A DNA stretch of 64,000 nucleotides, taken from an uncultured Flavobacteriaceae bacterium (GTDB taxonomy: Bacteria; Bacteroidota; Bacteroidia; Flavobacteriales; Flavobacteriaceae). The notes beneath the pieces were generated by a model. The model did not search any database and was not told the origin of the DNA. It saw only the letters and a program-made list of their open reading frames with translations. Of the stretch, positions 1 to 64,000 are shown one piece after another. The stretch's first letter is position 1; each line of letters opens with the position of its first letter. A program made the translations under genes and the position numbers. The stretch spans positions 248,001-312,000 of the forward strand of contig CANLWB010000005.1 of NCBI GenBank assembly GCA_947494695.1, read 5' to 3'.

Positions 1-36
1 TTGAAGTAAATTTCAAAAAACCAAACAAATAAGAGA

Positions 37-64
37 GTCTCAAGTTTTACTTGAGGCTTTTTTT
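37..64 (+). terminator. Rho-independent terminator of a gene left of the window
   Basis: An 8-bp stem (37-44 with 50-57, one G-U pair) is followed by seven T residues. It closes a transcription unit whose gene lies outside the window. Confidence 0.75.
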
Positions 65-66
65 AT

Positions 67-460
67 GATCAAGAGGAAGTAAAATACTATAATTTTATGG
101 TGGTGACTCTTATTTCTATAAACATATTAATATCAAATACATCAATGCTCTGTTGGTTTTAAGAAATTTCATGAGTCATTTTACAGAGCAGGCTCTCGGT
201 CTATACATTGAGACTATAGACTTTAAATCTATATTGGTTTGTTTCCAAAATTTCATAACATAAAACCGATTAGTTATAAGTAAATAGTGCAGCTAAACAA
301 TTTTATTTGCAAATTGTAGATTAATTCACAGATAATCCTTAGAAGGTACTATATTAGAATTCAGAGATTTACTACTAGATATAAAGACACATATTATTAA
401 CACCTAATTTGATGACTAAGTTTTTTTAAGTGCATTAGAGCAGGTTAAAGGCCATTACCA
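67..460. other. Non-coding leader region upstream of the Crp/Fnr gene
   Basis: There is no open frame with coding character on either strand in these 394 bases. The stretch is AT-rich, and I found no exact TAnnTTTG element or stable hairpin. It presumably holds the promoter of the Crp/Fnr gene and a long leader. Confidence 0.5.
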
Positions 461-1036
461 ATGAACCCCAATGTGGTATTCATAAATTCATTCTTAGACG
501 TCTCAGAAGAAACTTTTGAGAAACTGGCTAGTATTGCCACGTTTAGAAAAATAGAAAAGGGTGTTCAGGTGGATAAATCGGGAGAAATTCCGAGTAAAAT
601 TTACATGCTTATTTCTGGAATTATGAGAGCATATCTTAGTTCTGAGGAAGGCAAAGAGTATAATAAAAGCTTTTTTTTACCATTTAGTTTTGTAGGTGCA
701 CTTACTGGATTAATAAAAGGAAAACCATCCAAACTTACCTATGAAGCCATTACAGCATGTAAGGTATACGAAGTGAATTATGATGACATTATGCAACTTT
801 GCAGAGAAGATGTTCATGTTAGTAATTTATATAATAAGGTGTTGGAACGGGTTTTTATTAAATATGAAGAACGTCAACTTGATCTAATCTCTATGGATGC
901 TAAAGAACGATATATTAAATTACGAAGAAAAATACCGGGAATTGATGACCTAATTCCTCAGTATCATATAGCCTCTTATTTGAGTATTACACCAGTGCAG
1001 CTAAGTAGGATACGAAAAAAAATTGATCAAAATTAA
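461..1036 (+). CDS. Crp/Fnr family transcriptional regulator
   Basis: This 191-residue protein has the layout of the flavobacterial Crp/Fnr family. A cyclic-nucleotide-binding-like beta-roll lies at about residues 20-115, a long dimerisation helix at about 118-145, and a C-terminal winged helix-turn-helix ends in a typical TPVQLSRIRKKI recognition helix. The beta-roll lacks the usual RxS phosphate-binding signature, so cAMP binding is doubtful. I see no N-terminal cysteine cluster for an FNR-type Fe-S centre. It stands alone, with a hairpin terminator 100 bp downstream. The ligand and target genes cannot be read from sequence. Confidence 0.9.
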   Translation: MNPNVVFINSFLDVSEETFEKLASIATFRKIEKGVQVDKSGEIPSKIYMLISGIMRAYLSSEEGKEYNKSFFLPFSFVGALTGLIKGKPSKLTYEAITACKVYEVNYDDIMQLCREDVHVSNLYNKVLERVFIKYEERQLDLISMDAKERYIKLRRKIPGIDDLIPQYHIASYLSITPVQLSRIRKKIDQN

Positions 1037-1135
1037 CATTTGTTAACCCTAGATACTAGGTTAAATCATATATTTGAGAATATTTCCTTTTATTGTAAAT
1101 TATTAGGAATTATAGCTAACTAACCAACCAAAGAG

Positions 1136-1166
1136 AAAAACAGGTAATATACTTACCTGTTTTTTT
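1136..1166. terminator. Bidirectional terminator between the Crp/Fnr gene and fumC
   Basis: A 12-bp stem (1136-1147 with 1153-1164) has a 5-base loop, an A-tract on the left and a T-tract on the right. It can serve the rightward Crp/Fnr gene and the leftward fumC, both of which end toward it. Confidence 0.85.
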
Positions 1167-1213
1167 TATGTTTAGTTTTCGAAAAAACATATAATCAAGT
1201 TAACACTAGTAGG

Positions 1214-2611
1214 TTATTTTAAACTCCCTACCATGTTTTCGGGTTTAACCCAGGCATCGTAGTCTTCGGCTGTTACATACCCTAAATTAATAGCTTCTTC
1301 TTTTAGCGTTGTTCCATTTTTATGGGCCGTATTTGCTATTTCGGCAGCCTTATAGTACCCAATTTTAGTATTTAGGGCTGTTACCAGCATTAAGGAGTTA
1401 TTTAATAGTTTCGTAATAACTTCATTATTAGGCTCAATACCTATAGCGCAATTAACATTAAAACTTACGCAGGCGTCTCCAATTAGTTGAGCCGATTGTA
1501 AAACGTTTGCCGCCATAACGGGTTTAAACACATTTAATTCATAATGTCCTTGTAAACCACCAACTGAAACCGCAACATCATTACCCATAACTTGTGCACA
1601 AACCATGGTTAGTGCCTCACATTGGGTTGGGTTCACTTTTCCAGGCATAATAGAACTTCCAGGTTCGTTAGCCGGAATTATAATTTCTCCAATACCTGAA
1701 CGTGGTCCAGAGGCCATCATTCTAATATCATTTGCGATCTTATTCAAGGAAACAGCTAATTGTTTTAATGCGCCATGTGTTTCTACCAAGGCATCATGCG
1801 CAGCCAGTGCTTCAAATTTATTGGGAGCAGTTACAAAAGGTAAATTCGTAAACTCGGCGATATAACCTGCAACACGTTCACTGTAGCCTTCCGGAGTATT
1901 TAATCCGGTTCCAACGGCTGTACCACCTAACGCTAGTTCACTCAAATGTGGTAATGTATTTTCAAGAGCATTTATACCATGGTTTAATTGCGCAACATAC
2001 CCCGAAAGTTCCTGTCCCAGTGTAAGAGGTGTAGCATCCATTAAATGTGTACGTCCTATTTTTACAACATTTTTAAAGGCTTCCGATTTTTTATTTAGGG
2101 TATCACGTAATTGTTTTACTCCAGGAATGGTCACCTCCACTATTTTTTTGTATGCCGCAATATGCATTCCGGTAGGGAAGGTATCATTAGACGATTGCGA
2201 TTTGTTTACATCATCGTTTGGCTGAATTGTTTTATCTCCTTCTCCTATTACTTTTCCGGCTAATTGATGTGCTCTATTCGCAATAACTTCGTTAACGTTC
2301 ATATTACTTTGAGTTCCGGAACCGGTTTGCCAAATCACTAAAGGGAATTGATCGTCGTGTTTGCCCTCTAATATTTCATCGCAAACGCTGCCTATTAAAT
2401 CACGTTTCTCTGCCGATAAAACGCCTAGTTCACAATTGGTATAAGCAGCAGCTTTTTTTAGATATGCAAATCCATAAACTATTTCTAATGGCATAGAGGC
2501 CGGCGCCCCAATTTTAAAGTTGTTTCTAGATCGTTCGGTTTGAGCTCCCCATAGCTTATCAGCAGGAACTTTAACCTCACCCATAGTATCTTTTTCTATT
2601 CTGTAACTCAT
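1214..2611 (-). CDS. fumC: Class II fumarate hydratase
   Basis: This 465-residue homotetrameric TCA-cycle enzyme interconverts fumarate and L-malate in the cytoplasm. The fumarase/aspartase signature [11 protein letters not shown] is near residue 318, and [12 protein letters not shown] (about 97-108) and [10 protein letters not shown] (about 187-196) supply the other active-site segments. The length is normal for FumC, and no Fe-S cysteines are present, which separates it from class I fumarases. It is a single-gene unit. A TAACTTTG minus-7 element on the minus strand (complement of 2637-2644) lies 26 bp upstream of the start and fits the annotated ATG. Confidence 0.97.
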
Positions 2612-2636
2612 GTCTATAATCGTTTAATTTAAGTTG

Positions 2637-2644
2637 CAAAGTTA
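2637..2644 (-). promoter_or_regulatory. Minus-7 promoter element of fumC
   Basis: On the minus strand this reads TAACTTTG, a match to the Bacteroidetes TAnnTTTG box, 26 bp before the fumC ATG. No clear minus-33 TTTG is visible. Confidence 0.5.
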
Positions 2645-2822
2645 ACTGTTTTAAGATGCTTTTTTACATGATATATGTTAGTTTTTTACGACTTTTTTAG
2701 CATTTTAATAACATTATGGAGTTAGTAATAAGTCTTTTAAAAACACTATCTTAGTGAGGAAAAATTAAAGCACTATTTTTTTAAATAAAAACTAGTAATT
2801 CAAAAACATAAAATTAATAACC

Positions 2823-3464
2823 ATGGCAACAATACGATTAGGAGATGAAGCTCCAAATTTCACGGCACAATCAACAGAAGGAACGATCAATTTTCATAAT
2901 TGGTTGGGAGATAGTTGGGGCGTTCTATTTTCACACCCCGCAGATTACACCCCGGTTTGTACAACTGAATTAGGGACCGTGGCAAAATATAAAGCTGAAT
3001 TCGATAAGCGCAATGTGAAGGTTGTAGCTCTTAGTGTAGACGGCGTAGATTCGCATAACGGATGGATTAACGACATTAACGAAACGCAAAATACGACAGT
3101 TAATTTTCCGATTATAGCAGATGAAGACAAAAATGTATCAGAATTATACGATATGATTCATCCTAATGCCGATAGCAATCTAACAGTGCGATCTGTTTTC
3201 GTTATCGATACTAATAAAAAGGTGAAACTAATCATTACTTACCCAGCTTCTACTGGTAGAAATTTTGATGAGTTGCTGCGTGTTATCGACTCTTTACAAT
3301 TAACGGCTTACCATAAAGTAGCAACTCCTGCGAATTGGAATAATGGAGACGATTGTGTGGTAGTACCTGCCGTAGCAACAGAAGACATACCTGGCATTTT
3401 CCCAAAGGGATATAAAGAGGTGAAACCTTACTTGAGAATGACACCACAACCAAATTTGAACTAG
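2823..3464 (+). CDS. Peroxiredoxin, Prx6 (1-Cys-type) family
   Basis: This 213-residue thiol peroxidase reduces hydrogen peroxide and organic peroxides. The peroxidatic cysteine is C46 in the HPADYTPVCTTE motif, and the long C-terminal domain is typical of the Prx6 subgroup. A second cysteine, C178 in GDDCVVVP, lies where most Prx6 proteins have a non-cysteine residue. Whether it acts as a resolving residue is unknown. The gene stands alone between fumC (divergent) and a small membrane-protein gene with its own promoter. Confidence 0.95.
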   Translation: MATIRLGDEAPNFTAQSTEGTINFHNWLGDSWGVLFSHPADYTPVCTTELGTVAKYKAEFDKRNVKVVALSVDGVDSHNGWINDINETQNTTVNFPIIADEDKNVSELYDMIHPNADSNLTVRSVFVIDTNKKVKLIITYPASTGRNFDELLRVIDSLQLTAYHKVATPANWNNGDDCVVVPAVATEDIPGIFPKGYKEVKPYLRMTPQPNLN

Positions 3465-3496
3465 AGGGCGTTCTTCTAATAAATTTGAATTTGATA

Positions 3497-3527
3497 TTGT
3501 AAAAGAGATAGCTTTACATTATCTTTG
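3497..3527 (+). promoter_or_regulatory. Strong Bacteroidetes-type promoter for the 58-residue membrane protein
   Basis: ATTG at 3497-3500 and TATCTTTG at 3520-3527 are separated by 19 bp, a close match to the TTTG-N19-TAnnTTTG consensus. The ATG of the small gene follows 30 bp downstream. Confidence 0.7.
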
Positions 3528-3557
3528 CAACAGATTTTTTAAAAGACACTCACAATT

Positions 3558-3734
3558 ATGTTTGATTTTGATCAATATTTAGGATTTTTAGCTTTTTTAA
3601 CCATCTTAACGATAGGATTTTGGTTAATGATTTTTCTTTTAACGTTTGTAATTCCTTATTGGATTGGAGGTTCTCTAATCGAGAGAATTAAGGAAATTCG
3701 TGAAGAGAAAAAAGCGAAGCGCCTAAATTCATAA
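3558..3734 (+). CDS. Small membrane protein (58 residues), unknown function
   Basis: The frame runs from ATG at 3558 to TAA at 3732-3734. The protein has a short acidic N-terminus (MFDFDQY), one long hydrophobic segment at about residues 8-37, and a strongly charged, mostly basic tail (IKEIREEKKAKR). That is the profile of a single-pass or hairpin inner-membrane protein. Support for it being real comes from a good promoter 30 bp upstream and a terminator just downstream. I do not recognise a family, and no function is proposed. Confidence 0.65.
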   Translation: MFDFDQYLGFLAFLTILTIGFWLMIFLLTFVIPYWIGGSLIERIKEIREEKKAKRLNS

Positions 3735-3752
3735 CATAATTTAACAATACAT

Positions 3753-3786
3753 AAAAAAAGGAAGCTAATTTAGCTTCCTTTTTTTA
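3753..3786. terminator. Bidirectional terminator between the small membrane-protein gene and the TonB receptor gene
   Basis: A perfect stem of about 15 bp (A-tract plus GGAAGCTA paired with TAGCTTCC plus T-tract) has a 3-base loop. It lies between convergent genes and has U-tracts in both directions. Confidence 0.9.
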
Positions 3787-3805
3787 TGAGGTTATTTTAC
3801 AGTAT

Positions 3806-6262
3806 TTACATTTCAACGCCACCATTACCATCAAAGTCGCCACTACGACGCTCGCGTTTTTTCTGCTGATTAAATCGATAGGTGAATGATACGTTATAAA
3901 TTCTTCCGCCTCTAAATTGTATTTCCTGATAAGCATTAAAAGTTTCAGCGGTAATATTATTTCTAAAAATATTACTATTAAAGACATCTCTTATATTAAA
4001 GGCTATAGAGGCCTTTTCTTTAAATAAATCTTTACTAAAAGCCAGGTTAGCTGTAAACCTGTCTTTTCTGTCATTTTGAGAATCTTGGCTGGGCGCTCTA
4101 TAGTTCATCGTTGTTTGCCAGTCTATTTTATAGGGAAGTACTAATTTATTAGTTAATCTGGCATTCCATGTTAAATTATCTGCAACAATATTGATACCTT
4201 CGAAGTTACCATCTCTTTCAAACTTATACATATTAAAATCGGTATTAATACGCCATTTTCTAGACGGGCTATAGTTTAAATTAAGTTCAAAGCCATATCG
4301 TTTATCCGTTGCAATATTTACCGGCCCTCTCTCTATTACCGGGAATTCTTCACCATTTATTAAAACGGTTTCTCCGGTTCTTCTACTTATAAACGTCATA
4401 ACATTATCAGAGTGCGCATAATATATAGCAGAGCTAAGCGTAAATTTGCTGAACCTGTTTAAATACCCCAATTCAAACCGATCTGTATAAGTGGGGTCTA
4501 AATCCGGATTCCCTTGAAGTACATTGGTAATGCTTGACCTGGAAGGAAAAGGATTCAGCATACGTCCTCTTGGTCTTCTCAATCGGCGATTATAACCTAA
4601 ACTAAAACTTTCGTCTTCGCTTATTTCATAATTTATGTTCGCGGTGGGAAATAAACCTATTAGGTTTTTCCTTTTTAAATCGCCGGTTGTGGGTTGGTCG
4701 ATTGTTGTTTTTGTATTTTCCATACGCAATCCCAGGAGGTACGAAAACTTATTTATTTTGCTACCAAATTGTATATAAGCAGCTGTAATATATTGTTTGA
4801 AATTAAAAATGTTAGTAAGGTTTCTATTAATTTCAAAGGTATTGGTATTTACATTTAAGGTATCTACCCTAAAATCGGTAGTATTATTTCTGTAATCTCC
4901 ACGATATCCTATTTCGAATCGGCCCATTTTCCCAACAGGAAGGACGTAATCAGTTTGTAATAATATTTGCGTCTGATCTTCAAAATCACCAACCATTTCG
5001 GTGTCAATACCATCAAAGTTTATCATTGAGGTTCTAGCATCTTGGGTATCTTCATATTGAAAATCGAACGTTAATTTGTGATCAGTCTTTTTAAAGTTTT
5101 TCAAGAAATTAACGGCATATTGTATGGTTTCACGATCTCCGATTTCTGGAGTGAGTCTAAGGTTTCGCGTAATATTACCAGTATTTTTATCTATTTGCGC
5201 CAGATTGTTAATGGATAAGTCGTCATTTTTATTGTTGGAATAAACGACCGAGGTTGTTAGCGATGCAGAATTGTTAATATACCATTCAACTCCAGTATTT
5301 GTAGTAATACCTTTTCTAACATTCATCCAGTTTCTCCGTTCGTTTAAATCTGGAGTATTAATATCGTTATAAGCTACATCGTTGTTCCAGTATCCCAAGC
5401 GTTCGTTATATCTATAGGATGTCGTACTAAAGAAATTAACATCTCCTGTTCTATAATTTATGTTCCCAGAAATCCCAGCAGCATCGGGATGCCCTGCATT
5501 TGCCGTAATAGAACCATTTAGGCCCTGTAATTTGCTACGACGTAAAATAATGTTTAGGATTCCCGCAGTACCTTCGGCTTCATATCTGGCAGAAGGGGAG
5601 GTGATGACTTCAACCTTCTCAATAGATTCTGCTGGCAGTTGTCTTAGGGCTTCTGTAGAATTTAACCCCACTAATCCAGAAGGTTTACCATTTATAAGAA
5701 TACGTACATTATCATTACCTCTTAGAGCAACATTGCCCTCGCCATCTACAGAAACGGAAGGTACGTTATCTAAAACGTCACTAACACTTCCGCCACTTAC
5801 AGTAAGATCTTTACCAACATTAAATACCTTTTTATCCAGTTTGATTTCCACAGTGGTGCGCTCTGCAATGATTTCAACTTCATCAAGGGATTCTAAATCG
5901 ACCTCAAGAAAAAAGCTTCCCAAATCCTGATTAGAGAAGATTTTTTTGTTTTGAATGGTTTGTGTTTTAAATGAAATATATTCAACGGAGACATCGTAAA
6001 TACCTCTTGGAACCGGAATGCTGAATGTTCCGTTCATGTTTGTAATCCCACCGGCCACAATTTTGTTTTTCTTTTTATTGAAAAAAGAAATCGTAGCATA
6101 TTCCAAAGGATCTTTGGTCTCTTTGTCAAGAACTTTACCTGTTATTATAAAATCTTTAAGGTGTGCAGTTTTTGATTGGTCAACCTCTGTATTTTGAGGT
6201 TGTGCGTAGCTGACCAAGGGACTTAACAAGAGCATTAAACCTGAAACCAGAACTTTGTTCAT
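3806..6262 (-). CDS. TonB-dependent outer-membrane receptor with carboxypeptidase-regulatory-like N-domain
   Basis: This 818-residue protein begins with a signal peptide (residues 1-20). A carboxypeptidase-regulatory-like beta-sandwich follows (about 38-120), then a TonB plug (about 140-240, with VRILINGKPSG and the PSARYEAEGTAGILNII segment), then a long C-terminal beta-barrel of the outer_membrane_beta-barrel_3 type. It is not paired with a SusD gene, so it is unlikely to be a classic glycan-uptake SusC. The substrate is unknown. Expression is probably monocistronic: a TACATTTG minus-7 element lies about 40 bp upstream and a terminator follows. Confidence 0.93.
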   Translation of the reverse strand: MNKVLVSGLMLLLSPLVSYAQPQNTEVDQSKTAHLKDFIITGKVLDKETKDPLEYATISFFNKKKNKIVAGGITNMNGTFSIPVPRGIYDVSVEYISFKTQTIQNKKIFSNQDLGSFFLEVDLESLDEVEIIAERTTVEIKLDKKVFNVGKDLTVSGGSVSDVLDNVPSVSVDGEGNVALRGNDNVRILINGKPSGLVGLNSTEALRQLPAESIEKVEVITSPSARYEAEGTAGILNIILRRSKLQGLNGSITANAGHPDAAGISGNINYRTGDVNFFSTTSYRYNERLGYWNNDVAYNDINTPDLNERRNWMNVRKGITTNTGVEWYINNSASLTTSVVYSNNKNDDLSINNLAQIDKNTGNITRNLRLTPEIGDRETIQYAVNFLKNFKKTDHKLTFDFQYEDTQDARTSMINFDGIDTEMVGDFEDQTQILLQTDYVLPVGKMGRFEIGYRGDYRNNTTDFRVDTLNVNTNTFEINRNLTNIFNFKQYITAAYIQFGSKINKFSYLLGLRMENTKTTIDQPTTGDLKRKNLIGLFPTANINYEISEDESFSLGYNRRLRRPRGRMLNPFPSRSSITNVLQGNPDLDPTYTDRFELGYLNRFSKFTLSSAIYYAHSDNVMTFISRRTGETVLINGEEFPVIERGPVNIATDKRYGFELNLNYSPSRKWRINTDFNMYKFERDGNFEGINIVADNLTWNARLTNKLVLPYKIDWQTTMNYRAPSQDSQNDRKDRFTANLAFSKDLFKEKASIAFNIRDVFNSNIFRNNITAETFNAYQEIQFRGGRIYNVSFTYRFNQQKKRERRSGDFDGNGGVEM

Positions 6263-6300
6263 CGAAATTGATTAATTAAGTTAACTATTTATAATAACCG

Positions 6301-6308
6301 CAAATGTA
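6301..6308 (-). promoter_or_regulatory. Minus-7 element of the TonB receptor gene
   Basis: It reads TACATTTG on the minus strand, 38 bp upstream of the receptor start codon. The minus-33 box is not obvious. Confidence 0.45.
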
Positions 6309-6360
6309 ACTTAAGGTTTAATGTTAGAAGGTTAAAATTATGTTAATAGAAACATAAGAT

Positions 6361-6702
6361 TTATATAATGTCGTATATTCTTTCAGGAGGTCTTCCTATA
6401 ACGGCTTTATTATCATTTATGATTATTGGACGCTCGATAAGCTTAGGGTTTTCTACCATAGCTGTTATAATCTGACTATCACTCAAATCTTTTCCCTTAA
6501 ACTTTTCTTTCCAGATGGCCTCGTTTTTTCTAACTAATGCTATGGGTTCTATACCAAGTAAATTAATTAGTTCTTTTAATTCTTTTTTTGTGGGAACGTT
6601 CTCAAGATATTTTACAACTTCAAACTCCTTACCGGAATCCTCAAGTATTTCAAGTCCGCAACGTGATTTGCTGCAACGATTGTTGTGATATATTTTTATC
6701 AT
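6361..6702 (-). CDS. ArsC/Spx-family thioredoxin-fold protein (arsenate reductase-like)
   Basis: This 113-residue cytoplasmic protein of the ArsC/Spx family has the cysteine loop HNNRCSKSRCG, with C10 as the likely catalytic thiol and a second cysteine at C15. RPIIINDNKAVIGRP near the C-terminus matches the anion-binding arginine region of ArsC. No arsenic-resistance genes are nearby. It overlaps the end of the HAD gene by one base and appears to be the last gene of a prfB-HAD-arsC unit. Arsenate reduction is therefore a family-based guess, and another thiol role is possible. Confidence 0.85.
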   Translation of the reverse strand: MIKIYHNNRCSKSRCGLEILEDSGKEFEVVKYLENVPTKKELKELINLLGIEPIALVRKNEAIWKEKFKGKDLSDSQIITAMVENPKLIERPIIINDNKAVIGRPPERIYDII

Positions 6703-7319
6703 TATACGTTAATATTATAAGCTTTGAGTTGATGGATAAGCTGTTCTGGAGATTTAAATTGTATCCCATTAATTCCTAAAGCATTAGCAGCTTCAATATT
6801 TCTAAGATTATCGTCGATAAAAACAGCATTTTCGGCTGTGATATCGTAACGGTTAAGCGTTAGTTTATAGATTTCATCAAAAGGTTTTCGGGTTTTTTCA
6901 TCCCCAGAGACAACAATACCGTCAAACCACTGAAGAAATTCAAATCGCTCTAAAGCTATAGGAAATGTTTCACTGCTCCAATTGGTTAAGGCGACCACCT
7001 TATAGTTCTTAGATGTAATTAAAGTATTAAGAATCTCAACGGTTCCGATTATGGCATTTCCAAGCATTTCTACCCAGCGGCCGTAAAACATTCTAATTAA
7101 TGCCTCATACTCTGGGAAAAGTGCGACACGTTCTTCTGTAGCTTTAGCCATGGGGTACCCTGCGTCTTGATTTTCATTCCAGTCCTGTGTGCAAATATTG
7201 TCAAAAAACCACTGCATTTTTTCGCGGTCTCCGTTAAACTCATCAAGATAAACGTACTCGGGTTGCCAGTCTATTAAAACGCCTCCCAGGTCGAAAATTA
7301 TTGTATTAATTTGTGTCAT
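6702..7319 (-). CDS. HAD family hydrolase, subfamily IA (YihX-like)
   Basis: This 205-residue haloacid-dehalogenase-fold phosphatase has motif [10 protein letters not shown] with nucleophile D10. Gly replaces the usual second Asp, as in YihX-type enzymes. Motif II is ALTNWS, a lysine lies in DEKTRKP, and motif IV is FIDDNLRNI. The substrate is probably a small phosphorylated metabolite. The start overlaps the prfB stop by 4 bp, so translation is likely coupled. Confidence 0.9.
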
Positions 7320-8426
7320 AATTGATTATCGTCTTCGACTTTTTGTCCCATCGTCATGAGATAGGATTTTAAGAATTCATCAATATTTCCATCCATTACG
7401 GAGTCAACATTACCAGTCTCATGTGAGGTTCTAACATCCTTCACGAGCTTATAGGGGTGCATCACATAATTACGAATTTGACTTCCCCATTCAATTTTCA
7501 TCTTACCCGCTTCAATATCTTCGCGTTGAGCTAGTTGTTTCTGTAGTTCAATTTCGTACAATTGAGATTTCAACATTTGCATGGCACGAGCCCTGTTATC
7601 GTGTTGCGATCGGGTTTCGGAACATGAGATCTGAATTCCTGTGGGTTTGTGAGTAAGTTGCACTTTGGTTTCAACTTTATTTACATTTTGTCCACCCGCA
7701 CCACTAGATCTGGCTGTGGTAATTTCGATGTCTGCCGGGTTTATTTCAATTTCAATAGTATCATCAACCAACGGATATACATAAACGGAAGCAAAACTTG
7801 TATGTCTTTTAGCATTACTGTCGAATGGCGAGATTCTTACCAACCGGTGTACGCCATTTTCTCCTTTTAACCAACCAAAGGCGAAATCACCATCAATTTC
7901 TAAAGTCACCGTTTTGATACCGGCAACATCACCTTCCTGGAAGTTAAGTTCTTTTACTTTAAAGCCACTTTTTTCTGCGTACATTAAATACATACGCATC
8001 AACATACTCGCCCAATCACAACTTTCTGTTCCACCAGCTCCAGCAGTAATTTGAAGCACAGCACTCAAACCGTCACCTTCTTCTGAAAGCATATTTTTAA
8101 ACTCAATATTTTCAAGGGAAATAGAGGCCTCTTCGTACAGTGCTTCCACATCTTCTGCAGTCGATTCTCCTTCTTTATAGAATTCGTAGAGGACTTCTAA
8201 ATCTTCAATAAGTATTTTGATTTTGTTGTAATCTTCCACCCATTTTTTCTTGGCCCGAAGTGATTTCACAACGATTTCAGCAGCTTTAGGATCGTTCCAA
8301 AAATTAGGATCGAAGGTTTGCTCTTCTTCGTTTTGTATTTCTATAAGTTTGGCATCTAAGTCAAAGATAGTACCTTAGTTTGTCAAGGCGGGTATTAAGA
8401 TCTTTAATTTGATCTGAGGTTATCAT
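7316..8426 (-). CDS. prfB: Peptide chain release factor 2, with programmed +1 frameshift
   Basis: The gene starts at the ATG complementary to 8424-8426 and encodes 21 codons ending in CTT. An in-frame TGA (complement 8361-8363) is then bypassed by a +1 shift at CTTTGAC. The body continues from 8362 to 7316, giving 369 residues, normal for RF2. The peptide across the junction reads RYYL then DLDAKLIE. An AGG Shine-Dalgarno-like triplet precedes the slippery site, as in E. coli. SPF (about residue 198), which reads UGA/UAA stop codons, and GGQ (about 242), which triggers peptide release, are intact. Low RF2 favours the shift, giving autoregulation. A TATTTTTG element lies just upstream. Confidence 0.95.
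8361..8376 (-). promoter_or_regulatory. prfB: RF2 programmed +1 frameshift site
   Basis: On the minus strand the site reads AGG TAC TAT CTT TGA. The following base is C, the poor termination context typical of this site. Both flanking frames encode recognisable RF2 sequence. Confidence 0.93.
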
Positions 8427-8443
8427 AATGATATCGTTTTGAA

Positions 8444-8451
8444 CAAAAATA
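8444..8451 (-). promoter_or_regulatory. Minus-7 element of prfB
   Basis: It reads TATTTTTG on the minus strand, about 17 bp before the upstream (frame-0) ATG. It supports a start at 8426 rather than at an internal codon. Confidence 0.5.
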
Positions 8452-8613
8452 GAATTTAAACCTCCATTAAAAAATAAATCTTGGAATATTATTTTTCAAC
8501 AGGCAAAATTTATAACACTAGAGTATTTTTATCCTGCAAATAAATAAGTTAAACGATTAAGTTTCATTTATAGCATAGATTGAAGTAAGATTGAACTCTA
8601 AATCTATGCATTA

Positions 8614-9729
8614 ATGCGGGTGTACTACTTTTTTAAAAACTTATTTCTTAATTATATAATTAAGACGAGACAGCAGTTACTGCGTTTTAACTTAACCATG
8701 TTGGTTCTAAAAAAAGTTAAAATACGTCTTAAGGAAATCAACTCTAAAAAGCTTAGCAAGACACAGTTAAAGGAAATACGTTTGTTTTATAGGAAAAGAG
8801 GGTATAAGCATGTTAAGACCCATTGGCACCGGTTTTATACAGCAGCAAATAATCAATTTTCTGAAAAGTATATCCCAGAGGACATATTTCATGTGGTCGT
8901 TTCCAATGCATTAAATGAAATGAAGCAGTGGCCTGCGCTTTTGGATAAAAACTTATCTGAAAGGTTGTTTAATGGTTTTAAACAACCTGTGAGCGTTGTG
9001 AAAAATGTAAATGGGTTTTATTATGTAAATGGTAGGCCTGCAAGCATGGCAGAGGCCATTGAGAGTTGCTGCAATTATGAGGATAGGCTTGTAATTAAAC
9101 CTACTATCGAATCGGGTGGAGGGAGAGAAGTTATAGGGTTCTCCATAGTAGATAGAATAACAAATCATAAAAGTTTAACCGTCGAGGAGTTACTTAATTA
9201 TTATAAAAAGGATTTTATTATCCAGGGAGTTGTAAACCAACACTCAGCGTTAAAGAAGCTTAATTCAAGTTCTTTAAATACTCTTAGGATTATGACCTAT
9301 CTTAAGGAAGACGACGTTCATGTACTATCTTCCATTTTAAGAATAGGAAGCGTAGGGATGTTTACGGATAATAGTGCGTCTGGAGGTATGGTTTGTGGAA
9401 TAAAAGAAGATGGAAAGCTTCGTGAGTTTGGTTATTTGGCTTCAGGGGATAATAAAACCAAAACCGATACCAATATAGTACTCAAAGATTATGAGGTTCC
9501 ATCGTATAACAAAGCTTTAGGTATGGTTAAAGGGATGCATTCAAAGGTGCCCTATTTTAGAATTATTTCCTGGGATATTGCCATAGACCAAGATGAAGCC
9601 CCCGTATTTATTGAGTACAATACATACAGGCAGTCCATAGGAATCCATCAATTTTGTAATGGGCCGCTATTCGGTGATTTCACGGATGAACTTTTAGAAA
9701 TCGGCAGACAATATAAATCGTTAGCTTAA
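8614..9729 (+). CDS. Sugar-transfer-associated ATP-grasp family protein
   Basis: This 371-residue protein resembles the ATPgrasp_ST family, whose members sit in surface-polysaccharide loci and are predicted to form amide or ester bonds using ATP. Visible features are the ATP-lysine strand LVIKPTIESGGGREV (about residues 150-165), FIIQGVVNQHSALKKL, SLNTLRIMTY, and the metal-binding end SWDIAIDQDEAPVFIEYNT (about 325-343). The first 28 residues are hydrophobic and basic, and the ATG at 8698 is an alternative start. It leads a rightward set with two small membrane proteins and a second ATP-grasp enzyme. The substrate is unknown. Confidence 0.82.
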   Translation: MRVYYFFKNLFLNYIIKTRQQLLRFNLTMLVLKKVKIRLKEINSKKLSKTQLKEIRLFYRKRGYKHVKTHWHRFYTAANNQFSEKYIPEDIFHVVVSNALNEMKQWPALLDKNLSERLFNGFKQPVSVVKNVNGFYYVNGRPASMAEAIESCCNYEDRLVIKPTIESGGGREVIGFSIVDRITNHKSLTVEELLNYYKKDFIIQGVVNQHSALKKLNSSSLNTLRIMTYLKEDDVHVLSSILRIGSVGMFTDNSASGGMVCGIKEDGKLREFGYLASGDNKTKTDTNIVLKDYEVPSYNKALGMVKGMHSKVPYFRIISWDIAIDQDEAPVFIEYNTYRQSIGIHQFCNGPLFGDFTDELLEIGRQYKSLA

Positions 9730-9748
9730 ACTATTATTTATTAATACC

Positions 9749-10090
9749 ATGAAGATTAGATATTATTTAGGTGTTGCATTTTTACTTTTACAAGTTATAT
9801 CTATTGTGTATTCTCAGTTTATTCCAGAACGTTTTTTTTGCTGGGCGCCTTACGATGAGCATACTTACATTGATATTAGTGTTGAAATTGATGGCAAACA
9901 ATTAACTAAAAAAGAAGTGAAAGATAGGTACCGGTATAAATCGGAGGGTTGGGAACCCAGAAGCATAGCCAATGTTTTTGACATTATTTCGCAATATGAA
10001 TCCACCTATGGAAAAACCGATAATGCCACTGTAGAGGTAAACTATTCAACCAATGGACACAAAGAACGTATATGGAATTTAAAAAAATGA
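9749..10090 (+). CDS. Hypothetical protein with N-terminal membrane anchor
   Basis: This 113-residue protein has one hydrophobic segment (about residues 4-22) that could be a signal anchor. A soluble, charged domain with about ten tyrosines follows and probably faces the periplasm. I recognise no family. It lies 19 bp after the ATP-grasp gene, and its stop overlaps the next start (ATGA), so it is part of the same operon and probably assists in the same envelope process. Confidence 0.7.
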   Translation: MKIRYYLGVAFLLLQVISIVYSQFIPERFFCWAPYDEHTYIDISVEIDGKQLTKKEVKDRYRYKSEGWEPRSIANVFDIISQYESTYGKTDNATVEVNYSTNGHKERIWNLKK

Positions 10091-10317
10091 GGTCGTATTT
10101 CCCTCTAAATTTTTCGGTTGAAGGCATGCAGCCTAATATTTTGTTAATGTGCAAACTCATGTTTGTGATGTTAATCCTTTATGGGTTTGTTGGGTATATT
10201 GAAGACCCTCATGTGCCATATATACCTCATAGTATTACCTGGGTATTCATTTTATTTTTTATTCCTTTTTTGTTCAAAATAAGGGTGAAAAAGAAATTTA
10301 AATTAAATGTTAATTAA
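10087..10317 (+). CDS. Small two-helix membrane protein, unknown function
   Basis: With the ATG at 10087, which overlaps the previous stop as ATGA, the product is 76 residues. An in-frame ATG at 10072 would add five more. There are two transmembrane segments (about residues 18-36 and 47-66) and a basic tail (KIRVKKKFK). I recognise no family. Its position between two ATP-grasp genes suggests a small membrane partner of the modification system. Confidence 0.62.
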   Translation: MRSYFPLNFSVEGMQPNILLMCKLMFVMLILYGFVGYIEDPHVPYIPHSITWVFILFFIPFLFKIRVKKKFKLNVN

Positions 10318-10318
10318 G

Positions 10319-11449
10319 ATGGAGAAAAGGAAAATTTCAGTTTTAATACCCGATGGAGAAAGTCATATTTTATTATATGTTATCAATTGTCTAGCTCAAA
10401 TAAAGGCAATCGACATTTATGTCATGTCCAATAAAAAGGATAATCCCATGCGTTATTCCAGATATGTAAAGGGGTTTTCTTATTATCCTGAAACAGATTC
10501 AGATCTGGATTGGATCGCTAACATTAATACGGAAGTTGAGAAGCGTGATGTAGATGTTATTATGCCCATTTTTGAAACGAGAATCAGAAGTCTTATTCAA
10601 CATCAAGAAGGGATTTTGCATAAAAACAAATTGGGATTACTACCTTCTCTTAATAATTTCGATGTAGCCATTAATAAAGGAGCTTTGGCCATGCATTTAG
10701 AGGAGAACGATATTCCTGGCCCTAAAAGCATAACTATTGGATACAATGAATCCATAAACAAAGTAGATATTCTAAATTTCCCTGTTATTATAAAACCTTT
10801 AGAAGGTTTTGGTGGAGGACAAGGGATAGATGTTTTTCATAATAAGGAAGATTTAGAGAAGCATTTTACTAAAAATAGTTTTGATTATATAAATATTATC
10901 CAGGAATATATAGAGGGATATGACATAGATTGTAGTGTTTTATGTGAACATGGAGAAATTTTGGCTTATACTATTCAAAAAGGTAATATGTTTGGGAAAA
11001 ATCAATTCTCACCTCAATTCGGATTGCAATTTTTGGAAGAACCGGAATTGTACAAGGTTGTTGAAAAATTGATGAAATCTTTAAATTGGAGTGGAGTAGC
11101 GCATATTGATATGCGCTATGATCGAAATACGGGAAGCTTTAACATTGTTGAAGTGAATACCAGGTTTTGGGTCTCGTTAGACGCGTCTCTTATCGCAGGA
11201 ATAAACTTCCCATATTTGTATGCCCTATCTAGTATGAATATGTCATACGAGAAGCTTAAATTTAAGTTTATAAATTACCTAAACTTAAAAGGACTCATTA
11301 AACGAATAAGGCAAAACCCGTTTTTTATATTTAAACTCCGTTTTGTACTCAATAATACACCATTAAAGTTAGCGTTAATGGATCCAATACCAATGATTTA
11401 CAAATTTATTACCAGAACAAGAAACCTCCTAATGGCTAGGTTTAGATAG
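10319..11449 (+). CDS. ATP-grasp domain enzyme (carbamoyl-phosphate-synthase-like ligase)
   Basis: This protein of about 376 residues has an N-terminal pre-ATP-grasp Rossmann domain (about 1-105). The ATP-grasp domain follows, with FPVIIKPLEGFGGGQGI as lysine plus glycine-rich loop, IIQEYIEGYDIDCSV, and the Mg-binding segment FNIVEVNTRFW. Such enzymes activate a carboxylate as acyl-phosphate and couple it to an amine. An ATG at 10307 overlaps the previous gene. I prefer 10319, directly after its stop. The C-terminal 90 residues are basic and partly hydrophobic, which suggests membrane association. The 3' end overlaps the convergent 210-residue gene by 21 bp. Confidence 0.82.
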   Translation: MEKRKISVLIPDGESHILLYVINCLAQIKAIDIYVMSNKKDNPMRYSRYVKGFSYYPETDSDLDWIANINTEVEKRDVDVIMPIFETRIRSLIQHQEGILHKNKLGLLPSLNNFDVAINKGALAMHLEENDIPGPKSITIGYNESINKVDILNFPVIIKPLEGFGGGQGIDVFHNKEDLEKHFTKNSFDYINIIQEYIEGYDIDCSVLCEHGEILAYTIQKGNMFGKNQFSPQFGLQFLEEPELYKVVEKLMKSLNWSGVAHIDMRYDRNTGSFNIVEVNTRFWVSLDASLIAGINFPYLYALSSMNMSYEKLKFKFINYLNLKGLIKRIRQNPFFIFKLRFVLNNTPLKLALMDPIPMIYKFITRTRNLLMARFR

Positions 11450-12061
11450 CGCGTCCAGTATGAGCACGTATGAGGATCGGGCAAAGTAAACCAACCAACT
11501 AAAAATACCAACAAACTTAAGAGCATCCTCAATAAAATATTTTAGGTTGGTATCTTCCATAAAAAAATCCAGTCCCATGGAGAGTCCTAAAAATGTAAAC
11601 GCCATGCCTAATATAAAATAATTCGTTTTTGTTAGTATGAGTTTTAAAAAGGACTTAACATACCAGAGCGTTAGCAAAATGTATAAAGGATAGGTTATGG
11701 TTTGTTTGATTTTAAAAGCTTTAAATGATCTTAAAATGTAATCGTGAAACATAAAGAAATCATCAATTAACAGGATAAAGGTTAAAACTCCCGAACTAAT
11801 TAAAAAGATAGCCTCTTTACGCTGTTTAAATCTCCATAAAAAAATACCCGAAAATAGACAAATGGTAGATGTTGCACACCAAATTAACGCTCCAATGTTA
11901 GATATAATTCCGGTAAAAGGGTGTACTTTAGTTATTAAAGCCGGGTCTCCTACGATTTGTACAAATGGAATATTAAATGTAATACCGGCGGCATAAGCTG
12001 CACTCAATAACAAGATACAGGTGGTATATGTTATGGCAATAAATGGATATTTTTTTAGCAT
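11429..12061 (-). CDS. Multi-pass membrane protein, unknown function
   Basis: This 210-residue protein has about six hydrophobic segments (roughly residues 7-27, 45-68, 72-95, 120-138, 143-165 and 175-200). The fourth and fifth are separated by a short KLILTKTN loop. I do not recognise the family. The gene lies 2 bp after the CapK-like ligase gene on the same strand, so the two are almost certainly cotranscribed. The 3' end overlaps that of the ATP-grasp gene on the opposite strand. Confidence 0.7.
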   Translation of the reverse strand: MLKKYPFIAITYTTCILLLSAAYAAGITFNIPFVQIVGDPALITKVHPFTGIISNIGALIWCATSTICLFSGIFLWRFKQRKEAIFLISSGVLTFILLIDDFFMFHDYILRSFKAFKIKQTITYPLYILLTLWYVKSFLKLILTKTNYFILGMAFTFLGLSMGLDFFMEDTNLKYFIEDALKFVGIFSWLVYFARSSYVLILDALSKPSH

Positions 12062-12063
12062 AT

Positions 12064-13374
12064 TTAAGCATTTTTAAAATTGTTTACGACTTTTTTTCTC
12101 TTTCCAGAAGATAAAAGAGGAATCTCGTCCACATATGAAATAGTGACCTTAGCGTCCTCTCCAAAATCTTTTTTAATGCTACTAATTAATGCTTGTTCGT
12201 GAGGGAATGTATCAATAATATTGAGTTTAACTTCGTATTCTTTTTCACCTTGTTGTATAAACTGGTACTGTTTAAGGAGCTTATAATAGTTGTAGAATTT
12301 AGTGTATACTACAAAAGAGGACACAATATTGCCTTTTGTATCATAAATTAAATCCATTTTTCGACCTTCAATTTTTTCAAATTTTGTTTGCCCGTTTTCC
12401 AGCTGTAAAAGCCTGGCAATATCTCCGGTATCATATCTTATGATAGGCATGCTATGATTAAAAAGGTCGGTAACAACAATTCTCCCAAATTCACCAGGAT
12501 TTACAGGTTTGTCTTCATTTAAACCCAGTAATTCTACATAATAGCTCGCGTGGTTTATTACGAAGTGTTCGGTTGAATCGCATGTTTGTTGCGCTATAAT
12601 TCCAACTTCTTCACTGGAGTATCTCGATAATATAGGTGTTTTAAAATGTTTACTTAGGGTTGTTTTTGTATACTGATTGAGATATTCAGAGTTCGCGATA
12701 ACCGAGTTTAAATTCAAATGCTGTAAGTCTACATTGTTTCTATCTAAATACAGACATATCTGCTCTAAAGAGGATGCAAAGCCCAGAATATTCTTTTGTC
12801 CTTTATAACGCTTAAGCAAGCTTATAAAGTGTGAAATCCTAGAATCTGTCAATCTTGAAATGTCAAACTGTACAATATTTTGCAACCAGGAGATTAGTTT
12901 CCCTTTTTTATTATGCGATCTCCAAACCTCTAGTTCAAATAACCTGTTTCCCAGTTTGAAATTAGATTGTCCAGAGAAATAAATTACATCGGCTCGGTTC
13001 CTGTTTCTTTTGTTATCATTTTGAAATAAAAAAAACGGGGTTCCAGTAGATCCACTTGTAGATACCTTATAGTTTTGCTTATTGATATAAGGTTCGGACT
13101 GAAAGTCCTTAAAATTTTCCTGAATAACCGTTTTTCTAATAACAGGAAACGCATTTATATCACTTATACCATTATAATCCTTATAAAATGGAGTGGTTTG
13201 TGAGGCATGCTTTAATAAGTTTTCCAGGTATTGTTTTTTTAATTTTAAGGCTTTGTCACTCTCAGGACTGTTAAGAATTATGGAAATTTCTCTTAAATGA
13301 CTTTTAATTTTTCCTCCTTTAATAGTATCAACGAGCCAAAATGATTTATTACGTATCAGGTTTAGTATATTCAT
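12064..13374 (-). CDS. CapK/phenylacetate-CoA ligase-like adenylate-forming enzyme (copy 1)
   Basis: This 436-residue member of the ANL-related CapK/PaaK group has the phosphate-binding loop STSGSTGTPFF (about residues 105-115), the aromatic-adenosine region SRYSSEEVGIIAQQ, and the hinge region PIIRYDTGDIARL. A basic C-terminus (LLSSGKRKK) carries a likely catalytic lysine. These enzymes adenylate a carboxylate, and in capsule loci the acceptor is usually unknown. It shares many of these blocks with the ligase at 58428-59732. Codons and gene order show no sign of recent transfer. A TATATTTG element lies 41 bp upstream. Confidence 0.87.
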   Translation of the reverse strand: MNILNLIRNKSFWLVDTIKGGKIKSHLREISIILNSPESDKALKLKKQYLENLLKHASQTTPFYKDYNGISDINAFPVIRKTVIQENFKDFQSEPYINKQNYKVSTSGSTGTPFFLFQNDNKRNRNRADVIYFSGQSNFKLGNRLFELEVWRSHNKKGKLISWLQNIVQFDISRLTDSRISHFISLLKRYKGQKNILGFASSLEQICLYLDRNNVDLQHLNLNSVIANSEYLNQYTKTTLSKHFKTPILSRYSSEEVGIIAQQTCDSTEHFVINHASYYVELLGLNEDKPVNPGEFGRIVVTDLFNHSMPIIRYDTGDIARLLQLENGQTKFEKIEGRKMDLIYDTKGNIVSSFVVYTKFYNYYKLLKQYQFIQQGEKEYEVKLNIIDTFPHEQALISSIKKDFGEDAKVTISYVDEIPLLSSGKRKKVVNNFKNA

Positions 13375-13414
13375 TAGTTAATGTTAGTCAGCCGGTTTGG
13401 TTTTATAGTCGATT

Positions 13415-13422
13415 CAAATATA
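13415..13422 (-). promoter_or_regulatory. Minus-7 element of the first CapK-like operon
   Basis: It reads TATATTTG on the minus strand, 41 bp before the ligase start, in the divergent gap shared with the aldolase promoter. Confidence 0.45.
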
Positions 13423-13440
13423 ATATTCCAATCATTTAGT

Positions 13441-13471
13441 TTTGCATTTATAGGTTATAAAGCTAATTTTG
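13441..13471 (+). promoter_or_regulatory. Promoter of the threonine aldolase gene
   Basis: TTTG at 13441-13444 and TAATTTTG at 13464-13471 are separated by 19 bp, an excellent consensus match. The predicted transcript start lies only a few bases before the ATG at 13481, so the mRNA may be nearly leaderless. Confidence 0.75.
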
Positions 13472-13480
13472 TATGATATT

Positions 13481-14497
13481 ATGACAATAGACCTTAGAAG
13501 TGATACGGTTACAAAACCGTCAAAAGCCATGTTGGAGGCTATGCAACAGGCTAAAGTTGGAGACGACGTATTTAGGGAAGACCCCACTGTTAATGCACTT
13601 GAAAGCCGTGTGGCAGAGCTGTTTGGGAAATCTAAAGCGTTGTTCTTTCCCAGCGGTACTATGGCAAATCAAACGGCATTAAAACTTCATACAAATCCAG
13701 GAGATCAGGTTATTTGTGACCAATACGCTCATATTTACAATTACGAATCTGGCGGAGCGTCTTTTAATAGTGGTATTTCTTGTAAACTGATTAATGGTCA
13801 TAGAGGTATGTTTCTGGGAAAACAGGTCTTAGAGGCTATTAATCCAGAAGATTATTACTATAGTAAGACCAGTTTGGTTGCAGTTGAGAACACTACGAAC
13901 AAAGGAGGAGGGGCTTGTTGGGATCTTAATGAAATACTTAAGATAAGAGCGATTTGTGATGCCCATAAACTTGGATATCATTTAGATGGTGCGCGTTTGT
14001 GGAATGCGATGGTAGCCAAAAATGAATCGCCTAAACAGTATGGAGCTATTTTTGATACCATTTCTGTATGTTTAAGCAAAGGATTGGGCTGCCCGGTTGG
14101 TTCTGTTCTTGTGGGGAATTCGGGTATTATGGACGAAGCGTTGCGCATTAGAAAAATATTTGGAGGTAACATGCGTCAGGCAGGATATTTAGCCGGTGCG
14201 GGCTTGTATGCTCTAGAGCATCATGTGAAAAGGTTAGCAGAAGATCATAAGAGAGCACATGACATAGGAGAAGCACTTACCAAATTATCTATTATTAAAT
14301 CTGTAGAACCCGTTGAAACCAACATCGTTATTTTTGAATTAAACGTAGATGTTGATGAAAAAACCTTTCTAAACATGCTGAAATCCCACAATATCTATAT
14401 TATTAGTATGGGAGGTGGGAAGCTACGTGTTGTAACCCATATGGATTATACCGATGATATGCATACTGTTTTTTTAAACATGTTAAATAAACTATAA
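13481..14497 (+). CDS. ltaE: Low-specificity L-threonine aldolase (PLP-dependent, beta-eliminating lyase family)
   Basis: This 338-residue fold-type I PLP enzyme cleaves L-threonine or allo-threonine to glycine and acetaldehyde. The N-terminal MTIDLRSDTVTKP is characteristic. The PLP lysine is about K200 in CLSKGLGCPVGS, and GGNMRQAG follows. I chose the ATG at 13481. A TTG four codons earlier is inside the minus-7 box and cannot be the start if that promoter is used. The 3' end is 4 bp from the convergent ybaB gene. Confidence 0.92.
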   Translation: MTIDLRSDTVTKPSKAMLEAMQQAKVGDDVFREDPTVNALESRVAELFGKSKALFFPSGTMANQTALKLHTNPGDQVICDQYAHIYNYESGGASFNSGISCKLINGHRGMFLGKQVLEAINPEDYYYSKTSLVAVENTTNKGGGACWDLNEILKIRAICDAHKLGYHLDGARLWNAMVAKNESPKQYGAIFDTISVCLSKGLGCPVGSVLVGNSGIMDEALRIRKIFGGNMRQAGYLAGAGLYALEHHVKRLAEDHKRAHDIGEALTKLSIIKSVEPVETNIVIFELNVDVDEKTFLNMLKSHNIYIISMGGGKLRVVTHMDYTDDMHTVFLNMLNKL

Positions 14498-14501
14498 ATG
14501 C

Positions 14502-14825
14502 CTATTTAAACATATCCATTCCTGGAATGTTTGGCAGACCTTCCTTTGCCGATGCCGCCAGTTCAGCTTCATTAACCTTGGTTGCTCTTTCTATAGCTTT
14601 ATTAAGGGTAAGAATAAGGTAATCTTCTAACTGTTCTTTGTCTTCTAACAACGCATCATCAATTTCAAGAGATTTAATGGTCCTATTTGCGGTAAGCGAA
14701 ACTTTAAGTTTACCATCACTACTGGTTTCGTCAATGATAACAGTATCAAGACGTTTCTTGGTTTCTTCTACTTTTTGCTGGGCTTCTTTTAGCTTGCCCA
14801 TCATATTCATCATATCTCCAAACAT
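14502..14825 (-). CDS. YbaB/EbfC family nucleoid-associated protein
   Basis: This 107-residue DNA-binding protein starts [21 protein letters not shown], the classic YbaB methionine-rich helix. The conserved central strand and the C-terminal helix ([19 protein letters not shown]) follow. The family forms tweezer-like dimers that coat DNA. YbaB is often next to recR or dnaX, but neither is here. A TAGCTTTG element (complement 14850-14857) lies 25 bp upstream and overlaps the promoter region of the divergent oligopeptidase. Confidence 0.92.
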
Positions 14826-14849
14826 AATTTTATGAATTGATTAACGCTG

Positions 14850-14876
14850 CAAAGCTATTTAATTTTTCTATTTTTG
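14850..14876. promoter_or_regulatory. Divergent overlapping promoters of ybaB and the oligopeptidase gene
   Basis: TAGCTTTG on the minus strand (14850-14857) serves ybaB. TATTTTTG on the plus strand (14869-14876) serves the oligopeptidase. The two minus-7 boxes are only 11 bp apart, so polymerase binding at one may exclude the other. Confidence 0.5.
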
Positions 14877-14908
14877 GAGGCTCAAATTTTAAGAATAAAC
14901 CGATTTCT

Positions 14909-16969
14909 TTGGAAAATACAACTCAAACACCGTCAATACTCAAGAAAATAAAGGAACTAACAATTCATAACGATACTCGAATTGATAACTACTATTGGTT
15001 AAACGAAAAGGGAAACCCAGAGGTACTAAAATACTTAAATGCCGAAAACGATTATACCAAAGATATGATGCGGCATACAGAGGACTTTCAAAAGAAGTTA
15101 TTCGAAGAAATGAAAGGTCGAATTAAAGAGGATGACACTACAGTTCCTTATAAACTCAATGGGTATTGGTATATTACGCGCTATGAAAAAAATAGGGATT
15201 ACCCCATATATGCACGTAAAAAAGAAAGTTTGGACGCTGAGGAGGAAATTCTGTTTGATTGTAACGAAATGGCTAAAGATCACTCGTATTTCAATATGGG
15301 AAGCATCGCTATTAGCCCCGACAATACTATGGCGGCTTTTACAACAGATACAGTAAGTAGAAGACAATATACGATTCAGATTAAAAATTTGGTGACTGGA
15401 GAAATCCATTCAGATAAAATTTTAAATACGACAGGAACAGCCACATGGGCTAATGATAATAAGACCTTGTTTTATTCTATAAAGGATGAAGTTACCTTGC
15501 GTTCCCATAAGATTTTGAAGCATTTGCTTCATACCGATTCAAAAGAAGATATTGAGGTTTACTATGAAAAGGATGAAACCTTTAACACCTTTGTATATAA
15601 AACCAAATCTAGAAAATACCTTGTCATTGGCTCTTCAAGTACCTTAACGACGGAATACAGGTTCTTAGATGCCGATATACCAGATGGAGAATTTGAGGTA
15701 TTTCAGGAGCGTATTAGAGAATTAGACTACAGTATTTCGCATTTCGAAGATCATTTTTATATTATTGCTAACAGTGAAGGGGCAACCAATTTTAAGCTTC
15801 TTAAAACACCAATAGCCAATACTAGGAAAGAACATTGGCAGGAAGTTATTCCACATAGAAAAGACGTTTTATTAGAAGATATTGAGATTTTTAAAGAATA
15901 TTTGGTTGCAAATGAACGCAAAAACGGACTAAATAGTTTAAGAATTGTGAGTTGGAACGGGGAAGAAGATTATTATTTACCTTTTGATTCTGAGACTTAT
16001 ACTACATTTATAGGTAACAATCCTGACTTTAATAGTGACATTCTACGTTATGGTTATAATTCGCTAACATCCCCAAGTTCGGTAATTGATTATAATTTTA
16101 AAACCAAACAAAAAGAGATTAAGAAAGAACAGGCTGTTTTAGGGGGGGAGTTTGATAAGAAAAATTATGAATCTAAAAGAGTATGGGCAACCGCAAGAGA
16201 TGGAGTGAAGGTTCCTATATCGCTTGTTTATAGAAAAGGTTTAAAATTAGATGGATCAAATCCATTGTTACAATATGGATATGGCTCTTATGGATCTACT
16301 GTAGATCCATCATTTTCGAGTATTCGTTTAAGTCTACTTGATCGCGGGTTTATTTACGCTATTGCTCACATTCGAGGAGGAGAATACCTGGGAAGGGATT
16401 GGTATGAGAAGGGCAAATTATTCCACAAATTGAATACGTTTCACGATTTTATTGATTGCTCAAAATATCTCATAGAACAGCAATATACCGCTCCTAATCA
16501 CTTATATGCCTATGGCGGATCTGCCGGAGGTTTGTTAATGGGAGCCGTAATTAATATGAATTCTGAGCTTTATCATGGTATTCTGGCGGCAGTACCCTTT
16601 GTAGATGTTGTTACAACCATGCTGGATGACAGTATTCCTTTAACTACGGGGGAATATGATGAATGGGGCAACCCTAATACCCCAGAGTACTATGACTATA
16701 TGAAATCGTACTCTCCGTATGATAATATTGAAGAAAAGGCTTACCCAAACATGTTAGTCACAACCGGTTTACACGATTCGCAGGTGCAATACTGGGAACC
16801 GGCAAAATGGGTGGCTAAACTGAGGGAAATGAAGACAGATACTAATAAACTATTGCTGCATACAGATATGGATTCAGGGCATGGAGGAGCCTCAGGGCGC
16901 TTTGAAAGCTTGAAGGAAATTGCCCGCGAATATGCCTTTTTATTAGATTTAGAAGGAATTAATAGGTAA
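14909..16969 (+). CDS. Oligopeptidase B-like serine peptidase (prolyl oligopeptidase family S9)
   Basis: This protein of about 686 residues has an N-terminal seven-blade propeller and a C-terminal alpha/beta-hydrolase. The nucleophile is about S538 in GGSAGG, the aspartate is in TTGLHDSQV, and the histidine is in DSGHGGASGR. Oligopeptidase B cleaves short peptides after Lys or Arg. There is no ATG in the N-terminal region. The TTG at 14837 lies upstream of the TATTTTTG promoter box, so I start at the TTG at 14909 (ENTTQTPS), which also gives the usual family length. No clear signal peptide remains with this start. Confidence 0.88.
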   Translation: MENTTQTPSILKKIKELTIHNDTRIDNYYWLNEKGNPEVLKYLNAENDYTKDMMRHTEDFQKKLFEEMKGRIKEDDTTVPYKLNGYWYITRYEKNRDYPIYARKKESLDAEEEILFDCNEMAKDHSYFNMGSIAISPDNTMAAFTTDTVSRRQYTIQIKNLVTGEIHSDKILNTTGTATWANDNKTLFYSIKDEVTLRSHKILKHLLHTDSKEDIEVYYEKDETFNTFVYKTKSRKYLVIGSSSTLTTEYRFLDADIPDGEFEVFQERIRELDYSISHFEDHFYIIANSEGATNFKLLKTPIANTRKEHWQEVIPHRKDVLLEDIEIFKEYLVANERKNGLNSLRIVSWNGEEDYYLPFDSETYTTFIGNNPDFNSDILRYGYNSLTSPSSVIDYNFKTKQKEIKKEQAVLGGEFDKKNYESKRVWATARDGVKVPISLVYRKGLKLDGSNPLLQYGYGSYGSTVDPSFSSIRLSLLDRGFIYAIAHIRGGEYLGRDWYEKGKLFHKLNTFHDFIDCSKYLIEQQYTAPNHLYAYGGSAGGLLMGAVINMNSELYHGILAAVPFVDVVTTMLDDSIPLTTGEYDEWGNPNTPEYYDYMKSYSPYDNIEEKAYPNMLVTTGLHDSQVQYWEPAKWVAKLREMKTDTNKLLLHTDMDSGHGGASGRFESLKEIAREYAFLLDLEGINR

Positions 16970-16984
16970 TATAAAAAATTGTTT

Positions 16985-16992
16985 TATTTTTG
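16985..16992 (+). promoter_or_regulatory. Candidate minus-7 element upstream of the cysteine synthase-like gene
   Basis: TATTTTTG lies 61 bp before the ATG at 17054. No convincing minus-33 box is present. Confidence 0.4.
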
Positions 16993-17053
16993 TCTGGTTT
17001 TAGGATATGAATATTTTTTAGTATTATTATCCTAGAGCTTATAAAAAGCATTT

Positions 17054-18094
17054 ATGAAACACAAAAATAAGGTTTTTGATAATGTATTAGATTTAATAGG
17101 TCAAACCCCACTTATTAAACTTAATAAAATAGCCTCAAAATTTAAAGGAAACTTTTTTGCAAAAGTTGAATCCTTTAACCCAGGACAATCTTCAAAAGAC
17201 AGAATAGCACTTTATATTATTGAAGAAGCAGAACGCAAAGGAATATTAACTCCTGGCGATACCATTATAGAAACGACATCAGGTAATACAGGATACAGTA
17301 TAGCCATGGTAAGTATTATTAAAGGATACGATTGCGTTTTAGCCGTAAGTTCTAAATCTTCTGCAGATAAAATAGATATGCTTAAAACTATGGGTGCAAA
17401 GGTTTATGTGTGCCCAGCGCATGTTAGTGCAGACGACCCAAGGTCTTACTATCAAGTTGCTAAACGTTTACACGAAGAAATAAAAGGTTCGGTTTATATC
17501 AATCAATATTTTAATGAATTAAATATTGATGCCCATTATAACTCTACGGGTCCCGAAATTTGGGATCAAACAGATGGAAACATTACCCATCTTGTAGCAT
17601 GTAGTGGTACCGGAGGAACAATTTCTGGTACAGCCAGGTATTTAAAAGAACAGAATCCAGATATTAAAGTTATAGGTGTTGATGCGTTTGGTTCTGTGAT
17701 TAAAAAATACCACGAGACTAGAGAATTTGACGAGAAAGAAATTTATCCATATAGAATAGAAGGGCTGGGGAAAAATTTAATTCCAACAGCAACAGACTTT
17801 GATGTTATTGATGAGTTTGTTAAAGTTACAGACGAAGAAAGTGCGCATACTGCCAGATTAATTGCAAAAAGTGAAGGCTTATTTGTTGGTTACACATCTG
17901 GTGCTGCCATGCAGGCCATTATGCAACTTAATGAACAGGGAGCATTTAAAAAAGATGATAATATTGTTGTCATTTTCCCAGATCACGGGTCGCGTTATAT
18001 GAGTAAAGTATACAGTGATAAATGGATGAATGAACAAGGCTTTTTTGATAGTAAAAACGAGGCTGCAGCTCAGAAAATTCAGTATGTAAAATAA
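17054..18094 (+). CDS. Cysteine synthase/cystathionine beta-synthase-like PLP enzyme, probable cysteate synthase
   Basis: This 346-residue fold-type II PLP enzyme has the Schiff-base lysine K48 in QSSKDRIA, the PLP-contacting TTSGNTG loop, and the phosphate-binding SGTGGT loop. It has no CBS regulatory domain. It sits directly before an alpha-oxoamine synthase gene. In flavobacteria that make sulfonolipids, a cysteine synthase-like enzyme makes L-cysteate from phosphoserine and sulfite for condensation with a fatty acyl group. The neighbourhood is my main reason for choosing this over a plain cysteine synthase. A hairpin terminator separates the two genes. Confidence 0.72.
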
Positions 18095-18111
18095 CATAAT
18101 TAATACTCGAT

Positions 18112-18159
18112 AAAGAGATGCAATTTTGTTTAAAAAACAAAATATGGTCTCTTTTTTTA
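18112..18159 (+). terminator. Terminator after the cysteine synthase-like gene
   Basis: An outer AAAGAGA/TCTCTTT stem encloses an inner AATTTTGTTT-type stem and is followed by a T-run. It should limit readthrough into the next gene, which has its own promoter. Confidence 0.7.
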
Positions 18160-18209
18160 TTTTATCTATAATTGATCGGTAAAAATTATGTTCGAAACAT
18201 ATAAATATT

Positions 18210-18217
18210 TAATTTTG
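18210..18217 (+). promoter_or_regulatory. Minus-7 element of the alpha-oxoamine synthase gene
   Basis: TAATTTTG lies 138 bp before the main start, predicting a leader of about 130 nt that contains a 35-codon ORF. Confidence 0.5.
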
Positions 18218-18246
18218 CATGAACTAACTAAGAACCGAGAGCTTTC

Positions 18247-18354
18247 ATGAAATATATTCTGGAACATTTAAAAAGTTGTTTTTGTTTTTCTCAAGAACAA
18301 CTATTTCTTTTTTGGTTAGGTCTTAAATTTGGTAGCAATAAGATTATTTTATAA
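18247..18354 (+). CDS. Possible 35-residue leader ORF upstream of the alpha-oxoamine synthase
   Basis: ATG at 18247 opens a frame that ends with TAA at 18352-18354, immediately followed by the ATG of the synthase at 18355. The peptide has a cysteine/phenylalanine-rich centre (KSCFCFSQEQLFLFWLG). The exact abutment would allow translational coupling. It could equally be chance in an AT-rich leader, and I know no homolog. Confidence 0.3.
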   Translation: MKYILEHLKSCFCFSQEQLFLFWLGLKFGSNKIIL

Positions 18355-19614
18355 ATGAAGGATTTATTTGAGAAGATTTACAAAGACAAAGGGCCATTAG
18401 GTAAGTGGGCGTCGCAAGCAGAAGGTTACTTTGTGTTTCCTAAATTAGAAGGAGAGATTTCAAATCGTATGAAATTTCAGGGAAAAGAAGTTATTACCTG
18501 GAGTATTAACGATTATTTAGGATTGGCTAATCATCCCGAGGTAAGAAAAGTAGATGCTGAGGCTGCTGCTCAATATGGCTCGGCTTACCCAATGGGTGCG
18601 AGAATGATGTCCGGTCATACAGATTTACACGAAAAATTACAGAACGAATTGGCTTCGTTTGTGAACAAAGAAGCTGCTTATCTATTAAATTTCGGGTATC
18701 AAGGTATGGTGTCTACTATAGATGCCTTAGTTTCTAAAGATGATATTATTGTTTACGATGTTGATGCACATGCTTGTATTATTGATGGTGTTCGTTTGCA
18801 TATGGGAAAACGCTTCACTTATAAGCATAATGATGTTGAGAGTTTAGAAAAAAACCTGGATAGAGCAGCAAAAATGGCTGAGCAAACTGGCGGAGGAATT
18901 CTCGTAATTTCTGAAGGTGTATTTGGAATGCGTGGTGAGCAAGGTCGTTTAAAGGAAATTGTAGCTCTTAAGAAAAAATATAACTTCAGATTATTTGTAG
19001 ATGACGCTCATGGTTTTGGAACACTGGGAGCAACTGGCGCCGGAGCAGGCGAGGAGCAAGGCGTACAGGATGATATTGATGTTTATTTTGCAACGTTTGC
19101 AAAATCATTGGCCAGTACAGGTGCTTTTATCGCCGGAGACCAGGAAATCATGGATTACTTAAAGTATAACTTGCGTTCTCAAATGTTTGCAAAATCTTTG
19201 CAAATGCAGTTGGTTGTTGGAGCTCTTAAGCGTTTAGAAATGCTTAAAACAATGCCTGAGCTAAAAAACAAACTTTGGGAGAATGTCAATGCACTACAAT
19301 CTGGACTTAAAGATCGTGGTTTTGATATAGGAACAACGCAAAGCTGTGTAACACCTGTGTATCTAAAAGGAAGTATCCCGGAAGCGATGGCACTTGTTAG
19401 AGATTTACGTGAGAATTACGGTATCTTCTGTTCTATTGTTGTTTATCCAGTGATTCCTAAAGGATTAATTTTATTAAGATTGATACCAACAGCAACACAT
19501 ACTTTAGAAGACGTAGATGAGACTTTAGCTGCTTTTGAAGCTATTAGATCACGATTAGAAAATGGAACTTACAAACGTTTATCTGCCTCTGTATTATCAG
19601 CGATGGGAGAGTAG
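18355..19614 (+). CDS. Alpha-oxoamine synthase (SPT/KBL-like), probable cysteate C-fatty acyltransferase
   Basis: This 419-residue fold-type I PLP enzyme has the Schiff-base lysine K250 in FATFAKSLAST, the pyridine-binding VDDAHGFG (D217, H219), and the substrate-loop GARMMSGHTDLH. The family condenses an amino acid with an acyl thioester and releases CO2 (serine palmitoyltransferase, glycine C-acetyltransferase). In Flavobacterium a member of this kind uses cysteate to make the capnine backbone of sulfonolipids, which gliding motility needs. The cysteate-synthase-like neighbour favours that role here. Serine (sphingolipid) or glycine remain alternatives. A terminator follows. Confidence 0.82.
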   Translation: MKDLFEKIYKDKGPLGKWASQAEGYFVFPKLEGEISNRMKFQGKEVITWSINDYLGLANHPEVRKVDAEAAAQYGSAYPMGARMMSGHTDLHEKLQNELASFVNKEAAYLLNFGYQGMVSTIDALVSKDDIIVYDVDAHACIIDGVRLHMGKRFTYKHNDVESLEKNLDRAAKMAEQTGGGILVISEGVFGMRGEQGRLKEIVALKKKYNFRLFVDDAHGFGTLGATGAGAGEEQGVQDDIDVYFATFAKSLASTGAFIAGDQEIMDYLKYNLRSQMFAKSLQMQLVVGALKRLEMLKTMPELKNKLWENVNALQSGLKDRGFDIGTTQSCVTPVYLKGSIPEAMALVRDLRENYGIFCSIVVYPVIPKGLILLRLIPTATHTLEDVDETLAAFEAIRSRLENGTYKRLSASVLSAMGE

Positions 19615-19634
19615 TGCTACACATTTAAATAATA

Positions 19635-19677
19635 AATAAAAAAAATCCGATTCACAATTGAATCGGATTTTTTTTTA
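19635..19677. terminator. Strong bidirectional terminator
   Basis: ATCCGATTC pairs with GAATCGGAT around a 6-base loop, extended by A- and T-tracts of eight or more bases. It separates the oxoamine synthase from the convergent GNAT gene. Confidence 0.92.
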
Positions 19678-19731
19678 TACAAACGTGAATTTCTATATTA
19701 AAAAGTCAAATAAAGTTACGTCGAAATCATG

Positions 19732-20853
19732 TTAAACTAGATCCTTTTTAAAGGTACAACGTCTTTTGTTTACAATAGGATTGAAGTGTTTCCATATTTG
19801 ATGAATGGCTAAATTATCGTCCAGTTCGGGTCCTCTTACGCATAATTCAATGTTTTTTTCTTTAAACGTTTTGTAGAACTCATCGAAAATAAGAGCTGTA
19901 ACCCCCTTGTTTTGATATTCGGGTAATACACCGATTAAATAGAATGTCACAGATTTGGCGTGTTTCTTAGCGTGTAACAGGTGTTTTATTCCAAAAGGAA
20001 ACAGTTTGCCCTTCATTTTTTGCAAGGCCTCAGCATAAGAAGGGGTAACAATACCAAAACCTACCAGATTATCGTCTTTGTCTAGAATAAATTTTACATA
20101 CTCAGGATTAAGAAATCCGATAAATTTTTTCTTAAAATACTCACGTTGTTTTTCATTTATTTCAACAAATGAAGATAATGAAGCGTGAGACTTGGAAAAG
20201 ACTTCAAACATGGCGTCTGTATATGGGAGAATGTCCTTATTTCTTGTGAAATTTAAGGATTTTACACCATAACGCTTTTTTATAATGGCCTGCATTCTTT
20301 GAAAAAACTCTGGGCTAATATTTTGAAACTCCATAATGTTTTCGGAGTATGCTTTTCCTACATTGTAACCCAATGCTTTAAAATGATCTGCATAGTAAGG
20401 TGGGTTATGCCATGTAATCATATTGCCTATTTGGTCAAAGCCTTCCGTTAGCACACCTACCTTGTCTAGATTTGAAAACCCTACAGGGCCTTCAACGAAT
20501 TCAAGATTTTTTTCTTTGCCAATTTCTATAACCTTATCGAGTAGCTTCTTGGTGACGTCAATATCGTCAATGACATCAAACCATCCGAAGCGCATTTTTT
20601 TTAGGCCTTGTCCATCTACTTCAAGCCAATTAATGATGGCAGCAATTCTTCCAACGATTTCTTTATTTTTATAAGCAAGAAATAATCTGGCTTCGGCATC
20701 ATTAAAAACGGGATTAATGTTTTTATCAAAAGTTTTAACTTCTTCACTAATAATGGGAGGTACCCAATATTTAGAATTTTTATTGAGCTTAAACGGGAAT
20801 TTTACAAAAGCCTTTCTGTCTTTTTTTGTTAGAACTTCTTTAAGTGTAATCAT
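19732..20853 (-). CDS. GNAT-fold protein (373 residues), possible lipid N-acyltransferase
   Basis: The protein starts with a MITLKEVLTKKDRKAFVKFPF segment common in Bacteroidetes homologs. The C-terminal half has a GNAT acyl-CoA site (YLIGVLPEYQNKGVTALIFDE, about residues 305-325). The function of the family is not established. Its location tail-to-tail with the sulfonolipid synthase makes it a candidate for N-acylation of the capnine amine, analogous to GNAT-like bacterial ceramide synthases. This is inference from position and fold only. It follows the MetA-like outer-membrane gene by 24 bp on the same strand. Confidence 0.72.
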   Translation of the reverse strand: MITLKEVLTKKDRKAFVKFPFKLNKNSKYWVPPIISEEVKTFDKNINPVFNDAEARLFLAYKNKEIVGRIAAIINWLEVDGQGLKKMRFGWFDVIDDIDVTKKLLDKVIEIGKEKNLEFVEGPVGFSNLDKVGVLTEGFDQIGNMITWHNPPYYADHFKALGYNVGKAYSENIMEFQNISPEFFQRMQAIIKKRYGVKSLNFTRNKDILPYTDAMFEVFSKSHASLSSFVEINEKQREYFKKKFIGFLNPEYVKFILDKDDNLVGFGIVTPSYAEALQKMKGKLFPFGIKHLLHAKKHAKSVTFYLIGVLPEYQNKGVTALIFDEFYKTFKEKNIELCVRGPELDDNLAIHQIWKHFNPIVNKRRCTFKKDLV

Positions 20854-20877
20854 ATTTGGTTGATAGATGGTCTGATT

Positions 20878-21900
20878 TTAATTGTCATCAAAATCTACAT
20901 CTTTTCGTTTTCTTTTTTTGTTGGTTTTATCTGTATCGGTTGTGTCCTTCTTTTTCTTACGTTTCGACCTCTTGGCTTCATCTTTAATCGACGTGCCGTT
21001 ATCAATACCTTTGTTGTTCTTTATTTCTTTATCCTTGTGAAAATCTAATCTATAAGATACGCCAAGATTTACCCCTAAAACAGAAGGTGTGTCTTTTGCG
21101 TTAAATGTTAACGCCGTATCCAATTGAAGATCCCTTCCTAATAAATAAGCCCCGCCAAATCTAAAAAGGTTATCGGCATAAAAATCACTTTTTATACCTT
21201 GAGTCTCCCCAAATATAACCCAATTTTGGTTGAAAGAATGCGTTAAAGTTAAGATATATTGAAAATCTGATTGGTCTGACCCAATTCGGTCTTTTATAAA
21301 ATTCATAACAAACACCCACCCTCCAGGAAAATTGTTTTGCGTGGCAATCATAACTTTCGGGCTAACTCCTTCTACACCAGGTGCTGTATAAGGATTGTCG
21401 GCAGCATCAAAATTTGCTCCCAAATAAACCGATACAGCAGGGATTAACGAGCTCCATTTAAAACTATGATTAGCTCTCCAGCTATATAAATTAGGCTTAT
21501 TCTTTTCTTCGTTTTTATAAGGATCGTAAACCAAATATTTGGCGCCAAAAGCTACGCTTTTAAAATTAGAGCGTTTTTCTTCTGAAGAGAAATTGGACGT
21601 GAACTCTTTTGTATCGTTTTGGTAAGTACCTTCAATATTTAATTCTAATTGCTCTAGTAATAGTCCGTATCTAGCTGCGAAATCTACCCCAAAGCCCGAT
21701 ACTTTATAGGCAGCGACAGGAACTCGCTTTTCACTTATATAATAGGGGCCTAATTCCAATTGAGCTACTTTGGTACCAACGGAGAAAGCACTTCTAGACG
21801 CCCCTGGCCTGTTGGAGTTAATAACATCTGTATACTGGGCATAGGCCTGAATTGAAACACATGTTAAAAGTATACATAAGATAGATTTCATTGGGTTCAT
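20878..21900 (-). CDS. Outer-membrane protein of the MetA/phenol-degradation-like transporter family
   Basis: This 340-residue protein has a signal peptide (cleavage after AYA, residue 21) and alternating beta-strands. The opening DVINSNRPGASRSAFSVG is typical of the family. The last 45 residues are an unusual lysine/aspartate tail (RSKRKKKKDTTDTDKTNKKRKRKD) beyond the barrel. The function in Bacteroidetes is unknown. It is the first gene of a two-gene unit with the GNAT gene. A TATATTTG element lies about 76 bp upstream. Confidence 0.8.
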   Translation of the reverse strand: MNPMKSILCILLTCVSIQAYAQYTDVINSNRPGASRSAFSVGTKVAQLELGPYYISEKRVPVAAYKVSGFGVDFAARYGLLLEQLELNIEGTYQNDTKEFTSNFSSEEKRSNFKSVAFGAKYLVYDPYKNEEKNKPNLYSWRANHSFKWSSLIPAVSVYLGANFDAADNPYTAPGVEGVSPKVMIATQNNFPGGWVFVMNFIKDRIGSDQSDFQYILTLTHSFNQNWVIFGETQGIKSDFYADNLFRFGGAYLLGRDLQLDTALTFNAKDTPSVLGVNLGVSYRLDFHKDKEIKNNKGIDNGTSIKDEAKRSKRKKKKDTTDTDKTNKKRKRKDVDFDDN

Positions 21901-21975
21901 AATTAATGTTTTAGTTCGTAACCGCCAATACAGAAATAGTATAATACTATCATATTGTCAGTTATTAGACTTTTT

Positions 21976-21983
21976 CAAATATA
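21976..21983 (-). promoter_or_regulatory. Minus-7 element of the MetA-like/GNAT operon
   Basis: It reads TATATTTG on the minus strand, 76 bp before the start codon, within the divergent gap. Confidence 0.4.
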
Positions 21984-22037
21984 GATATTTTATACTTTTT
22001 TTATCGTTTTAGAACGTTTTTTAAGCCAATAGAATTG

Positions 22038-22045
22038 TATTTTTG
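22038..22045 (+). promoter_or_regulatory. Minus-7 element of the DUF4834-YfhO operon
   Basis: TATTTTTG lies 16 bp before the ATG at 22061 and overlaps a TTG at 22043 that would otherwise look like a start. Confidence 0.55.
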
Positions 22046-22060
22046 TTAAAAATATTTTTT

Positions 22061-22342
22061 ATGCTTCTTTTTGAATCGGCAACAGGGCTTGTTAGGATGA
22101 TTCTCATCTTGTTACTAATTTACTTTGGGATAAAGATACTATCGCGTTTGTTTGCGCCGTTATTACTTAAGTATGTCGCTAAAAAAGCCGAACAGCGTTT
22201 TGGTGATCAATTTGGTCAATTTTCAAGGCAACAGAAGCAAAAGAAGAAGGAAGAAGGCGAAGTGACCATAGATAAAATACCAGAAAACAGAACCTCAAAT
22301 AAAAATGTAGGAGACTATGTCGATTTCGAAGAAATTGATTAA
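22061..22342 (+). CDS. DUF4834 family small membrane protein
   Basis: This 93-residue protein has one transmembrane helix (about residues 8-30), then a positively charged stretch, an Arg/Gln/Lys-rich segment (about 48-65), and an acidic terminal motif with a KNVGDYVDFEEID ending. That ending is the hallmark of the DUF4834 family found in Bacteroidetes. The function is unknown. It leads the operon with the YfhO protein. The ATG at 22061 is chosen because an upstream TTG falls in the promoter box. Confidence 0.82.
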   Translation: MLLFESATGLVRMILILLLIYFGIKILSRLFAPLLLKYVAKKAEQRFGDQFGQFSRQQKQKKKEEGEVTIDKIPENRTSNKNVGDYVDFEEID

Positions 22343-22376
22343 TTTCCCCAAACATAGTTACTAATAAAATTTCTCA

Positions 22377-24821
22377 ATGCAATTTCCGATTAAGCGAATT
22401 CTTCCTCATCTACTGGTTTTAGTAGGGTTTGTAGTAATTTCTTTAGTTTATTTTAGCCCTGTTTTGCAGGGGAAGCAGATCTTTCAGAGTGATATCATGC
22501 ACTATATTGGCATGAGTAAACAGCAACAAGATTATAAAGCTGAAACTGGAGAAGAAACCTATTGGACTAATAGTGCGTTTGCAGGAATGCCAACGTATCA
22601 ACTAGGAGCCAGATATCCGCATAATTATATTAAGACATTAGATTTAGCACTGCGTTTTTTACCACGCCCGGCAGATTACCTGTTTTTGTATCTTATTAGT
22701 TTTTATATACTCCTTCTAGTCTTAAAAGTAGATTTTAAACTTGCAGCGTTAGGAGCCATTGCGTTTGGTTTTTCTACGTATATGATTATAATATTGGGGG
22801 TTGGACATAACAGTAAAGCGCATGCTATAGCTTATATGCCATTAGTTTTAAGTGGAATTTTACTCGTGTTTCAAAAGAAATACATTTACGGGTTTTTGTT
22901 AACCACTGTAGCTATGGGGCTTGAATTAGTGTCTAATCATTTCCAGATGACCTACTACCTTTTGTTTTTGGTTATTGTTTTAGGAATTGTTTATCTAATC
23001 GATGCGATTAACAAAAACATGCTGCCTCATTATTTTAAATCCATTGGCGTTTTAGTTGCTGCTGTTATTCTATCTATTAGCTTAAATGCGACTAATATTC
23101 TGGCAACTCAAGAATATGTAAAGGAAAGTACCCGGGGTAAGAGCGAATTAACCTTAAATCCGGATGGTTCGCCTAAAGAAGTAACTTCTGGTCTAGATAG
23201 AGATTATATTACCCAATTTAGCTATGGTAAAGTTGAAACTTTTAACCTTTTCATTCCCGGTTTTATGGGAGGTGGTAGTTACGAGGATTTAGGTAAGGAT
23301 TCACATACCTATGAAGCCTATAGGAAATTAGGAGCTAGTACAACGCAGGCCTTAGAAGCTTCTAAACATGTTCCTATGTATTGGGGAGATCAACCTATTG
23401 TTGAGGCTCCTGCCTATGTTGGAGCTGTTATTTTGTTCTTGTTTGTTTTTGCTTTATTTCTGGTTAAAGGGCGCTTAAAATGGTGGTTAGTAGGAGGGAC
23501 ACTGTTATCACTCCTGTTATCTTATGGAAAGAATTTAGGGTTTTTAACCAATTTCTTTATTGATTATGTCCCGTTATACAATAAATTTAGAGCGGTTAGT
23601 TCAATTCAAGTTATTCTGGAGCTCTGTATTCCTGTTCTTGCTATTTTTGGACTAGTAAGATTGTTTAATAATTTTGAAACGAAAGAAGAAAAACTTAAAG
23701 CTTTAAAACTCACATCCATTGCAACTGGTGGTTTGGCCTTATTTTTTATTCTTTTAAAATCTACATTATTTGACTTTGTTAGCTTTAAAGATGGACAATA
23801 TTTACAAGCTTATGGGCCAGATTTCGTGCGTGCAGTAAAGGAAGACAGGAAAGATGTTTTTACGCAAGATACGTTAAGAACACTTATTTTTGTACTACTA
23901 TCAGCGGGTGTTATTTTTATGTTTCTACGGGATAAATTAAAAGAAAAATGGGTAATTATCGCATTTTCTGTACTTATCCTGGTAGATTTAATAGGTGTGG
24001 ACAGACGCTATGTCAATACTGATGATTTTGTCCCCTCCATTCAAGTAAATAAACCCTTTCAAGCAAGCGAAATTGATAAAGCCATTTTAAAGGATAAAAG
24101 CCATTTTAGAGTTTATGATCTGGTTTCTACACCATCTCCTGCTAAACCGTCCTACTTTCATAATTCTCTTAACGGATATAATGCAGCGGAATTAAAACGA
24201 TATAGAGAGGTTTATGACTTTTATATTTCAAGAAGGCATTTCAATGTCCTCAATATGTTTAATACGAAGTATATTATTGGTGAGAATGATAAACAAGAAT
24301 TGTTTAAATACAAAAACGAAGAGGCTAATGGCAACGCTTGGTTTGTAAAAAGCTTGCAAAAAGTAGAATCGGCCAACGAAGAAATTAAGCAATTGGATAG
24401 CTTAAATAATAAGATTGAAGCCATTTACACATCACATAAGGCAGAATTACAAAATCTAAAATCAAGCTATAACTTGGACACTCTGGCTACTGTGGTGCTC
24501 AAAGAGGTAAAACCTAATTATTTAAAGTATAGTTCTAATAATTCTAATGAAGGTTTTGCTGTCTTTTCGGAGGTGTTCTATGGAAACGGATGGAAAACAT
24601 TTATCGATGGCGAAGAGGCTTCTCACATGAGAGTAAATTATACGTTACGTGGTATGCAAGTGCCTGCGGGAAGTCATACTATAGAATTTAAATTCGATCC
24701 TGATGTTGTGAAAACGGGAAGCCGCATTTCTTTGGCGGGGTCCATTCTTTTTGGAATCCTGTTGCTTGGTGGTCTGTTTTTCTCACAAAGACAGGGATCT
24801 CAGAAATCGGAGTCAAACTAA
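22377..24821 (+). CDS. YfhO family integral membrane protein
   Basis: This 814-residue protein has about 12-13 hydrophobic helices in the first 545 residues and one near the C-terminus (about 785-803). An extracytoplasmic domain (about 550-780) ends in a beta-rich GWKTFIDGEEA...VPAGSHTIEFKF segment typical of YfhO. In Gram-positive bacteria YfhO is a GT-C-like protein that glycosylates lipoteichoic acid. The Bacteroidetes role is not established. It sits 34 bp after the DUF4834 gene and just before a GT4 glycosyltransferase and a flippase, which points to surface-glycan assembly. Confidence 0.88.
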   Translation: MQFPIKRILPHLLVLVGFVVISLVYFSPVLQGKQIFQSDIMHYIGMSKQQQDYKAETGEETYWTNSAFAGMPTYQLGARYPHNYIKTLDLALRFLPRPADYLFLYLISFYILLLVLKVDFKLAALGAIAFGFSTYMIIILGVGHNSKAHAIAYMPLVLSGILLVFQKKYIYGFLLTTVAMGLELVSNHFQMTYYLLFLVIVLGIVYLIDAINKNMLPHYFKSIGVLVAAVILSISLNATNILATQEYVKESTRGKSELTLNPDGSPKEVTSGLDRDYITQFSYGKVETFNLFIPGFMGGGSYEDLGKDSHTYEAYRKLGASTTQALEASKHVPMYWGDQPIVEAPAYVGAVILFLFVFALFLVKGRLKWWLVGGTLLSLLLSYGKNLGFLTNFFIDYVPLYNKFRAVSSIQVILELCIPVLAIFGLVRLFNNFETKEEKLKALKLTSIATGGLALFFILLKSTLFDFVSFKDGQYLQAYGPDFVRAVKEDRKDVFTQDTLRTLIFVLLSAGVIFMFLRDKLKEKWVIIAFSVLILVDLIGVDRRYVNTDDFVPSIQVNKPFQASEIDKAILKDKSHFRVYDLVSTPSPAKPSYFHNSLNGYNAAELKRYREVYDFYISRRHFNVLNMFNTKYIIGENDKQELFKYKNEEANGNAWFVKSLQKVESANEEIKQLDSLNNKIEAIYTSHKAELQNLKSSYNLDTLATVVLKEVKPNYLKYSSNNSNEGFAVFSEVFYGNGWKTFIDGEEASHMRVNYTLRGMQVPAGSHTIEFKFDPDVVKTGSRISLAGSILFGILLLGGLFFSQRQGSQKSESN

Positions 24822-24853
24822 CCTTAGATTCATGCCTTGGCAAGAGGAATAGA

Positions 24854-26137
24854 ATGACAAAAAAAGTACTTATAATAACTTATTATTGGCCACCAGCGGG
24901 AGGCCCGGGAGTACAACGTTGGCTAAAATTTGTAAAATACTTGCCAGAATTTAATATAGAACCTATTGTTTATATTCCCGAAAACCCTAATTATCCCCTA
25001 GTTGATGAGAGTTTGGTTTCAGAAATACCTAAAAAGACTACTATTCTAAGCCACCTTATAAAAGAACCCTATAGACTGGCTGGAATATTTTCAAAAAAAT
25101 CATCAAAAACCATAAGTAAGGGGATTATTTCAGATGTTGAAAAGCAGGGGGTGATTGAGAAACTCATGCTTTACATACGAGGGAATTTCTTTATACCTGA
25201 TGCTAGAGTTAGTTGGGTGAAACCTTCTGTGAAGTATCTCTCTGATTATATTTCTAAAAACAATATTGAAACGATAATAACAACCGGACCACCTCATAGC
25301 TTGCACCTTATAGGTTTGAGACTCAAAGAAAGTCTTAATATTAGATGGTTGGCAGATTTTAGAGACCCCTGGACGACTATTGGATATCATAAACAGTTGA
25401 AGTTAACAAAGTCATCACAAAAAAAACATAAAACTCTAGAAAAACAGGTTTTAACCAGTGCTGATCACATAATAACAACTAGTTTTGTGACTAAATCACA
25501 ATTTAAAAACATAACCAATCGCCCAATTGAGGTTATTACCAATGGGTATGATTATGAAACTATGGATCGGTTCGAACTGGATTCTATGTTTACAATAGCT
25601 CATATAGGTTCATTGCTATCTAAAAGAAACCCTGAAGTTCTTTGGAAAGTGCTAAGTGACCTGGTAAAAGAGGATGAGGGTTTTGCTAGAGAATTTAGGT
25701 TAAATCTTATTGGGGCTGTTAGTGATGATGTTCTTGAATCTATTGAAAAACACAATTTAATCAGTAGTGTTAATAATGTGGGCTACGTGTCTCATAAAGA
25801 GGCTATTGAGTTTCAAAAAAAGTCTCAAGTCTTGTTGCTAATCGAAATAGATTCTAATGACACTAAATGCATCATTCCAGGTAAACTATTTGAATACATG
25901 GTTTCCAATAGACCGATTATCGCAATAGGACCAGACGAATCTGATGTTGAAAATATTATTAAAGAGACAAACACAGGTGTCTATTTGGGGTATCATGATT
26001 ATGAGTTATTAAAAACTACTATATTAGCGCACTTTAAATCTTTTAAGAATAATTCATTACAGTCTCACCCTATAGGCTTGCAAAAGTATAGCAGAAAGAA
26101 GTTAACAGAACAATTGGTAGCACTAATTAATAAGTAA
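24854..26137 (+). CDS. Glycosyltransferase family 4-like enzyme
   Basis: This 427-residue GT-B-fold protein has the N-terminal YYWPPAGGPGVQRWLKFVKYL motif seen in flavobacterial GT4 proteins, and RWLADFRDPWT at about residue 166. The C-terminal donor-binding half contains IIPGKLFEYMVSNRPIIAIGP (about 340-360), where the conserved glutamate of LFEY sits. It lies between the YfhO gene and a flippase gene with short gaps, so it probably adds a sugar to the same lipid-linked or surface glycan. The donor is unknown. Confidence 0.88.
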   Translation: MTKKVLIITYYWPPAGGPGVQRWLKFVKYLPEFNIEPIVYIPENPNYPLVDESLVSEIPKKTTILSHLIKEPYRLAGIFSKKSSKTISKGIISDVEKQGVIEKLMLYIRGNFFIPDARVSWVKPSVKYLSDYISKNNIETIITTGPPHSLHLIGLRLKESLNIRWLADFRDPWTTIGYHKQLKLTKSSQKKHKTLEKQVLTSADHIITTSFVTKSQFKNITNRPIEVITNGYDYETMDRFELDSMFTIAHIGSLLSKRNPEVLWKVLSDLVKEDEGFAREFRLNLIGAVSDDVLESIEKHNLISSVNNVGYVSHKEAIEFQKKSQVLLLIEIDSNDTKCIIPGKLFEYMVSNRPIIAIGPDESDVENIIKETNTGVYLGYHDYELLKTTILAHFKSFKNNSLQSHPIGLQKYSRKKLTEQLVALINK

Positions 26138-26211
26138 AAAGATAACTAATACAAGGTTTCAGACTGTCCTCGTTTTAAATGTTGAGGGCCTTGAATTTGA
26201 ATATTATAGTC

Positions 26212-27669
26212 ATGGGAATAGTTGCTTTGCAATCTTTTAAAAATGTGATGTCTACATATTTAGGCTTCTTAATAGGCGCGATAAATACATTATTCTTATA
26301 TACTAGATTTTTAAGTGATGAGTATTATGGGATGGTCGGGTATATGTTGTCTTTAGCATATGTTATCATGCCTCTAATGGCTTTTGGAGCTCACAATACC
26401 CTGGTTAAATTCTATTCATCTTTTAAAACTAGAGTTTCACTAAACAGCTTCTTAACACTTATGCTGTTTTTGCCACTTTTAATAGCGATACCTCTAAGTG
26501 CTATAAATTACTTTTGCTATGAGATGATTGGAGATTTTCTGTCTCAAAAGAACAATATTATTGGTGGGTATTTATGGCATGTTATAGTGATAGCAATAGC
26601 GTTGGCTTATTTTGAGGTTTTTTTTGCCTGGGCGAAGGTACAATTGCAAACCGTATTTGGAAATTTCATGAAAGAAGTATCTCATAGAGTAGGCACTATG
26701 ATACTGCTGTTCTTGCTGTATTTTGGGGTGGTTGATGTTGAGCAGTTTATGAAGGGATTGGTCGTTATATATCTTTTAAGAATGCTAATTATGAGTATTT
26801 ATGCTTTCAGCGTGAAACTTCCAGTAATTATGTTTAGGCGCATTAAAAATTTAAAAAGTATTTTAAGCTATTCATTTTTAATCATTATTGCCGGTGCTGT
26901 TGTTACAATTTTTCTGGATATTGATAAGGTTATGTTAGGGCATTACATAGATATTAAAGAAATAGCGTATTACAATGTGGCTATTTTTATTACAGCCGTT
27001 ATTATTGTTCCACAGCGTTCAATGCATCAAATATTATTACCATTAACAGCTAAGTTCTTAAACGAAAAGGATTTCGAATCTCTTGAGGATTTATATGCAA
27101 AGAGTTCTTTAAATCTTTTTATTATAAGTGGCCTTATTTTTCTTTTAATTGTATTGAATATTAATGAGCTTTATTATGTTATTCCAAAGGAGTTTAGTGG
27201 TGGACTTTTTGTTGTTTTCTTAATTAGTGTAGCTAAATTATATGATGCTTTTTTAGGAGCCAACAATGCGATCTTATTTAATAGTAATTATTATAGGGCG
27301 GTTCTGCTTTTAGGGGTTTTTCTTATTGTGATAATAGTGGTTTTAAATATGGTGTTTATCCCATGGTTGGGCATAGATGGTGCCGCTGTAGCAACTTTTC
27401 TAGCGATTGTATTATATAATTCAATCAAGTTGTTTTTTGTTTACAAGAGATTTAATATGCACCCATTTAAGCCAGATATATTTAGAATTTTCGGAGTGAT
27501 TTTGGTGTGTGTACTGCTGTTTTATTTCTGGGAGTTTCCATTTCATCCTATTGTTAATATAGCTTTGAAGTCGGCAGTGGTAGGCTTAATATATGTGATT
27601 GTGATCTATAAGTTTAACTTTTCTGAAGATATCTCAGCTATAATTAACCGCTATTTGAAAATTAAGTAA
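26212..27669 (+). CDS. Polysaccharide (O-unit) flippase, MATE/Wzx-like
   Basis: This protein of about 485 residues has 12-14 transmembrane helices. It begins MGIVALQSFKNVMSTYLGF, the usual start of flavobacterial Wzx-like proteins, so I prefer the ATG at 26212 over that at 26179. The family moves undecaprenyl-linked oligosaccharides across the inner membrane. It is the last gene of the DUF4834-YfhO-GT4 unit. No polymerase (Wzy) gene is adjacent. Confidence 0.88.
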   Translation: MGIVALQSFKNVMSTYLGFLIGAINTLFLYTRFLSDEYYGMVGYMLSLAYVIMPLMAFGAHNTLVKFYSSFKTRVSLNSFLTLMLFLPLLIAIPLSAINYFCYEMIGDFLSQKNNIIGGYLWHVIVIAIALAYFEVFFAWAKVQLQTVFGNFMKEVSHRVGTMILLFLLYFGVVDVEQFMKGLVVIYLLRMLIMSIYAFSVKLPVIMFRRIKNLKSILSYSFLIIIAGAVVTIFLDIDKVMLGHYIDIKEIAYYNVAIFITAVIIVPQRSMHQILLPLTAKFLNEKDFESLEDLYAKSSLNLFIISGLIFLLIVLNINELYYVIPKEFSGGLFVVFLISVAKLYDAFLGANNAILFNSNYYRAVLLLGVFLIVIIVVLNMVFIPWLGIDGAAVATFLAIVLYNSIKLFFVYKRFNMHPFKPDIFRIFGVILVCVLLFYFWEFPFHPIVNIALKSAVVGLIYVIVIYKFNFSEDISAIINRYLKIK

Positions 27670-27767
27670 ATGCTTTTAATTCAATCTTTTTGATGTCTTG
27701 GAAGTGAGAGAAATTAAGTTCTGTTTTAACCTTGATCTTCGAATTAGAGTAGACTATAAAAAGAAAA

Positions 27768-27804
27768 CCCTACAAAGTCGCTTTAAGGCAAACATGTTGT
27801 AGGG
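27768..27804. repeat. Short inverted repeat at convergent gene ends
   Basis: CCCTACAA (27768-27775) is repeated in inverted orientation as TTGTAGGG (27797-27804) with a 21-base spacer. It could be a weak terminator for the flippase gene or the leftward Arg-rich gene. It lacks a good T-tract. Confidence 0.4.
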
Positions 27805-27829
27805 ATTTCCTAACTAACCAACCAAAATA

Positions 27830-29080
27830 TCATGATCGTCTTCTACTGATCGATCGTGTTTTGTTGTTGCTAGATCTACTTCCACTTTGTGTTACTCTTG
27901 ATCTATTATTGCTTTGTTTAGATCTTACAACGCTACGCTGCTGTCCAACCTTAGGTTTGTTTGGAGCAGTGCGTTGTGCTACACGGTTAGTAGTTCTAGC
28001 ACTATTATTTCTATTATATGTACGAGAGTTTTGTGGTTTTGGTTTATATGTTGTTACATTTTTTCTTTGTCGGGTCACAGAGCTAACTCTGGAGTTATTA
28101 TTTCCAGGTCTTACAACTCTCTTATTTACTTGATTTCTCGTCGTTCTATTATTGCCGTAACTTGAGCTGTTTCGTCTAGAGGTTTGATTTCTATTAGCTG
28201 TACTGTTTCTGGTATTTCTATTTGTGTTTAAGTTGGAATTGTTTCGTCTAATAGGCGTTCTGGTTGCTACCGATCGATTTGTTCTTGAATTTCTAGTGAT
28301 CCCAGAATTACGTCTCGTTGTATTGTTTTGAGTAACACTTCTTCTTGTAGTCACATTTCTATTTATGCGAGTTACATTTCTTTTACTTCTATTTACTGTA
28401 GCGTAACTTCTATTTCTTCTAATAACATCACCACGTCTGCCGTAAACCGAAGTTCTTGGCCTGTAATTGTTGTAAAATGGCCTGTTGTATGCGTAACGCA
28501 AAGGTCTGTATGTTCTTCTGTAAGGTCTGTTGTAAACCACGCAGTATTCGTAAGAAGGGGCGCGGTAATACCTGTGCCATGGTCTGTAAACATAATTTCT
28601 GTTATATACATTTATAAAGCCAGAACAGTGAGAAAAGCGGTTATATCTATTGTAGTGAACATATAATCCTCCAACGCGAGATACATAACCTGAGTTATTG
28701 TAGAAAACATTTACGTTCCCAATTCTGTTTACGCGTCCGTAGTAATCGTAAAACACAGGCGTGTTTTCAATTTGGATAATTGCACCAAATTCGTCATACT
28801 GCACATAAGCATTATAATCGTACCCCGAGTTAAAGCTAAAGTTAATGTTAGGCGTTCCTATAGAAACATTCACATTAGAACCGCAATACTCCTGAATATT
28901 GAAATCGAATTGCCCATCACGAAAAACAGAAAACTCTATGCCGTTTTCAACAAATATGAAAGAGTTGCCGTAACCTCTGGAATAAGTTAAAGTTGAATTT
29001 GACTCGGTGTTGGTTGTAGCTGCGGTAGAGGTGAATCCTACAAGGATTAATCCTGCTAATAAGAATGCTATTTTTTTCAT
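27830..29080 (-). CDS. Secreted Arg/Asn/Ser/Thr-rich low-complexity basic protein
   Basis: This 416-residue protein has a signal peptide (about residues 1-20, ending TSTAA). A Tyr/Asn-rich beta-repeat domain (about 30-150) contains recurring NVxVxYNxxGYVxRxGxxxVHY units. A Tyr/Arg linker follows (about 150-215). From about residue 215 to the end it is almost entirely Arg, Asn, Ser, Thr and Gln, with repeated TRRN, NNRT and RNxRT-like units and hardly any acidic residues. The C-terminal half should be disordered and extremely basic. I know the type only as hypothetical. Binding of nucleic acid, acidic polysaccharide or phosphate is possible. Confidence 0.72.
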   Translation of the reverse strand: MKKIAFLLAGLILVGFTSTAATTNTESNSTLTYSRGYGNSFIFVENGIEFSVFRDGQFDFNIQEYCGSNVNVSIGTPNINFSFNSGYDYNAYVQYDEFGAIIQIENTPVFYDYYGRVNRIGNVNVFYNNSGYVSRVGGLYVHYNRYNRFSHCSGFINVYNRNYVYRPWHRYYRAPSYEYCVVYNRPYRRTYRPLRYAYNRPFYNNYRPRTSVYGRRGDVIRRNRSYATVNRSKRNVTRINRNVTTRRSVTQNNTTRRNSGITRNSRTNRSVATRTPIRRNNSNLNTNRNTRNSTANRNQTSRRNSSSYGNNRTTRNQVNKRVVRPGNNNSRVSSVTRQRKNVTTYKPKPQNSRTYNRNNSARTTNRVAQRTAPNKPKVGQQRSVVRSKQSNNRSRVTQSGSRSSNNKTRSISRRRS

Positions 29081-29386
29081 AATTGTATATTTTAAAGTGA
29101 TATAGTATGGTAATTACAAACAGCGTGCCAAAAAAATAAAGAGGTAACTTATTAAAAGTGGTGGTGAGTGTGTAACTTTTTAATTATCAAAAATGTACGA
29201 GTTGATTTTAGGCTGTTAAGCCATTTTTGGCAATTAAAAACGTCTTTTTGATGTTTTGTTTAGTTCTGGTCAAGTAAAAAAGGCTAAATAGACACTTTCG
29301 ATAAGTTTCAGTCAAGATATTTTTTTCTCAAAAAAACAGCTATAGGTTAATTTTATTGCAGTGAATTAACTAAAATATTAATAATT
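29081..29386. other. Divergent intergenic region
   Basis: These 306 AT-rich bases lie between the leftward basic-protein gene and the first T9SS cargo gene. I see no ORF, no stable hairpin and no exact TAnnTTTG box. The leader before the cargo gene contains GAATTAACTAAAATATTAA, similar to that before the second cargo gene. Confidence 0.5.
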
Positions 29387-30130
29387 ATGAAAAAAATTAC
29401 CTTATTACTTTTATTGATTGTATGTTCTTCAGCAATAGCTCAAAGAGTGGAGCCTACTTTTACCTGGTCTAATAAATCAGACTACCAAATTAATGGAGAA
29501 GAAGCAGTAACATTTAAGCCAGGGGATGCTATTACCGTGGAAATGACCTATACAATGGGCTCAACAGACGGAGTTGAAGATGGTTTTGATTTTACAATAG
29601 CGGGACTTCAAGATGAACCTGTTGCGAATTTCGACCATATTAATGGCGTGTGGGCTAACGAAACAGTAGCAGTGCCTGTTGATTTTGTCTATCCGGGAGC
29701 TGGAACCGGAGGCGTTGTTACGGCTAATTATACCATTCCGAATGATGCTGAATTAAGCTCAGCAAATGCTGATTTAACGTATAGGATTTTAGCCTATTTG
29801 GCATATACCCCAGATGGAGGCGGTACCATTTATGGAGGAGCAGGAGCGAGTGATCCAACTTTAGTTTACATACGAAGTCAATCCGAAATAGATGCGATAT
29901 TATCAACAGAAAATTTCAGTAAAGACAAATTAGAATCTTTTTATAATACGTCCAAAGATGCTATTATTATTAAAGACAGGATAGATGGCGGTTATTCGAT
30001 TTATAACTTATTGGGACAATCTGTTTTAGAAGGTAAGACTATTAATACCGATGAGATTAGTGTTGAGTCTTTAAAATCTGGCTTGTATATTTTGTCAACT
30101 CAAAAAGGAACTTTAAAATTTGTTAAGTAG
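29387..30130 (+). CDS. Secreted protein with T9SS type A sorting domain (twin 1)
   Basis: This 247-residue protein has an N-terminal signal peptide (MKKITLLLLLIVCSSAIAQ). A beta-rich domain of unknown family covers about residues 20-165, with an acidic composition. The C-terminal T9SS sorting domain (about 174-247) contains GGYSIYNLLGQSV and ends LKSGLYILSTQKGTLKFVK. It should pass the Sec system and be exported by the type IX machinery, losing the sorting domain. The sorting region closely matches the next gene, 54 of 75 residues by eye, so the two are duplicates at least in part. Confidence 0.85.
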   Translation: MKKITLLLLLIVCSSAIAQRVEPTFTWSNKSDYQINGEEAVTFKPGDAITVEMTYTMGSTDGVEDGFDFTIAGLQDEPVANFDHINGVWANETVAVPVDFVYPGAGTGGVVTANYTIPNDAELSSANADLTYRILAYLAYTPDGGGTIYGGAGASDPTLVYIRSQSEIDAILSTENFSKDKLESFYNTSKDAIIIKDRIDGGYSIYNLLGQSVLEGKTINTDEISVESLKSGLYILSTQKGTLKFVK

Positions 30131-30153
30131 AAAGGGATTTCAAACAACAATAG

Positions 30154-30189
30154 AAGAGGCTGTCTGAAAAGGCAGTCTTTTTTTTTGTC
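30154..30189 (+). terminator. Terminator of T9SS cargo gene 1
   Basis: A stem of about 9 bp (GGCTGTCT region with AGGCAGTC, two wobble pairs, GAAA loop) is followed by ten T residues. Confidence 0.8.
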
Positions 30190-30594
30190 AAAAATGTTTA
30201 TGATTTTTTTCGATTATGGTGATGTGTCTTTTTGATTTTCTTCTCGAAACTTTAATATTGGGATACCTTGATAAGTAAATAAGAAATAAACGCATGTTCG
30301 TAATAGTTTTATTAATAGACAAATGGTTCAATTGGGAACCAATGAGTACCCTAAAATCTAGTAATTACTGAATTTAAAACTGAACATTTGTTTAATATGT
30401 TGAAATTTAGATATTTATATGTTTGAGAGATTGTTCCTGTTAAAAAATATATTTAGAAGACCTTTGTTAAGTTTTAGTTAAGCTGTTAAAGAAAAATAAA
30501 TTTTGATGATCAGTTTATGTTCAGCTATTATTTTAGTGTTAAAAGGTGTAATATTTTATATTTACTACAAATAATTAACTAAAATTTTAAGGAT
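30190..30594. other. Long non-coding leader of T9SS cargo gene 2
   Basis: These 405 bases hold no coding frame. A sequence TATATTTA at 30556-30563 resembles the minus-7 box with a final mismatch and lies 32 bp before the start. AATTAACTAAAATTTTAAGG precedes the ATG, close to the leader of cargo gene 1. Confidence 0.4.
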
Positions 30595-31224
30595 ATGAAA
30601 AAAATTACATTATTATTGTTTTTAGCGACAAGTTTTACTTTCGCTCAAAGAATAGTAGAAATTGTTACTATTAACGGGGAGAGTCTTAATGATTTTATAA
30701 CCAATACAAGTAACACTCTTAACATTGGAACCGATTACGATTTTGTTATCGATTTTTCCGGTCAAGAAACTTCTGACAACGATTTGATAATTAAGGTTTT
30801 GACGGCTGGTTTTGGTGATACAGCCAATATCGCTAGTGTTCCAATTACTACCGCGAGCGGACAACTTACAGTGACACTAACGCCATCGGCAGAAGTTTCT
30901 GGTGGGATCATACAGGTAAGAACAACTACTAGTGTGAATTTTGCAAATTCGGGAGATAATGTGTTTGACTACGGATGGAATGTAGATCCAGCTTTATCAA
31001 CAGAAGATTTTAACAAGAATAAACTGCAAGCTTTTTATAGCACATCTAGAGATGCCATTGTTGTAAAGGACAGAATGGATGGGGGGTATTCAATTTACAA
31101 CTTATTGGGACAATCTGTTTTAGAAGGAGATATTGCTAATGCTGAGGAAATTAATGTAGGAAACCTAAAGTCAGGTTTATACATTTTATCAACTAAACAA
31201 GGTACTTTAAAATTTATTAAGTAA
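30595..31224 (+). CDS. Secreted protein with T9SS type A sorting domain (twin 2)
   Basis: This 209-residue protein has a signal peptide (residues 1-17, MKKITLLLFLATSFTFA). A beta-sandwich-like domain covers about 20-130. The C-terminal sorting domain (about 136-209) is nearly the same as that of the preceding gene (GGYSIYNLLGQSVLEGD, LKSGLYILSTKQGTLKFIK). The N-terminal domains differ much more, which suggests duplication followed by divergence or domain exchange. The role is unknown, and no enzymatic motif is visible. Monocistronic: its own terminator follows. Confidence 0.83.
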   Translation: MKKITLLLFLATSFTFAQRIVEIVTINGESLNDFITNTSNTLNIGTDYDFVIDFSGQETSDNDLIIKVLTAGFGDTANIASVPITTASGQLTVTLTPSAEVSGGIIQVRTTTSVNFANSGDNVFDYGWNVDPALSTEDFNKNKLQAFYSTSRDAIVVKDRMDGGYSIYNLLGQSVLEGDIANAEEINVGNLKSGLYILSTKQGTLKFIK

Positions 31225-31246
31225 TATACCACTCTTCAAATAAAGA

Positions 31247-31281
31247 TAAAAGGACACTAGGTTTAACCTGTGTCCTTTTAT
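31247..31281 (+). terminator. Terminator of T9SS cargo gene 2
   Basis: AAAAGGACAC pairs with GTGTCCTTTT, extended by AGGT/ACCT after a single bulge, with a 3-base loop. Confidence 0.82.
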
Positions 31282-31738
31282 TGTAAAATGAGCTTTCTTT
31301 TTTTAGTATGTTTTCATTTCATGCTTTTTTTTTATAATAATTGCTGTTTCTATTTCCAATTATAGAAAACCCAGTGTTAGATATGTTGATGTCTTCCGCT
31401 TTGCGATTAGTGCATAAATTTTATGAGACTTCTTCTGGAGTTCCCTTTGTCCTTATTTATAGGTTATCATAGTATGCTTAACTCAATATAGATATTAAAA
31501 GCGTCCATTAGGAAAAATTAAAAACGTAATACCATGCTCTATAAGCTTAATAGGTTGGGTGTAACGATATGGTTTGGTTATATCTAAATAATTTTTCTGG
31601 TTTTGGCTGCTTAATTATATTACATATACTAATCTCTTATTAATAAGTCCGCAAATAAGCTTCTGATGTTTTCACAATAATAGGGCTTTACATGATGTCT
31701 GCGTTTTAGTTTTTTTATCTTATAGGGTTGACATGTAT
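31282..31738. other. Gene-free stretch
   Basis: About 457 bases have no supported gene on either strand. The longest ATG frames are under 35 codons and have no promoter. No repeats or RNA structure stand out. Confidence 0.5.
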
Positions 31739-32185
31739 CTAGTTGTACTCGTCGTAAGAATGAATGTTCTTCATAATCTCCTCGTAAAACAAAACAGCAG
31801 AAACGAGGTTTCCTGTGTCTGAATACGGTAAAAACATTCTCTGAAATTCCAGGGTTTCCTGAACATAATTTTCTGTGTTTTCCATTTGGTTGTCGAGAGC
31901 TTTTATATTTTCACCACTGGTTGGAATGCCTAATGACGTCATGGTAATACCTGGTTTGGTAGCAAAGGCTATATAAGGTAGTATGTTGGCAAGAACCTGA
32001 ATTCTTTCAACATATAATTCTAATAGTTCACCTTTTCTCATTTGTTTTAATTCGTCGCTGTCATGGTATTTCCCTATACCAATATCTTTTTTTATAAAGC
32101 TCTTTGGGGCGGTTTTTTTTTGAGCAAAACTCAATGCGCTAATAAAAAAAACACTAACACATAGCAGGGTAATTTTTGATTTCAT
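31739..32185 (-). CDS. Hypothetical secreted/periplasmic protein
   Basis: This 148-residue protein has a clear signal peptide (about residues 1-21, ending SALSFA). A mature helical domain is rich in charged residues and includes ELKQMRKGELLELYVERIQVLANILPYIAF. I recognise no family. It stands alone in a sparse region, and no enzymatic motif or metal site is visible. The composition and the Sec signal support a genuine gene. Confidence 0.68.
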   Translation of the reverse strand: MKSKITLLCVSVFFISALSFAQKKTAPKSFIKKDIGIGKYHDSDELKQMRKGELLELYVERIQVLANILPYIAFATKPGITMTSLGIPTSGENIKALDNQMENTENYVQETLEFQRMFLPYSDTGNLVSAVLFYEEIMKNIHSYDEYN

Positions 32186-32750
32186 GATTATGGGTTTAAA
32201 TTCTGCCTACTCTTTAGCTTTTCGGCTTACGCTTTTGATCTTACTCTTTCAATTTGCGTGCCAAAAATGCAATTACCTGTATATTAGGTGTTTGTGTAAG
32301 TTTTGATTACCAAAAGAAATGAGGTTAGAATCCTGTTTTATTAAAAAATCGTCTACTTGGTATATTTATTTATCCCTTTGAGGCAATTTTATTAGATTAT
32401 TTTAACAGCGTCCAAGGTGAAATAATCTAATTAACAGAATATGTTTTGCTTATGTGGGATTATTACTTAGTCTAAAAAAGATTTGAACGTTAACGTATTT
32501 GTATAGTAAGTATTGATGACCGTCCTGTTTTTGCCAAATCTGGAGGTGCGCTTGGTTGTAATGTTCTTTTGTATCATAGGTTTTAGTCAAAAATTTAAAA
32601 TTGACCTGTTCATCTTTTTTAATGAATGTTTTTCTCGTTTTAAATTCAGTCAATGAAAAAAAAATCATTAGTTGCACATTCTCAATATTTAATTGGTGTT
32701 AGAAAAATAATGTTTTAAATTATTATTTTTATCAAAACAAATTAGGTTAT
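32186..32750. other. Mostly gene-free stretch with one doubtful ORF
   Basis: This stretch of 565 bases contains only a GTG-initiated minus-strand frame (32450-32677, listed separately with low confidence). No hairpins or exact TAnnTTTG elements were found. Confidence 0.45.
32450..32677 (-). CDS. Doubtful 75-residue hypothetical protein
   Basis: The frame opens with GTG at 32677 or ATG at 32668. The peptide is lysine/glutamine-rich in the middle (HYNQAHLQIWQKQDGHQYLLY), with mixed polar and aromatic content. It has no signal peptide and I recognise no family. The surrounding region is sparse and no promoter is evident, so this may be non-coding. Confidence 0.22.
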   Translation of the reverse strand: MQLMIFFSLTEFKTRKTFIKKDEQVNFKFLTKTYDTKEHYNQAHLQIWQKQDGHQYLLYKYVNVQIFFRLSNNPT

Positions 32751-33824
32751 ATGGGGAATCAATCGAAAATCTGTAAAAATTGCGAACAACCTTTTGAAGA
32801 ACAGTTTAAGTTTTGTCCAAATTGCGGGCAACAAGTAAGAGATAATCTTACAGTTGGAGTTCTGTTCTATAATACCATTAGTAACTATTTTTCCTTTGAT
32901 GCTCGTTTTTTAAAAAGTCTTTTGCCTTTATTGTTAAGGCCTGGGTATTTAGCAAGGAAATTTATTGAAGGGAAACGATTGCTATATTTACATCCTGCAC
33001 AACTTTATTTATTTGTTTCGGTAGTATTTTTCTTTTTGCTATCTACGACTGTAATTAGGGATCAAGTTCAAACCATGGACGATGAGTTTAAGAAAATTGG
33101 GGGTAAATCTCAAATTTCAGATTATACAGGAGTAAATGGCGAGCAAGCATTAGATGATGTTAAATTAGATAGTGTTCTGCTCCCTCTACAAGAAAATGGT
33201 ATTCCAGGATTGGATATCAAGGATGTTAAGGAAGTGGATTCCATTGTAAAAAAAGAGATGGTGAATGCCGGGACGGGAGGCTATTTTCTTCCTTATAGAA
33301 AGACAATAGATTCCTTAATGGCGGCAGGGGCTTCTGAAGATGTTGCTTTAAAGGCGCTGGGAATGGAGGATGATGCAGGTTATTTTACCAAAAAGTTTTT
33401 CTCTCAATTGCTTAAGCTTTACAAAAATCGTAATGGGGGCCAGGTTTTACAGGCTATATATGACACCATTCCTGTTTCTCTGTTCTTTTTGCTTCCTGTT
33501 TTTGCGCTTATTCTAAAGTTGTTTTTTTATAGAAGAGGGAGTTATGCGCATCATTTGGTCTTTAGTTTTTATTATTTTTCGTTTCTATTTACCGTTTTTA
33601 ATATCATTCTAATAGTTAATAGTTTTTTGGCCGTTCCATTTTGGATTGATTTCTTACTTGTTCTGTCTACATTTTTTTACCTGCTAATTGCTATTAAGCG
33701 ATTTTATAATAGTGGTTGGTTTTTAAGTTTTATTAAAACATTTTTTTCTAGTTTTATTTATTTAATGGTTGTAATTCCAATGGCTCTCATTGTTGTAGGT
33801 TTAATAGGTTTTATGCTTTATTAG
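32751..33824 (+). CDS. DUF3667 domain-containing membrane protein with N-terminal zinc ribbon
   Basis: This 357-residue protein starts with a Cys4 zinc ribbon (C-x2-C at residues 8-11 and C-x2-C at 22-25, in NFCPNCG-like context). The DUF3667 core follows (NYFSFDARFLKSLLPLLLRPGYLARKFIEGKR...LHPAQLYLF). A first transmembrane helix lies near residues 82-100, a soluble loop covers about 105-225, and four C-terminal helices end the protein. The family is common in Bacteroidetes and has no known function. The gene stands alone with its own terminator. Confidence 0.85.
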   Translation: MGNQSKICKNCEQPFEEQFKFCPNCGQQVRDNLTVGVLFYNTISNYFSFDARFLKSLLPLLLRPGYLARKFIEGKRLLYLHPAQLYLFVSVVFFFLLSTTVIRDQVQTMDDEFKKIGGKSQISDYTGVNGEQALDDVKLDSVLLPLQENGIPGLDIKDVKEVDSIVKKEMVNAGTGGYFLPYRKTIDSLMAAGASEDVALKALGMEDDAGYFTKKFFSQLLKLYKNRNGGQVLQAIYDTIPVSLFFLLPVFALILKLFFYRRGSYAHHLVFSFYYFSFLFTVFNIILIVNSFLAVPFWIDFLLVLSTFFYLLIAIKRFYNSGWFLSFIKTFFSSFIYLMVVIPMALIVVGLIGFMLY

Positions 33825-33850
33825 CTAATTTGGTAATGGAGTTGAAATTA

Positions 33851-33884
33851 AAAAAGGTATGTAATGACTTCAAATACCTTTTTG
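33851..33884 (+). terminator. Terminator of the DUF3667 gene
   Basis: AAAAAGGTAT (33851-33860) pairs perfectly with ATACCTTTTT (33874-33883) around a 13-base loop. Confidence 0.75.
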
Positions 33885-34199
33885 TTGAGATTAGAGACCT
33901 TAGAGTAGATGATTTGCCTTGAATCTTTAATTGAAACAATTTGGGTGAAATTGTATTTTATTGATAATAAATAATTTATGAATTAGTAGCTAGCTGTAAA
34001 GAATAAATACCTGTTTGAGCGGGATTATTTAGTGTGACTTTTTTAAGAATAAGGAACCTGTATTGGAATTTCTCCGACTCAAGAGATTAGTGTCTGAGTT
34101 TAAGGCATGTTATCTTGAATGTGTAAATTCATTAATATTTTTTGATAACTCATTGATTTTTAATACATTGTGTTTTAGTTAATCCAAAAACACATTATT
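33885..34199. other. Gene-free leader region
   Basis: These 315 bases have no supported ORF or clear promoter box. The region presumably holds the promoter of the lipoprotein gene at 34200. Confidence 0.45.
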
Positions 34200-34772
34200 A
34201 TGAAAACTATTACTAACCTTATTTCTTTTTGTTTTATTGCTCTTATATTGTCGTCTTGCGTGGCTAGAGCGGCCTATGTTTCACGTTCGGAAAGGACTAG
34301 TTTTAGCTCTTCTGGAGTTTCCTTGGCGCCAACAACATCTAAATCGACTAGTAAAGCCACGAGTTCAAATAATGCTTTGCTAAATATTTCGAATACCGTA
34401 TCCAAATCTGGGTTCCTTGTAGGTATTTATTTTACCGATATTGATCTTACCGATAAGTTTGAAATTCAACCCGAAGTAGATTTCTTGCTAGTTAAAGATT
34501 TAAATGAGATACAGGCTCCTATTTTGCTGAAGTATAACGTTGCAGATAAATTTAGCGTTCTAGCTGGCCCTAATTTTGGGTTTCTTTTAGATGCGCCTAC
34601 AGGCTTTAAATCATTTAATTTCGCAGTTGACTTTGGTGCGGCTTACGACATTGCAGAGAAGATAAATATTAACGCCAGGTATGATTTAGGGCTTACCAAT
34701 ATGTTGGAAAATGCAGGAGGTGCGTCTTCAAAACTTAGCGCATTCCAGCTAGGAGTGGGGTATAAGTTCTAA
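34200..34772 (+). CDS. Putative outer-membrane beta-barrel lipoprotein
   Basis: This 190-residue protein has a lipoprotein signal (lipobox LSSC, lipidated Cys at residue 20). A Ser/Thr-rich linker (about 28-60) leads to eight alternating strands with aromatic ends (FLVGIYFTDIDL, FEIQPEVDFLLV, FSVLAGPNFGFLL, ININARYDLGLTN, LSAFQLGVGYKF). It resembles the small porin-like outer_membrane_beta-barrel domains of Bacteroidetes. A barrel preceded by a lipobox is slightly unusual, and a lipidated periplasmic beta-domain is an alternative. It is monocistronic. Confidence 0.72.
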   Translation: MKTITNLISFCFIALILSSCVARAAYVSRSERTSFSSSGVSLAPTTSKSTSKATSSNNALLNISNTVSKSGFLVGIYFTDIDLTDKFEIQPEVDFLLVKDLNEIQAPILLKYNVADKFSVLAGPNFGFLLDAPTGFKSFNFAVDFGAAYDIAEKININARYDLGLTNMLENAGGASSKLSAFQLGVGYKF

Positions 34773-34863
34773 TGTAGGGGTAATGATATTTGTCAATAAC
34801 TGGTTGCATCTGTGTTCTGGTTCATGATGTCTTGCTGTTTTTAATACAGTGAAAACCAGATAA

Positions 34864-34907
34864 CTCTATAATGAAAAAATGGACACAAATTTAATGTCAT
34901 TATAGAG
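34864..34907. repeat. Perfect 11-bp inverted repeat
   Basis: CTCTATAATGA (34864-34874) is repeated as TCATTATAGAG (34897-34907) with a 22-base spacer. It lies between convergent genes and has no T-tract. Confidence 0.7.
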
Positions 34908-34946
34908 GCTATTTGAAAGACTGCCTGAAGTTTATGTTCGGGAAAT

Positions 34947-35002
34947 GAACTCATTTAAACAGTTTTAATTTTTACTGAAATCGAAACCACTTAAATGAGT
35001 TC
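34947..35002. repeat. Perfect 12-bp inverted repeat with inner stem
   Basis: GAACTCATTTAA (34947-34958) pairs with TTAAATGAGTTC (34991-35002). The 32-base spacer has an inner CAGT/ACTG pair. It sits just past the uvrA stop and could act as a transcript-end stabiliser or terminator. Confidence 0.72.
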
Positions 35003-35008
35003 AAGTCT

Positions 35009-37795
35009 TTATATTTTGTCTTTTAAATATTTCCCGGTTTCTGATTTTTCCACTCTAACAATCTCTTCAGGGGTTCCGGTAGCTACAAGGTTTCCTCCAT
35101 ACTCTCCACCCTGTGGTCCTAAATCTATAATATGGTCTGCACATTTAATAAGTTCTAAGTTGTGCTCTACCACAATAATAGAGTGGTCATTATCAATTAA
35201 CGCATTAAAAGATTTTAGAAGTTTTTGAATGTCGTGAAAGTGTAATCCCGTTGTTGGTTCATCAAATATAAAAAGAGATTTTTCTTTATTACTGCCTTTG
35301 CCTAAAAATGAAGCCAACTTAATACGTTGAGCTTCACCACCGGAAAGGGTAGAGGAGCTTTGCCCTAAAGTAACATAACCCAAACCAACATCTTGCAAGG
35401 GCTGAAGCTTGTTTTTAATTTTGTTTTGTTTCTGATTATCAAAAAACTCGATAGCATCATCTATAGTTAAATTTAAAATATCATCGATGCTTTTACCTCC
35501 AAATTCAACCTCTAGAACTTCTTTTTTAAACCGTTTTCCTTTACAAGTTTCACATTCTAAATGCACATCGGCCATAAACTGCATTTCAATAGTTACTTCA
35601 CCTTCTCCTTTACAAGTTTCACAACGTCCGCCATCTACATTAAAAGAAAAGTGTTTAGCCTGATAGTTTCTAAGAACACTTAGTTTTTGTTTTGAAAACA
35701 AGGCTCGAATATCATCATAAGCTTTTATGTACGTAACGGGGTTAGAGCGCGAGGAGCGTCCGATAGGATTCTGATCTACAAATTCGATCTGTTTAATATT
35801 ACTAAAATTACCTTCTAAAGTGCTAAATTGCCCAGGTTTGTCTCCAAAATCGGTTATTTTTTTTTGTAAGGCCGGATATAATATTTTTTTAATCAAAGTA
35901 CTTTTTCCGCTTCCAGAAACTCCAGTCACCACAGTAAGCATTCCCAACGGAAATCTTACATCGATGTTTTTTAAGTTATTTTCTCTGGCCCCCTTTATAT
36001 CCACATAATATTTAGATGTTCTTCGTTTTTCAGGGATTTCAATTTTTAAAGATTCATTTAAATATTGTGCGGTTAAAGAGTTTGAAGCCAAAATATCGAC
36101 ATAGCTTCCATGGGCAACAACGTGTCCGCCATAGGTTCCTGCTTCTGGGCCAATATCAATAATATTATCGGCTGCAATCATGATATCTTCATCGTGTTCT
36201 ACCACAATAACCGTGTTACCCAAATCTCGCAATGATTTTAATACAGAAATTAATCGTTCGGTGTCCTTTGGGTGTAGACCTATACTGGGTTCATCTAAAA
36301 TATACATGGACCCTACAAGGCTACTACCTAAAGATGTTGCCAGGTTGATGCGTTGACTTTCTCCTCCAGATAATGTGTTTGATTTTCTGTTAAGTGTTAA
36401 ATAATCAAGGCCCACATTGGCAAGAAATGATAACCTGTTATTGACTTCTTTTAATAAACGCCGAGCTATTTTGGCATCATGATCGTTTAATTCTAATTGT
36501 TTAAAAAAAATGGCTAACCTTCCAAGAGGCATTTCCACCAAGTCGGTAATTGTAGCCCCTCCAATCTTCACGTAATTAGCTTCAATTCGTAGTCGCTTGC
36601 CATCACATGTTTTGCATTTTGTTTTTCCGCGATAGCGGGATAGCATGACCCGATTTTGAATTTTGTATGCTTTAGATTCTAACTCCGCGAAAAACGAATT
36701 TAAGCCTTCAAAGTACGCGTTACCCTCCCAAACAAGTCGTTTTTGCGCTTCACTTAATTCGAAATAAGGTTTATGAATGGGAAAATCAAATTTATGAGAG
36801 TTATTTACCAATTGATCTTTATACCAGCTCATACTTTCACCGCGCCAGGGAAAAATGGCATTCTCATAAATGGATAATCCTGTATTTGGAATAACAAGGT
36901 CGTCATCAATACCAATAATGTCACCGTAGCCTTCGCAGTCGGGACAAGCACCATATGGATTGTTGAAGCTAAATAAATGAACATTAGGTTCTAAAAAAAC
37001 AATACCATCCAATTCAAATCGGTTCGTGAAAATTCGTTGTTTGTTGTCGCTTAAGGTTTCTATAGCGCATTCACCTTTACCTTCAAAAAAGGCAGTTTGT
37101 ATGGCGTCTGCCAGTCGGTTGAGGAAATCTTCTTCATTTTGAAAAATAATCCGATCTACAACAAGTAACATATTTTCATTATTTGATAAGTCTTCCGAAA
37201 TCTCATCAATACGAGTAACCGTGTCTTTTATTTTAACTCTTGCGTACCCTTGTTGTTGTAATGCTTTTAATTTGTTTGAGATGTTACGTCCTTCTTCTAA
37301 ATGAATAGGAGCAAGAAGGAGAAGTTTTTCTCTTTCTGGAAAAGTCTTTACATAGTTTAAAACATCTGTAACAGTATCTTTTTTTACTTCATGGCCAGAA
37401 ACCGGAGAATAGGTTTTGCCAATACGAGCAAATAGTAGTTTTAAATAATCGTATATCTCTGTTGTGGTACCTACTGTTGAACGCGGATTTGTAGAATTTA
37501 CCTTTTGTTCAATTGCTATAGCAGGAGCAATTCCTTTTATATAATCAACTTTGGGTTTGTTTAGCCTTCCTAGGAATTGTCTGGCGTAACTTGATAGGCT
37601 TTCTACATAGCGTCTTTGGCCTTCTGCATACAGCGTATCGAAAGCTAAACTCGATTTTCCAGACCCTGACAGACCAGTAATTACTACCAATTTGTTTCTA
37701 GGGATCACTACGTCGATGTTTTTTAAATTATGCAATTTAGCCCCTTTTATGATGATGTTTTCTTTAGAGGCAACTTCGGAAATGTTAGTATTCAT
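35009..37795 (-). CDS. uvrA: Excinuclease ABC subunit A
   Basis: This 928-residue ATPase is the DNA-damage sensor of nucleotide excision repair and loads UvrB. It has two ABC modules: Walker A GLSGSGKS (about residues 41-48) and GVSGSGKS (about 628-635), with signature LSGGESQRI and LSGGEAQRI. Zinc sites are CPDC/CKTC in the first half and CETC-x19-CETC in the second. The length is typical. It is monocistronic. Upstream, TATCTTTA on the minus strand resembles a minus-7 box with one mismatch. Confidence 0.98.
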   Translation of the reverse strand: MNTNISEVASKENIIIKGAKLHNLKNIDVVIPRNKLVVITGLSGSGKSSLAFDTLYAEGQRRYVESLSSYARQFLGRLNKPKVDYIKGIAPAIAIEQKVNSTNPRSTVGTTTEIYDYLKLLFARIGKTYSPVSGHEVKKDTVTDVLNYVKTFPEREKLLLLAPIHLEEGRNISNKLKALQQQGYARVKIKDTVTRIDEISEDLSNNENMLLVVDRIIFQNEEDFLNRLADAIQTAFFEGKGECAIETLSDNKQRIFTNRFELDGIVFLEPNVHLFSFNNPYGACPDCEGYGDIIGIDDDLVIPNTGLSIYENAIFPWRGESMSWYKDQLVNNSHKFDFPIHKPYFELSEAQKRLVWEGNAYFEGLNSFFAELESKAYKIQNRVMLSRYRGKTKCKTCDGKRLRIEANYVKIGGATITDLVEMPLGRLAIFFKQLELNDHDAKIARRLLKEVNNRLSFLANVGLDYLTLNRKSNTLSGGESQRINLATSLGSSLVGSMYILDEPSIGLHPKDTERLISVLKSLRDLGNTVIVVEHDEDIMIAADNIIDIGPEAGTYGGHVVAHGSYVDILASNSLTAQYLNESLKIEIPEKRRTSKYYVDIKGARENNLKNIDVRFPLGMLTVVTGVSGSGKSTLIKKILYPALQKKITDFGDKPGQFSTLEGNFSNIKQIEFVDQNPIGRSSRSNPVTYIKAYDDIRALFSKQKLSVLRNYQAKHFSFNVDGGRCETCKGEGEVTIEMQFMADVHLECETCKGKRFKKEVLEVEFGGKSIDDILNLTIDDAIEFFDNQKQNKIKNKLQPLQDVGLGYVTLGQSSSTLSGGEAQRIKLASFLGKGSNKEKSLFIFDEPTTGLHFHDIQKLLKSFNALIDNDHSIIVVEHNLELIKCADHIIDLGPQGGEYGGNLVATGTPEEIVRVEKSETGKYLKDKI

Positions 37796-37892
37796 AGGCT
37801 TTTAACAGGAATAATTTTGTAAAGATACTATAACTATTTCAGCTTAAAAAATACATTATAATTTAAATAAACATCAAAAAACACGCTATTTT

Positions 37893-37925
37893 TTTGCTTT
37901 TTAAGAATGTTTGTTGTTATATTTG
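37893..37925 (+). promoter_or_regulatory. Promoter of the sigma factor gene
   Basis: TTTG at 37893-37896 and TATATTTG at 37918-37925 lie 21 bp apart. The transcript would have a leader of about 100 nt before the ATG at 38034. Confidence 0.62.
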
Positions 37926-38033
37926 AATTCATTAATCAATAATAAACCAACACTTGCCTATAGCATAAAATTACTTTAAAAACATGTAACCCCAAGCAAA
38001 GAAGCCCTCTTCTATGCATTAAAAGTAATTATT

Positions 38034-38618
38034 ATGCAATACGAATTAATTTCCGATGCTAATCTAGTTAGCAACTATATTAAAGGCGAAGAAAGCGCTT
38101 TAGAAATACTAATTAATAGGCACAAGCAAAAAGTTTATAGTTTTATTTATTCTAAAGTCTTCGACCGGGATATCGCAGAAGATATTTTTCAAGATACATT
38201 TATAAAAGTCATTAAAACTTTAAAACGAGGCTCTTACAACGAAGAAGGGAAGTTTTTGCCATGGGTTATGAGAATTTCTCATAATTTGGTAATTGATTTC
38301 TTTAGAAAGAATAAAAGAATGCCAAAGTTTGATAACGCAGGCGAGTTTAGCATTTTTTCTGTACTTAGTGATACAAGCTTAAATGCGGAAAAGAGCATTA
38401 TTAAAGAACAGGTTGAAACAGATGTTAGGCGTTTAGTAGATGAGCTACCGCAAGATCAAAAAGAAGTGTTGCTTATGCGAATTTATAACGACATGAGTTT
38501 TAAAGAGATATCGGACAGGACTGGTGTAAGCATAAATACAGCGTTAGGTAGAATGCGTTATGCTTTAATTAATTTGAGAAAGATCATTGATAAACACAAT
38601 ATTATTTTAACAAATTAA
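38034..38618 (+). CDS. RNA polymerase sigma factor, ECF type (sigma-70 family)
   Basis: This 194-residue protein has sigma region 2 at about residues 23-95 (AEDIFQDTFIKVIKTL, FLPWVMRISHNLVIDFFRKNKR) and region 4 at about 135-185 (LPQDQKEVLLMRIYNDMSFKEISDRTGVSINTALGRMRYAL). It has no region 1 or 3. No FecR-like anti-sigma follows. Instead a 48-residue ORF lies 57 bp downstream and may be cotranscribed. Its target promoters are unknown. Housekeeping-type promoter elements precede it. Confidence 0.92.
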   Translation: MQYELISDANLVSNYIKGEESALEILINRHKQKVYSFIYSKVFDRDIAEDIFQDTFIKVIKTLKRGSYNEEGKFLPWVMRISHNLVIDFFRKNKRMPKFDNAGEFSIFSVLSDTSLNAEKSIIKEQVETDVRRLVDELPQDQKEVLLMRIYNDMSFKEISDRTGVSINTALGRMRYALINLRKIIDKHNIILTN

Positions 38619-38675
38619 TACAATAATGATAATTTTGCCACGTTAGTAGGTTGTATTAATCACTAATTTAATAAC

Positions 38676-38822
38676 ATGGCGAAATTTTACTCTGAAAATT
38701 CTATCGAAAATATCAACGAACTTGAACCAAAGGAAGAAACAATTAACTTTCTTCTAAGTTACTCCAAGGCTTTAAGTGTTATAGATTGTAATAAAATGAA
38801 GTTTGAAACACTTCTAAACTAA
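38676..38822 (+). CDS. Small acidic protein downstream of the sigma factor (48 residues)
   Basis: The frame runs from ATG at 38676 to TAA at 38820-38822. The peptide MAKFYSENSIENINELEPKE continues into a helix-prone segment (TINFLLSYSKALSVID). It is cytoplasmic, with no membrane segment. It is the only gene between the sigma factor and a terminator, so it is probably cotranscribed. I believe similar short proteins follow this sigma factor in related flavobacteria, but I cannot check this here. An anti-sigma or co-factor role is speculation. Confidence 0.6.
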   Translation: MAKFYSENSIENINELEPKEETINFLLSYSKALSVIDCNKMKFETLLN

Positions 38823-38828
38823 ATTTAT

Positions 38829-38863
38829 AAGTCCTAATATGCGTTAAATGTTAGGACTTTTTC
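38829..38863. terminator. Bidirectional terminator overlapping the 3' end of nth
   Basis: AAGTCCTAA (38829-38837) pairs with TTAGGACTT (38851-38859) and is followed by T residues. The right arm contains the nth stop codon. Confidence 0.78.
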
Positions 38864-39510
38864 AATTTTTTGTATTCATTTATAACAGACTGTCTGCCTA
38901 CTGTTTTTGTAATTATATCGTTTTCCAAATCCCATCCACGGGCTGGAGAATATTCTCTGCCGTACCAAATAATTTGCAGATGTAAGTCGTTCCATAATTC
39001 TTTTGGAAACAGTCTTTTTGCGTCCTTTTCGGTTTGAACAACATTTTTTCCAGTACTTAAATTCCAACGATACATCAATCTGTGTATATGAGTATCAACA
39101 GGGAAAGCAGGTACACCAAAGGCCTGAGACATCACAACACTAGCTGTTTTATGTCCTACAGCGGGTAAAGCTTCCAATGCTTCAAAGCTTTGAGGGACTT
39201 GTCCTCCGTGTTCTTCTATAAGTATTTTTGACAAACCATGAATGCCTTTACTTTTCATAGGGGACAGGCCAACAGGTTTTATAATATCTCTTATTTCTTC
39301 CACTGAAAGTTTTACCATATCATTTGGGTTGTCTGCTCTTTCGAAGAGTAGTGGAGTTATTTTATTCACACGAACATCGGTGCTTTGAGCCGACATTAAT
39401 ACAGCTATTAGTAGTGTATATGGGTCTTTATGGTCTAAAGGGATAGGTATTTCTGGATATAGCTTATTCAGGGTTGTAATAATAAAGTCAACACTTTCTT
39501 GTTTGGTCAT
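38851..39510 (-). CDS. nth: Endonuclease III-like DNA glycosylase/AP lyase lacking Fe-S cysteines
   Basis: This 219-residue base-excision repair enzyme removes oxidised pyrimidines. The helix-hairpin-helix is LPAVGHKTASVVMS, with catalytic lysine K121 and aspartate D139 in FPVDTHIHR. E. coli Nth has four cysteines in a C-terminal 4Fe-4S loop. This protein has no cysteine at all, so the cluster is absent. I start at the ATG at 39510. A TTG at 39579 lies upstream of the TAACTTTG promoter box and inside the bcp gene. Confidence 0.93.
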   Translation of the reverse strand: MTKQESVDFIITTLNKLYPEIPIPLDHKDPYTLLIAVLMSAQSTDVRVNKITPLLFERADNPNDMVKLSVEEIRDIIKPVGLSPMKSKGIHGLSKILIEEHGGQVPQSFEALEALPAVGHKTASVVMSQAFGVPAFPVDTHIHRLMYRWNLSTGKNVVQTEKDAKRLFPKELWNDLHLQIIWYGREYSPARGWDLENDIITKTVGRQSVINEYKKLKKS

Positions 39511-39530
39511 TGGTTTGTATTTTAGCTGCA

Positions 39531-39538
39531 CAAAGTTA
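39531..39538 (-). promoter_or_regulatory. Minus-7 element of nth
   Basis: It reads TAACTTTG on the minus strand, 21 bp before the nth ATG, in the 34-bp gap to the divergent bcp gene. Confidence 0.5.
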
Positions 39539-39544
39539 TAAAAT

Positions 39545-39997
39545 ATGAACACATTAAAAGTAGGAGATAAAGCTCCCAATTTTGAAGCCTTTGACGAACA
39601 AGGAAATACTGTGAAACTATCTGATTTTAAAGGAAAAAAGCTAGTCGTTTTCTTTTATCCAAAGGCTAATACTCCAACATGTACGGTAGAAGCATGCAAT
39701 TTAAGAGACGAATATACCGTTTTAAAGGAGAAGGGTTATGAAATTTTAGGAGTTAGTGCAGATACTCAAAAGAAACAATCTAATTTTAAGAAGAAATTTA
39801 ATTTCCCATATCCTTTGCTGGCCGATGTAGATAAGGATGTTATTAATGCGTTTGGTGTTTGGGGCGAAAAGAAATTTATGGGACGTATTTTTGATGGTAT
39901 TCACCGTATTACGTTTGTTGTTGATGAACATGGTATTATCGAAAAAGTAATTGATAAGGTGAAAGCTAAGATACATGCAGATCAAATACTAGAATAA
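39545..39997 (+). CDS. bcp: Thioredoxin-dependent thiol peroxidase (Bcp/PrxQ)
   Basis: This 150-residue peroxiredoxin Q has the peroxidatic cysteine C46 in NTPTCTVEAC and the resolving cysteine C51, the five-residue spacing that defines the BCP class. It reduces peroxides using thioredoxin in the cytoplasm. The gene is divergent from nth with only a 34-bp gap and convergent with the 489-residue gene, from which it is separated by a long hairpin. Confidence 0.95.
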   Translation: MNTLKVGDKAPNFEAFDEQGNTVKLSDFKGKKLVVFFYPKANTPTCTVEACNLRDEYTVLKEKGYEILGVSADTQKKQSNFKKKFNFPYPLLADVDKDVINAFGVWGEKKFMGRIFDGIHRITFVVDEHGIIEKVIDKVKAKIHADQILE

Positions 39998-40005
39998 AAA
40001 TACTT

Positions 40006-40059
40006 GAAGGTGTTATTCGGAGTGCCGACGAAATTGTCGCCCTCTTAAATAACACCTTC
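40006..40059. repeat. Perfect 12-bp inverted repeat with inner hairpin
   Basis: GAAGGTGTTATT (40006-40017) pairs with AATAACACCTTC (40048-40059). An inner CGAC/GTCG stem (40026-40029 with 40036-40039) makes a branched structure. It lies between convergent genes and has no T-tract. Confidence 0.78.
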
Positions 40060-40091
40060 GAGATATCGTTTCGTTTCTTCTAAAAGTTAAG

Positions 40092-41561
40092 TTATTCTTG
40101 TGTCTTACGTTTAGTCAGGGTTAATGGCTTCCTTGTATAGCCGAATAAGCGATAATCCTTGATCAAGTCCGCAGTACCTTCAGGTACCATGTCCTCCCAA
40201 CCGCGTTCTCCTTCAGAGATCATTCTCAAGATATCACGAGAGAAAATATTCATGATGCTAATATCGTAATCCTCAATATCGATAACTTTCCCATTGTATT
40301 TGAAGAATTTGTACAACTCTTTCATCCGAGGATATACTTTTAAGTTTTCACTGTTAATTAACTCATCTGTTTTTGGGTTTCGCATAGGGTATAGGTAAAC
40401 TTTTAAATCCTTGAAAAATAGTTTTCCAAAGGCCTCAAGTATTCCTCCACTAATATGACGATAATATTTTTCATCAAAAATATCGATCAAATTACTAACT
40501 CCCATAGCCAGCCCCATTCTGGCTTTAGTATATTTAGAAAAATATTCAACTACTTTAAAATACTCCTGGAAATTAGATATCATTACCGAATGCCCTAAAG
40601 AGCATAATAAATCCGCTCTATCTATAAAGTCCTGTTCGTCAATTTCACCTTCTGCCCTAAGGTTAGATAATGTTATTTCGAAAACGACGACGGTTTTATC
40701 AGGATCGACTTTCTTTTCTTCCGTGAACATTTTATATGATTTCTCATACATTGCCATGTTCACTTTGGTTACTGGTCTAAAACTCCCTCTTAATGCAAGG
40801 ATATTCTTTTTATAGAATATTCGCGCAGGTAGGACATTGGTGCCATCGGGACCAAAAACTACTGCATCGGTCATATCATTTTTAACCAGCTGTAAACTCA
40901 TTAATCGATTATCGACATTCGCAAAGGCAGGTCCGGAAAAGTTGATAGTATCTATTTCTAACTGATCTTTATCCAGATGATCGTAAAGGTAGCGCAGTAA
41001 TTTTTTCGGTTCATTGTATTTATAGAAAGCTCCGTAAATAAGGTTTGTTCCTAAAACACCGAGTGTTTCTTGCTGTAAACGAGCATCGGTTTCTTTAAAA
41101 CGGAGGTGTAGAATAATTTCGTTGTAATCCCCATTAGGTTCCACCTGATATTTTATACCTACCCAACCATGTCCTTTAAATTGCTTGGCGAAATCTATGG
41201 TCGCTACAGTATTAGCATAGGTAAAAAATATTTTGTTAGGATGCTTTTCACGAGTCAGTCGAGTTTCCATAAGATCCATTTCGTGGGTAAGCATTTTTCT
41301 CAAACGAGCCTCGGTGACATATCTCCCATCATCCTCAGCTCCATAAACAGCATCACTAAAATCCTTATCGTAAGCAGACATTGCTTTTGCAATGGTTCCT
41401 GAAGCACCTCCAGCTCTAAAAAAATGTCGGCAAGTTTCTTGCCCGGCTCCAATTTCAGCAAAGGTACCATAGATGTTTTCGTTAAGATTAATTCGAAGTG
41501 CTTTCGATTTTAATGAAGGAATATCTGCAAATTCCTTGTCGCCTTTTATGGTTATTTCCAT
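40092..41561 (-). CDS. Conserved protein of unknown function (489 residues)
   Basis: This soluble, cytoplasmic-looking protein has no signal peptide. It starts MEITIKGDKEFADIPSLKSKALRINLNENIYGTFAEIGAGQETCRHFFRAG. I recall homologs across Bacteroidetes carrying doubtful nicotinate-nucleotide adenylyltransferase names, but I see no HxGH nucleotidyltransferase motif to justify that. Distinctive blocks are RAGGASGTIAKAMSAYDKDFSDAVYG (about residues 50-75), FSGPAFANVDNRLMSLQLVKN and ARMGLAMGVSNLIDIFDEKYYRHISGG. It may be an enzyme. Its promoter overlaps that of the divergent MBL hydrolase. Confidence 0.75.
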   Translation of the reverse strand: MEITIKGDKEFADIPSLKSKALRINLNENIYGTFAEIGAGQETCRHFFRAGGASGTIAKAMSAYDKDFSDAVYGAEDDGRYVTEARLRKMLTHEMDLMETRLTREKHPNKIFFTYANTVATIDFAKQFKGHGWVGIKYQVEPNGDYNEIILHLRFKETDARLQQETLGVLGTNLIYGAFYKYNEPKKLLRYLYDHLDKDQLEIDTINFSGPAFANVDNRLMSLQLVKNDMTDAVVFGPDGTNVLPARIFYKKNILALRGSFRPVTKVNMAMYEKSYKMFTEEKKVDPDKTVVVFEITLSNLRAEGEIDEQDFIDRADLLCSLGHSVMISNFQEYFKVVEYFSKYTKARMGLAMGVSNLIDIFDEKYYRHISGGILEAFGKLFFKDLKVYLYPMRNPKTDELINSENLKVYPRMKELYKFFKYNGKVIDIEDYDISIMNIFSRDILRMISEGERGWEDMVPEGTADLIKDYRLFGYTRKPLTLTKRKTQE

Positions 41562-41589
41562 TGCAATTAACTGATCGGTTTTATGTATA

Positions 41590-41619
41590 CAAAGGTATTA
41601 AATATGTATATCAAACAAA
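41590..41619 (-). promoter_or_regulatory. Promoter of the 489-residue protein gene
   Basis: On the minus strand, TTTG (41616-41619) and TACCTTTG (41590-41597) are 18 bp apart, 29 bp before the start codon. Confidence 0.62.
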
Positions 41620-41629
41620 AAAATAACCC

Positions 41630-41637
41630 TATTTTTG
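41630..41637 (+). promoter_or_regulatory. Minus-7 element of the MBL-fold hydrolase gene
   Basis: TATTTTTG lies inside the frame that would follow the ATG at 41583, arguing that translation begins downstream, at the GTG at 41655. Confidence 0.5.
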
Positions 41638-41654
41638 TGCAAAACTTAACACAA

Positions 41655-42416
41655 GTGAGAGTTACTTTTTTAGGCACTGGAACATCACAGGGAATTCCTA
41701 TTATAGGAAGCGATCACCCTGTTTGTTTAAGTAAAAACAGCAAAGACAAACGACTTCGTGTTTCGGTTCTTATAGCATGGGATAATTACAAATATGTTAT
41801 TGATTGTGGCCCCGATTTTAGACAGCAAATGCTGCGGACGAAATGTAGTACGATTGATGGTATTGTTTTTACACATGAGCATTCCGATCATGTCGCTGGC
41901 CTGGATGATATTCGTCCGTTTTATTTTAGACAGGGGGATATTCCAATTTATGCACATAAGCGCGTTTTAAAATCTTTACGCAAACGTTTTGACTATGTTT
42001 TTACGACTAAGAATAAGTACCCTGGTGCGCCTGGTGTTATTGTAAATAGAATAAAAAACGCACCGTTTAAATTAAAAAACCTCGAAGTACAACCTGTAAA
42101 GGGACTTCATGACAAGCTTCCGGTTTTTGGCTTTAGGTTTGATAATTTTGCGTACCTGACGGATATGAAAACCGTATCAGATAAAGAAGTAAGGAAAATA
42201 GTAGGGGTTAAGGTTTTAGTGATTAATGCGTTAAGAATAGAGCCTCATCAATCTCACTTTAATTTAGAAGAAGCCCTGGGGTTTATAGAAAGAGTAAAGC
42301 CTGAGACAGCCTATTTAACCCATATTAGCCATTTACTTGGCTTTCATGATGACGTTGAAAAAGATTTACCTGAAAATGTCTTTTTGGCTTACGACGGTTT
42401 AGAAATAACCATTTAA
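41655..42416 (+). CDS. MBL-fold metallohydrolase (PhnP-like)
   Basis: This protein of about 253 residues starts (V/M)RVTFLGTGTSQGIPIIG. Its HxHxDH metal motif is THEHSDH (H74, H76, D78, H79). Further ligands lie in AYLTDMK and YLTHISHLLGFH. It resembles PhnP-like phosphodiesterases, which hydrolyse cyclic phosphates, and the exact substrate is unknown. I prefer the GTG at 41655 because a minus-7 box lies upstream of it. An ATG at 41583 would add 24 residues not typical of the family. A small membrane-anchored gene follows 12 bp downstream. Confidence 0.88.
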   Translation: MRVTFLGTGTSQGIPIIGSDHPVCLSKNSKDKRLRVSVLIAWDNYKYVIDCGPDFRQQMLRTKCSTIDGIVFTHEHSDHVAGLDDIRPFYFRQGDIPIYAHKRVLKSLRKRFDYVFTTKNKYPGAPGVIVNRIKNAPFKLKNLEVQPVKGLHDKLPVFGFRFDNFAYLTDMKTVSDKEVRKIVGVKVLVINALRIEPHQSHFNLEEALGFIERVKPETAYLTHISHLLGFHDDVEKDLPENVFLAYDGLEITI

Positions 42417-42428
42417 AATTAGAGAGTT

Positions 42429-42929
42429 ATGAAACAGAGAATTTTTATGTATTTATTCGTTTTTGCCACATTGTTGGTGTTATTTCAGTATGTAAACGCT
42501 AAACGTGTTTTCGAAGATCTGAATGGCAAACTGGAAACACATAAAGATGCTTTAAAAAAATATAAAGATTCTGTAGCCGTTTTACAAAATGAGACTTTAG
42601 AGCTGTCGCATTTTAATCTGGAAAGAAATGAAGATGCTATTAGTTATTTTGAAAGAGATGGTTATAATGTTTCAGAATTGGTTCCTTTTATAAAAGACGA
42701 ACTCTATAAGCTAAATGAAACTAAAGGAGACCACCCCATAGTTCCGTATGCGGCGAGTGAAGGACGAAAAATATTAATTAATACCATAAAGATGCTCAAC
42801 CATAAGTGGATTGTTGCCGATTTTTCTGATGGACAATACTGGGGAGAAATCTTTTTGACTTATGAGATAACTGAAGGAAGACAGCTTAAGTTTAATTTGG
42901 TAGAGTCGTTTTTATACCCCTTTGATTAG
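42429..42929 (+). CDS. Membrane-anchored hypothetical protein with coiled coil
   Basis: This 166-residue protein has one N-terminal membrane segment (about residues 4-22), then a coiled-coil helix (about 25-60), then a soluble domain ending GQYWGEIFLTYEITEGRQLKFNLVESFLYPFD. I recall homologs in flavobacteria carrying the label hydrolase without visible catalytic motifs. It follows the MBL hydrolase by 12 bp and is probably cotranscribed. It ends 3 bp from the convergent lipoprotein gene. Confidence 0.75.
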   Translation: MKQRIFMYLFVFATLLVLFQYVNAKRVFEDLNGKLETHKDALKKYKDSVAVLQNETLELSHFNLERNEDAISYFERDGYNVSELVPFIKDELYKLNETKGDHPIVPYAASEGRKILINTIKMLNHKWIVADFSDGQYWGEIFLTYEITEGRQLKFNLVESFLYPFD

Positions 42930-42932
42930 TTG

Positions 42933-43301
42933 CTATTCCATCTTGTAAGCAATTCCTTTTTGCTTTTTAGTTTCTCCAACATAAGAATATTCAAATGTGT
43001 ATGAGGAATCTGTAGTGGTTAATATTTTTAAATGAATATCTTTTTCTTCGGCCATGCTTTTTGGGTTGATAGTCTTGAAGACTACCTCACAATCATTTAT
43101 CCATCGTAATTTAGAGGAATCTGTTTTATTATTATAAGTTTCTATTTGAAGTGCTTCCGAACGCGTGAATTTAGATTTAAACACTCGATCGTTAATGATA
43201 ACTTCACTATAGAATTCGCCGGTCTTATAATCGTTGCAGCGGCGTGTAGATTCGTAACAGGCAACGAGAAAAAACAGGGGAATCAAACAAAGAACTCTCA
43301 T
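42933..43301 (-). CDS. Small lipoprotein, unknown function
   Basis: This 122-residue protein has a lipoprotein signal (LFFLVAC, lipidated Cys at residue 15) and a beta-rich mature domain (about 20-122). Homologs are sometimes labelled DNA topoisomerase IV. Nothing in the sequence supports that, and the lipobox rules it out. A TAAATTTG minus-7 element (complement 43318-43325) is 17 bp upstream, so the message is nearly leaderless. The role in the envelope is unknown. Confidence 0.78.
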   Translation of the reverse strand: MRVLCLIPLFFLVACYESTRRCNDYKTGEFYSEVIINDRVFKSKFTRSEALQIETYNNKTDSSKLRWINDCEVVFKTINPKSMAEEKDIHLKILTTTDSSYTFEYSYVGETKKQKGIAYKME

Positions 43302-43317
43302 ATTATAAATTTTGATG

Positions 43318-43325
43318 CAAATTTA
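43318..43325 (-). promoter_or_regulatory. Minus-7 element of the small lipoprotein gene
   Basis: It reads TAAATTTG on the minus strand, 17 bp before the ATG. It lies just downstream of the XRE gene's 3' end. Confidence 0.42.
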
Positions 43326-43338
43326 CTAAAGGAATGTA

Positions 43339-43731
43339 TTAATTCTGAAAATTTTTAAAAGTTCCGTCGGAATAAAAAATAACAATACGTTCAATGGCTT
43401 TATCATCAGGATTCTGTTTTTCGATTTTAGGGAGTTTTTCTATCGTTTCCTTGAGGTTTTTTTCATTTACAGAAAAAAGATCGGCTTCGGTCTGAGGTGT
43501 TTCTGTTTTAGTTTTTGATGGAAATTCACCTTTACCATTAAATAGCCAATATAAATCTACCTCTGGGTAAGAGGACAGGATTTTTAAAATAAAATCTAAA
43601 CTGGGTTTATTTCTTCCTGAAAGGATATGAGATATGCTGGATCGTTGTACTCCAATATTCTCCGCGAATGAAGAAGCAGACTCTCCATAATATTCCATGA
43701 CAGTTTGTAATCGACTAATAAAATCAGACAT
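43339..43731 (-). CDS. XRE family helix-turn-helix transcriptional regulator
   Basis: With the ATG at 43731 the protein is 130 residues: an N-terminal HTH_3 domain (about residues 4-60, SASSFAENIGVQRSSISHILSGRNKPSLDFILKIL) and a variable acidic C-terminal region. An ATG at 43740 would add three residues. A TTG at 43749 is inside an operator-like palindrome. The TACATTTG minus-7 box (43768-43775) is embedded in a TTACA-AA-TGTAA palindrome, which suggests autoregulation. It is divergent from the M14 peptidase gene, whose promoter carries similar palindromes. Confidence 0.88.
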   Translation of the reverse strand: MSDFISRLQTVMEYYGESASSFAENIGVQRSSISHILSGRNKPSLDFILKILSSYPEVDLYWLFNGKGEFPSKTKTETPQTEADLFSVNEKNLKETIEKLPKIEKQNPDDKAIERIVIFYSDGTFKNFQN

Positions 43732-43737
43732 GTTTAT

Positions 43738-43776
43738 CATTGTAAACAATGTTTTAATTGTGTTTTACAAATGTAA
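43738..43776. promoter_or_regulatory. Operator-like palindromes at the XRE regulator promoter
   Basis: CATTGT-AA-ACAATG (43738-43751) and TTACA-AA-TGTAA (43765-43776) are inverted repeats with 2-bp centres. The second covers the regulator's own minus-7 box (TACATTTG on the minus strand, 43768-43775). Confidence 0.6.
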
Positions 43777-43948
43777 CAAAAGAACTGTAGAAAGAAGCAA
43801 ATTTAGTGTTAAAATTGAGTCTACAATTAATGTTTTAGTTTATATAATACACATTAATCATCTAATTTACAGCTATTTAAAAATCATTTATATAATACTA
43901 GAAATTGTTGTATACATTAGACACTTAAAGCACGAATTGTTGTATATC

Positions 43949-44011
43949 ATTGTAAACGGATTGGATCATTTTCTTGTTTACATTTGTAAAACAGGAATTG
44001 TTTACATTTGT
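43949..44011. promoter_or_regulatory. Operator/promoter array upstream of the M14 peptidase
   Basis: CATTGTAAAC lies at 43949-43958. TTTACA-TT-TGTAAA, a perfect inverted repeat, lies at 43977-43990. A 14-bp direct repeat TTGTTTACATTTGT occurs at 43974-43987 and 43998-44011, a 24-bp period. Each repeat contains TACATTTG, a minus-7 box. The second copy is placed correctly for the ATG at 44029. Confidence 0.62.
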
Positions 44012-44028
44012 CACACAAATAGGATCAC

Positions 44029-45186
44029 ATGAAAATCGAAGACGTAAAATCATTATTTTTAAAATACAAAGAAGCACGCTTACATAACCGCTATATAACA
44101 CATAAACATATAGAGCCTCTTTTAAATGCTATTGGAGAAAAGGCAGAAGTCCTTACTATTGGACAATCTGTTTTAAACAACCCTATATATGGTATAAAAG
44201 TTGGCAATGGCTCTAAACGCATTTTATTGTGGTCACAAATGCATGGTAATGAATCTACAACGACCAAAGCTTTATTTGACCTCTTAAACACTCTTTTAGA
44301 TGCTAATTCTAAGTTAAATGATGTTTTGCAGGCCTGTACACTATATATGATACCTATTCTGAACCCCGATGGAGCTCAGGCTTATACTCGAATTAATGCG
44401 AATAGCGTTGATTTAAATAGAGATGCTCAAAATTTAACTCAACCCGAAAGTCAGGTTCTTAGAACAGTTTTTAACACTTTTAGGCCACATTTTTGTTTTA
44501 ATTTACATGGACAGCGTACTATTTTTGGGGCAGGAAACACTTGTAAATCTGCTACAGTATCTTTTTTGGCACCCGCTCAGGACGAAGCTTGTACCGTTAC
44601 AAGCAATAGAAAGGTAGCTATGGAGGTTATAGGCGTAATGAATAATGCATTGCAAGAGGTAATCCCTAATCAAGTTGGAGTATATGATGATTCATTCAAT
44701 ATAAACTGTGTAGGAGATACGTTTCAGCATGAAAATATTCCAACTATTTTATTTGAAGCAGGGCATTTTGAGAATGATTACGAGCGTGAAGTTACCAGAG
44801 AGTTAATCTATATCTCTTATATCGCTTCACTTGAATATATTTCTAAGAATGACGTTAGAGGCGAGCATTACGAATCTTATATGACTATTCCGGAAAACGA
44901 AAAGTGCTTTTATGATATTATTATAAGAAACGCAAAAGTTAACAACGATTCTAATTTAAAAACATGTGATATTGCTATTCAATTTCAGGAAAGGTTGAAG
45001 GAGGGAAGGGTCGAATTTATTCCTAAAGTTGAAAAAATTGAAAATCTTGAGAATTTTTATGGGCATAAAGAAATTGATGCCAATGGACATAACGTATTAG
45101 ACATCAATAATAAGATGGTGGATATGAATTACGAAAACGTTTTCGTAATAATAAATAATGATAAAATCGCATTATTAACGAAATAA
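44029..45186 (+). CDS. M14 family zinc carboxypeptidase-like metallopeptidase
   Basis: This 385-residue protein has the zinc-binding HGNE motif (H72, E75), a third ligand H160 in FNLHGQR, and the catalytic glutamate about E243 in LFEAGHFEND. It has no signal peptide, so it should act in the cytoplasm, unlike secreted carboxypeptidases. A trimming role on small peptides or an amide substrate is likely. Its promoter carries palindromes matching those at the divergent XRE regulator, which probably controls it. An Lrp/AsnC gene follows with its own promoter. Confidence 0.88.
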   Translation: MKIEDVKSLFLKYKEARLHNRYITHKHIEPLLNAIGEKAEVLTIGQSVLNNPIYGIKVGNGSKRILLWSQMHGNESTTTKALFDLLNTLLDANSKLNDVLQACTLYMIPILNPDGAQAYTRINANSVDLNRDAQNLTQPESQVLRTVFNTFRPHFCFNLHGQRTIFGAGNTCKSATVSFLAPAQDEACTVTSNRKVAMEVIGVMNNALQEVIPNQVGVYDDSFNINCVGDTFQHENIPTILFEAGHFENDYEREVTRELIYISYIASLEYISKNDVRGEHYESYMTIPENEKCFYDIIIRNAKVNNDSNLKTCDIAIQFQERLKEGRVEFIPKVEKIENLENFYGHKEIDANGHNVLDINNKMVDMNYENVFVIINNDKIALLTK

Positions 45187-45224
45187 AACCTATGATTTAT
45201 GCATAATTATTAGTAAAAATGTAT

Positions 45225-45232
45225 TAATTTTG
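45225..45232 (+). promoter_or_regulatory. Minus-7 element of the Lrp/AsnC gene
   Basis: TAATTTTG lies 24 bp before the ATG at 45257, with no good minus-33 box. Confidence 0.48.
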
Positions 45233-45256
45233 ATTTTTATCTAAGAATAATTAATT

Positions 45257-45736
45257 ATGGGGAAAATAAAATTAGACGAAATAGATCACCAAATTCTTGA
45301 TATGTTGATTGATAACACAAGAATTCCGTTTACAGACATTGCTAAAAAATTATTAATTTCTGCAGGAACAGTTCATGTTCGTGTGAAAAAAATGGAAGAA
45401 TCTGGAATTATTAAAGGCTCATCTTTAATGCTGGATTATAAAAAGCTAGGATATTCATTTATCGCTTATGTTGGTGTATATCTAAACAACACGTCTCAAA
45501 CAAAGTTCGTTTTACAACGTATTAATGAAATTCCATATGTTACGGTTGCTCATATTACTACTGGGAAATTTAATATTTTCTGTAAAATTAGAGCAAAAAG
45601 TACCGAACATGCCAAGGAAATTATATTTCTGTTAGATGACATAGAAGGCGTTTATAGAACCGAAACTATGATATCTTTAGAAGAAAGCATAAATGATAAA
45701 AAACGTTTAATGCACTCCATCTTTAAGAATATGTAA
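45257..45736 (+). CDS. Lrp/AsnC family transcriptional regulator
   Basis: This 159-residue protein has an N-terminal winged HTH (about residues 4-60, LDEIDHQILDMLIDNTRIPFTDIAKKL, then SAGTVHVRVKKMEESGII) and a C-terminal RAM ligand-binding domain (about 70-145). Members respond to amino acids and form octamers. It follows the M14 peptidase, so amino acids released by peptide cleavage could be relevant, but this is only a guess from gene order. A bidirectional terminator follows. Confidence 0.93.
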   Translation: MGKIKLDEIDHQILDMLIDNTRIPFTDIAKKLLISAGTVHVRVKKMEESGIIKGSSLMLDYKKLGYSFIAYVGVYLNNTSQTKFVLQRINEIPYVTVAHITTGKFNIFCKIRAKSTEHAKEIIFLLDDIEGVYRTETMISLEESINDKKRLMHSIFKNM

Positions 45737-45777
45737 TAAATTATTGTATCAAGAATAATATATTAGTATATAAAATT

Positions 45778-45808
45778 TTTAAAAAGCCTTAATTAAGGCT
45801 TTTTTTAT
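45778..45808. terminator. Bidirectional terminator between the Lrp/AsnC and cupin genes
   Basis: AAAAAGCCTTAA pairs perfectly with TTAAGGCTTTTT with no unpaired centre, and T-tracts run in both directions. Confidence 0.88.
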
Positions 45809-46650
45809 GCTTTCTTATCACAACAAAAGCAGTTGTTAGCCTTGTAATACCCTCTTTTGTGTAAAGATTGAATGATACGTTCTTTAAATTTTAAACTATA
45901 GACTTCAAATTTTGTGTATCCAAAATTACTAATGCTTATTGAAGAATCCATAGCTTGAACGTAATGCCACCAATTTTGAGGAACAAATAATACATCTCCA
46001 GGTTCAAGAATAACATATTGAAACGCGTTAGACATAAATTCTGGAAACTTACTCACATCGAAATTGTTAATATCAACTTCACTCGCCACAGCTCCGTAAA
46101 TATGTTTCGAACTAGGGTACATGGTTTTATTAAACTTGGTTGAGCAAATAATAAACATTTTTCTTCCTTTTATTTGCGCATATACATTGTTAGCAGTATC
46201 TGCATGAAATCCAGATATCGTATTTGCAGGTCCAATCCAGGCCGTAATATCATTTACTTTAGTATGTGCCTCGAAAAAAGAGAAGTCTATGTCACTCTTA
46301 AGCTCAGGGTAGTATTGGAAAATATCCAAAGTCGTCAAATAGTCTTTAAAACTTTCATCTTTATTTTCAGCGTCTTTTAATTCTTTTATATATTCTTTAA
46401 AAGAAGCTTTTCTGTATCTATTATCATCTTGAATGAAGTTGTCTGATAGTAAGTAAATATCCTTATCTTCTTCAAGGTCCAGAAAAAAATCCAGGCCCCA
46501 TCGTTCTGTAGCTCCCCATGCTTTAGCAAGTCCTTTTATAATAACAGGTTTCTTTTTTTTGAAATAATTTCTTTTAAAAGAAGTGGCATCTATAGAAGAT
46601 ACCTCTTCAATGGACCGACCCTGTTCCAGAATCTTGGATACAATATTCAT
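45805..46650 (-). CDS. JmjC/cupin_8-like 2-oxoglutarate-dependent oxygenase
   Basis: This 281-residue protein has the Fe(II) facial triad HxD...H: H149 and D151 in SGFHADTANN, and H229 in VPQNWWHYVQ. The opening RNYFKKKKPVIIKGLAKAWGA is typical of cupin_8/factor-inhibiting-HIF-like enzymes that hydroxylate proteins or small molecules. A Cys cluster ends the protein (NNCFCCDKK). No substrate is visible and the gene stands alone. Confidence 0.87.
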   Translation of the reverse strand: MNIVSKILEQGRSIEEVSSIDATSFKRNYFKKKKPVIIKGLAKAWGATERWGLDFFLDLEEDKDIYLLSDNFIQDDNRYRKASFKEYIKELKDAENKDESFKDYLTTLDIFQYYPELKSDIDFSFFEAHTKVNDITAWIGPANTISGFHADTANNVYAQIKGRKMFIICSTKFNKTMYPSSKHIYGAVASEVDINNFDVSKFPEFMSNAFQYVILEPGDVLFVPQNWWHYVQAMDSSISISNFGYTKFEVYSLKFKERIIQSLHKRGYYKANNCFCCDKKA

Positions 46651-46993
46651 TTTGTTCGCTTTTTGGACTTAAAAGAAGAGATAAGCCCTTTGTTGGGGAT
46701 AAAATTATCAAAATATTTAATGTAATTTAAGATATACGGTATTATTAGATTAATGGAGCAATTATCTCGACATATAAACTTAACTCATGTCGTGCTTTCA
46801 AGTATTCGATACAGACTTTTTATGCTACTTACATAGTAATCATGTAGTTCAAAGAATAATTTTGACATTTAAGATATGATATAAGACATTTATCGATGTT
46901 TCGACTTTATTCGAAAAAGGAATTTTTTGAAGTTGATAATTTCTCTGGCAGAGCTCCAAGAAATTCTTTTTGATTTAACCAACTAAATGATAC
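46651..46993. other. Gene-free divergent region upstream of the MBOAT gene
   Basis: These 343 bases contain no supported gene. TAATTTTG at 46857-46864 is a candidate minus-7 box for the MBOAT operon, giving a leader of about 120 nt. TTTAACCAACTAAATG precedes the start. Confidence 0.45.
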
Positions 46994-48445
46994 ATGGTAT
47001 TTAATTCGATCGAGTTTTTCATTTTTCTATTCATCGTTTTCGTTCTTTATTGGACGCTTTTTAAGACGCATGTAAAAGTTCAAAATGTTTTTTTAGTTAT
47101 CGTTAGTTATATTTTCTATGGCTGGTGGGACTGGAGGTTTCTTTCGCTTATCTTATTAAGTACGACGGTTGATTATTTTACGGGAATTATGATAGATTCC
47201 AATACCAAACCATCCAGACGAAAACTATGGCTGTGGGTTAGTGTATTCTTTAATGTTGGGCTTTTGGGATTCTTTAAATATTTCAACTTTTTTATAGACT
47301 CTTGGTTGGATATGGTTTCCTTGCTAGGGTATAACATAAAGAGTACCTGGACATTAAAGATTATTCTTCCGGTTGGAATTTCTTTTTACACATTTCAAAC
47401 CATGTCGTATTCGTTTGATATTTATTATAACAAGCTCAAACCAACAAAGGATTATTTGTCTTTTGCTGCTTTTGTTAGCTTTTTCCCCCAGTTGGTAGCA
47501 GGTCCCATTGAACGAGCTTCTAATTTACTCTCGCAAATTATTAACAGGAGAGTGTTTAGCTACGATCAGGTTGTGGGTGGTTTAAAGCTCATCTTGTGGG
47601 GGCTATTTAAAAAGATTGTTATAGCCGATGCTTTGGCTCCGATTGTTGATGATATTTTTGCTAATTATTCTTCGTATCCCGCATCCACACTTGTTTTAGG
47701 GGTTACCCTGTTTAGTTTTCAGGTGTATGGGGATTTTAGTGGATATTCTGATATTGCCATTGGTACAGCTAAATTGTTCGGTATTGAATTGAGGTCTAAT
47801 TTTAAGTTCCCCAATTTCTCCAGAAATGTAGCCGAGTATTGGCAACGTTGGCATGTATCCTTATCTACTTGGTTTAGGCATTATGTGTACATTCCTCTTG
47901 GTGGTTCCAGGGTAAGTAAACTTAAATCTGTTAGAAATATTATTATCATTTTCCTGGTTAGCGGGTTTTGGCACGGAGCTAATTGGACTTTTATTTTTTG
48001 GGGAGCGTTTCATGCCATGGCCTACATACCAGTATTCCTAATGGGAAGAAATACCATGTATAAACATAATGTTGTAGGAGAGCACAGGCTGTTTCCTTCT
48101 TTAATAGAAATAGGACAACTTATCCTTACATTTTCTATTATCACATTTTCAAGAATTTTTTTTAGGTCGGAATCGATAACAGATGCCTTTGCTTTTATAA
48201 AAATAATATGTTCTAATTTTTCGTACGAGGTATATCATCACCCCATGGGGTATAGAATGATCGATTACTATATATTAATTGCTTTGTTTGTTTTGTATGA
48301 ATATCGCATTAGAAAAGACGAGCGCTCACCATTCAAATTTAAATCTAAAATCATCAGATTTATAGTTTATACCATAGTGGTTTTAGGTATGTTGCTGTTT
48401 TATGATAGTCATATTGATAGATCGTTTATTTACTTCCAATTTTAA
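46994..48445 (+). CDS. MBOAT family O-acyltransferase (AlgI/PatA-like)
   Basis: This 483-residue protein has about 11-12 membrane helices, the AlgI-like start MVFNSIEFFIFLFIVFVLYW, the FFPQLVAGPIERA segment, and the MBOAT catalytic histidine H327 in GFWHGANWTF. AlgI-type proteins move acyl groups, usually acetyl, across the inner membrane to a periplasmic SGNH partner, which modifies a polysaccharide. The next gene, 5 bp downstream, encodes such a partner. An aminoacyl donor is possible given the adenylation and ACP genes 7-10 kb away, but the sequence type favours acetyl. Confidence 0.92.
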   Translation: MVFNSIEFFIFLFIVFVLYWTLFKTHVKVQNVFLVIVSYIFYGWWDWRFLSLILLSTTVDYFTGIMIDSNTKPSRRKLWLWVSVFFNVGLLGFFKYFNFFIDSWLDMVSLLGYNIKSTWTLKIILPVGISFYTFQTMSYSFDIYYNKLKPTKDYLSFAAFVSFFPQLVAGPIERASNLLSQIINRRVFSYDQVVGGLKLILWGLFKKIVIADALAPIVDDIFANYSSYPASTLVLGVTLFSFQVYGDFSGYSDIAIGTAKLFGIELRSNFKFPNFSRNVAEYWQRWHVSLSTWFRHYVYIPLGGSRVSKLKSVRNIIIIFLVSGFWHGANWTFIFWGAFHAMAYIPVFLMGRNTMYKHNVVGEHRLFPSLIEIGQLILTFSIITFSRIFFRSESITDAFAFIKIICSNFSYEVYHHPMGYRMIDYYILIALFVLYEYRIRKDERSPFKFKSKIIRFIVYTIVVLGMLLFYDSHIDRSFIYFQF

Positions 48446-48450
48446 TAATA

Positions 48451-49401
48451 ATGAAGAAACTATTTTTAAAAACCACATTATATATCGTTTTGGTATTGAT
48501 CTCTTTAGAGGGGATTGTTAGAGTTTTTCATTTAGCCAAAGATAACCCTGCCCGTTATATTGATAAGCATAAGGTTGAGAAGTGGGTTCCTAATCAAGAA
48601 GGGTATTCGGTGACCGGAAACCGCAGGCAGAATTTTTCGAAGTTCTATATAAACAATTCTGGCTATAATTCGTATAGAGAATTTACGCCCTCGAAGGAAA
48701 AAACTGAAATCGCATTGGTGGGAGATTCCTTTATTGAAGGTTTTCATCAACATTATTATAATTCCATTGGGAAAAAAATAGAAAATAGGTTGGAAGGGGT
48801 AGAGGTTTATGAGTATGGATATGCGGGTTATGATTTGGCAGATCAATTGCATCTAATTTGGGCATATAAAGATCAATTTGATTTGATTGATCATGTTGTT
48901 TTAGGGTTTAAGTTTGAAAATGATCTAACAAGAGATGAATACCATGTAGTTAAGGATCGAATGCAATTGGAATCGCCGTTATACAAGAATCTTCGCAGAA
49001 TAAAACTATTGGTTTATGCTCAAAATATTGGCATTTTAGACCCTGTTCGAAATGTAATTAGTCGAATACTTATGTTGGGAAAAAAATCCAATAACACTAA
49101 AAAAGTTGCCACTCAAAAAGAAATTGAAGAGAAGCAACTTAAGTATTTAGAAAACTTTAAAAGTTTAATTGATATTTATGGCTTTGATAAAGCGCGATTT
49201 GTTTTTCTTTTGGATTCTAATAAAACTCCTGGAGTATTTTTAGATTATCTGGATCATAGTGGTCTTAAATACATCGATACGTATCACGAACTAAGTAAAT
49301 CTAAAACGCCTACGACCTTAATTTACGACAGACACTGGAACAACCATGGGAGAAATATTATTGCTTCATTGATCGTTGAGAATTATAAACTCAAGGATTA
49401 A
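48451..49401 (+). CDS. SGNH-hydrolase-like partner of the MBOAT (AlgJ/AlgX-like)
   Basis: This 316-residue protein has an N-terminal signal anchor (about residues 5-22) and a periplasmic SGNH domain: nucleophile S93 in VGDSFIEG, and the Asp/His pair D293 and H295 in YDRHWNNHG. It should take acyl groups from the MBOAT and place them on a glycan outside the membrane. A lysine-rich linker (about 208-225) interrupts the fold. It is cotranscribed with the MBOAT gene and converges on the 931-residue fusion gene. Confidence 0.85.
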   Translation: MKKLFLKTTLYIVLVLISLEGIVRVFHLAKDNPARYIDKHKVEKWVPNQEGYSVTGNRRQNFSKFYINNSGYNSYREFTPSKEKTEIALVGDSFIEGFHQHYYNSIGKKIENRLEGVEVYEYGYAGYDLADQLHLIWAYKDQFDLIDHVVLGFKFENDLTRDEYHVVKDRMQLESPLYKNLRRIKLLVYAQNIGILDPVRNVISRILMLGKKSNNTKKVATQKEIEEKQLKYLENFKSLIDIYGFDKARFVFLLDSNKTPGVFLDYLDHSGLKYIDTYHELSKSKTPTTLIYDRHWNNHGRNIIASLIVENYKLKD

Positions 49402-49426
49402 TAGTAATATTTAAATCCTTACTTAT

Positions 49427-52222
49427 TTATTCTTGATATCTGTAAAGAGGAAAGAAATCTACTTTACCTTCAAACTCTTTATTCGAAGTAGATAGTTCAT
49501 TGTAAACCTCTTGATTTGTGATATACTTCCATATTTCAAATGATTTGAAATCTTTAGAAAAGGACGACTTAAACCTAAAAAGCTCATCTTCTTCATTACC
49601 TAATCCACCACCCAGGTTAAAGTATGTGTGTTTTTTTTCAGTTCCTCTAATTCGCATTTCATCTATTAATAGACGAATGGGAGAAATTGATAAAAATTCA
49701 TTCTTGGTACCCGATATATGATATTGTATAATGTCATTGGTTTTCACCATCATAGCGGCAGAAATAATCTTATCTGTTTCTTTCTCGACAGCAAAAAGAA
49801 CATCTGTTTTAAAGTCATTACTATTAATAAATTCATTAAAGTATTCTTCCGAGAAATAGTAATTGCGTTTCGCTTTTACGCGGTCCATATTCTCATAATA
49901 TAACTTAATGAACTCTTTAATGTCTTTTTCTTCGTTACTACAAATCACTTTTAAGGTCTTTCTTCCTTTATTTAAATAGCGTTTTGTTGTTTTGGAGAAA
50001 ATAGTACGTTGCTCATCTAGTGGCAGGGTTAGGTCTATGTTCACAACATTACCTAATTTAATGATATCACCAATACCGTTTAAAATAGCAGATTGACTTT
50101 TTATAAAGGGGTTTAATCTGGAAAAGACCGATATAATCTTCTCTGCTTTGAAGTATTGATTTAGTTCATTGATAAAATTAGAATTATCAAAAGCTTCGGA
50201 AACATTCTTTTGAAGCGGTCCGGAATATCCGTAAACGGATGTAGCATCAAAGTACTCTGAATCATTAATTTTTCTAATGATTAGGGGGAGTCCTATTATA
50301 TTATCACCCTCGACATACTTTATTAACACAGCTTTTTCATCCTTTTCTTTGGATAGGTTGTGATAATCGTAGGTATGATAAAAATCATAATTTTCTACCT
50401 CGGTAAGAAGGTCCTGCCATTCTTTTTTTGAAGTAATTATATTCAAACCATTCTTTTTTTCATTGTTTGTTGTTTGCTTGTAGATTGGGAAATAGGTATC
50501 AGAATTGCTTACTAAAGTGTTAACATCTGTGTAACTCACGTTTATTTCTTTTATTAAATTGTTATATATCTTTTTGTTGATTACTTTTCTTCCCGTATAA
50601 AAAATAACGTCGTTGTCTTTTGGGAAGAATGATTTCTTGTACTGATATAATCCGTCAAAATCTTTTCTGCCTCCACCTAAGATGTAGTATTTTTTGTTGT
50701 TTTTTACGGCCCATTTCATAACTTCTATTTTCAAGAAATCGTTAGGTCTGGCATCGAAATATTCAGATAGCGTTCCTCCTAAATAAGAATATAGCGTATC
50801 TCCATCAATAATTATTAGTTCTGTCGAAATGGGAATGTTTTCCTTAAAAATAATAATGATTAAAACTTTATCTTGATTGTTCTGTATTAGGTCTTTAAAA
50901 TAATCTAAAGGATAAAAGTAGTTCTTCGCAGCCGCATTACGCTGCATGGTTTTTATATAAATTTGATAAAAAATTTCAATTACCTCTTGAGAGATGCTAC
51001 CCGTATACATCACTGATTTTAAATCATTCTTTTCGGCTCTCCTGTAGTTATTCCTCACTTTCTGTTTGAAATTGTCCCAAACAGTTTCAAAAGAACTAAC
51101 ATCTCCTTTAATATTGCTTAAACTTGGAATTAAATGTCCTGAATAATGTTTATTGTTATTATTCAAATTAAACCGTATAAACTCTGTAACTACATTATTT
51201 TTTTTATACCATTTATCTACCTTTTTCCAGAACGCTTTAATATCTTCATCTTTTACATTATTGAACAGTGGACCACTATAGCCATAGGGTGAGGATACAT
51301 CATAAAATTGAATGTTTTCTAACTTACTATGTTTTAGTTTGTTTAGATAAATTGGCATAAGAACTTTAGCCTCACCATCCTTTCTTAAAATGAAATAATT
51401 CAACTTGTTTCCTTCCGAATAATTGCAATATTGAAGAGAATAAAACGTGCTAAAGTCTTTAAATTCTTCTAATGCTCTATTGTATTTTTTAATATCACTA
51501 TCGCTAGAAATAGTATGTAATTCAAGTTTGTAATTCGATGTTTTTGTATTCTTTAGCATCCCCAAATACTGATCATCTTTTTTTCTTTCCCTAATCTCTT
51601 TAGCTGGAACTCCATATGCCATCTTATTGTCTCCTATATTTTTATTAACTAAAGATCCGGCACCTATCACTGTGTGTTTTCCAATTTTCACGCACTCAAT
51701 AATACATGAGCCTAATGATATTGCGGAACATTTATTTATAAATACCTTACCTCCAATAGTAACTCCTGGGGCTATACTACAAAAGTCTTTTACCACACCA
51801 TCGTGCCCGACAGAGCTATTCGTGTTAACAATACAATGTTTTCCAATTGTAGTATCACTATTTATTATGACTCCCGCCATAATCACTGTTCCATCTCCAA
51901 TTGAAATGTTTTCACCAATAACTGCGTTGGGGTGAATCGCGGTAATGAATTTAAAGTTTGGACTATTGGAAGTTATTTCTTTATACAGCTTCTTTCTGGT
52001 CCAATTATCACCTATGGCGATAATACCTCCATAAATATTGTTAGTTTCTATGACTTGGGCTAAGTCTTTTTCGGTACCTAAAACTTGGTATTCATTAACT
52101 TTAGCTCCTTTGGGTTTATAGGAGTCTATCAAACCAAATATATCATATTTACCTTGTCTTTTTATGATATCAATGATAACTTTGGCATGACCTGAAGAGC
52201 CTATAATTATTATCTTATTCAT
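49427..52222 (-). CDS. PglD-like sugar acetyltransferase fused to two FemAB-like GNAT domains
   Basis: This 931-residue protein has three parts. Residues 1-212 form a complete PglD/NeuD-like enzyme: nucleotide-binding GSSGHAKVIID, then a left-handed beta-helix ending GAGSLVNKNI...YGVPAKEIRE. Residues about 225-575 and 580-930 are two FemAB/GNAT-like repeats. Each has a (S)PYGYSGPL-type motif (about 310 and 665), a basic RNNYRRAEKN or KRYLNKGRKT helix, and a LGGG segment near the end. FemAB-type enzymes add amino acids or acyl groups to glycan precursors. The start overlaps the sugar transferase stop by 4 bp. I know of no common family with this architecture. Confidence 0.85.
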   Translation of the reverse strand: MNKIIIIGSSGHAKVIIDIIKRQGKYDIFGLIDSYKPKGAKVNEYQVLGTEKDLAQVIETNNIYGGIIAIGDNWTRKKLYKEITSNSPNFKFITAIHPNAVIGENISIGDGTVIMAGVIINSDTTIGKHCIVNTNSSVGHDGVVKDFCSIAPGVTIGGKVFINKCSAISLGSCIIECVKIGKHTVIGAGSLVNKNIGDNKMAYGVPAKEIRERKKDDQYLGMLKNTKTSNYKLELHTISSDSDIKKYNRALEEFKDFSTFYSLQYCNYSEGNKLNYFILRKDGEAKVLMPIYLNKLKHSKLENIQFYDVSSPYGYSGPLFNNVKDEDIKAFWKKVDKWYKKNNVVTEFIRFNLNNNNKHYSGHLIPSLSNIKGDVSSFETVWDNFKQKVRNNYRRAEKNDLKSVMYTGSISQEVIEIFYQIYIKTMQRNAAAKNYFYPLDYFKDLIQNNQDKVLIIIIFKENIPISTELIIIDGDTLYSYLGGTLSEYFDARPNDFLKIEVMKWAVKNNKKYYILGGGRKDFDGLYQYKKSFFPKDNDVIFYTGRKVINKKIYNNLIKEINVSYTDVNTLVSNSDTYFPIYKQTTNNEKKNGLNIITSKKEWQDLLTEVENYDFYHTYDYHNLSKEKDEKAVLIKYVEGDNIIGLPLIIRKINDSEYFDATSVYGYSGPLQKNVSEAFDNSNFINELNQYFKAEKIISVFSRLNPFIKSQSAILNGIGDIIKLGNVVNIDLTLPLDEQRTIFSKTTKRYLNKGRKTLKVICSNEEKDIKEFIKLYYENMDRVKAKRNYYFSEEYFNEFINSNDFKTDVLFAVEKETDKIISAAMMVKTNDIIQYHISGTKNEFLSISPIRLLIDEMRIRGTEKKHTYFNLGGGLGNEEDELFRFKSSFSKDFKSFEIWKYITNQEVYNELSTSNKEFEGKVDFFPLYRYQE

Positions 52223-52824
52223 TTTTTTGATCCTGTGAATTCTGGCATATTCATTCCTTCACTGCTATTAATACCTTCTGGTATTACTAAACGTTTTACT
52301 GTGAGCAGAATGATCTTTAAGTCTAAAAAAAGCGATAGATTATTTACATACCATACGTCTAAATCGAATTTCTTCTCCCAAGATATTGAATTTCTACCTT
52401 TAACCTGTGCCCATCCAGTGATTCCAGGTCTTACGTTATGTCGTTGCTTCTGAAAATCATTGTATAAGGGCAAATAGTGTACTAGTAATGGTCTTGGTCC
52501 AACAACACTCATATCTCCTTTTATTACATTAATTAATTGAGGGATTTCATCTAAAGAATACTTTCTAATAAAGTGACCTATTTTAGTGACTCGGTTTAAA
52601 TTATGCACGTCTTTCTCGGCATTAGGGTCCAGATCCCGCATCGTTTTAAATTTTACGATCTTAAAAAGTTTTTCGTGTTTTCCAGGGCGTTCTTGGAAAA
52701 AGAAAGGTTTCCCTTTATTAACAATTAATAAGCACCATAGGATAATAAGAAAAACAGGGAATAGAAATAAAAATGCAATTAGTGCCGTAATTAAATCGAA
52801 AAATCTTTTTAATCTTTTATACAT
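52219..52824 (-). CDS. Initiating sugar transferase (WcaJ/PglC-type), second of a pair
   Basis: This 201-residue monotopic or single-pass phosphoglycosyl transferase has an N-terminal hydrophobic helix (about residues 10-32), the KPFFFQERPG and IVKFKTMRD motifs, the catalytic Asp-Glu in YSLDEIPQ, and the PGITGWAQV end. It moves a sugar-1-phosphate onto undecaprenyl phosphate. I start at the ATG at 52824, aligned with its paralog and 1 bp after the upstream stop. An ATG at 52854 would overlap that gene. It overlaps the fusion protein gene by 4 bp. Confidence 0.92.
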   Translation of the reverse strand: MYKRLKRFFDLITALIAFLFLFPVFLIILWCLLIVNKGKPFFFQERPGKHEKLFKIVKFKTMRDLDPNAEKDVHNLNRVTKIGHFIRKYSLDEIPQLINVIKGDMSVVGPRPLLVHYLPLYNDFQKQRHNVRPGITGWAQVKGRNSISWEKKFDLDVWYVNNLSLFLDLKIILLTVKRLVIPEGINSSEGMNMPEFTGSKK

Positions 52825-52825
52825 A

Positions 52826-53440
52826 TTAACGTTTTGTTGTTTTTCTATATTCATCTAAATCAATGATACCTTCGCTTAAATTTGTGTCGCTTCCATTGAC
52901 CACTTTTAAAACCGTTTTAAAGAAAATTTTTGCGTCTAAATAAAAGCTCATTTTTTGCACATACTCCACATCAAACGCTAATTTATCATCCCAGTTCAGG
53001 GTGTTTCTTCCAGATACTTGAGCTAAACCAGTCACTCCGGGTTTAACAGAATGTCTTATTTTTTCTGTTTCAGTATAATAGGGCAAATACTGAACTCTTA
53101 AAGGTCTTGGCCCAATCAAACTCATATGTCCAACTAAAATATTTATTAATTGCGGAATTTCGTCCAAAGAATATTTTCTTATAAAGTTACCAAATAAAGT
53201 GACTCTTTGGTCATCTGGAAGCAATTCATTATTTGCATTTTTTTTATCAGACATGGACTTAAATTTAATGATCTTAAAGATCTTTTCATTTTTGCCAGGA
53301 CGACTTTGAAAAAAGAATGGTTTTCCTCTGTTCGTAAATAATAGAACAAAACTTATAATAAAAAAAAGCGGGGATAATATGAGTAAACCTATAGTGGCTA
53401 AACACACATCAATTATTCTTTTAAACAACTTTTTGTACAT
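52826..53440 (-). CDS. Initiating sugar transferase (WcaJ/PglC-type), first of a pair
   Basis: This 204-residue paralog of the following gene shares the same layout: hydrophobic helix (about 9-33), KPFFFQSRPG, IIKFKSMSD, YSLDEIPQ and PGVTGLAQV. The two together could start two different glycans, or act at different steps or on different sugars. A TACTTTTG minus-7 element (complement 53457-53464) lies 16 bp upstream, making this the first gene of the sugar-transferase/fusion operon. Confidence 0.92.
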   Translation of the reverse strand: MYKKLFKRIIDVCLATIGLLILSPLFFIISFVLLFTNRGKPFFFQSRPGKNEKIFKIIKFKSMSDKKNANNELLPDDQRVTLFGNFIRKYSLDEIPQLINILVGHMSLIGPRPLRVQYLPYYTETEKIRHSVKPGVTGLAQVSGRNTLNWDDKLAFDVEYVQKMSFYLDAKIFFKTVLKVVNGSDTNLSEGIIDLDEYRKTTKR

Positions 53441-53456
53441 GCTATTTGGTTGGCCT

Positions 53457-53464
53457 CAAAAGTA
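53457..53464 (-). promoter_or_regulatory. Minus-7 element of the sugar-transferase operon
   Basis: It reads TACTTTTG on the minus strand, 16 bp before the first sugar transferase gene. Confidence 0.48.
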
Positions 53465-53560
53465 GAGTATAATTATACACCTTTAAAGAAAATACGTTTA
53501 TGTTACTATTTAATCGATAATTTGTTTTTCTAAACCTGTATTCGGAAATAGAATGAAAAC

Positions 53561-54649
53561 TCACCCAACAAGACTGTCCTCATATTTATTGATAACACCA
53601 GCCATAAATAAAACATCATCTTTGGTATACCTGTAATCTAAATGAATATTGAGGAAGTACCCATACTTAGATTCGTTGTCCGGCCATAATAGTGATGGGT
53701 AAATGGTCTTAGAAATCAAATAGCTTTTAAAGTGATTTAACTTATCGATACTTTTAAAATGCAAGGTTAAACCAAAAGGTGAAGATTTACGTCCAACAAT
53801 GTTAAAGTTATTGTTATCTTTTATCGAGTTTACCATTTCATTAAAATTGTTCTTTTTAAAACTTAAATAATTATTATTTAAGTATTGTTGTAACAATTTT
53901 TCATGTGTTTCATGTATTTCAACTAACTCATAATGATCATGCATCATGTTTTCGGCTTCATAGACGAGTTGTAAAAAGTCATCTTTTAAATTTTCATTAG
54001 GTAAAATAGCGTCTTCAAATTCCTTTTTTTTCTTCATTCCTAAAAGAATTTTATTCCAAATCCCATTAAAAAGGGGAGAAGGCTCAAGGTTTAGATTTGG
54101 TAATTTTTCACCATTAGGAATCCAGGTTATTCCTCCAAGAGGTGCGGGCACCGATTTTCTTAAGGAAGCAAAACAATAATCTGCCTTACTTTCTACGCAA
54201 GCTTTACTTAACCAACCATGAGAATGATCTTCTACTATAAAAACCTTCTTTTCCCCAGATTGTACTTTACAGTCTGAAATTCCCCAAAAATTATTTATTA
54301 AAACAATATCATTTTCATTAGCGAAACGGTCAGGTGTTATGTTGTCCGATTCATCAGCAGGGTTTACTGTGTAAGTTTTGATATTACTGTAATTCATTTT
54401 TAACCAAGATGTTACATGTTGGCAGTAATACTCTGGAATCCAAAACGTATTTACCTTATTATTTGCTTTAATTGTTTCAATGATATATTTTATGGCATGC
54501 CTTCCAGAATAAAAAAGTTTTTTATTAATTGGATTGAAACTACTCTCTGAATTATTAAAAGTTTCTGAGTTATAGTTTATATGAGAGAAAAAAGATCCAT
54601 AGCCCTTTTTCTTTGCTAATTGACTGTGCATGATATTTAATTTGTTCAA
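53561..54649 (-). CDS. PLP-dependent aminotransferase-fold protein, divergent (DegT-like)
   Basis: This 362-residue protein is probably a fold-type I relative of sugar aminotransferases. YSGRHAIKYIIETIK (about residues 47-61) matches the PLP-phosphate region, VEDHSHGW holds D141/H142 where the pyridine-binding Asp is expected, and SLRKSVPAPLGG holds K165 at the Schiff-base position. The overall sequence is far from typical DegT proteins, and the C-terminal domain has an unusual Asn-rich stretch. It may aminate a nucleotide sugar or have another role. The gene is divergent from the formyltransferase. Confidence 0.68.
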   Translation of the reverse strand: MNKLNIMHSQLAKKKGYGSFFSHINYNSETFNNSESSFNPINKKLFYSGRHAIKYIIETIKANNKVNTFWIPEYYCQHVTSWLKMNYSNIKTYTVNPADESDNITPDRFANENDIVLINNFWGISDCKVQSGEKKVFIVEDHSHGWLSKACVESKADYCFASLRKSVPAPLGGITWIPNGEKLPNLNLEPSPLFNGIWNKILLGMKKKKEFEDAILPNENLKDDFLQLVYEAENMMHDHYELVEIHETHEKLLQQYLNNNYLSFKKNNFNEMVNSIKDNNNFNIVGRKSSPFGLTLHFKSIDKLNHFKSYLISKTIYPSLLWPDNESKYGYFLNIHLDYRYTKDDVLFMAGVINKYEDSLVG

Positions 54650-54674
54650 AAATCAATATAAATGAATAGCTTTG
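54641..54674 (+). promoter_or_regulatory. Promoter of the formyltransferase gene
   Basis: TTTG at 54641-54644 and TAGCTTTG at 54667-54674 lie 22 bp apart, 30 bp before the ATG. Confidence 0.52.
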
Positions 54675-54704
54675 CAAATATTAATGTTTAAAATTTGGGT
54701 TTGA

Positions 54705-55556
54705 ATGGCTTACAATAAGAAAATTGTTTTTTTAGGATCCAGGATTCATGTTATAAAAGAATTGCTGAAGGATGTACAAAGAGAAGACCTTATTATTTAT
54801 GCGCTTGAGAATAGTTATTTAGTTAATTTTTTAAATAAGGAAAACATAGAATATTTTACGTTTTCTATGCGTGATAAAAAAGCTTGTTTAGACGAATTGT
54901 TACAATTAGATTTTGATGTTTTAATCTCTAATGGTTGTCCAATTGTTTTTCCAGTACAAAAGTTTTCACCGCATCAAATATTGATTAATATACATCCCAC
55001 ATATTTACCTTATTTACAGGGGAAAACTCCAATGAATGGTGTGTTTTATTTAAATTATAGTTTTTACGGAGCTACAATGCATTATATTGATAAAGGAATA
55101 GATACCGGAGATTTAATTTATCAAAAAAAGGAGGGGCTAACAGAAGATATAGACTTAGGCCTTTTATATCACTTAGCTATGAAATTAGAAGGCTGGGTGT
55201 TTAAAAAGGGATGGGAAAAATTAAAACAGGCTAATTTTAAATATATAGGAACTAAACAGAGTGCAAAGTCGACTTATTTTAATAGAACCGATGCTATGCA
55301 AACTCTGGACTTCGAAGAGAAGACAGAAAATTTGTTAGTAAAAATTAAGAGCTTTGGAATAAAAAGTCAAGGGTGCTCAGTCTGCATTGAAAACAAAAAT
55401 TATAAAATTTTTGAAGCAGAACGAATTGTACATGAACCATTACTCGAAAACTATAAAAACTCCAGCCCTGGAGATATCATTTTGTTTTACGACGAAAAGT
55501 TTCTGGTAAAAACAGTTGATGGTATAATAAAAGTTAAAAAATATGAAATAGTTTAA
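54705..55556 (+). CDS. Formyltransferase family protein (Fmt/GART-fold)
   Basis: This 283-residue protein has the 10-formyltetrahydrofolate transferase core. The catalytic triad is N95, H97 and D133 in LINIHPTYLPYLQGKTPMNG and KGIDTGDLI. A C-terminal beta-domain (about 200-283) resembles the OB-like domain of Fmt. Related enzymes in surface-glycan clusters formylate amino sugars such as Qui4N. It is the only rightward gene inside the leftward cluster, divergent from the PLP-fold gene and convergent with the ACP gene (5-bp gap). The sugar substrate is inferred from context. Confidence 0.87.
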   Translation: MAYNKKIVFLGSRIHVIKELLKDVQREDLIIYALENSYLVNFLNKENIEYFTFSMRDKKACLDELLQLDFDVLISNGCPIVFPVQKFSPHQILINIHPTYLPYLQGKTPMNGVFYLNYSFYGATMHYIDKGIDTGDLIYQKKEGLTEDIDLGLLYHLAMKLEGWVFKKGWEKLKQANFKYIGTKQSAKSTYFNRTDAMQTLDFEEKTENLLVKIKSFGIKSQGCSVCIENKNYKIFEAERIVHEPLLENYKNSSPGDIILFYDEKFLVKTVDGIIKVKKYEIV

Positions 55557-55561
55557 AAGAG

Positions 55562-55810
55562 TTAATCGCTGAGTAACTCTTTTTGAATGGTTGTAATTAA
55601 GTCCCCTACATTATTCATATTCATTAAATCCATTAACTTAAATTTGATGTTGAAATTGTTTTCAATGTCTGTTATAATCATCATATGAGTTACAGATTCC
55701 CAGCCATCAACATCGTTCGCTGTAGTCTCTGGATTAAGCTCAAAATTACTATGTTCCAGGATTTTTATAAATGATTCTTTTGCTTTATCTAAAATCGCCT
55801 CTTTTGTCAT
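55562..55810 (-). CDS. Acyl/peptidyl carrier protein
   Basis: This 82-residue carrier has a four-helix fold with the phosphopantetheine serine S39 in DVDGWESVTHM, a WES variant of the usual DSL seen in Dlt-like and polysaccharide-associated carriers. It is acidic. The start overlaps the adenylation enzyme's stop by 4 bp, so both are made together. It should carry an acyl or aminoacyl thioester delivered by the adenylation enzyme to a transferase in this cluster. Confidence 0.92.
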   Translation of the reverse strand: MTKEAILDKAKESFIKILEHSNFELNPETTANDVDGWESVTHMMIITDIENNFNIKFKLMDLMNMNNVGDLITTIQKELLSD

Positions 55811-57321
55811 GTTTGTTTTTTTCTAATTAATTTTCTTAAATGTTCTCTATCTAATTTTCCATTGACATTGTGAGGTAACAGACTTAAAAAATGAGTTTGT
55901 GTTGGTATCATGTAGTTGGGTAATTTGGTTTGTAAATAATTAAAAAGTGGGGTTGTATCAAAGGGTTTTCCTTCAATAATTAATGCAATTTCGTTATTCC
56001 CTGTGCTGTTATTGATATCTAGCACAGTGAGATTGTTTTTAGTTATTATATATTTTATATGATGTTCTATTTCTCCTAGTTCTACTCTAAATCCGCGTAT
56101 CTTCACCTGGAAGTCCTTTCGCTCAACATACATAAGGTTTCCATCTGTATCTCTAAAACAAACATCTCCTGTCTTGTAGAAGCGTTTTACCTCTCCATCG
56201 TCTAGTTTCATGTTAAAAAAACTAGTATCATTTAGTTTTTCATTATTCCAATAGCCTTTTGTTAGTTGTTTACCTGCAAGGCATAATTCTCCTATTTTAT
56301 TGTTGTCCAAAAGGTCGTTGTTATCATTAACAATAACAGCATCAATCCCGTTTAGAGGTTTTCCAATTGACAAAACACCATTATAGGACTTATTCCCATG
56401 TTTTTTAAACGTATAGTAAGAACTACATACCGTACATTCTGTAGGGCCATAATGATTATAAATCGTACTATTGGGTATGCACGCCGACCATTCTTTCAAG
56501 ACGTCTTCAAATAACTTTCCTCCTCCAAAAACACAATACCTTACATTGGGTTGATTGATTTCGGGAAAATATGGTCTTAAATAGTAAATAATGGACGGTA
56601 CCATCTTAAGTACAGTTAGATCATAGGTTTGCATAAGTTTGTAGATATGAAAATACTTCATACTATCTGGAGGAACGGTATAGCTACAAGCTCCAGCCAA
56701 AAATGCAGGCATGAATGCTGTTAATGAGGCATCAAAAGTTAAATCGTACATTTGCAGACACCGGTCTGTATTGTTGATTGTATATGCTTCATCGTTCTCA
56801 AATGTTAATAGCAATGCGTTTAGGTTTTCGAAGCTAATGGGAATACCTTTTGGTTTTCCAGTACTTCCGCTTGTAAACAAAATATAAGCGATATCTGTTT
56901 TATTATATTCTGTAACACTCAAGGTGTGATGTTCTAATTTTTTATAATGTGTTAACACATTATAAACCTTAAAACCACTAGAGTAGGGGGATTCTTTTGC
57001 CGAATCGAATACCGATTTACTACCTGTTAAATCTAGAACTTCAGTATTTCTTTTTATTGGTGCTGTTGGATTAATTGGAATATATGCTTTGCTTTCCAGC
57101 CAAAGTGCAAAAATAGTAGCGTAAGTTTCTAGATCGTCATTAGCTACCAGTCCAATTAGCTTTTCTTCCGAATGAATTTGACTTTGAATGATTTTTCGTA
57201 TCCGAAGCACACAATTAGACAGGTCTGTATAAGTAAAAAAGGTATTATTTATACATATGGCATTTTTTGCCGAATTTTTTAAAAAAGAATTTTGAAGCTT
57301 GTCTAAAAAGTTCATAATCAT
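55807..57321 (-). CDS. Stand-alone amino-acid adenylation enzyme (DltA/NRPS A-domain type)
   Basis: This 504-residue protein has a full ANL fold: A3 LFTSGSTGKPKG (about residues 148-159), A5 NHYGPTECTV, A7 YKTGD, and A10 NGKLDR with catalytic K489. The length equals that of DltA-type ligases, with no fused carrier or condensation domain. It activates an amino or carboxylic acid as an adenylate and loads the adjacent ACP. Substrate specificity cannot be read reliably by eye. An ATG two codons downstream is an alternative start. The upstream gene is 3 bp away. Confidence 0.92.
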   Translation of the reverse strand: MIMNFLDKLQNSFLKNSAKNAICINNTFFTYTDLSNCVLRIRKIIQSQIHSEEKLIGLVANDDLETYATIFALWLESKAYIPINPTAPIKRNTEVLDLTGSKSVFDSAKESPYSSGFKVYNVLTHYKKLEHHTLSVTEYNKTDIAYILFTSGSTGKPKGIPISFENLNALLLTFENDEAYTINNTDRCLQMYDLTFDASLTAFMPAFLAGACSYTVPPDSMKYFHIYKLMQTYDLTVLKMVPSIIYYLRPYFPEINQPNVRYCVFGGGKLFEDVLKEWSACIPNSTIYNHYGPTECTVCSSYYTFKKHGNKSYNGVLSIGKPLNGIDAVIVNDNNDLLDNNKIGELCLAGKQLTKGYWNNEKLNDTSFFNMKLDDGEVKRFYKTGDVCFRDTDGNLMYVERKDFQVKIRGFRVELGEIEHHIKYIITKNNLTVLDINNSTGNNEIALIIEGKPFDTTPLFNYLQTKLPNYMIPTQTHFLSLLPHNVNGKLDREHLRKLIRKKQT

Positions 57322-57324
57322 GTT

Positions 57325-58413
57325 TTAAGCAAAATTTCCATCTTGTTGATGAACATCTTTGTTTTCGAAATTTAAGGCAACGTCATGGTGAGCCAAAGAA
57401 TAAATTTTCCTTTTATTAGAATAAATATTCAAAAACTTGCTGGCGATTTTCTTTCCCAGTATTTCGTCTTCTACAATAAGTATGGAGCATTTAGATTTAA
57501 TGAAGTTATCAACTAGTGCATCCATGCAAGTATTGTGGTTTTCTTCATCTGAAAGAAAGTAGCGTAATACAAATTCGTTTCTTCTTACTAATGCTGAGAT
57601 AAAACCTATCTTTTTAGTCGTTTTGGAAATCAAGAAATTCAAGTTATATATATTGCTCGAAATACTACTTATCAAGCAGTTTTGAGAAAATTTATGTTCA
57701 TCTTTTGCAATAACATATTGATTATTATCTATTTGCCAGTTTATATAAGTTTTCGTTTTTTTAATTAAATCGGAGTCACAATGTTTTTTAATGAAATTCC
57801 AGGCATTAGAGTCTATTTGTGAAAGGTATTCGTACGATATATCTTTAGAATTGATTCTTCTTTTGTTAATCACAGAAATAAAAGCATGTGAAATTTTTGT
57901 GAAAACTTTTAATAGTGGAAGAGCAATTCTAAGTGGTTTTACCTTGCTTACAATAAAATTATGATTCAGGTCGAATAGCATAATATAGCGCTCTCTACTT
58001 GAAAATCTGGTAAACGGTTGTTTCTTATAGTATTCTTCCGTTTCGTTAACCAAATATTTAATAATCATCTGATTTTGCACAGACTCTAATGATACTTTTC
58101 TCAAATAAGTGGAAAGTATGGAGGTTTTATAGTCATCTGAAACCCACCAACGGCTACTCCAGTAAATTTTATGAATACCTTCTTTAGTGTTAATCCAATC
58201 CGGAATTAAATATATAAATGCCACTAAAGTGTTATGTTCTAAACCTAAAACAGCACAAACATCGTCATCTTCAATTCGTTCGTTCCTCAGGAGCCATAAG
58301 GCTTTACTTTTACTAAAAGGAACAAACTTCGAGTCATTTTTCCAATACAGGTTTTGCTCTAAAGCATTTTTGAGGGCACTGCGGGTTAGTGATATGACTT
58401 GAAGATCTTTCAT
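57325..58413 (-). CDS. Uncharacterised protein in the adenylation-ACP operon, possibly GNAT-like
   Basis: This 362-residue soluble protein has two halves. The first (about residues 1-165) contains a strand-helix order that may be a GNAT core (DDVCAVLGLEHNTLVAFIYLIPDW, KIYWSSRWWVSDDYKTSILSTYLRKV). The second (about 200-350) repeats a weaker, similar pattern (GFISALVRRNEFVLRYFLSDEENHNTCMDALVDNF). No catalytic motif is certain. It lies between the CapK-like ligase and the adenylation enzyme with gaps of 14 and 3 bp. It may move the activated acyl group from the ACP to a sugar amine, but that is inference. Confidence 0.6.
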   Translation of the reverse strand: MKDLQVISLTRSALKNALEQNLYWKNDSKFVPFSKSKALWLLRNERIEDDDVCAVLGLEHNTLVAFIYLIPDWINTKEGIHKIYWSSRWWVSDDYKTSILSTYLRKVSLESVQNQMIIKYLVNETEEYYKKQPFTRFSSRERYIMLFDLNHNFIVSKVKPLRIALPLLKVFTKISHAFISVINKRRINSKDISYEYLSQIDSNAWNFIKKHCDSDLIKKTKTYINWQIDNNQYVIAKDEHKFSQNCLISSISSNIYNLNFLISKTTKKIGFISALVRRNEFVLRYFLSDEENHNTCMDALVDNFIKSKCSILIVEDEILGKKIASKFLNIYSNKRKIYSLAHHDVALNFENKDVHQQDGNFA

Positions 58414-58427
58414 TAATTCATAATAAT

Positions 58428-59732
58428 TTAAACAAAGTTATTTATGGTAGCTTTTCTTTTTCCAGAGGATAACAAGGGAATTTCTTTAACATAGGTTACG
58501 TCGATATTAGCATCGTCACCCAGATACCCTTTAAATTCTTTAATAATCTCTTGTTCCTGATTAAATTCAGAGGTCGCATTTAACTTTAACTCATATTCTT
58601 TTTTGGACTTTTGAATTAATTGACCTTGCTTAATACCTTTATATTCAACAACATTTGTTACTATAAAAGATGAAATTATTTCTCCTTTGGTATTATATAT
58701 AATATCTGCTTTTCTTCCCTCAATATGCTTCAAAACTGGAGGCGTTATTGAATAATCAATAACACCTACATCTCCTGTGTCGTAACGTATTAAAGGGATG
58801 GCGTAGTTGTATAAATCTGTGACAATAATTCTGCCTGGTTCCCCAGAATCTGCTGGAACATCTTCATTTAATCTAAATATTTCAACATAGTAACTTGCCC
58901 AATTTATGGTAAAACTATTGGTATCGAGTTTTTGCTGTGCCACAATACCATTTTCCATATTTGAATATCTGGATACCAGAGGAACGCCAAAATACTTTTT
59001 CATGGATTCTTTGGTGTACTTGTTGACACCTTCAGACATAGCTATTATTGATTTTACACCTATTTTTAAAGGCTCAGAATGTTTTCTGTCCAAATATTTA
59101 CATATAAGTTCATAACCAGAAGGATAGCCTAACCAGGCCTTATTGGAGGCGTCATTACTAATTTGCATCAATATTTTAGAGATGTAGTCGTCATTCATAT
59201 TAACAACTTCAAGCTCTTTAATGTTATGTGCAAAGTTTCTAACGTTTGATTTTCTTAAATGATCGTCCCAATGTCTTAAATACAGCAGCTTGTAACCTAT
59301 TTTAAATCCAGCTAATTTCGAGAAATATATCGTGTCAGCAGTGTTTCTTAAAGTCTTGTTCTTATCTTGTATTAATTCTAGTGCAATACTAGTAGAGCCA
59401 CTTGTGGTTACGGTTTTAAGTTTTTGACCTGTAAAAGGTTGGGATTCAAAATCCTTTTTACGTGTTCTTATTATGTTTTTGTTGATTATAGGAAACTCAT
59501 CAAATGTCTTATAGTTTTTATAAAATTCTGTTGTAGAAATAGCATGGTTTAATACATTTCTCTTTTTGTTTGCTTGTAATTTTATGGCTTCAGAACTAGA
59601 ATAATTTTCAAGAATGAATGTGATATCATTGACATGTTTTTTTATTTTGAATCCACGCAATGCATCAATTGACCAAAAAAATAGATGTCTGAGATTTTCA
59701 AGTATGGTTAGGGGTGTTTTCATAAATTTCAT
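58428..59732 (-). CDS. CapK/phenylacetate-CoA ligase-like adenylate-forming enzyme (copy 2)
   Basis: This 434-residue paralog of the enzyme at 12064-13374 shares SRYSNMENGIVAQQ, WASYYVEIFRLNED, IPLIRYDTGDVG and LLSSGKRKA. The P-loop-like motif is TTSGSTSIALEL (about 109-120), lacking the second glycine present in copy 1 (GSTGTP). That may alter phosphate handling. It sits between a GT4 gene and the adenylation-ACP genes, so it probably activates another carboxylate for the same glycan. Confidence 0.87.
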   Translation of the reverse strand: MKFMKTPLTILENLRHLFFWSIDALRGFKIKKHVNDITFILENYSSSEAIKLQANKKRNVLNHAISTTEFYKNYKTFDEFPIINKNIIRTRKKDFESQPFTGQKLKTVTTSGSTSIALELIQDKNKTLRNTADTIYFSKLAGFKIGYKLLYLRHWDDHLRKSNVRNFAHNIKELEVVNMNDDYISKILMQISNDASNKAWLGYPSGYELICKYLDRKHSEPLKIGVKSIIAMSEGVNKYTKESMKKYFGVPLVSRYSNMENGIVAQQKLDTNSFTINWASYYVEIFRLNEDVPADSGEPGRIIVTDLYNYAIPLIRYDTGDVGVIDYSITPPVLKHIEGRKADIIYNTKGEIISSFIVTNVVEYKGIKQGQLIQKSKKEYELKLNATSEFNQEQEIIKEFKGYLGDDANIDVTYVKEIPLLSSGKRKATINNFV

Positions 59733-59760
59733 TGTAATGTTTTGATAGAGAAAACGAAAC

Positions 59761-60912
59761 TTACTTTAGTTGATTGTACTCTTCCAAAAGAGCATCCCAA
59801 ATAACTTGTCGCTGATACCTGTTGACTATTAGTTCTCTACATTTTTTAGAATCAAAATGTATTTCCTTCCTATAGATCTTCAACATTTTATTATAGAGGG
59901 TTTCCGAGTCTTTAACTGGGATTATTGTGCCGTTTTCATTTTCAATTATAATCTCGTTACAACCGTTAATATCCGATACAATACATGGAAGCCCCATTGA
60001 TCCGGCTTGCATGACGACATTAGGAAATCCTTCTCTATAACTTGGGAACGTTAAAATATTTGAAATTCTAAAATAGGGACATACATCATCTACCCAACCT
60101 GTAGACACGATATTTTTATTCGTATCAATAATTTTCATGGTTTCGGGTAAGAGCGGATCAAGCTCATTTTCGTAGTCTCCAACTAATAACAGCTTTATTT
60201 TATTATATTCACCGTTAAGCTTATTAAACGCTTTAACCAATTCATTAACACCCTTGTCTGACACTAACCTCCCAACGAAAACAAAGACATAGTCATCGTC
60301 CTGAATATGGAGTCCTTTTTTTATTTCTGAAAGCTTTCCTTCATCATCAAATCTGGCTGGATTAAACCTTTCTACGTCAATACCATTAGAACTTCCATTA
60401 GCAATAACCTTCAGTTTCTCTTTTTTTGTAAACTTATGATCGAGTATAATATCTTGTAAACCAAGTGAATTTGGGTATATTTTTGTTGCGCATGAATATG
60501 TTGCTTTCTCTACGGTATTTAAAACAAAACGCTTAAAACCAGTTGCTTCAACAAGTGGTAATCCTGCAATGGTATGTAGTCTGTTAGGTACACCTGCTAA
60601 TTTAGCAGCTAACATAGATAAGGTTCCTGCTTTTGGAGTATGTGAGTGCACGATAAAAGGCTTCTCTCTTTTGAATAGCTTATAAAGTTTATAAACTGCC
60701 TGAATATCTTTTAGTGGTGTAATTTTTCTTGTCATTTCGACAGCGTGAGTTGGAACGCCTTCAAATTTATTCACTCTGTCAAGCTCATTGTTTTTTCCTT
60801 GTGACGAAACACCCAGAATATCATAATAATTCGACATAAACTTTAACTGTCCATGAAGTAAACCACATAGCGATAATGGAACCGTAGTAATTCTAATTAT
60901 TTTTTCTTTCAT
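59761..60912 (-). CDS. Glycosyltransferase family 4
   Basis: This 383-residue GT-B enzyme has an N-terminal acceptor domain with HSHTPKAGTLSMLAAKLAGVPNR and a C-terminal donor domain with FVFVGRLVSDKGVNEL (about residues 209-224) and FPSYREGFPNVVMQAG, whose glutamates bind the nucleotide sugar. It resembles capsule GTs such as those adding N-acetylgalactosamine or fucosamine, but the donor is uncertain. It is the first gene of the GT4-CapK-unknown-adenylation-ACP operon. A TATATTTG element is 34 bp upstream. Confidence 0.93.
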   Translation of the reverse strand: MKEKIIRITTVPLSLCGLLHGQLKFMSNYYDILGVSSQGKNNELDRVNKFEGVPTHAVEMTRKITPLKDIQAVYKLYKLFKREKPFIVHSHTPKAGTLSMLAAKLAGVPNRLHTIAGLPLVEATGFKRFVLNTVEKATYSCATKIYPNSLGLQDIILDHKFTKKEKLKVIANGSSNGIDVERFNPARFDDEGKLSEIKKGLHIQDDDYVFVFVGRLVSDKGVNELVKAFNKLNGEYNKIKLLLVGDYENELDPLLPETMKIIDTNKNIVSTGWVDDVCPYFRISNILTFPSYREGFPNVVMQAGSMGLPCIVSDINGCNEIIIENENGTIIPVKDSETLYNKMLKIYRKEIHFDSKKCRELIVNRYQRQVIWDALLEEYNQLK

Positions 60913-60946
60913 TCAATGTAATTATCTGGTGTTAAAACAATGTTCG

Positions 60947-60954
60947 CAAATATA
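60947..60954 (-). promoter_or_regulatory. Minus-7 element of the GT4-CapK-adenylation-ACP operon
   Basis: It reads TATATTTG on the minus strand, 34 bp before the GT4 start. It lies in the 155-bp gap after the GNAT array, so the operon can be transcribed separately. Confidence 0.5.
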
Positions 60955-61067
60955 TAAAAGTAATTTATTAGCAATTCATTTACTCTTTCTACTACTGGGT
61001 TTTGCGGTGAAATGTAATTTTTGAATCAAACGTTAATTAAATGTTAATTAAAAAGTTTTATTTCTCT

Positions 61068-62201
61068 TTAATTCAAACCTATTGTTTGACTGTTATTCTT
61101 TCCTTTAATAAGGTATTCTCTGTTGTTAATTTTATATGTTTTGATATTACTAATATGATCTATGGTTGTATATAAAAAGTCAAAAACACTTCGTTTTAAA
61201 AAACCATGAAGATCATCGTTGTAATCAACTTCTGTTGCATTACAAATTTTCTTGATCAGATTATCATTAATAGTTACAATTTTTGAAGGAACTAGGGTAG
61301 TATTTATGCCTTTGTTTTGTTTTTTTGTGCGTTTTAGTGCTTTTTCGGGCTTTTTAGATTTTAAATACTCCTTCGCCCTGTATTTGAAAACGTTATAAAT
61401 ACCCGCTAGAATACCACGATTGGAATAGGCAATGTAATGATAGTACCTATAAATATTATTGCTCCATCTTCTCTTATAATCCATGCCTCCAACCCCCATT
61501 TCAAATAAGATATAATCATTTTTAGTACACCATTCTACCTGTTTATAAATTTCAATATGGCCAAGTCCGAATTTTGAATAATCCACATTATAGGATGATA
61601 CATAGCTAAAAAGCACTTTGTCGTAATGGTAGTTTAGCGAAACCTCAATAGGTTCTTTATCATTATAAATAACAAATAATGAAGCTGTTTTGTTGATTAT
61701 TCTATCGTACGTACTGTCTATTAAATAATCCCATTCCCTTATATTTTTATGAACCTCATTTAGCTCCCTGAATCGATCAAGAATCATGTTCTTGAGGGAT
61801 TCCATAATAAAAGCATATTCTTTTTTAGTAATACGACCATGGTAGAGTTTATATTGGACATTCAAACAAGCCTCCAGACGATTTACATACCTTCTAATGA
61901 TATTTCTTTTTTTTCCATTAAACTGCTTAAGCATAAAGTCTTCTATCGTATTCACGGAATTTAAAAGAATTGAATATCCCCAGTTGTGCTGTGGAATTTT
62001 TTTTATTGTATACTTTGAATTCCTTGTATTTAGCTTAAAATATTCCGGGATAAGTTTAAATGAATAATAAGGGTTGTAATGAACGTCTAAATCTTCATTA
62101 ACCACAGTGTTTTCATGGTACTCAAAAGATTCAAAAAGTTTTTTAACCTTCGGTTCCAGAAAAAGCTTCGGAAATACCGTAATGTTTTTTGTCGTCCCCA
62201 T
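61068..62201 (-). CDS. CelD/BioF2-like GNAT acyltransferase (array member 3)
   Basis: This protein of about 377 residues has the Acetyltransf_6-type core: basic helix GKRKNIIRRYVNRLEACL, core strand SLFVIYNDKEPIEVSLNYHYDKVLFSYVSSYNVDYSKFGLGH (about residues 180-220), and FEMGVGGMDYKRRWS. It lacks a membrane segment. I start at the ATG at 62201. The ATG at 62216 would overlap the previous gene. It is the last of three similar genes. FemAB/CelD-like enzymes add acyl or aminoacyl groups to glycans or lipids. The substrate is unknown. Confidence 0.82.
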   Translation of the reverse strand: MGTTKNITVFPKLFLEPKVKKLFESFEYHENTVVNEDLDVHYNPYYSFKLIPEYFKLNTRNSKYTIKKIPQHNWGYSILLNSVNTIEDFMLKQFNGKKRNIIRRYVNRLEACLNVQYKLYHGRITKKEYAFIMESLKNMILDRFRELNEVHKNIREWDYLIDSTYDRIINKTASLFVIYNDKEPIEVSLNYHYDKVLFSYVSSYNVDYSKFGLGHIEIYKQVEWCTKNDYILFEMGVGGMDYKRRWSNNIYRYYHYIAYSNRGILAGIYNVFKYRAKEYLKSKKPEKALKRTKKQNKGINTTLVPSKIVTINDNLIKKICNATEVDYNDDLHGFLKRSVFDFLYTTIDHISNIKTYKINNREYLIKGKNNSQTIGLN

Positions 62202-62205
62202 TATA

Positions 62206-63417
62206 TTATGTAACATACGTAATTAACTCTATTTTAGTTCTTTTCGTTTTGCTAATTATATATAATTCTTTTGCATTTGTGCTTTTCTGGTAAAATGCTA
62301 CGTTATGAATTGACTCTTTGTTATTAAAAAGAAAATAATTGATTGACTTAATTAAGTTTTTATCAATACTACTAACAGATACAGATTCTAAGTCACTTGA
62401 ATCGGGTAGTTTTGAAACCGCAGTTTCAATAACTTCATATTTATCTATAGTATTCGCTTTTCCAACATTTGCGATGTTGTACTTAAGTTTAGCATATTTG
62501 CTGTAAATTTTTTGAGCATTTACTAGTTTAAGAGCTTTAATAAAGGAAAATTTAACTCTGGTTATCAAATACTTATAGTAAGCAAGTAAAGTTATACTTA
62601 AACCTTGTGATCTATATACAATGTGTTTCTTGTACATGTAACTATCTGTAATGTATTTTCTTTTATGCAGAAAATCGCCTCTACCCATATCGAACACTTT
62701 AATTCCTTCATTAAAACACCATTCAAGATGATTAATCATGTTTACATGTCCTAGGTTAAACATTTGATAATCTATGTCATAACAGCTGTTCCAATGTAAT
62801 AATAGACCGTTATCAACAAAGTTTAGGGTTATATTTATTGGCTTCTCTTTATGGTAAATCACAAAGATGCTGGCTTTTTTTTGAAGAATTAGGGGGTACA
62901 TGATGTCTTGATAGAGATCTAAATAAGGTAATTCGAAATTGTCTTCTTTTTTCTCCTCGAATCTTTTAATTGTGAGTATTTTTAAATAATCAAAAATACG
63001 GTCATACTCGCTTTTGGAAAGCTCTCCGTAATATATTTTATACTCGGGAGCAATGCATAAATCAAGTCGTTTTCTGTAGCGCTTTAGTTGTGATTTTCGT
63101 CCTCTTCCCAGTTTGGAGCTCAAGTAATGGTTTAAGTCCTGATATTGGCTTAGATTAATATAGAACCCCTCGTATAACGATGTTTTAAGTGTTTTTACCC
63201 AGGTGAATTTTTCTGGAATCTTTAGGGTTAAATAATCTGGAATATCAAAGATGGCGTATATCGTTCTGGACACTCCTGTTTCGTGTTCCGTGTCATTATT
63301 ATAAAGGGTATCCTTTGAAACATTATTTATTATTTTTGAATAAAATTCAGGGAGCGCCTTATCCTTTAAAAAAAGGTCTAAAAAGAAACTCTTTTTTATG
63401 TACTCAATTCCCCTCAT
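62206..63417 (-). CDS. CelD/BioF2-like GNAT acyltransferase (array member 2)
   Basis: This 403-residue paralog of its neighbours has GRGRKSQLKRYRKRLDLCI (basic helix), SIFVIYHKEKPINITLNF, CYDIDYQMFNLGHVNM and FDMGRGDFLHKRKY. The C-terminal 100 residues are a less conserved extension (NANTIDKYEVIETAV region) that also occurs, diverged, in the other two. The stop lies 4 bp before the ATG at 62201 of the next gene, and the start overlaps the preceding stop by 4 bp, so the array is one operon. Confidence 0.82.
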   Translation of the reverse strand: MRGIEYIKKSFFLDLFLKDKALPEFYSKIINNVSKDTLYNNDTEHETGVSRTIYAIFDIPDYLTLKIPEKFTWVKTLKTSLYEGFYINLSQYQDLNHYLSSKLGRGRKSQLKRYRKRLDLCIAPEYKIYYGELSKSEYDRIFDYLKILTIKRFEEKKEDNFELPYLDLYQDIMYPLILQKKASIFVIYHKEKPINITLNFVDNGLLLHWNSCYDIDYQMFNLGHVNMINHLEWCFNEGIKVFDMGRGDFLHKRKYITDSYMYKKHIVYRSQGLSITLLAYYKYLITRVKFSFIKALKLVNAQKIYSKYAKLKYNIANVGKANTIDKYEVIETAVSKLPDSSDLESVSVSSIDKNLIKSINYFLFNNKESIHNVAFYQKSTNAKELYIISKTKRTKIELITYVT

Positions 63418-64000
63418 TGTTTTTTTACTATTAATAATTGATTTTTACGTTTTCCTCGTATTTCATAATGATTGGGAGAATCATGTCTCCTGTAAACACC
63501 TACATCATCGAGTTTTTCTTTGTTGATGAACAAAAAATTATACACGTGCTTTTTTAGACCTTTAAAGGTCTTGCTACTGTGGAAATCAATTTTTTGGGCA
63601 TATTCTTCAATGGCTATATCGTTTTTTATCAATACTTCGACCCTAGTAGCTTCATTTGAATAGTTTGATGTGAGTCTGTAAACGATTTTTTTGAAGTTGC
63701 TATAAGTTTTGTGTAGGTTATAGGATTTCATTTTTTTCACCACACTTCGTTTGAGTTTTTCTTTTAAACCTATAACAAATGCCTTAAACACATAGTACGG
63801 ATTTTTAGAATTATGTACAATCTGAATTGTATTAAAATATGAGGTTGTTGCCCATTTTTTTTTGTAATAATCATACCCTTTTAAGAGATCGTAAATGTTA
63901 TAATGATTATTGAAACACCATTCAATATTTTTAAGCATATCTATAGACCCTAAATGAAACTTTCCGTAGTCTATATCGTATCCACTAATAATATAGTATG
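63414..64000 (-). CDS. CelD/BioF2-like GNAT acyltransferase (array member 1, partial at window edge)
   Basis: Only the last 195 residues are inside the window. The frame stays open to the edge and encodes SGYDIDYGKFHLGSIDMLKNIEWCFNN-type sequence that aligns with members 2 and 3. An internal methionine at 63938 is therefore not the start. The remainder contains LLKGYDYYKKKW, the equivalent of MGRGDFLHKRKY, and the same C-terminal extension (TRVEVLIKNDIAIEEYAQKI region). It overlaps member 2 by 4 bp. More genes of the cluster presumably lie to the right. Confidence 0.78.
   Translation of the reverse strand, partial: YYIISGYDIDYGKFHLGSIDMLKNIEWCFNNHYNIYDLLKGYDYYKKKWATTSYFNTIQIVHNSKNPYYVFKAFVIGLKEKLKRSVVKKMKSYNLHKTYSNFKKIVYRLTSNYSNEATRVEVLIKNDIAIEEYAQKIDFHSSKTFKGLKKHVYNFLFINKEKLDDVGVYRRHDSPNHYEIRGKRKNQLLIVKKQ

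Follow-up and report, generated by a model that had tools for sequence, protein, structure and literature searches.

Amino acids linked to amino sugars are common in bacterial glycans, and aspartate or N-acetyl-aspartate is found on 4-amino sugars in known structures, according to a review (PMC10609480). Among the literature matches listed, considered by title and abstract, none assigns an adenylation enzyme, a carrier and a transferase to this amino acid step, and no GNAT-adenylation-carrier triad in glycan clusters was found among them, subscription papers being mostly outside the scope of the search. The Dlt system (DltA-DltC-DltB-DltD), responsible for teichoic acid D-alanylation, employs a stand-alone adenylation enzyme and a small carrier for surface-polymer decoration. 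In Vibrio cholerae, AlmE-AlmF-AlmG delivers glycine to lipid A by means of an adenylation enzyme, a carrier and one transferase, as described in PMC12930378. In the Flavobacterium psychrophilum wfp cluster, a cluster-specific carrier is predicted to supply a UDP-4-amino sugar with its acyl group, which is made by a fatty-acid-type pathway and transferred by a PglD homologue (PMC6519341). Here, we describe a locus of an uncultured Flavobacteriaceae bacterium in which the unusual core of a glycan cluster is formed by three adjacent genes, encoding a tandem-GNAT protein (GNATx), an adenylation enzyme and a carrier, and which probably represents a three-gene aminoacylation module within a putative Wzx/Wzy-type exopolysaccharide cluster.

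Gene content of the glycan cluster

The window refers to the whole stretch of DNA that was analysed (64,000 nucleotides). The original prediction had treated the 15 kb at 49427-64000 as the cluster; its genes are real, but this stretch constitutes only one end of a glycan cluster of about 50 kb, which runs some 33-37 kb beyond the window end, to 96827 in continued coordinates, or to 101095 when a further two glycan genes, past two housekeeping genes, are included. The cluster also comprises an MBOAT-SGNH pair (46994-49401), namely an MBOAT O-acyltransferase with the C-terminus FIYFQF (46994..48445, + strand; PF03062) and its SGNH-like partner (48451..49401, + strand), which had no family match among Pfam and NCBIfam profiles and whose class is presumed from its position and GDSF motif. 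The next protein (49427..52222, − strand; 931 amino acids) carries both of the FemAB/GNAT-like domains previously attributed to it (PF13480 in two stretches), but these are fused to an overlooked N-terminal NeuD/PglD-like sugar acetyltransferase domain (TIGR03570, 208 bits, cut-off 161). Pfam matches confirmed two initiating sugar transferases, which are short Bac_transf phosphoglycosyl transferases (52219..52854 and 52826..53440, both − strand; PF02397, 210 and 204 bits), a GT4 glycosyltransferase (59761..60912, − strand; PF00534, PF13692) and a sugar N-formyltransferase-like protein (54705..55556, + strand; PF00551, PF02911). On the other hand, the candidate PLP-type fold of the conserved protein at 53561..54649 (− strand) was not confirmed, since Pfam, NCBIfam and PDB sequence/profile searches gave no match and its model, with a pLDDT of 61, was considered of insufficient quality for fold comparison.

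The proposed CapK/PaaK-like adenylate-forming enzyme (58428..59732, − strand) did obtain NCBIfam matches, all of them weak and under cut-off (best, 59 bits), and it is a variable neighbour of the triad. The CelD-like GNATs, of which at least three had been predicted, are in fact six genes in tandem, from 61068 to 67769 (continued coordinates), followed by SGNH-like and MBOAT genes. The first three are located at 61068..62216, 62206..63417 and 63414..64000 (all − strand; PF13480), the third continuing past the window end, with its within-window part reaching 21.6 bits (cut-off 22). The cluster additionally harbors an EpsG-family polymerase (Pfam), flippase, Wzc-like and Wza-like genes identified by eye from translations without profile support, and a LegC-like aminotransferase and a PseB-like dehydratase, both under cut-off, amino-sugar genes having been sought in the own cluster only. 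Bac_transf genes number five in the 5.49-Mb genome, three of them inside this cluster; by arithmetic from this own-genome count, one would occur by chance in about 1.5% of 21-kb windows.

Adenylation enzyme, carrier and GNATx

Profile matches bore out the stand-alone adenylation enzyme with an overlapping ACP gene. The amino-acid adenylation enzyme (55807..57321, − strand) matched PF00501 with 188 bits and TIGR01733 with 297 bits, the cut-off of 317 not being reached, and the gene for the acyl/peptidyl carrier (55562..55810, − strand; PF00550, 21.7 bits, cut-off 20.8) overlaps it by 4 bp. In the carrier alignment, the GWxS serine, located in DVDGWES, is conserved, and four phosphopantetheinyl transferase matches above cut-off are found in the genome. 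With code positions placed by alignment and numbered as we assume them to correspond, the adenylation pocket reads DATKVGHVCK, which is alike at 8 of 10 positions to the published Asp/Asn/OH-Asp code DLTKVGHVGK and differs from it by Ala for Leu and Cys for Gly. By analogy with NRPS codes, the amino acid activated in this genome is predicted to be aspartate or a close relative. A literature search of six code strings found DLTKVGHVGK in two papers and the exact code DATKVGHVCK in none. Most adenylation enzymes of relatives carry other codes, among them DFVTSGYVYK, DMVICAYIYK and DLVLLCVIYK; Flavivirga aquimarina (L051), on the other hand, shares the code of the window and, as far as its locus was read, the order of the genes. 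The closest solved pocket region belongs to PDB 4oxi, which we take to be AlmE and which is not the best whole-length match. An NRPS remnant was rejected, since Pfam matched no condensation domain in any of the stretch's 13 proteins and the triad on its own forms a conserved unit.

GNATx (57325..58413, − strand), originally presented as a possible GNAT, had no match in Pfam (E 0.01) or NCBIfam, and comparison of its sequence with solved structures returned nothing useful, so that its fold is read from the model. The AlphaFold model (pLDDT 88.1) displays two successive GNAT topologies, sustaining the assignment with two domains instead of one, and its best Foldseek PDB matches were N-myristoyltransferases and tandem GNATs such as Eis2; the resemblance to N-myristoyltransferases concerns the fold only, GNATx not being a member of that sequence family. 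The alignment of relatives shows invariant residues and a conserved C-terminal end, DGxFx. The modelled structure indicates an acyltransferase fold, and such a tandem-GNAT fold suits acetyl-CoA equally well as an aminoacyl carrier.

Conservation of the triad among relatives

With GNATx as the probe, and so with GNATx in 73/73 by construction, 73 loci were collected, in Flavobacteriaceae and in two bins with the broad names Flavobacteriales/Bacteroidia. The adenylation gene adjoins GNATx on the same strand in 72/73 loci (gaps of −36 to 191 bp) and the carrier comes after the adenylation gene in 71/73, the loci missing one or the other being contig ends. Glycan genes were found nearby in 71/73 loci; in L061 the neighbourhood is cut by a contig end, and in L110 (Mariniflexile) the triad has no glycan genes within 10 kb and an integrase-like gene lies near. 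A Bac_transf sugar-phosphate transferase occurs within 10 kb in 69/73 loci and FemAB in 70/73; additionally, a same-strand Bac_transf is located directly upstream of GNATx in 41/73, and the gene immediately downstream of the module encodes Bac_transf or NeuD in 59/71. Other neighbours were variable, with CapK in 44/73 loci, CelD in 57/73, formyltransferase in 22/73 and PLP-like proteins in 4/73. With the genes for CapK, CelD and formyltransferase varying in this manner, a single pathway for all acyl-transfer genes was rejected as unproven, and the original placement of CapK, FemAB, CelD and formyltransferases in the same transfer step found no backing, carrier use by these proteins being conjectural.

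It had also been asked in advance whether adenylation/ACP genes occur without glycan genes in most relatives. An independent search of 299 family genomes with the adenylation enzyme as the query, scoring five candidates per genome, recovered 20 close matches in 16 genomes, of which 15 adjoin GNATx and four belong to Dlt-like sets, all of these in glycan loci. One match (G224) accompanies another GNAT, beside a polysaccharide deacetylase; this genome, one of the 16 GNATx genomes, has a weak GNATx match (42 bits) on a contig other than that of the adenylation gene. The distance matrices of GNATx and the adenylation enzyme were correlated (r = 0.865, 71 rows; maximum of 0.30 in 500 permutations), which would also be expected from adjacent co-inherited genes. 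Arrangements departing from the usual triad were also observed. In G215, GNATx is found with a carrier and without an adjoining adenylation gene, the sole close adenylation gene lying about 6 kb off, next to a second carrier. Over the 20 kb read of G218 (L035), one carrier accompanies two GNATx-adenylation pairs whose codes differ. For L054, the code group of the adenylation gene is not the one that its GNATx would suggest; therefore, the choice of amino acid may not lie with GNATx. No adenylation-carrier pair was present near the weak GNATx-like proteins of L044 and L045, which lie near sugar genes, nor in the two inspected of three weak GNATx matches from a sister family.

Proposed mechanism and alternative explanations

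From the gene set, gene order, conservation and pocket residues of the module, we infer the enzyme activity, acceptor and linkage outlined here. The adenylation enzyme would convert the amino acid, aspartate or a close relative, into its AMP-ester, and the carrier would then take up the amino acid in thioester linkage to its phosphopantetheine arm. In the cytoplasm, GNATx would move the amino acid to a sugar amino group; the acceptor is most likely a 4-amino-4,6-dideoxy sugar, UDP- or lipid-linked, synthesised by the dehydratase and LegC-like aminotransferase that the cluster encodes. A neighbouring Bac_transf would put the sugar on undecaprenyl phosphate, in an order relative to the GNATx step that is itself conjectural, and the repeat would be flipped, polymerised and exported. 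We consider it likely that aspartate or a relative is activated, carrier-loaded and amide-linked by GNATx to an amino sugar before export. The original proposal that an amino acid is activated, carrier-loaded and used in a glycan pathway is supported by the conserved triad, its glycan neighbourhood and the pocket.

Part of the same evidence could be accommodated by an acetylation step, in which GNATx N-acetylates the carrier-bound amino acid, yielding for example N-acetyl-aspartyl-carrier, from which the acyl group passes to the UDP-amino sugar through a left-handed beta-helix enzyme of the NeuD/PglD type. NeuD is indeed present in 57/73 loci, directly downstream of the module in 27/71, and a precedent exists in WfpG of F. 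psychrophilum, for which such a transfer of the carrier-bound R-group is itself predicted (PMC6519341); several known glycans bear N-acetylated amino acids on Qui4N (PMC10609480). However, 16/73 loci keep GNATx with no NeuD within 10 kb, some of them ending at contig ends or possibly having NeuD beyond that distance, and we regard this route as unlikely. A Dlt-like role, in which the aminoacyl-carrier feeds MBOAT-SGNH pairs for O-aminoacylation outside the cytoplasm, leaving GNATx as an accessory, appears still less credible. MBOAT and SGNH occur in 57/73 and 58/73 loci, respectively, and the full adenylation-carrier-MBOAT-SGNH order exists as a separate set, with DltA's Cys in the pocket, in 4/16 genomes with a close adenylation match (G019, G070, G240 and G215); yet in these sets MBOAT comes after a carrier of its own and GNATx retains a different one, 16/73 loci have no MBOAT within 10 kb (some at contig ends), and acyl-CoA is reported as the donor for non-Dlt MBOAT-SGNH pairs (PMC12148441). 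Finally, the module could make a free small molecule, such as an N-acyl amino acid or a signal, and merely travel with glycan genes, as the isolated triad of L110 and the further NRPS-like adenylation domains in long frames of the own genome would allow; nevertheless, this is very improbable given the glycan genes around nearly every triad and immediate flanks consisting mostly of sugar-transfer genes.

Returning to carrier-dependent aminoacylation by GNATx, a broader proposal can be advanced only tentatively, as a possibility that we would not yet call probable: GNATx may be the first member of a new class of tandem GNATs that resemble myristoyltransferases, depend on an aminoacyl-carrier and place amino acids on sugar precursors, the amino acid being exchangeable. 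Evolution would swap the adenylation gene or its pocket, of aspartate type and several others, as transferase, carrier and glycan cluster stay. If so, the module would be a plug-in system by which surface glycans diversify, and would provide the missing route to glycans that chemical work has shown to bear amino acids. With the genes of the module specified, an amino acid predicted and pocket variants available in nature, the question is directly testable.

Comparison with known systems

An XrtA/PEP-CTERM system was rejected, since no exosortase above the Pfam cut-off was found in the genome (best match, 24 bits on another contig; cut-off 25.7). XrtA-associated acyl ligase, FemAB and amidotransferase models match weakly, all under cut-off, and PMC1569441 (Haft, PEP-CTERM) leaves ligase, carrier, decarboxylase, FemAB and amidotransferase unmentioned. 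Outside the window, the XrtA-associated decarboxylase model had a weak match, likewise under cut-off, in the relative L034. Compared with wfp, in which fatty-acid-type synthesis and a PglD homologue serve the carrier, the window has an adenylation enzyme and a tandem GNAT.

The original prediction knew of no described system with this set; the exact set is indeed absent among the literature matches listed, but the module follows the same logic as Dlt and AlmEFG, apparently by means of a different transferase. As in AlmEFG, the adenylation enzyme adjoins a separate carrier; the window differs in its pocket, in its polysaccharide cluster instead of lipid A, and in the adjoining transferase, modelled as a tandem GNAT, whereas AlmG belongs to the LABLAT family. 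DltA models are among the best NCBIfam matches of the adenylation enzyme (224-234 bits), the DltA equivalog TIGR01734 giving 224 bits against a cut-off of 559.85, and the two cluster MBOATs score 138 (46994..48445) and 137 bits against the DltB equivalog TIGR04091 (cut-off 375). Unlike Dlt, the conserved partner of the window adenylation-carrier pair is a tandem GNAT in place of MBOAT-SGNH. If the proposed reading is true, the module would connect carrier chemistry of the teichoic-acid type to the way in which marine Gram-negative bacteria assemble polysaccharides.

Conservation and Distribution of the GNATx Module

GNATx, a tandem-GNAT protein (57325–58413, minus strand) without a Pfam or NCBIfam match, is followed on the same strand by an adenylation enzyme (55807–57321) and a carrier (55562–55810). 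A scan with a GNATx alignment over one genome per species (84,980 species), relying on short peptide patterns that remote relatives can escape, returned 73 loci, which carry names of Flavobacteriaceae genera (Aquimarina, Algibacter, Flavivirga, Hyunsoonleella, Flaviramulus, Wocania and others) or family-level names, with two bins assigned merely to Flavobacteriales or Bacteroidia. Of the 73 loci, 72 have a same-strand adenylation gene after GNATx, and 71 also have a carrier next in line (59 by BLAST and 12 more by motif re-reading); both loci without the full triad stop at a contig edge. Among 299 family genomes, the GNATx probe matched 16 at E 1e-8, including a weak match in G224 (42 bits), and a weak second copy was present in G072. 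The adenylation enzyme, searched at E 1e-80 to exclude NRPS-like domains (whose best E-value in the window's own genome was 2.4e-55), gave 20 matches in the same 16 genomes when the best five candidates per genome were considered: 15 beside GNATx, four in Dlt-like sets and one (G224) next to a GNAT from a different family. A draw of 395 genomes across the phylum yielded five GNATx matches, two of them in Flavobacteriaceae; the other three, all weak, fell in a sister family. Additionally, GNATx and adenylation distances were correlated (r = 0.865; maximum 0.30 in 500 permutations; 71 rows, the window plus 70 loci, excluding L061, L067 and L116), which would also be expected from adjacent co-inherited genes.

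The GNATx model (pLDDT 88.1, pTM 0.86) contains two GNAT topologies in succession. The 50 Foldseek matches listed against the PDB were mainly N-myristoyltransferases, plus tandem GNATs such as Eis2 (query-normalised TM 0.38–0.56, identity 8–14%); as modelled, GNATx and N-myristoyltransferases are of the same fold class and of different sequence families. The last five residues read D-G-x-(F/Y/M)-x in 73 of the 74 GNATx proteins from the 73 loci, the remaining one ending in DANYA. Since N-myristoyltransferase catalysis uses the C-terminal carboxylate, this conserved end may, as a guess by analogy, be catalytic.

Adenylation Pocket and Predicted Amino Acid

The pocket Asp and Lys, which contact the amino and carboxyl groups of an alpha-amino-acid substrate, are kept in every adenylation row reaching that far. 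The window code, DATKVGHVCK, is identical at 8/10 positions to DLTKVGHVGK, given for Asp, Asn or hydroxy-Asp in PMC12283262 and PMC10391617, and at 7/10 to DATKIGEVGK, a published Asn/Asp code. Among 74 rows, the codes were DFVTSGYVYK (50), DATKIGHVCK (8), DFVSSGYIYK (5), DATKVGHVCK (3), DMVICAYIYK (3), DFVVCGSVTK (2), DFAACGGVYK (1) and DMVTSAYIYK (1), with one cut row; the predicted amino acid thus varies between loci that all retain the module. GNATx of Jejuia (L054) shares 70% identity with its counterpart in Hyunsoonleella pacifica (L121), yet the neighbouring adenylation gene falls in the DFVT group (pocket part 90% identical to that group, versus 60% to L121). In G218 (L035), two GNATx–adenylation pairs, one per main code, have a single carrier in common within the 20 kb read.

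Glycan Context

The original prediction of a surface-glycan cluster at 49427–64000, combining carrier-bound activation with many GNAT/FemAB-like transferases, was borne out by window translations and profile searches insofar as all genes it named are present; the CapK assignment of one ligase is based on weak matches, and the PLP fold proposed for 53561–54649 was unconfirmed. Within the 5.49-Mb genome (window at C5:248001–312000), the stretch makes up one end of a wider glycan cluster, whose other side is closed by an MBOAT–SGNH pair (46994–49401). Six CelD-like GNAT genes lie in tandem from 61068 to 64000 and on into L009, the continuation of the window, to 3769. Past the window, profile searches identified an asparagine-synthase-like amidotransferase, an EpsG-type polymerase, a pyruvyl transferase, a LegC-like aminotransferase (374 bits, cut-off 420) and a PseB-like dehydratase (195 bits, cut-off 408). 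The same part also encodes SGNH-like and MBOAT proteins, a polysaccharide deacetylase, another formyltransferase, glycosyltransferases, a TupA-like ATP-grasp protein, a flippase, UDP-sugar dehydrogenases and Wza/Wzc-like proteins, with names taken from the translations where no profile supplied one, and, on the opposite strand (continued coordinates 70673–72598, L009:6673–8598), a protein that by eye looks beta-helix-like.

The six CelD-like GNATs are 24–32% identical to one another, copies 2 to 5 reach median identities of 46–52% to best-match relatives (4 to 12 each), and copy order is alike in several genera; they are therefore probably old and functionally distinct. A Cupin_8/JmjC-like protein (45805–46650) adjoins the cluster and could conceivably hydroxylate an amino acid such as Asp. 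Further left (40092–45736) lie genes for a 489-aa protein, a beta-lactamase fold, an M14 peptidase and an Lrp-type regulator; such genes apparently flank the triad in Algibacter loci as well (L061 by eye; L058 and L062–L066 by gene lengths), which seem to represent one chromosomal site with differing glycan genes.

Within about 10 kb of GNATx, named by best BLAST match to the window cluster's proteins and with some loci cut by contig ends, the 73 loci contain FemAB (70), Bac_transf (69), GT4 (65), SGNH (58), NeuD, CelD and MBOAT (57 each), CapK (44), formyltransferase (22) and the PLP-like protein (4); a relative of the beta-helix-like protein occurs in 42. The genome carries five Bac_transf genes in total, three of which lie in this cluster, and from this number we calculated a chance expectation of about 1.5% per 21 kb. 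A same-strand Bac_transf gene stands immediately upstream of GNATx in 41/73 loci. Two loci have no glycan gene nearby: L061, cut by a contig end, and L110 of Mariniflexile (9995–12613 plus the next carrier), where the triad lies between ribB-like and DegT-like genes with an integrase-like gene near (names by eye). L110, the sole full exception, speaks against a strict glycan link, and transfer of its triad as one unit is possible.

Proposed Acceptor Sugar and Alternative Outlets

If GNATx transfers the aminoacyl group, as proposed, the acceptor is most likely a 4-amino-4,6-dideoxy sugar. This is suggested by the cluster's own dehydratase and aminotransferase, whose families fit, by formyl- and acetyltransferases that could N-acylate such a sugar in other ways, and by known chemistry, since PMC10609480 describes glycans in which Fuc4N or Qui4N bears Asp or N-acetyl-Asp. 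PMC6519341 predicts a related scheme for a member of this family, Flavobacterium psychrophilum, in which an O-antigen-specific carrier would pass its acyl group to UDP-Qui2NAc4NH2 via a PglD homologue. In the main rival reading, the amino acid is acetylated by GNATx while on the carrier and then transferred by NeuD; immediately downstream of the module, NeuD is found in 27/71 loci and Bac_transf in 32/71, counting the gene after the adenylation gene where BLAST missed the carrier. A free metabolite as the product ranks third, after an outlet through MBOAT–SGNH pairs.

Concerning the MBOAT–SGNH outlet, four of the 16 genomes (G019, G070, G240 and G215) have a second set in the same glycan region, comprising an adenylation enzyme, a carrier, an MBOAT and an SGNH-like gene in Dlt gene order (L145:9296–13423, L144:5742–9876, L146:10059–14166 and L043:13576–17715), here inside Gram-negative glycan clusters. 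Their pockets, DLVLLCVIYK or DLMLLCVIFK, have in alignments a Cys in common with DltA and the solved structure 4oxi. In G215, GNATx retains a carrier but adjoins no adenylation gene; the genome's single close adenylation match sits some 6 kb off, within the Dlt-like set and its separate carrier. One enzyme probably serves both. Above a length of 440 aa, a limit that sets aside shorter and mostly truncated sequences, every one of the 64 MBOATs from the 73 loci ends in FIYFQF, as do 5/5 checked MBOATs of Dlt-like or FkbH sets, and this end fits the FXYXXF acyl-shuttle motif. Since PMC12148441 associates the fused motif with pairs lacking a carrier, carrier-linked MBOATs bearing it would be unusual. 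An FkbH-domain protein, a carrier, an MBOAT and an SGNH-like gene in a row (L145:13610–17943) look like glyceryl-carrier chemistry supplying the same type of outlet. At L147:1522–3959, an adenylation enzyme (code DAHKLGVINK), a PF13673 GNAT from a different family than GNATx and a carrier stand in line, with genes for a DUF7033 protein and a polysaccharide deacetylase alongside; this is possibly an independent case of the same design as the GNATx module.

Relation to Known Systems

An NRPS was ruled out, as Pfam detected no condensation domain in 49427–64000, and an XrtA locus was ruled out because the best exosortase match in the genome, on another contig, scored 24 bits against a cut-off of 25.7. 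In its predicted way of working, the triad resembles the Dlt system, which D-alanylates teichoic acids, and AlmEFG, which transfers glycine to lipid A; however, it belongs to neither. The transferase differs from those of both systems and, in the case of Dlt, the DltA and DltB cut-offs were also missed.
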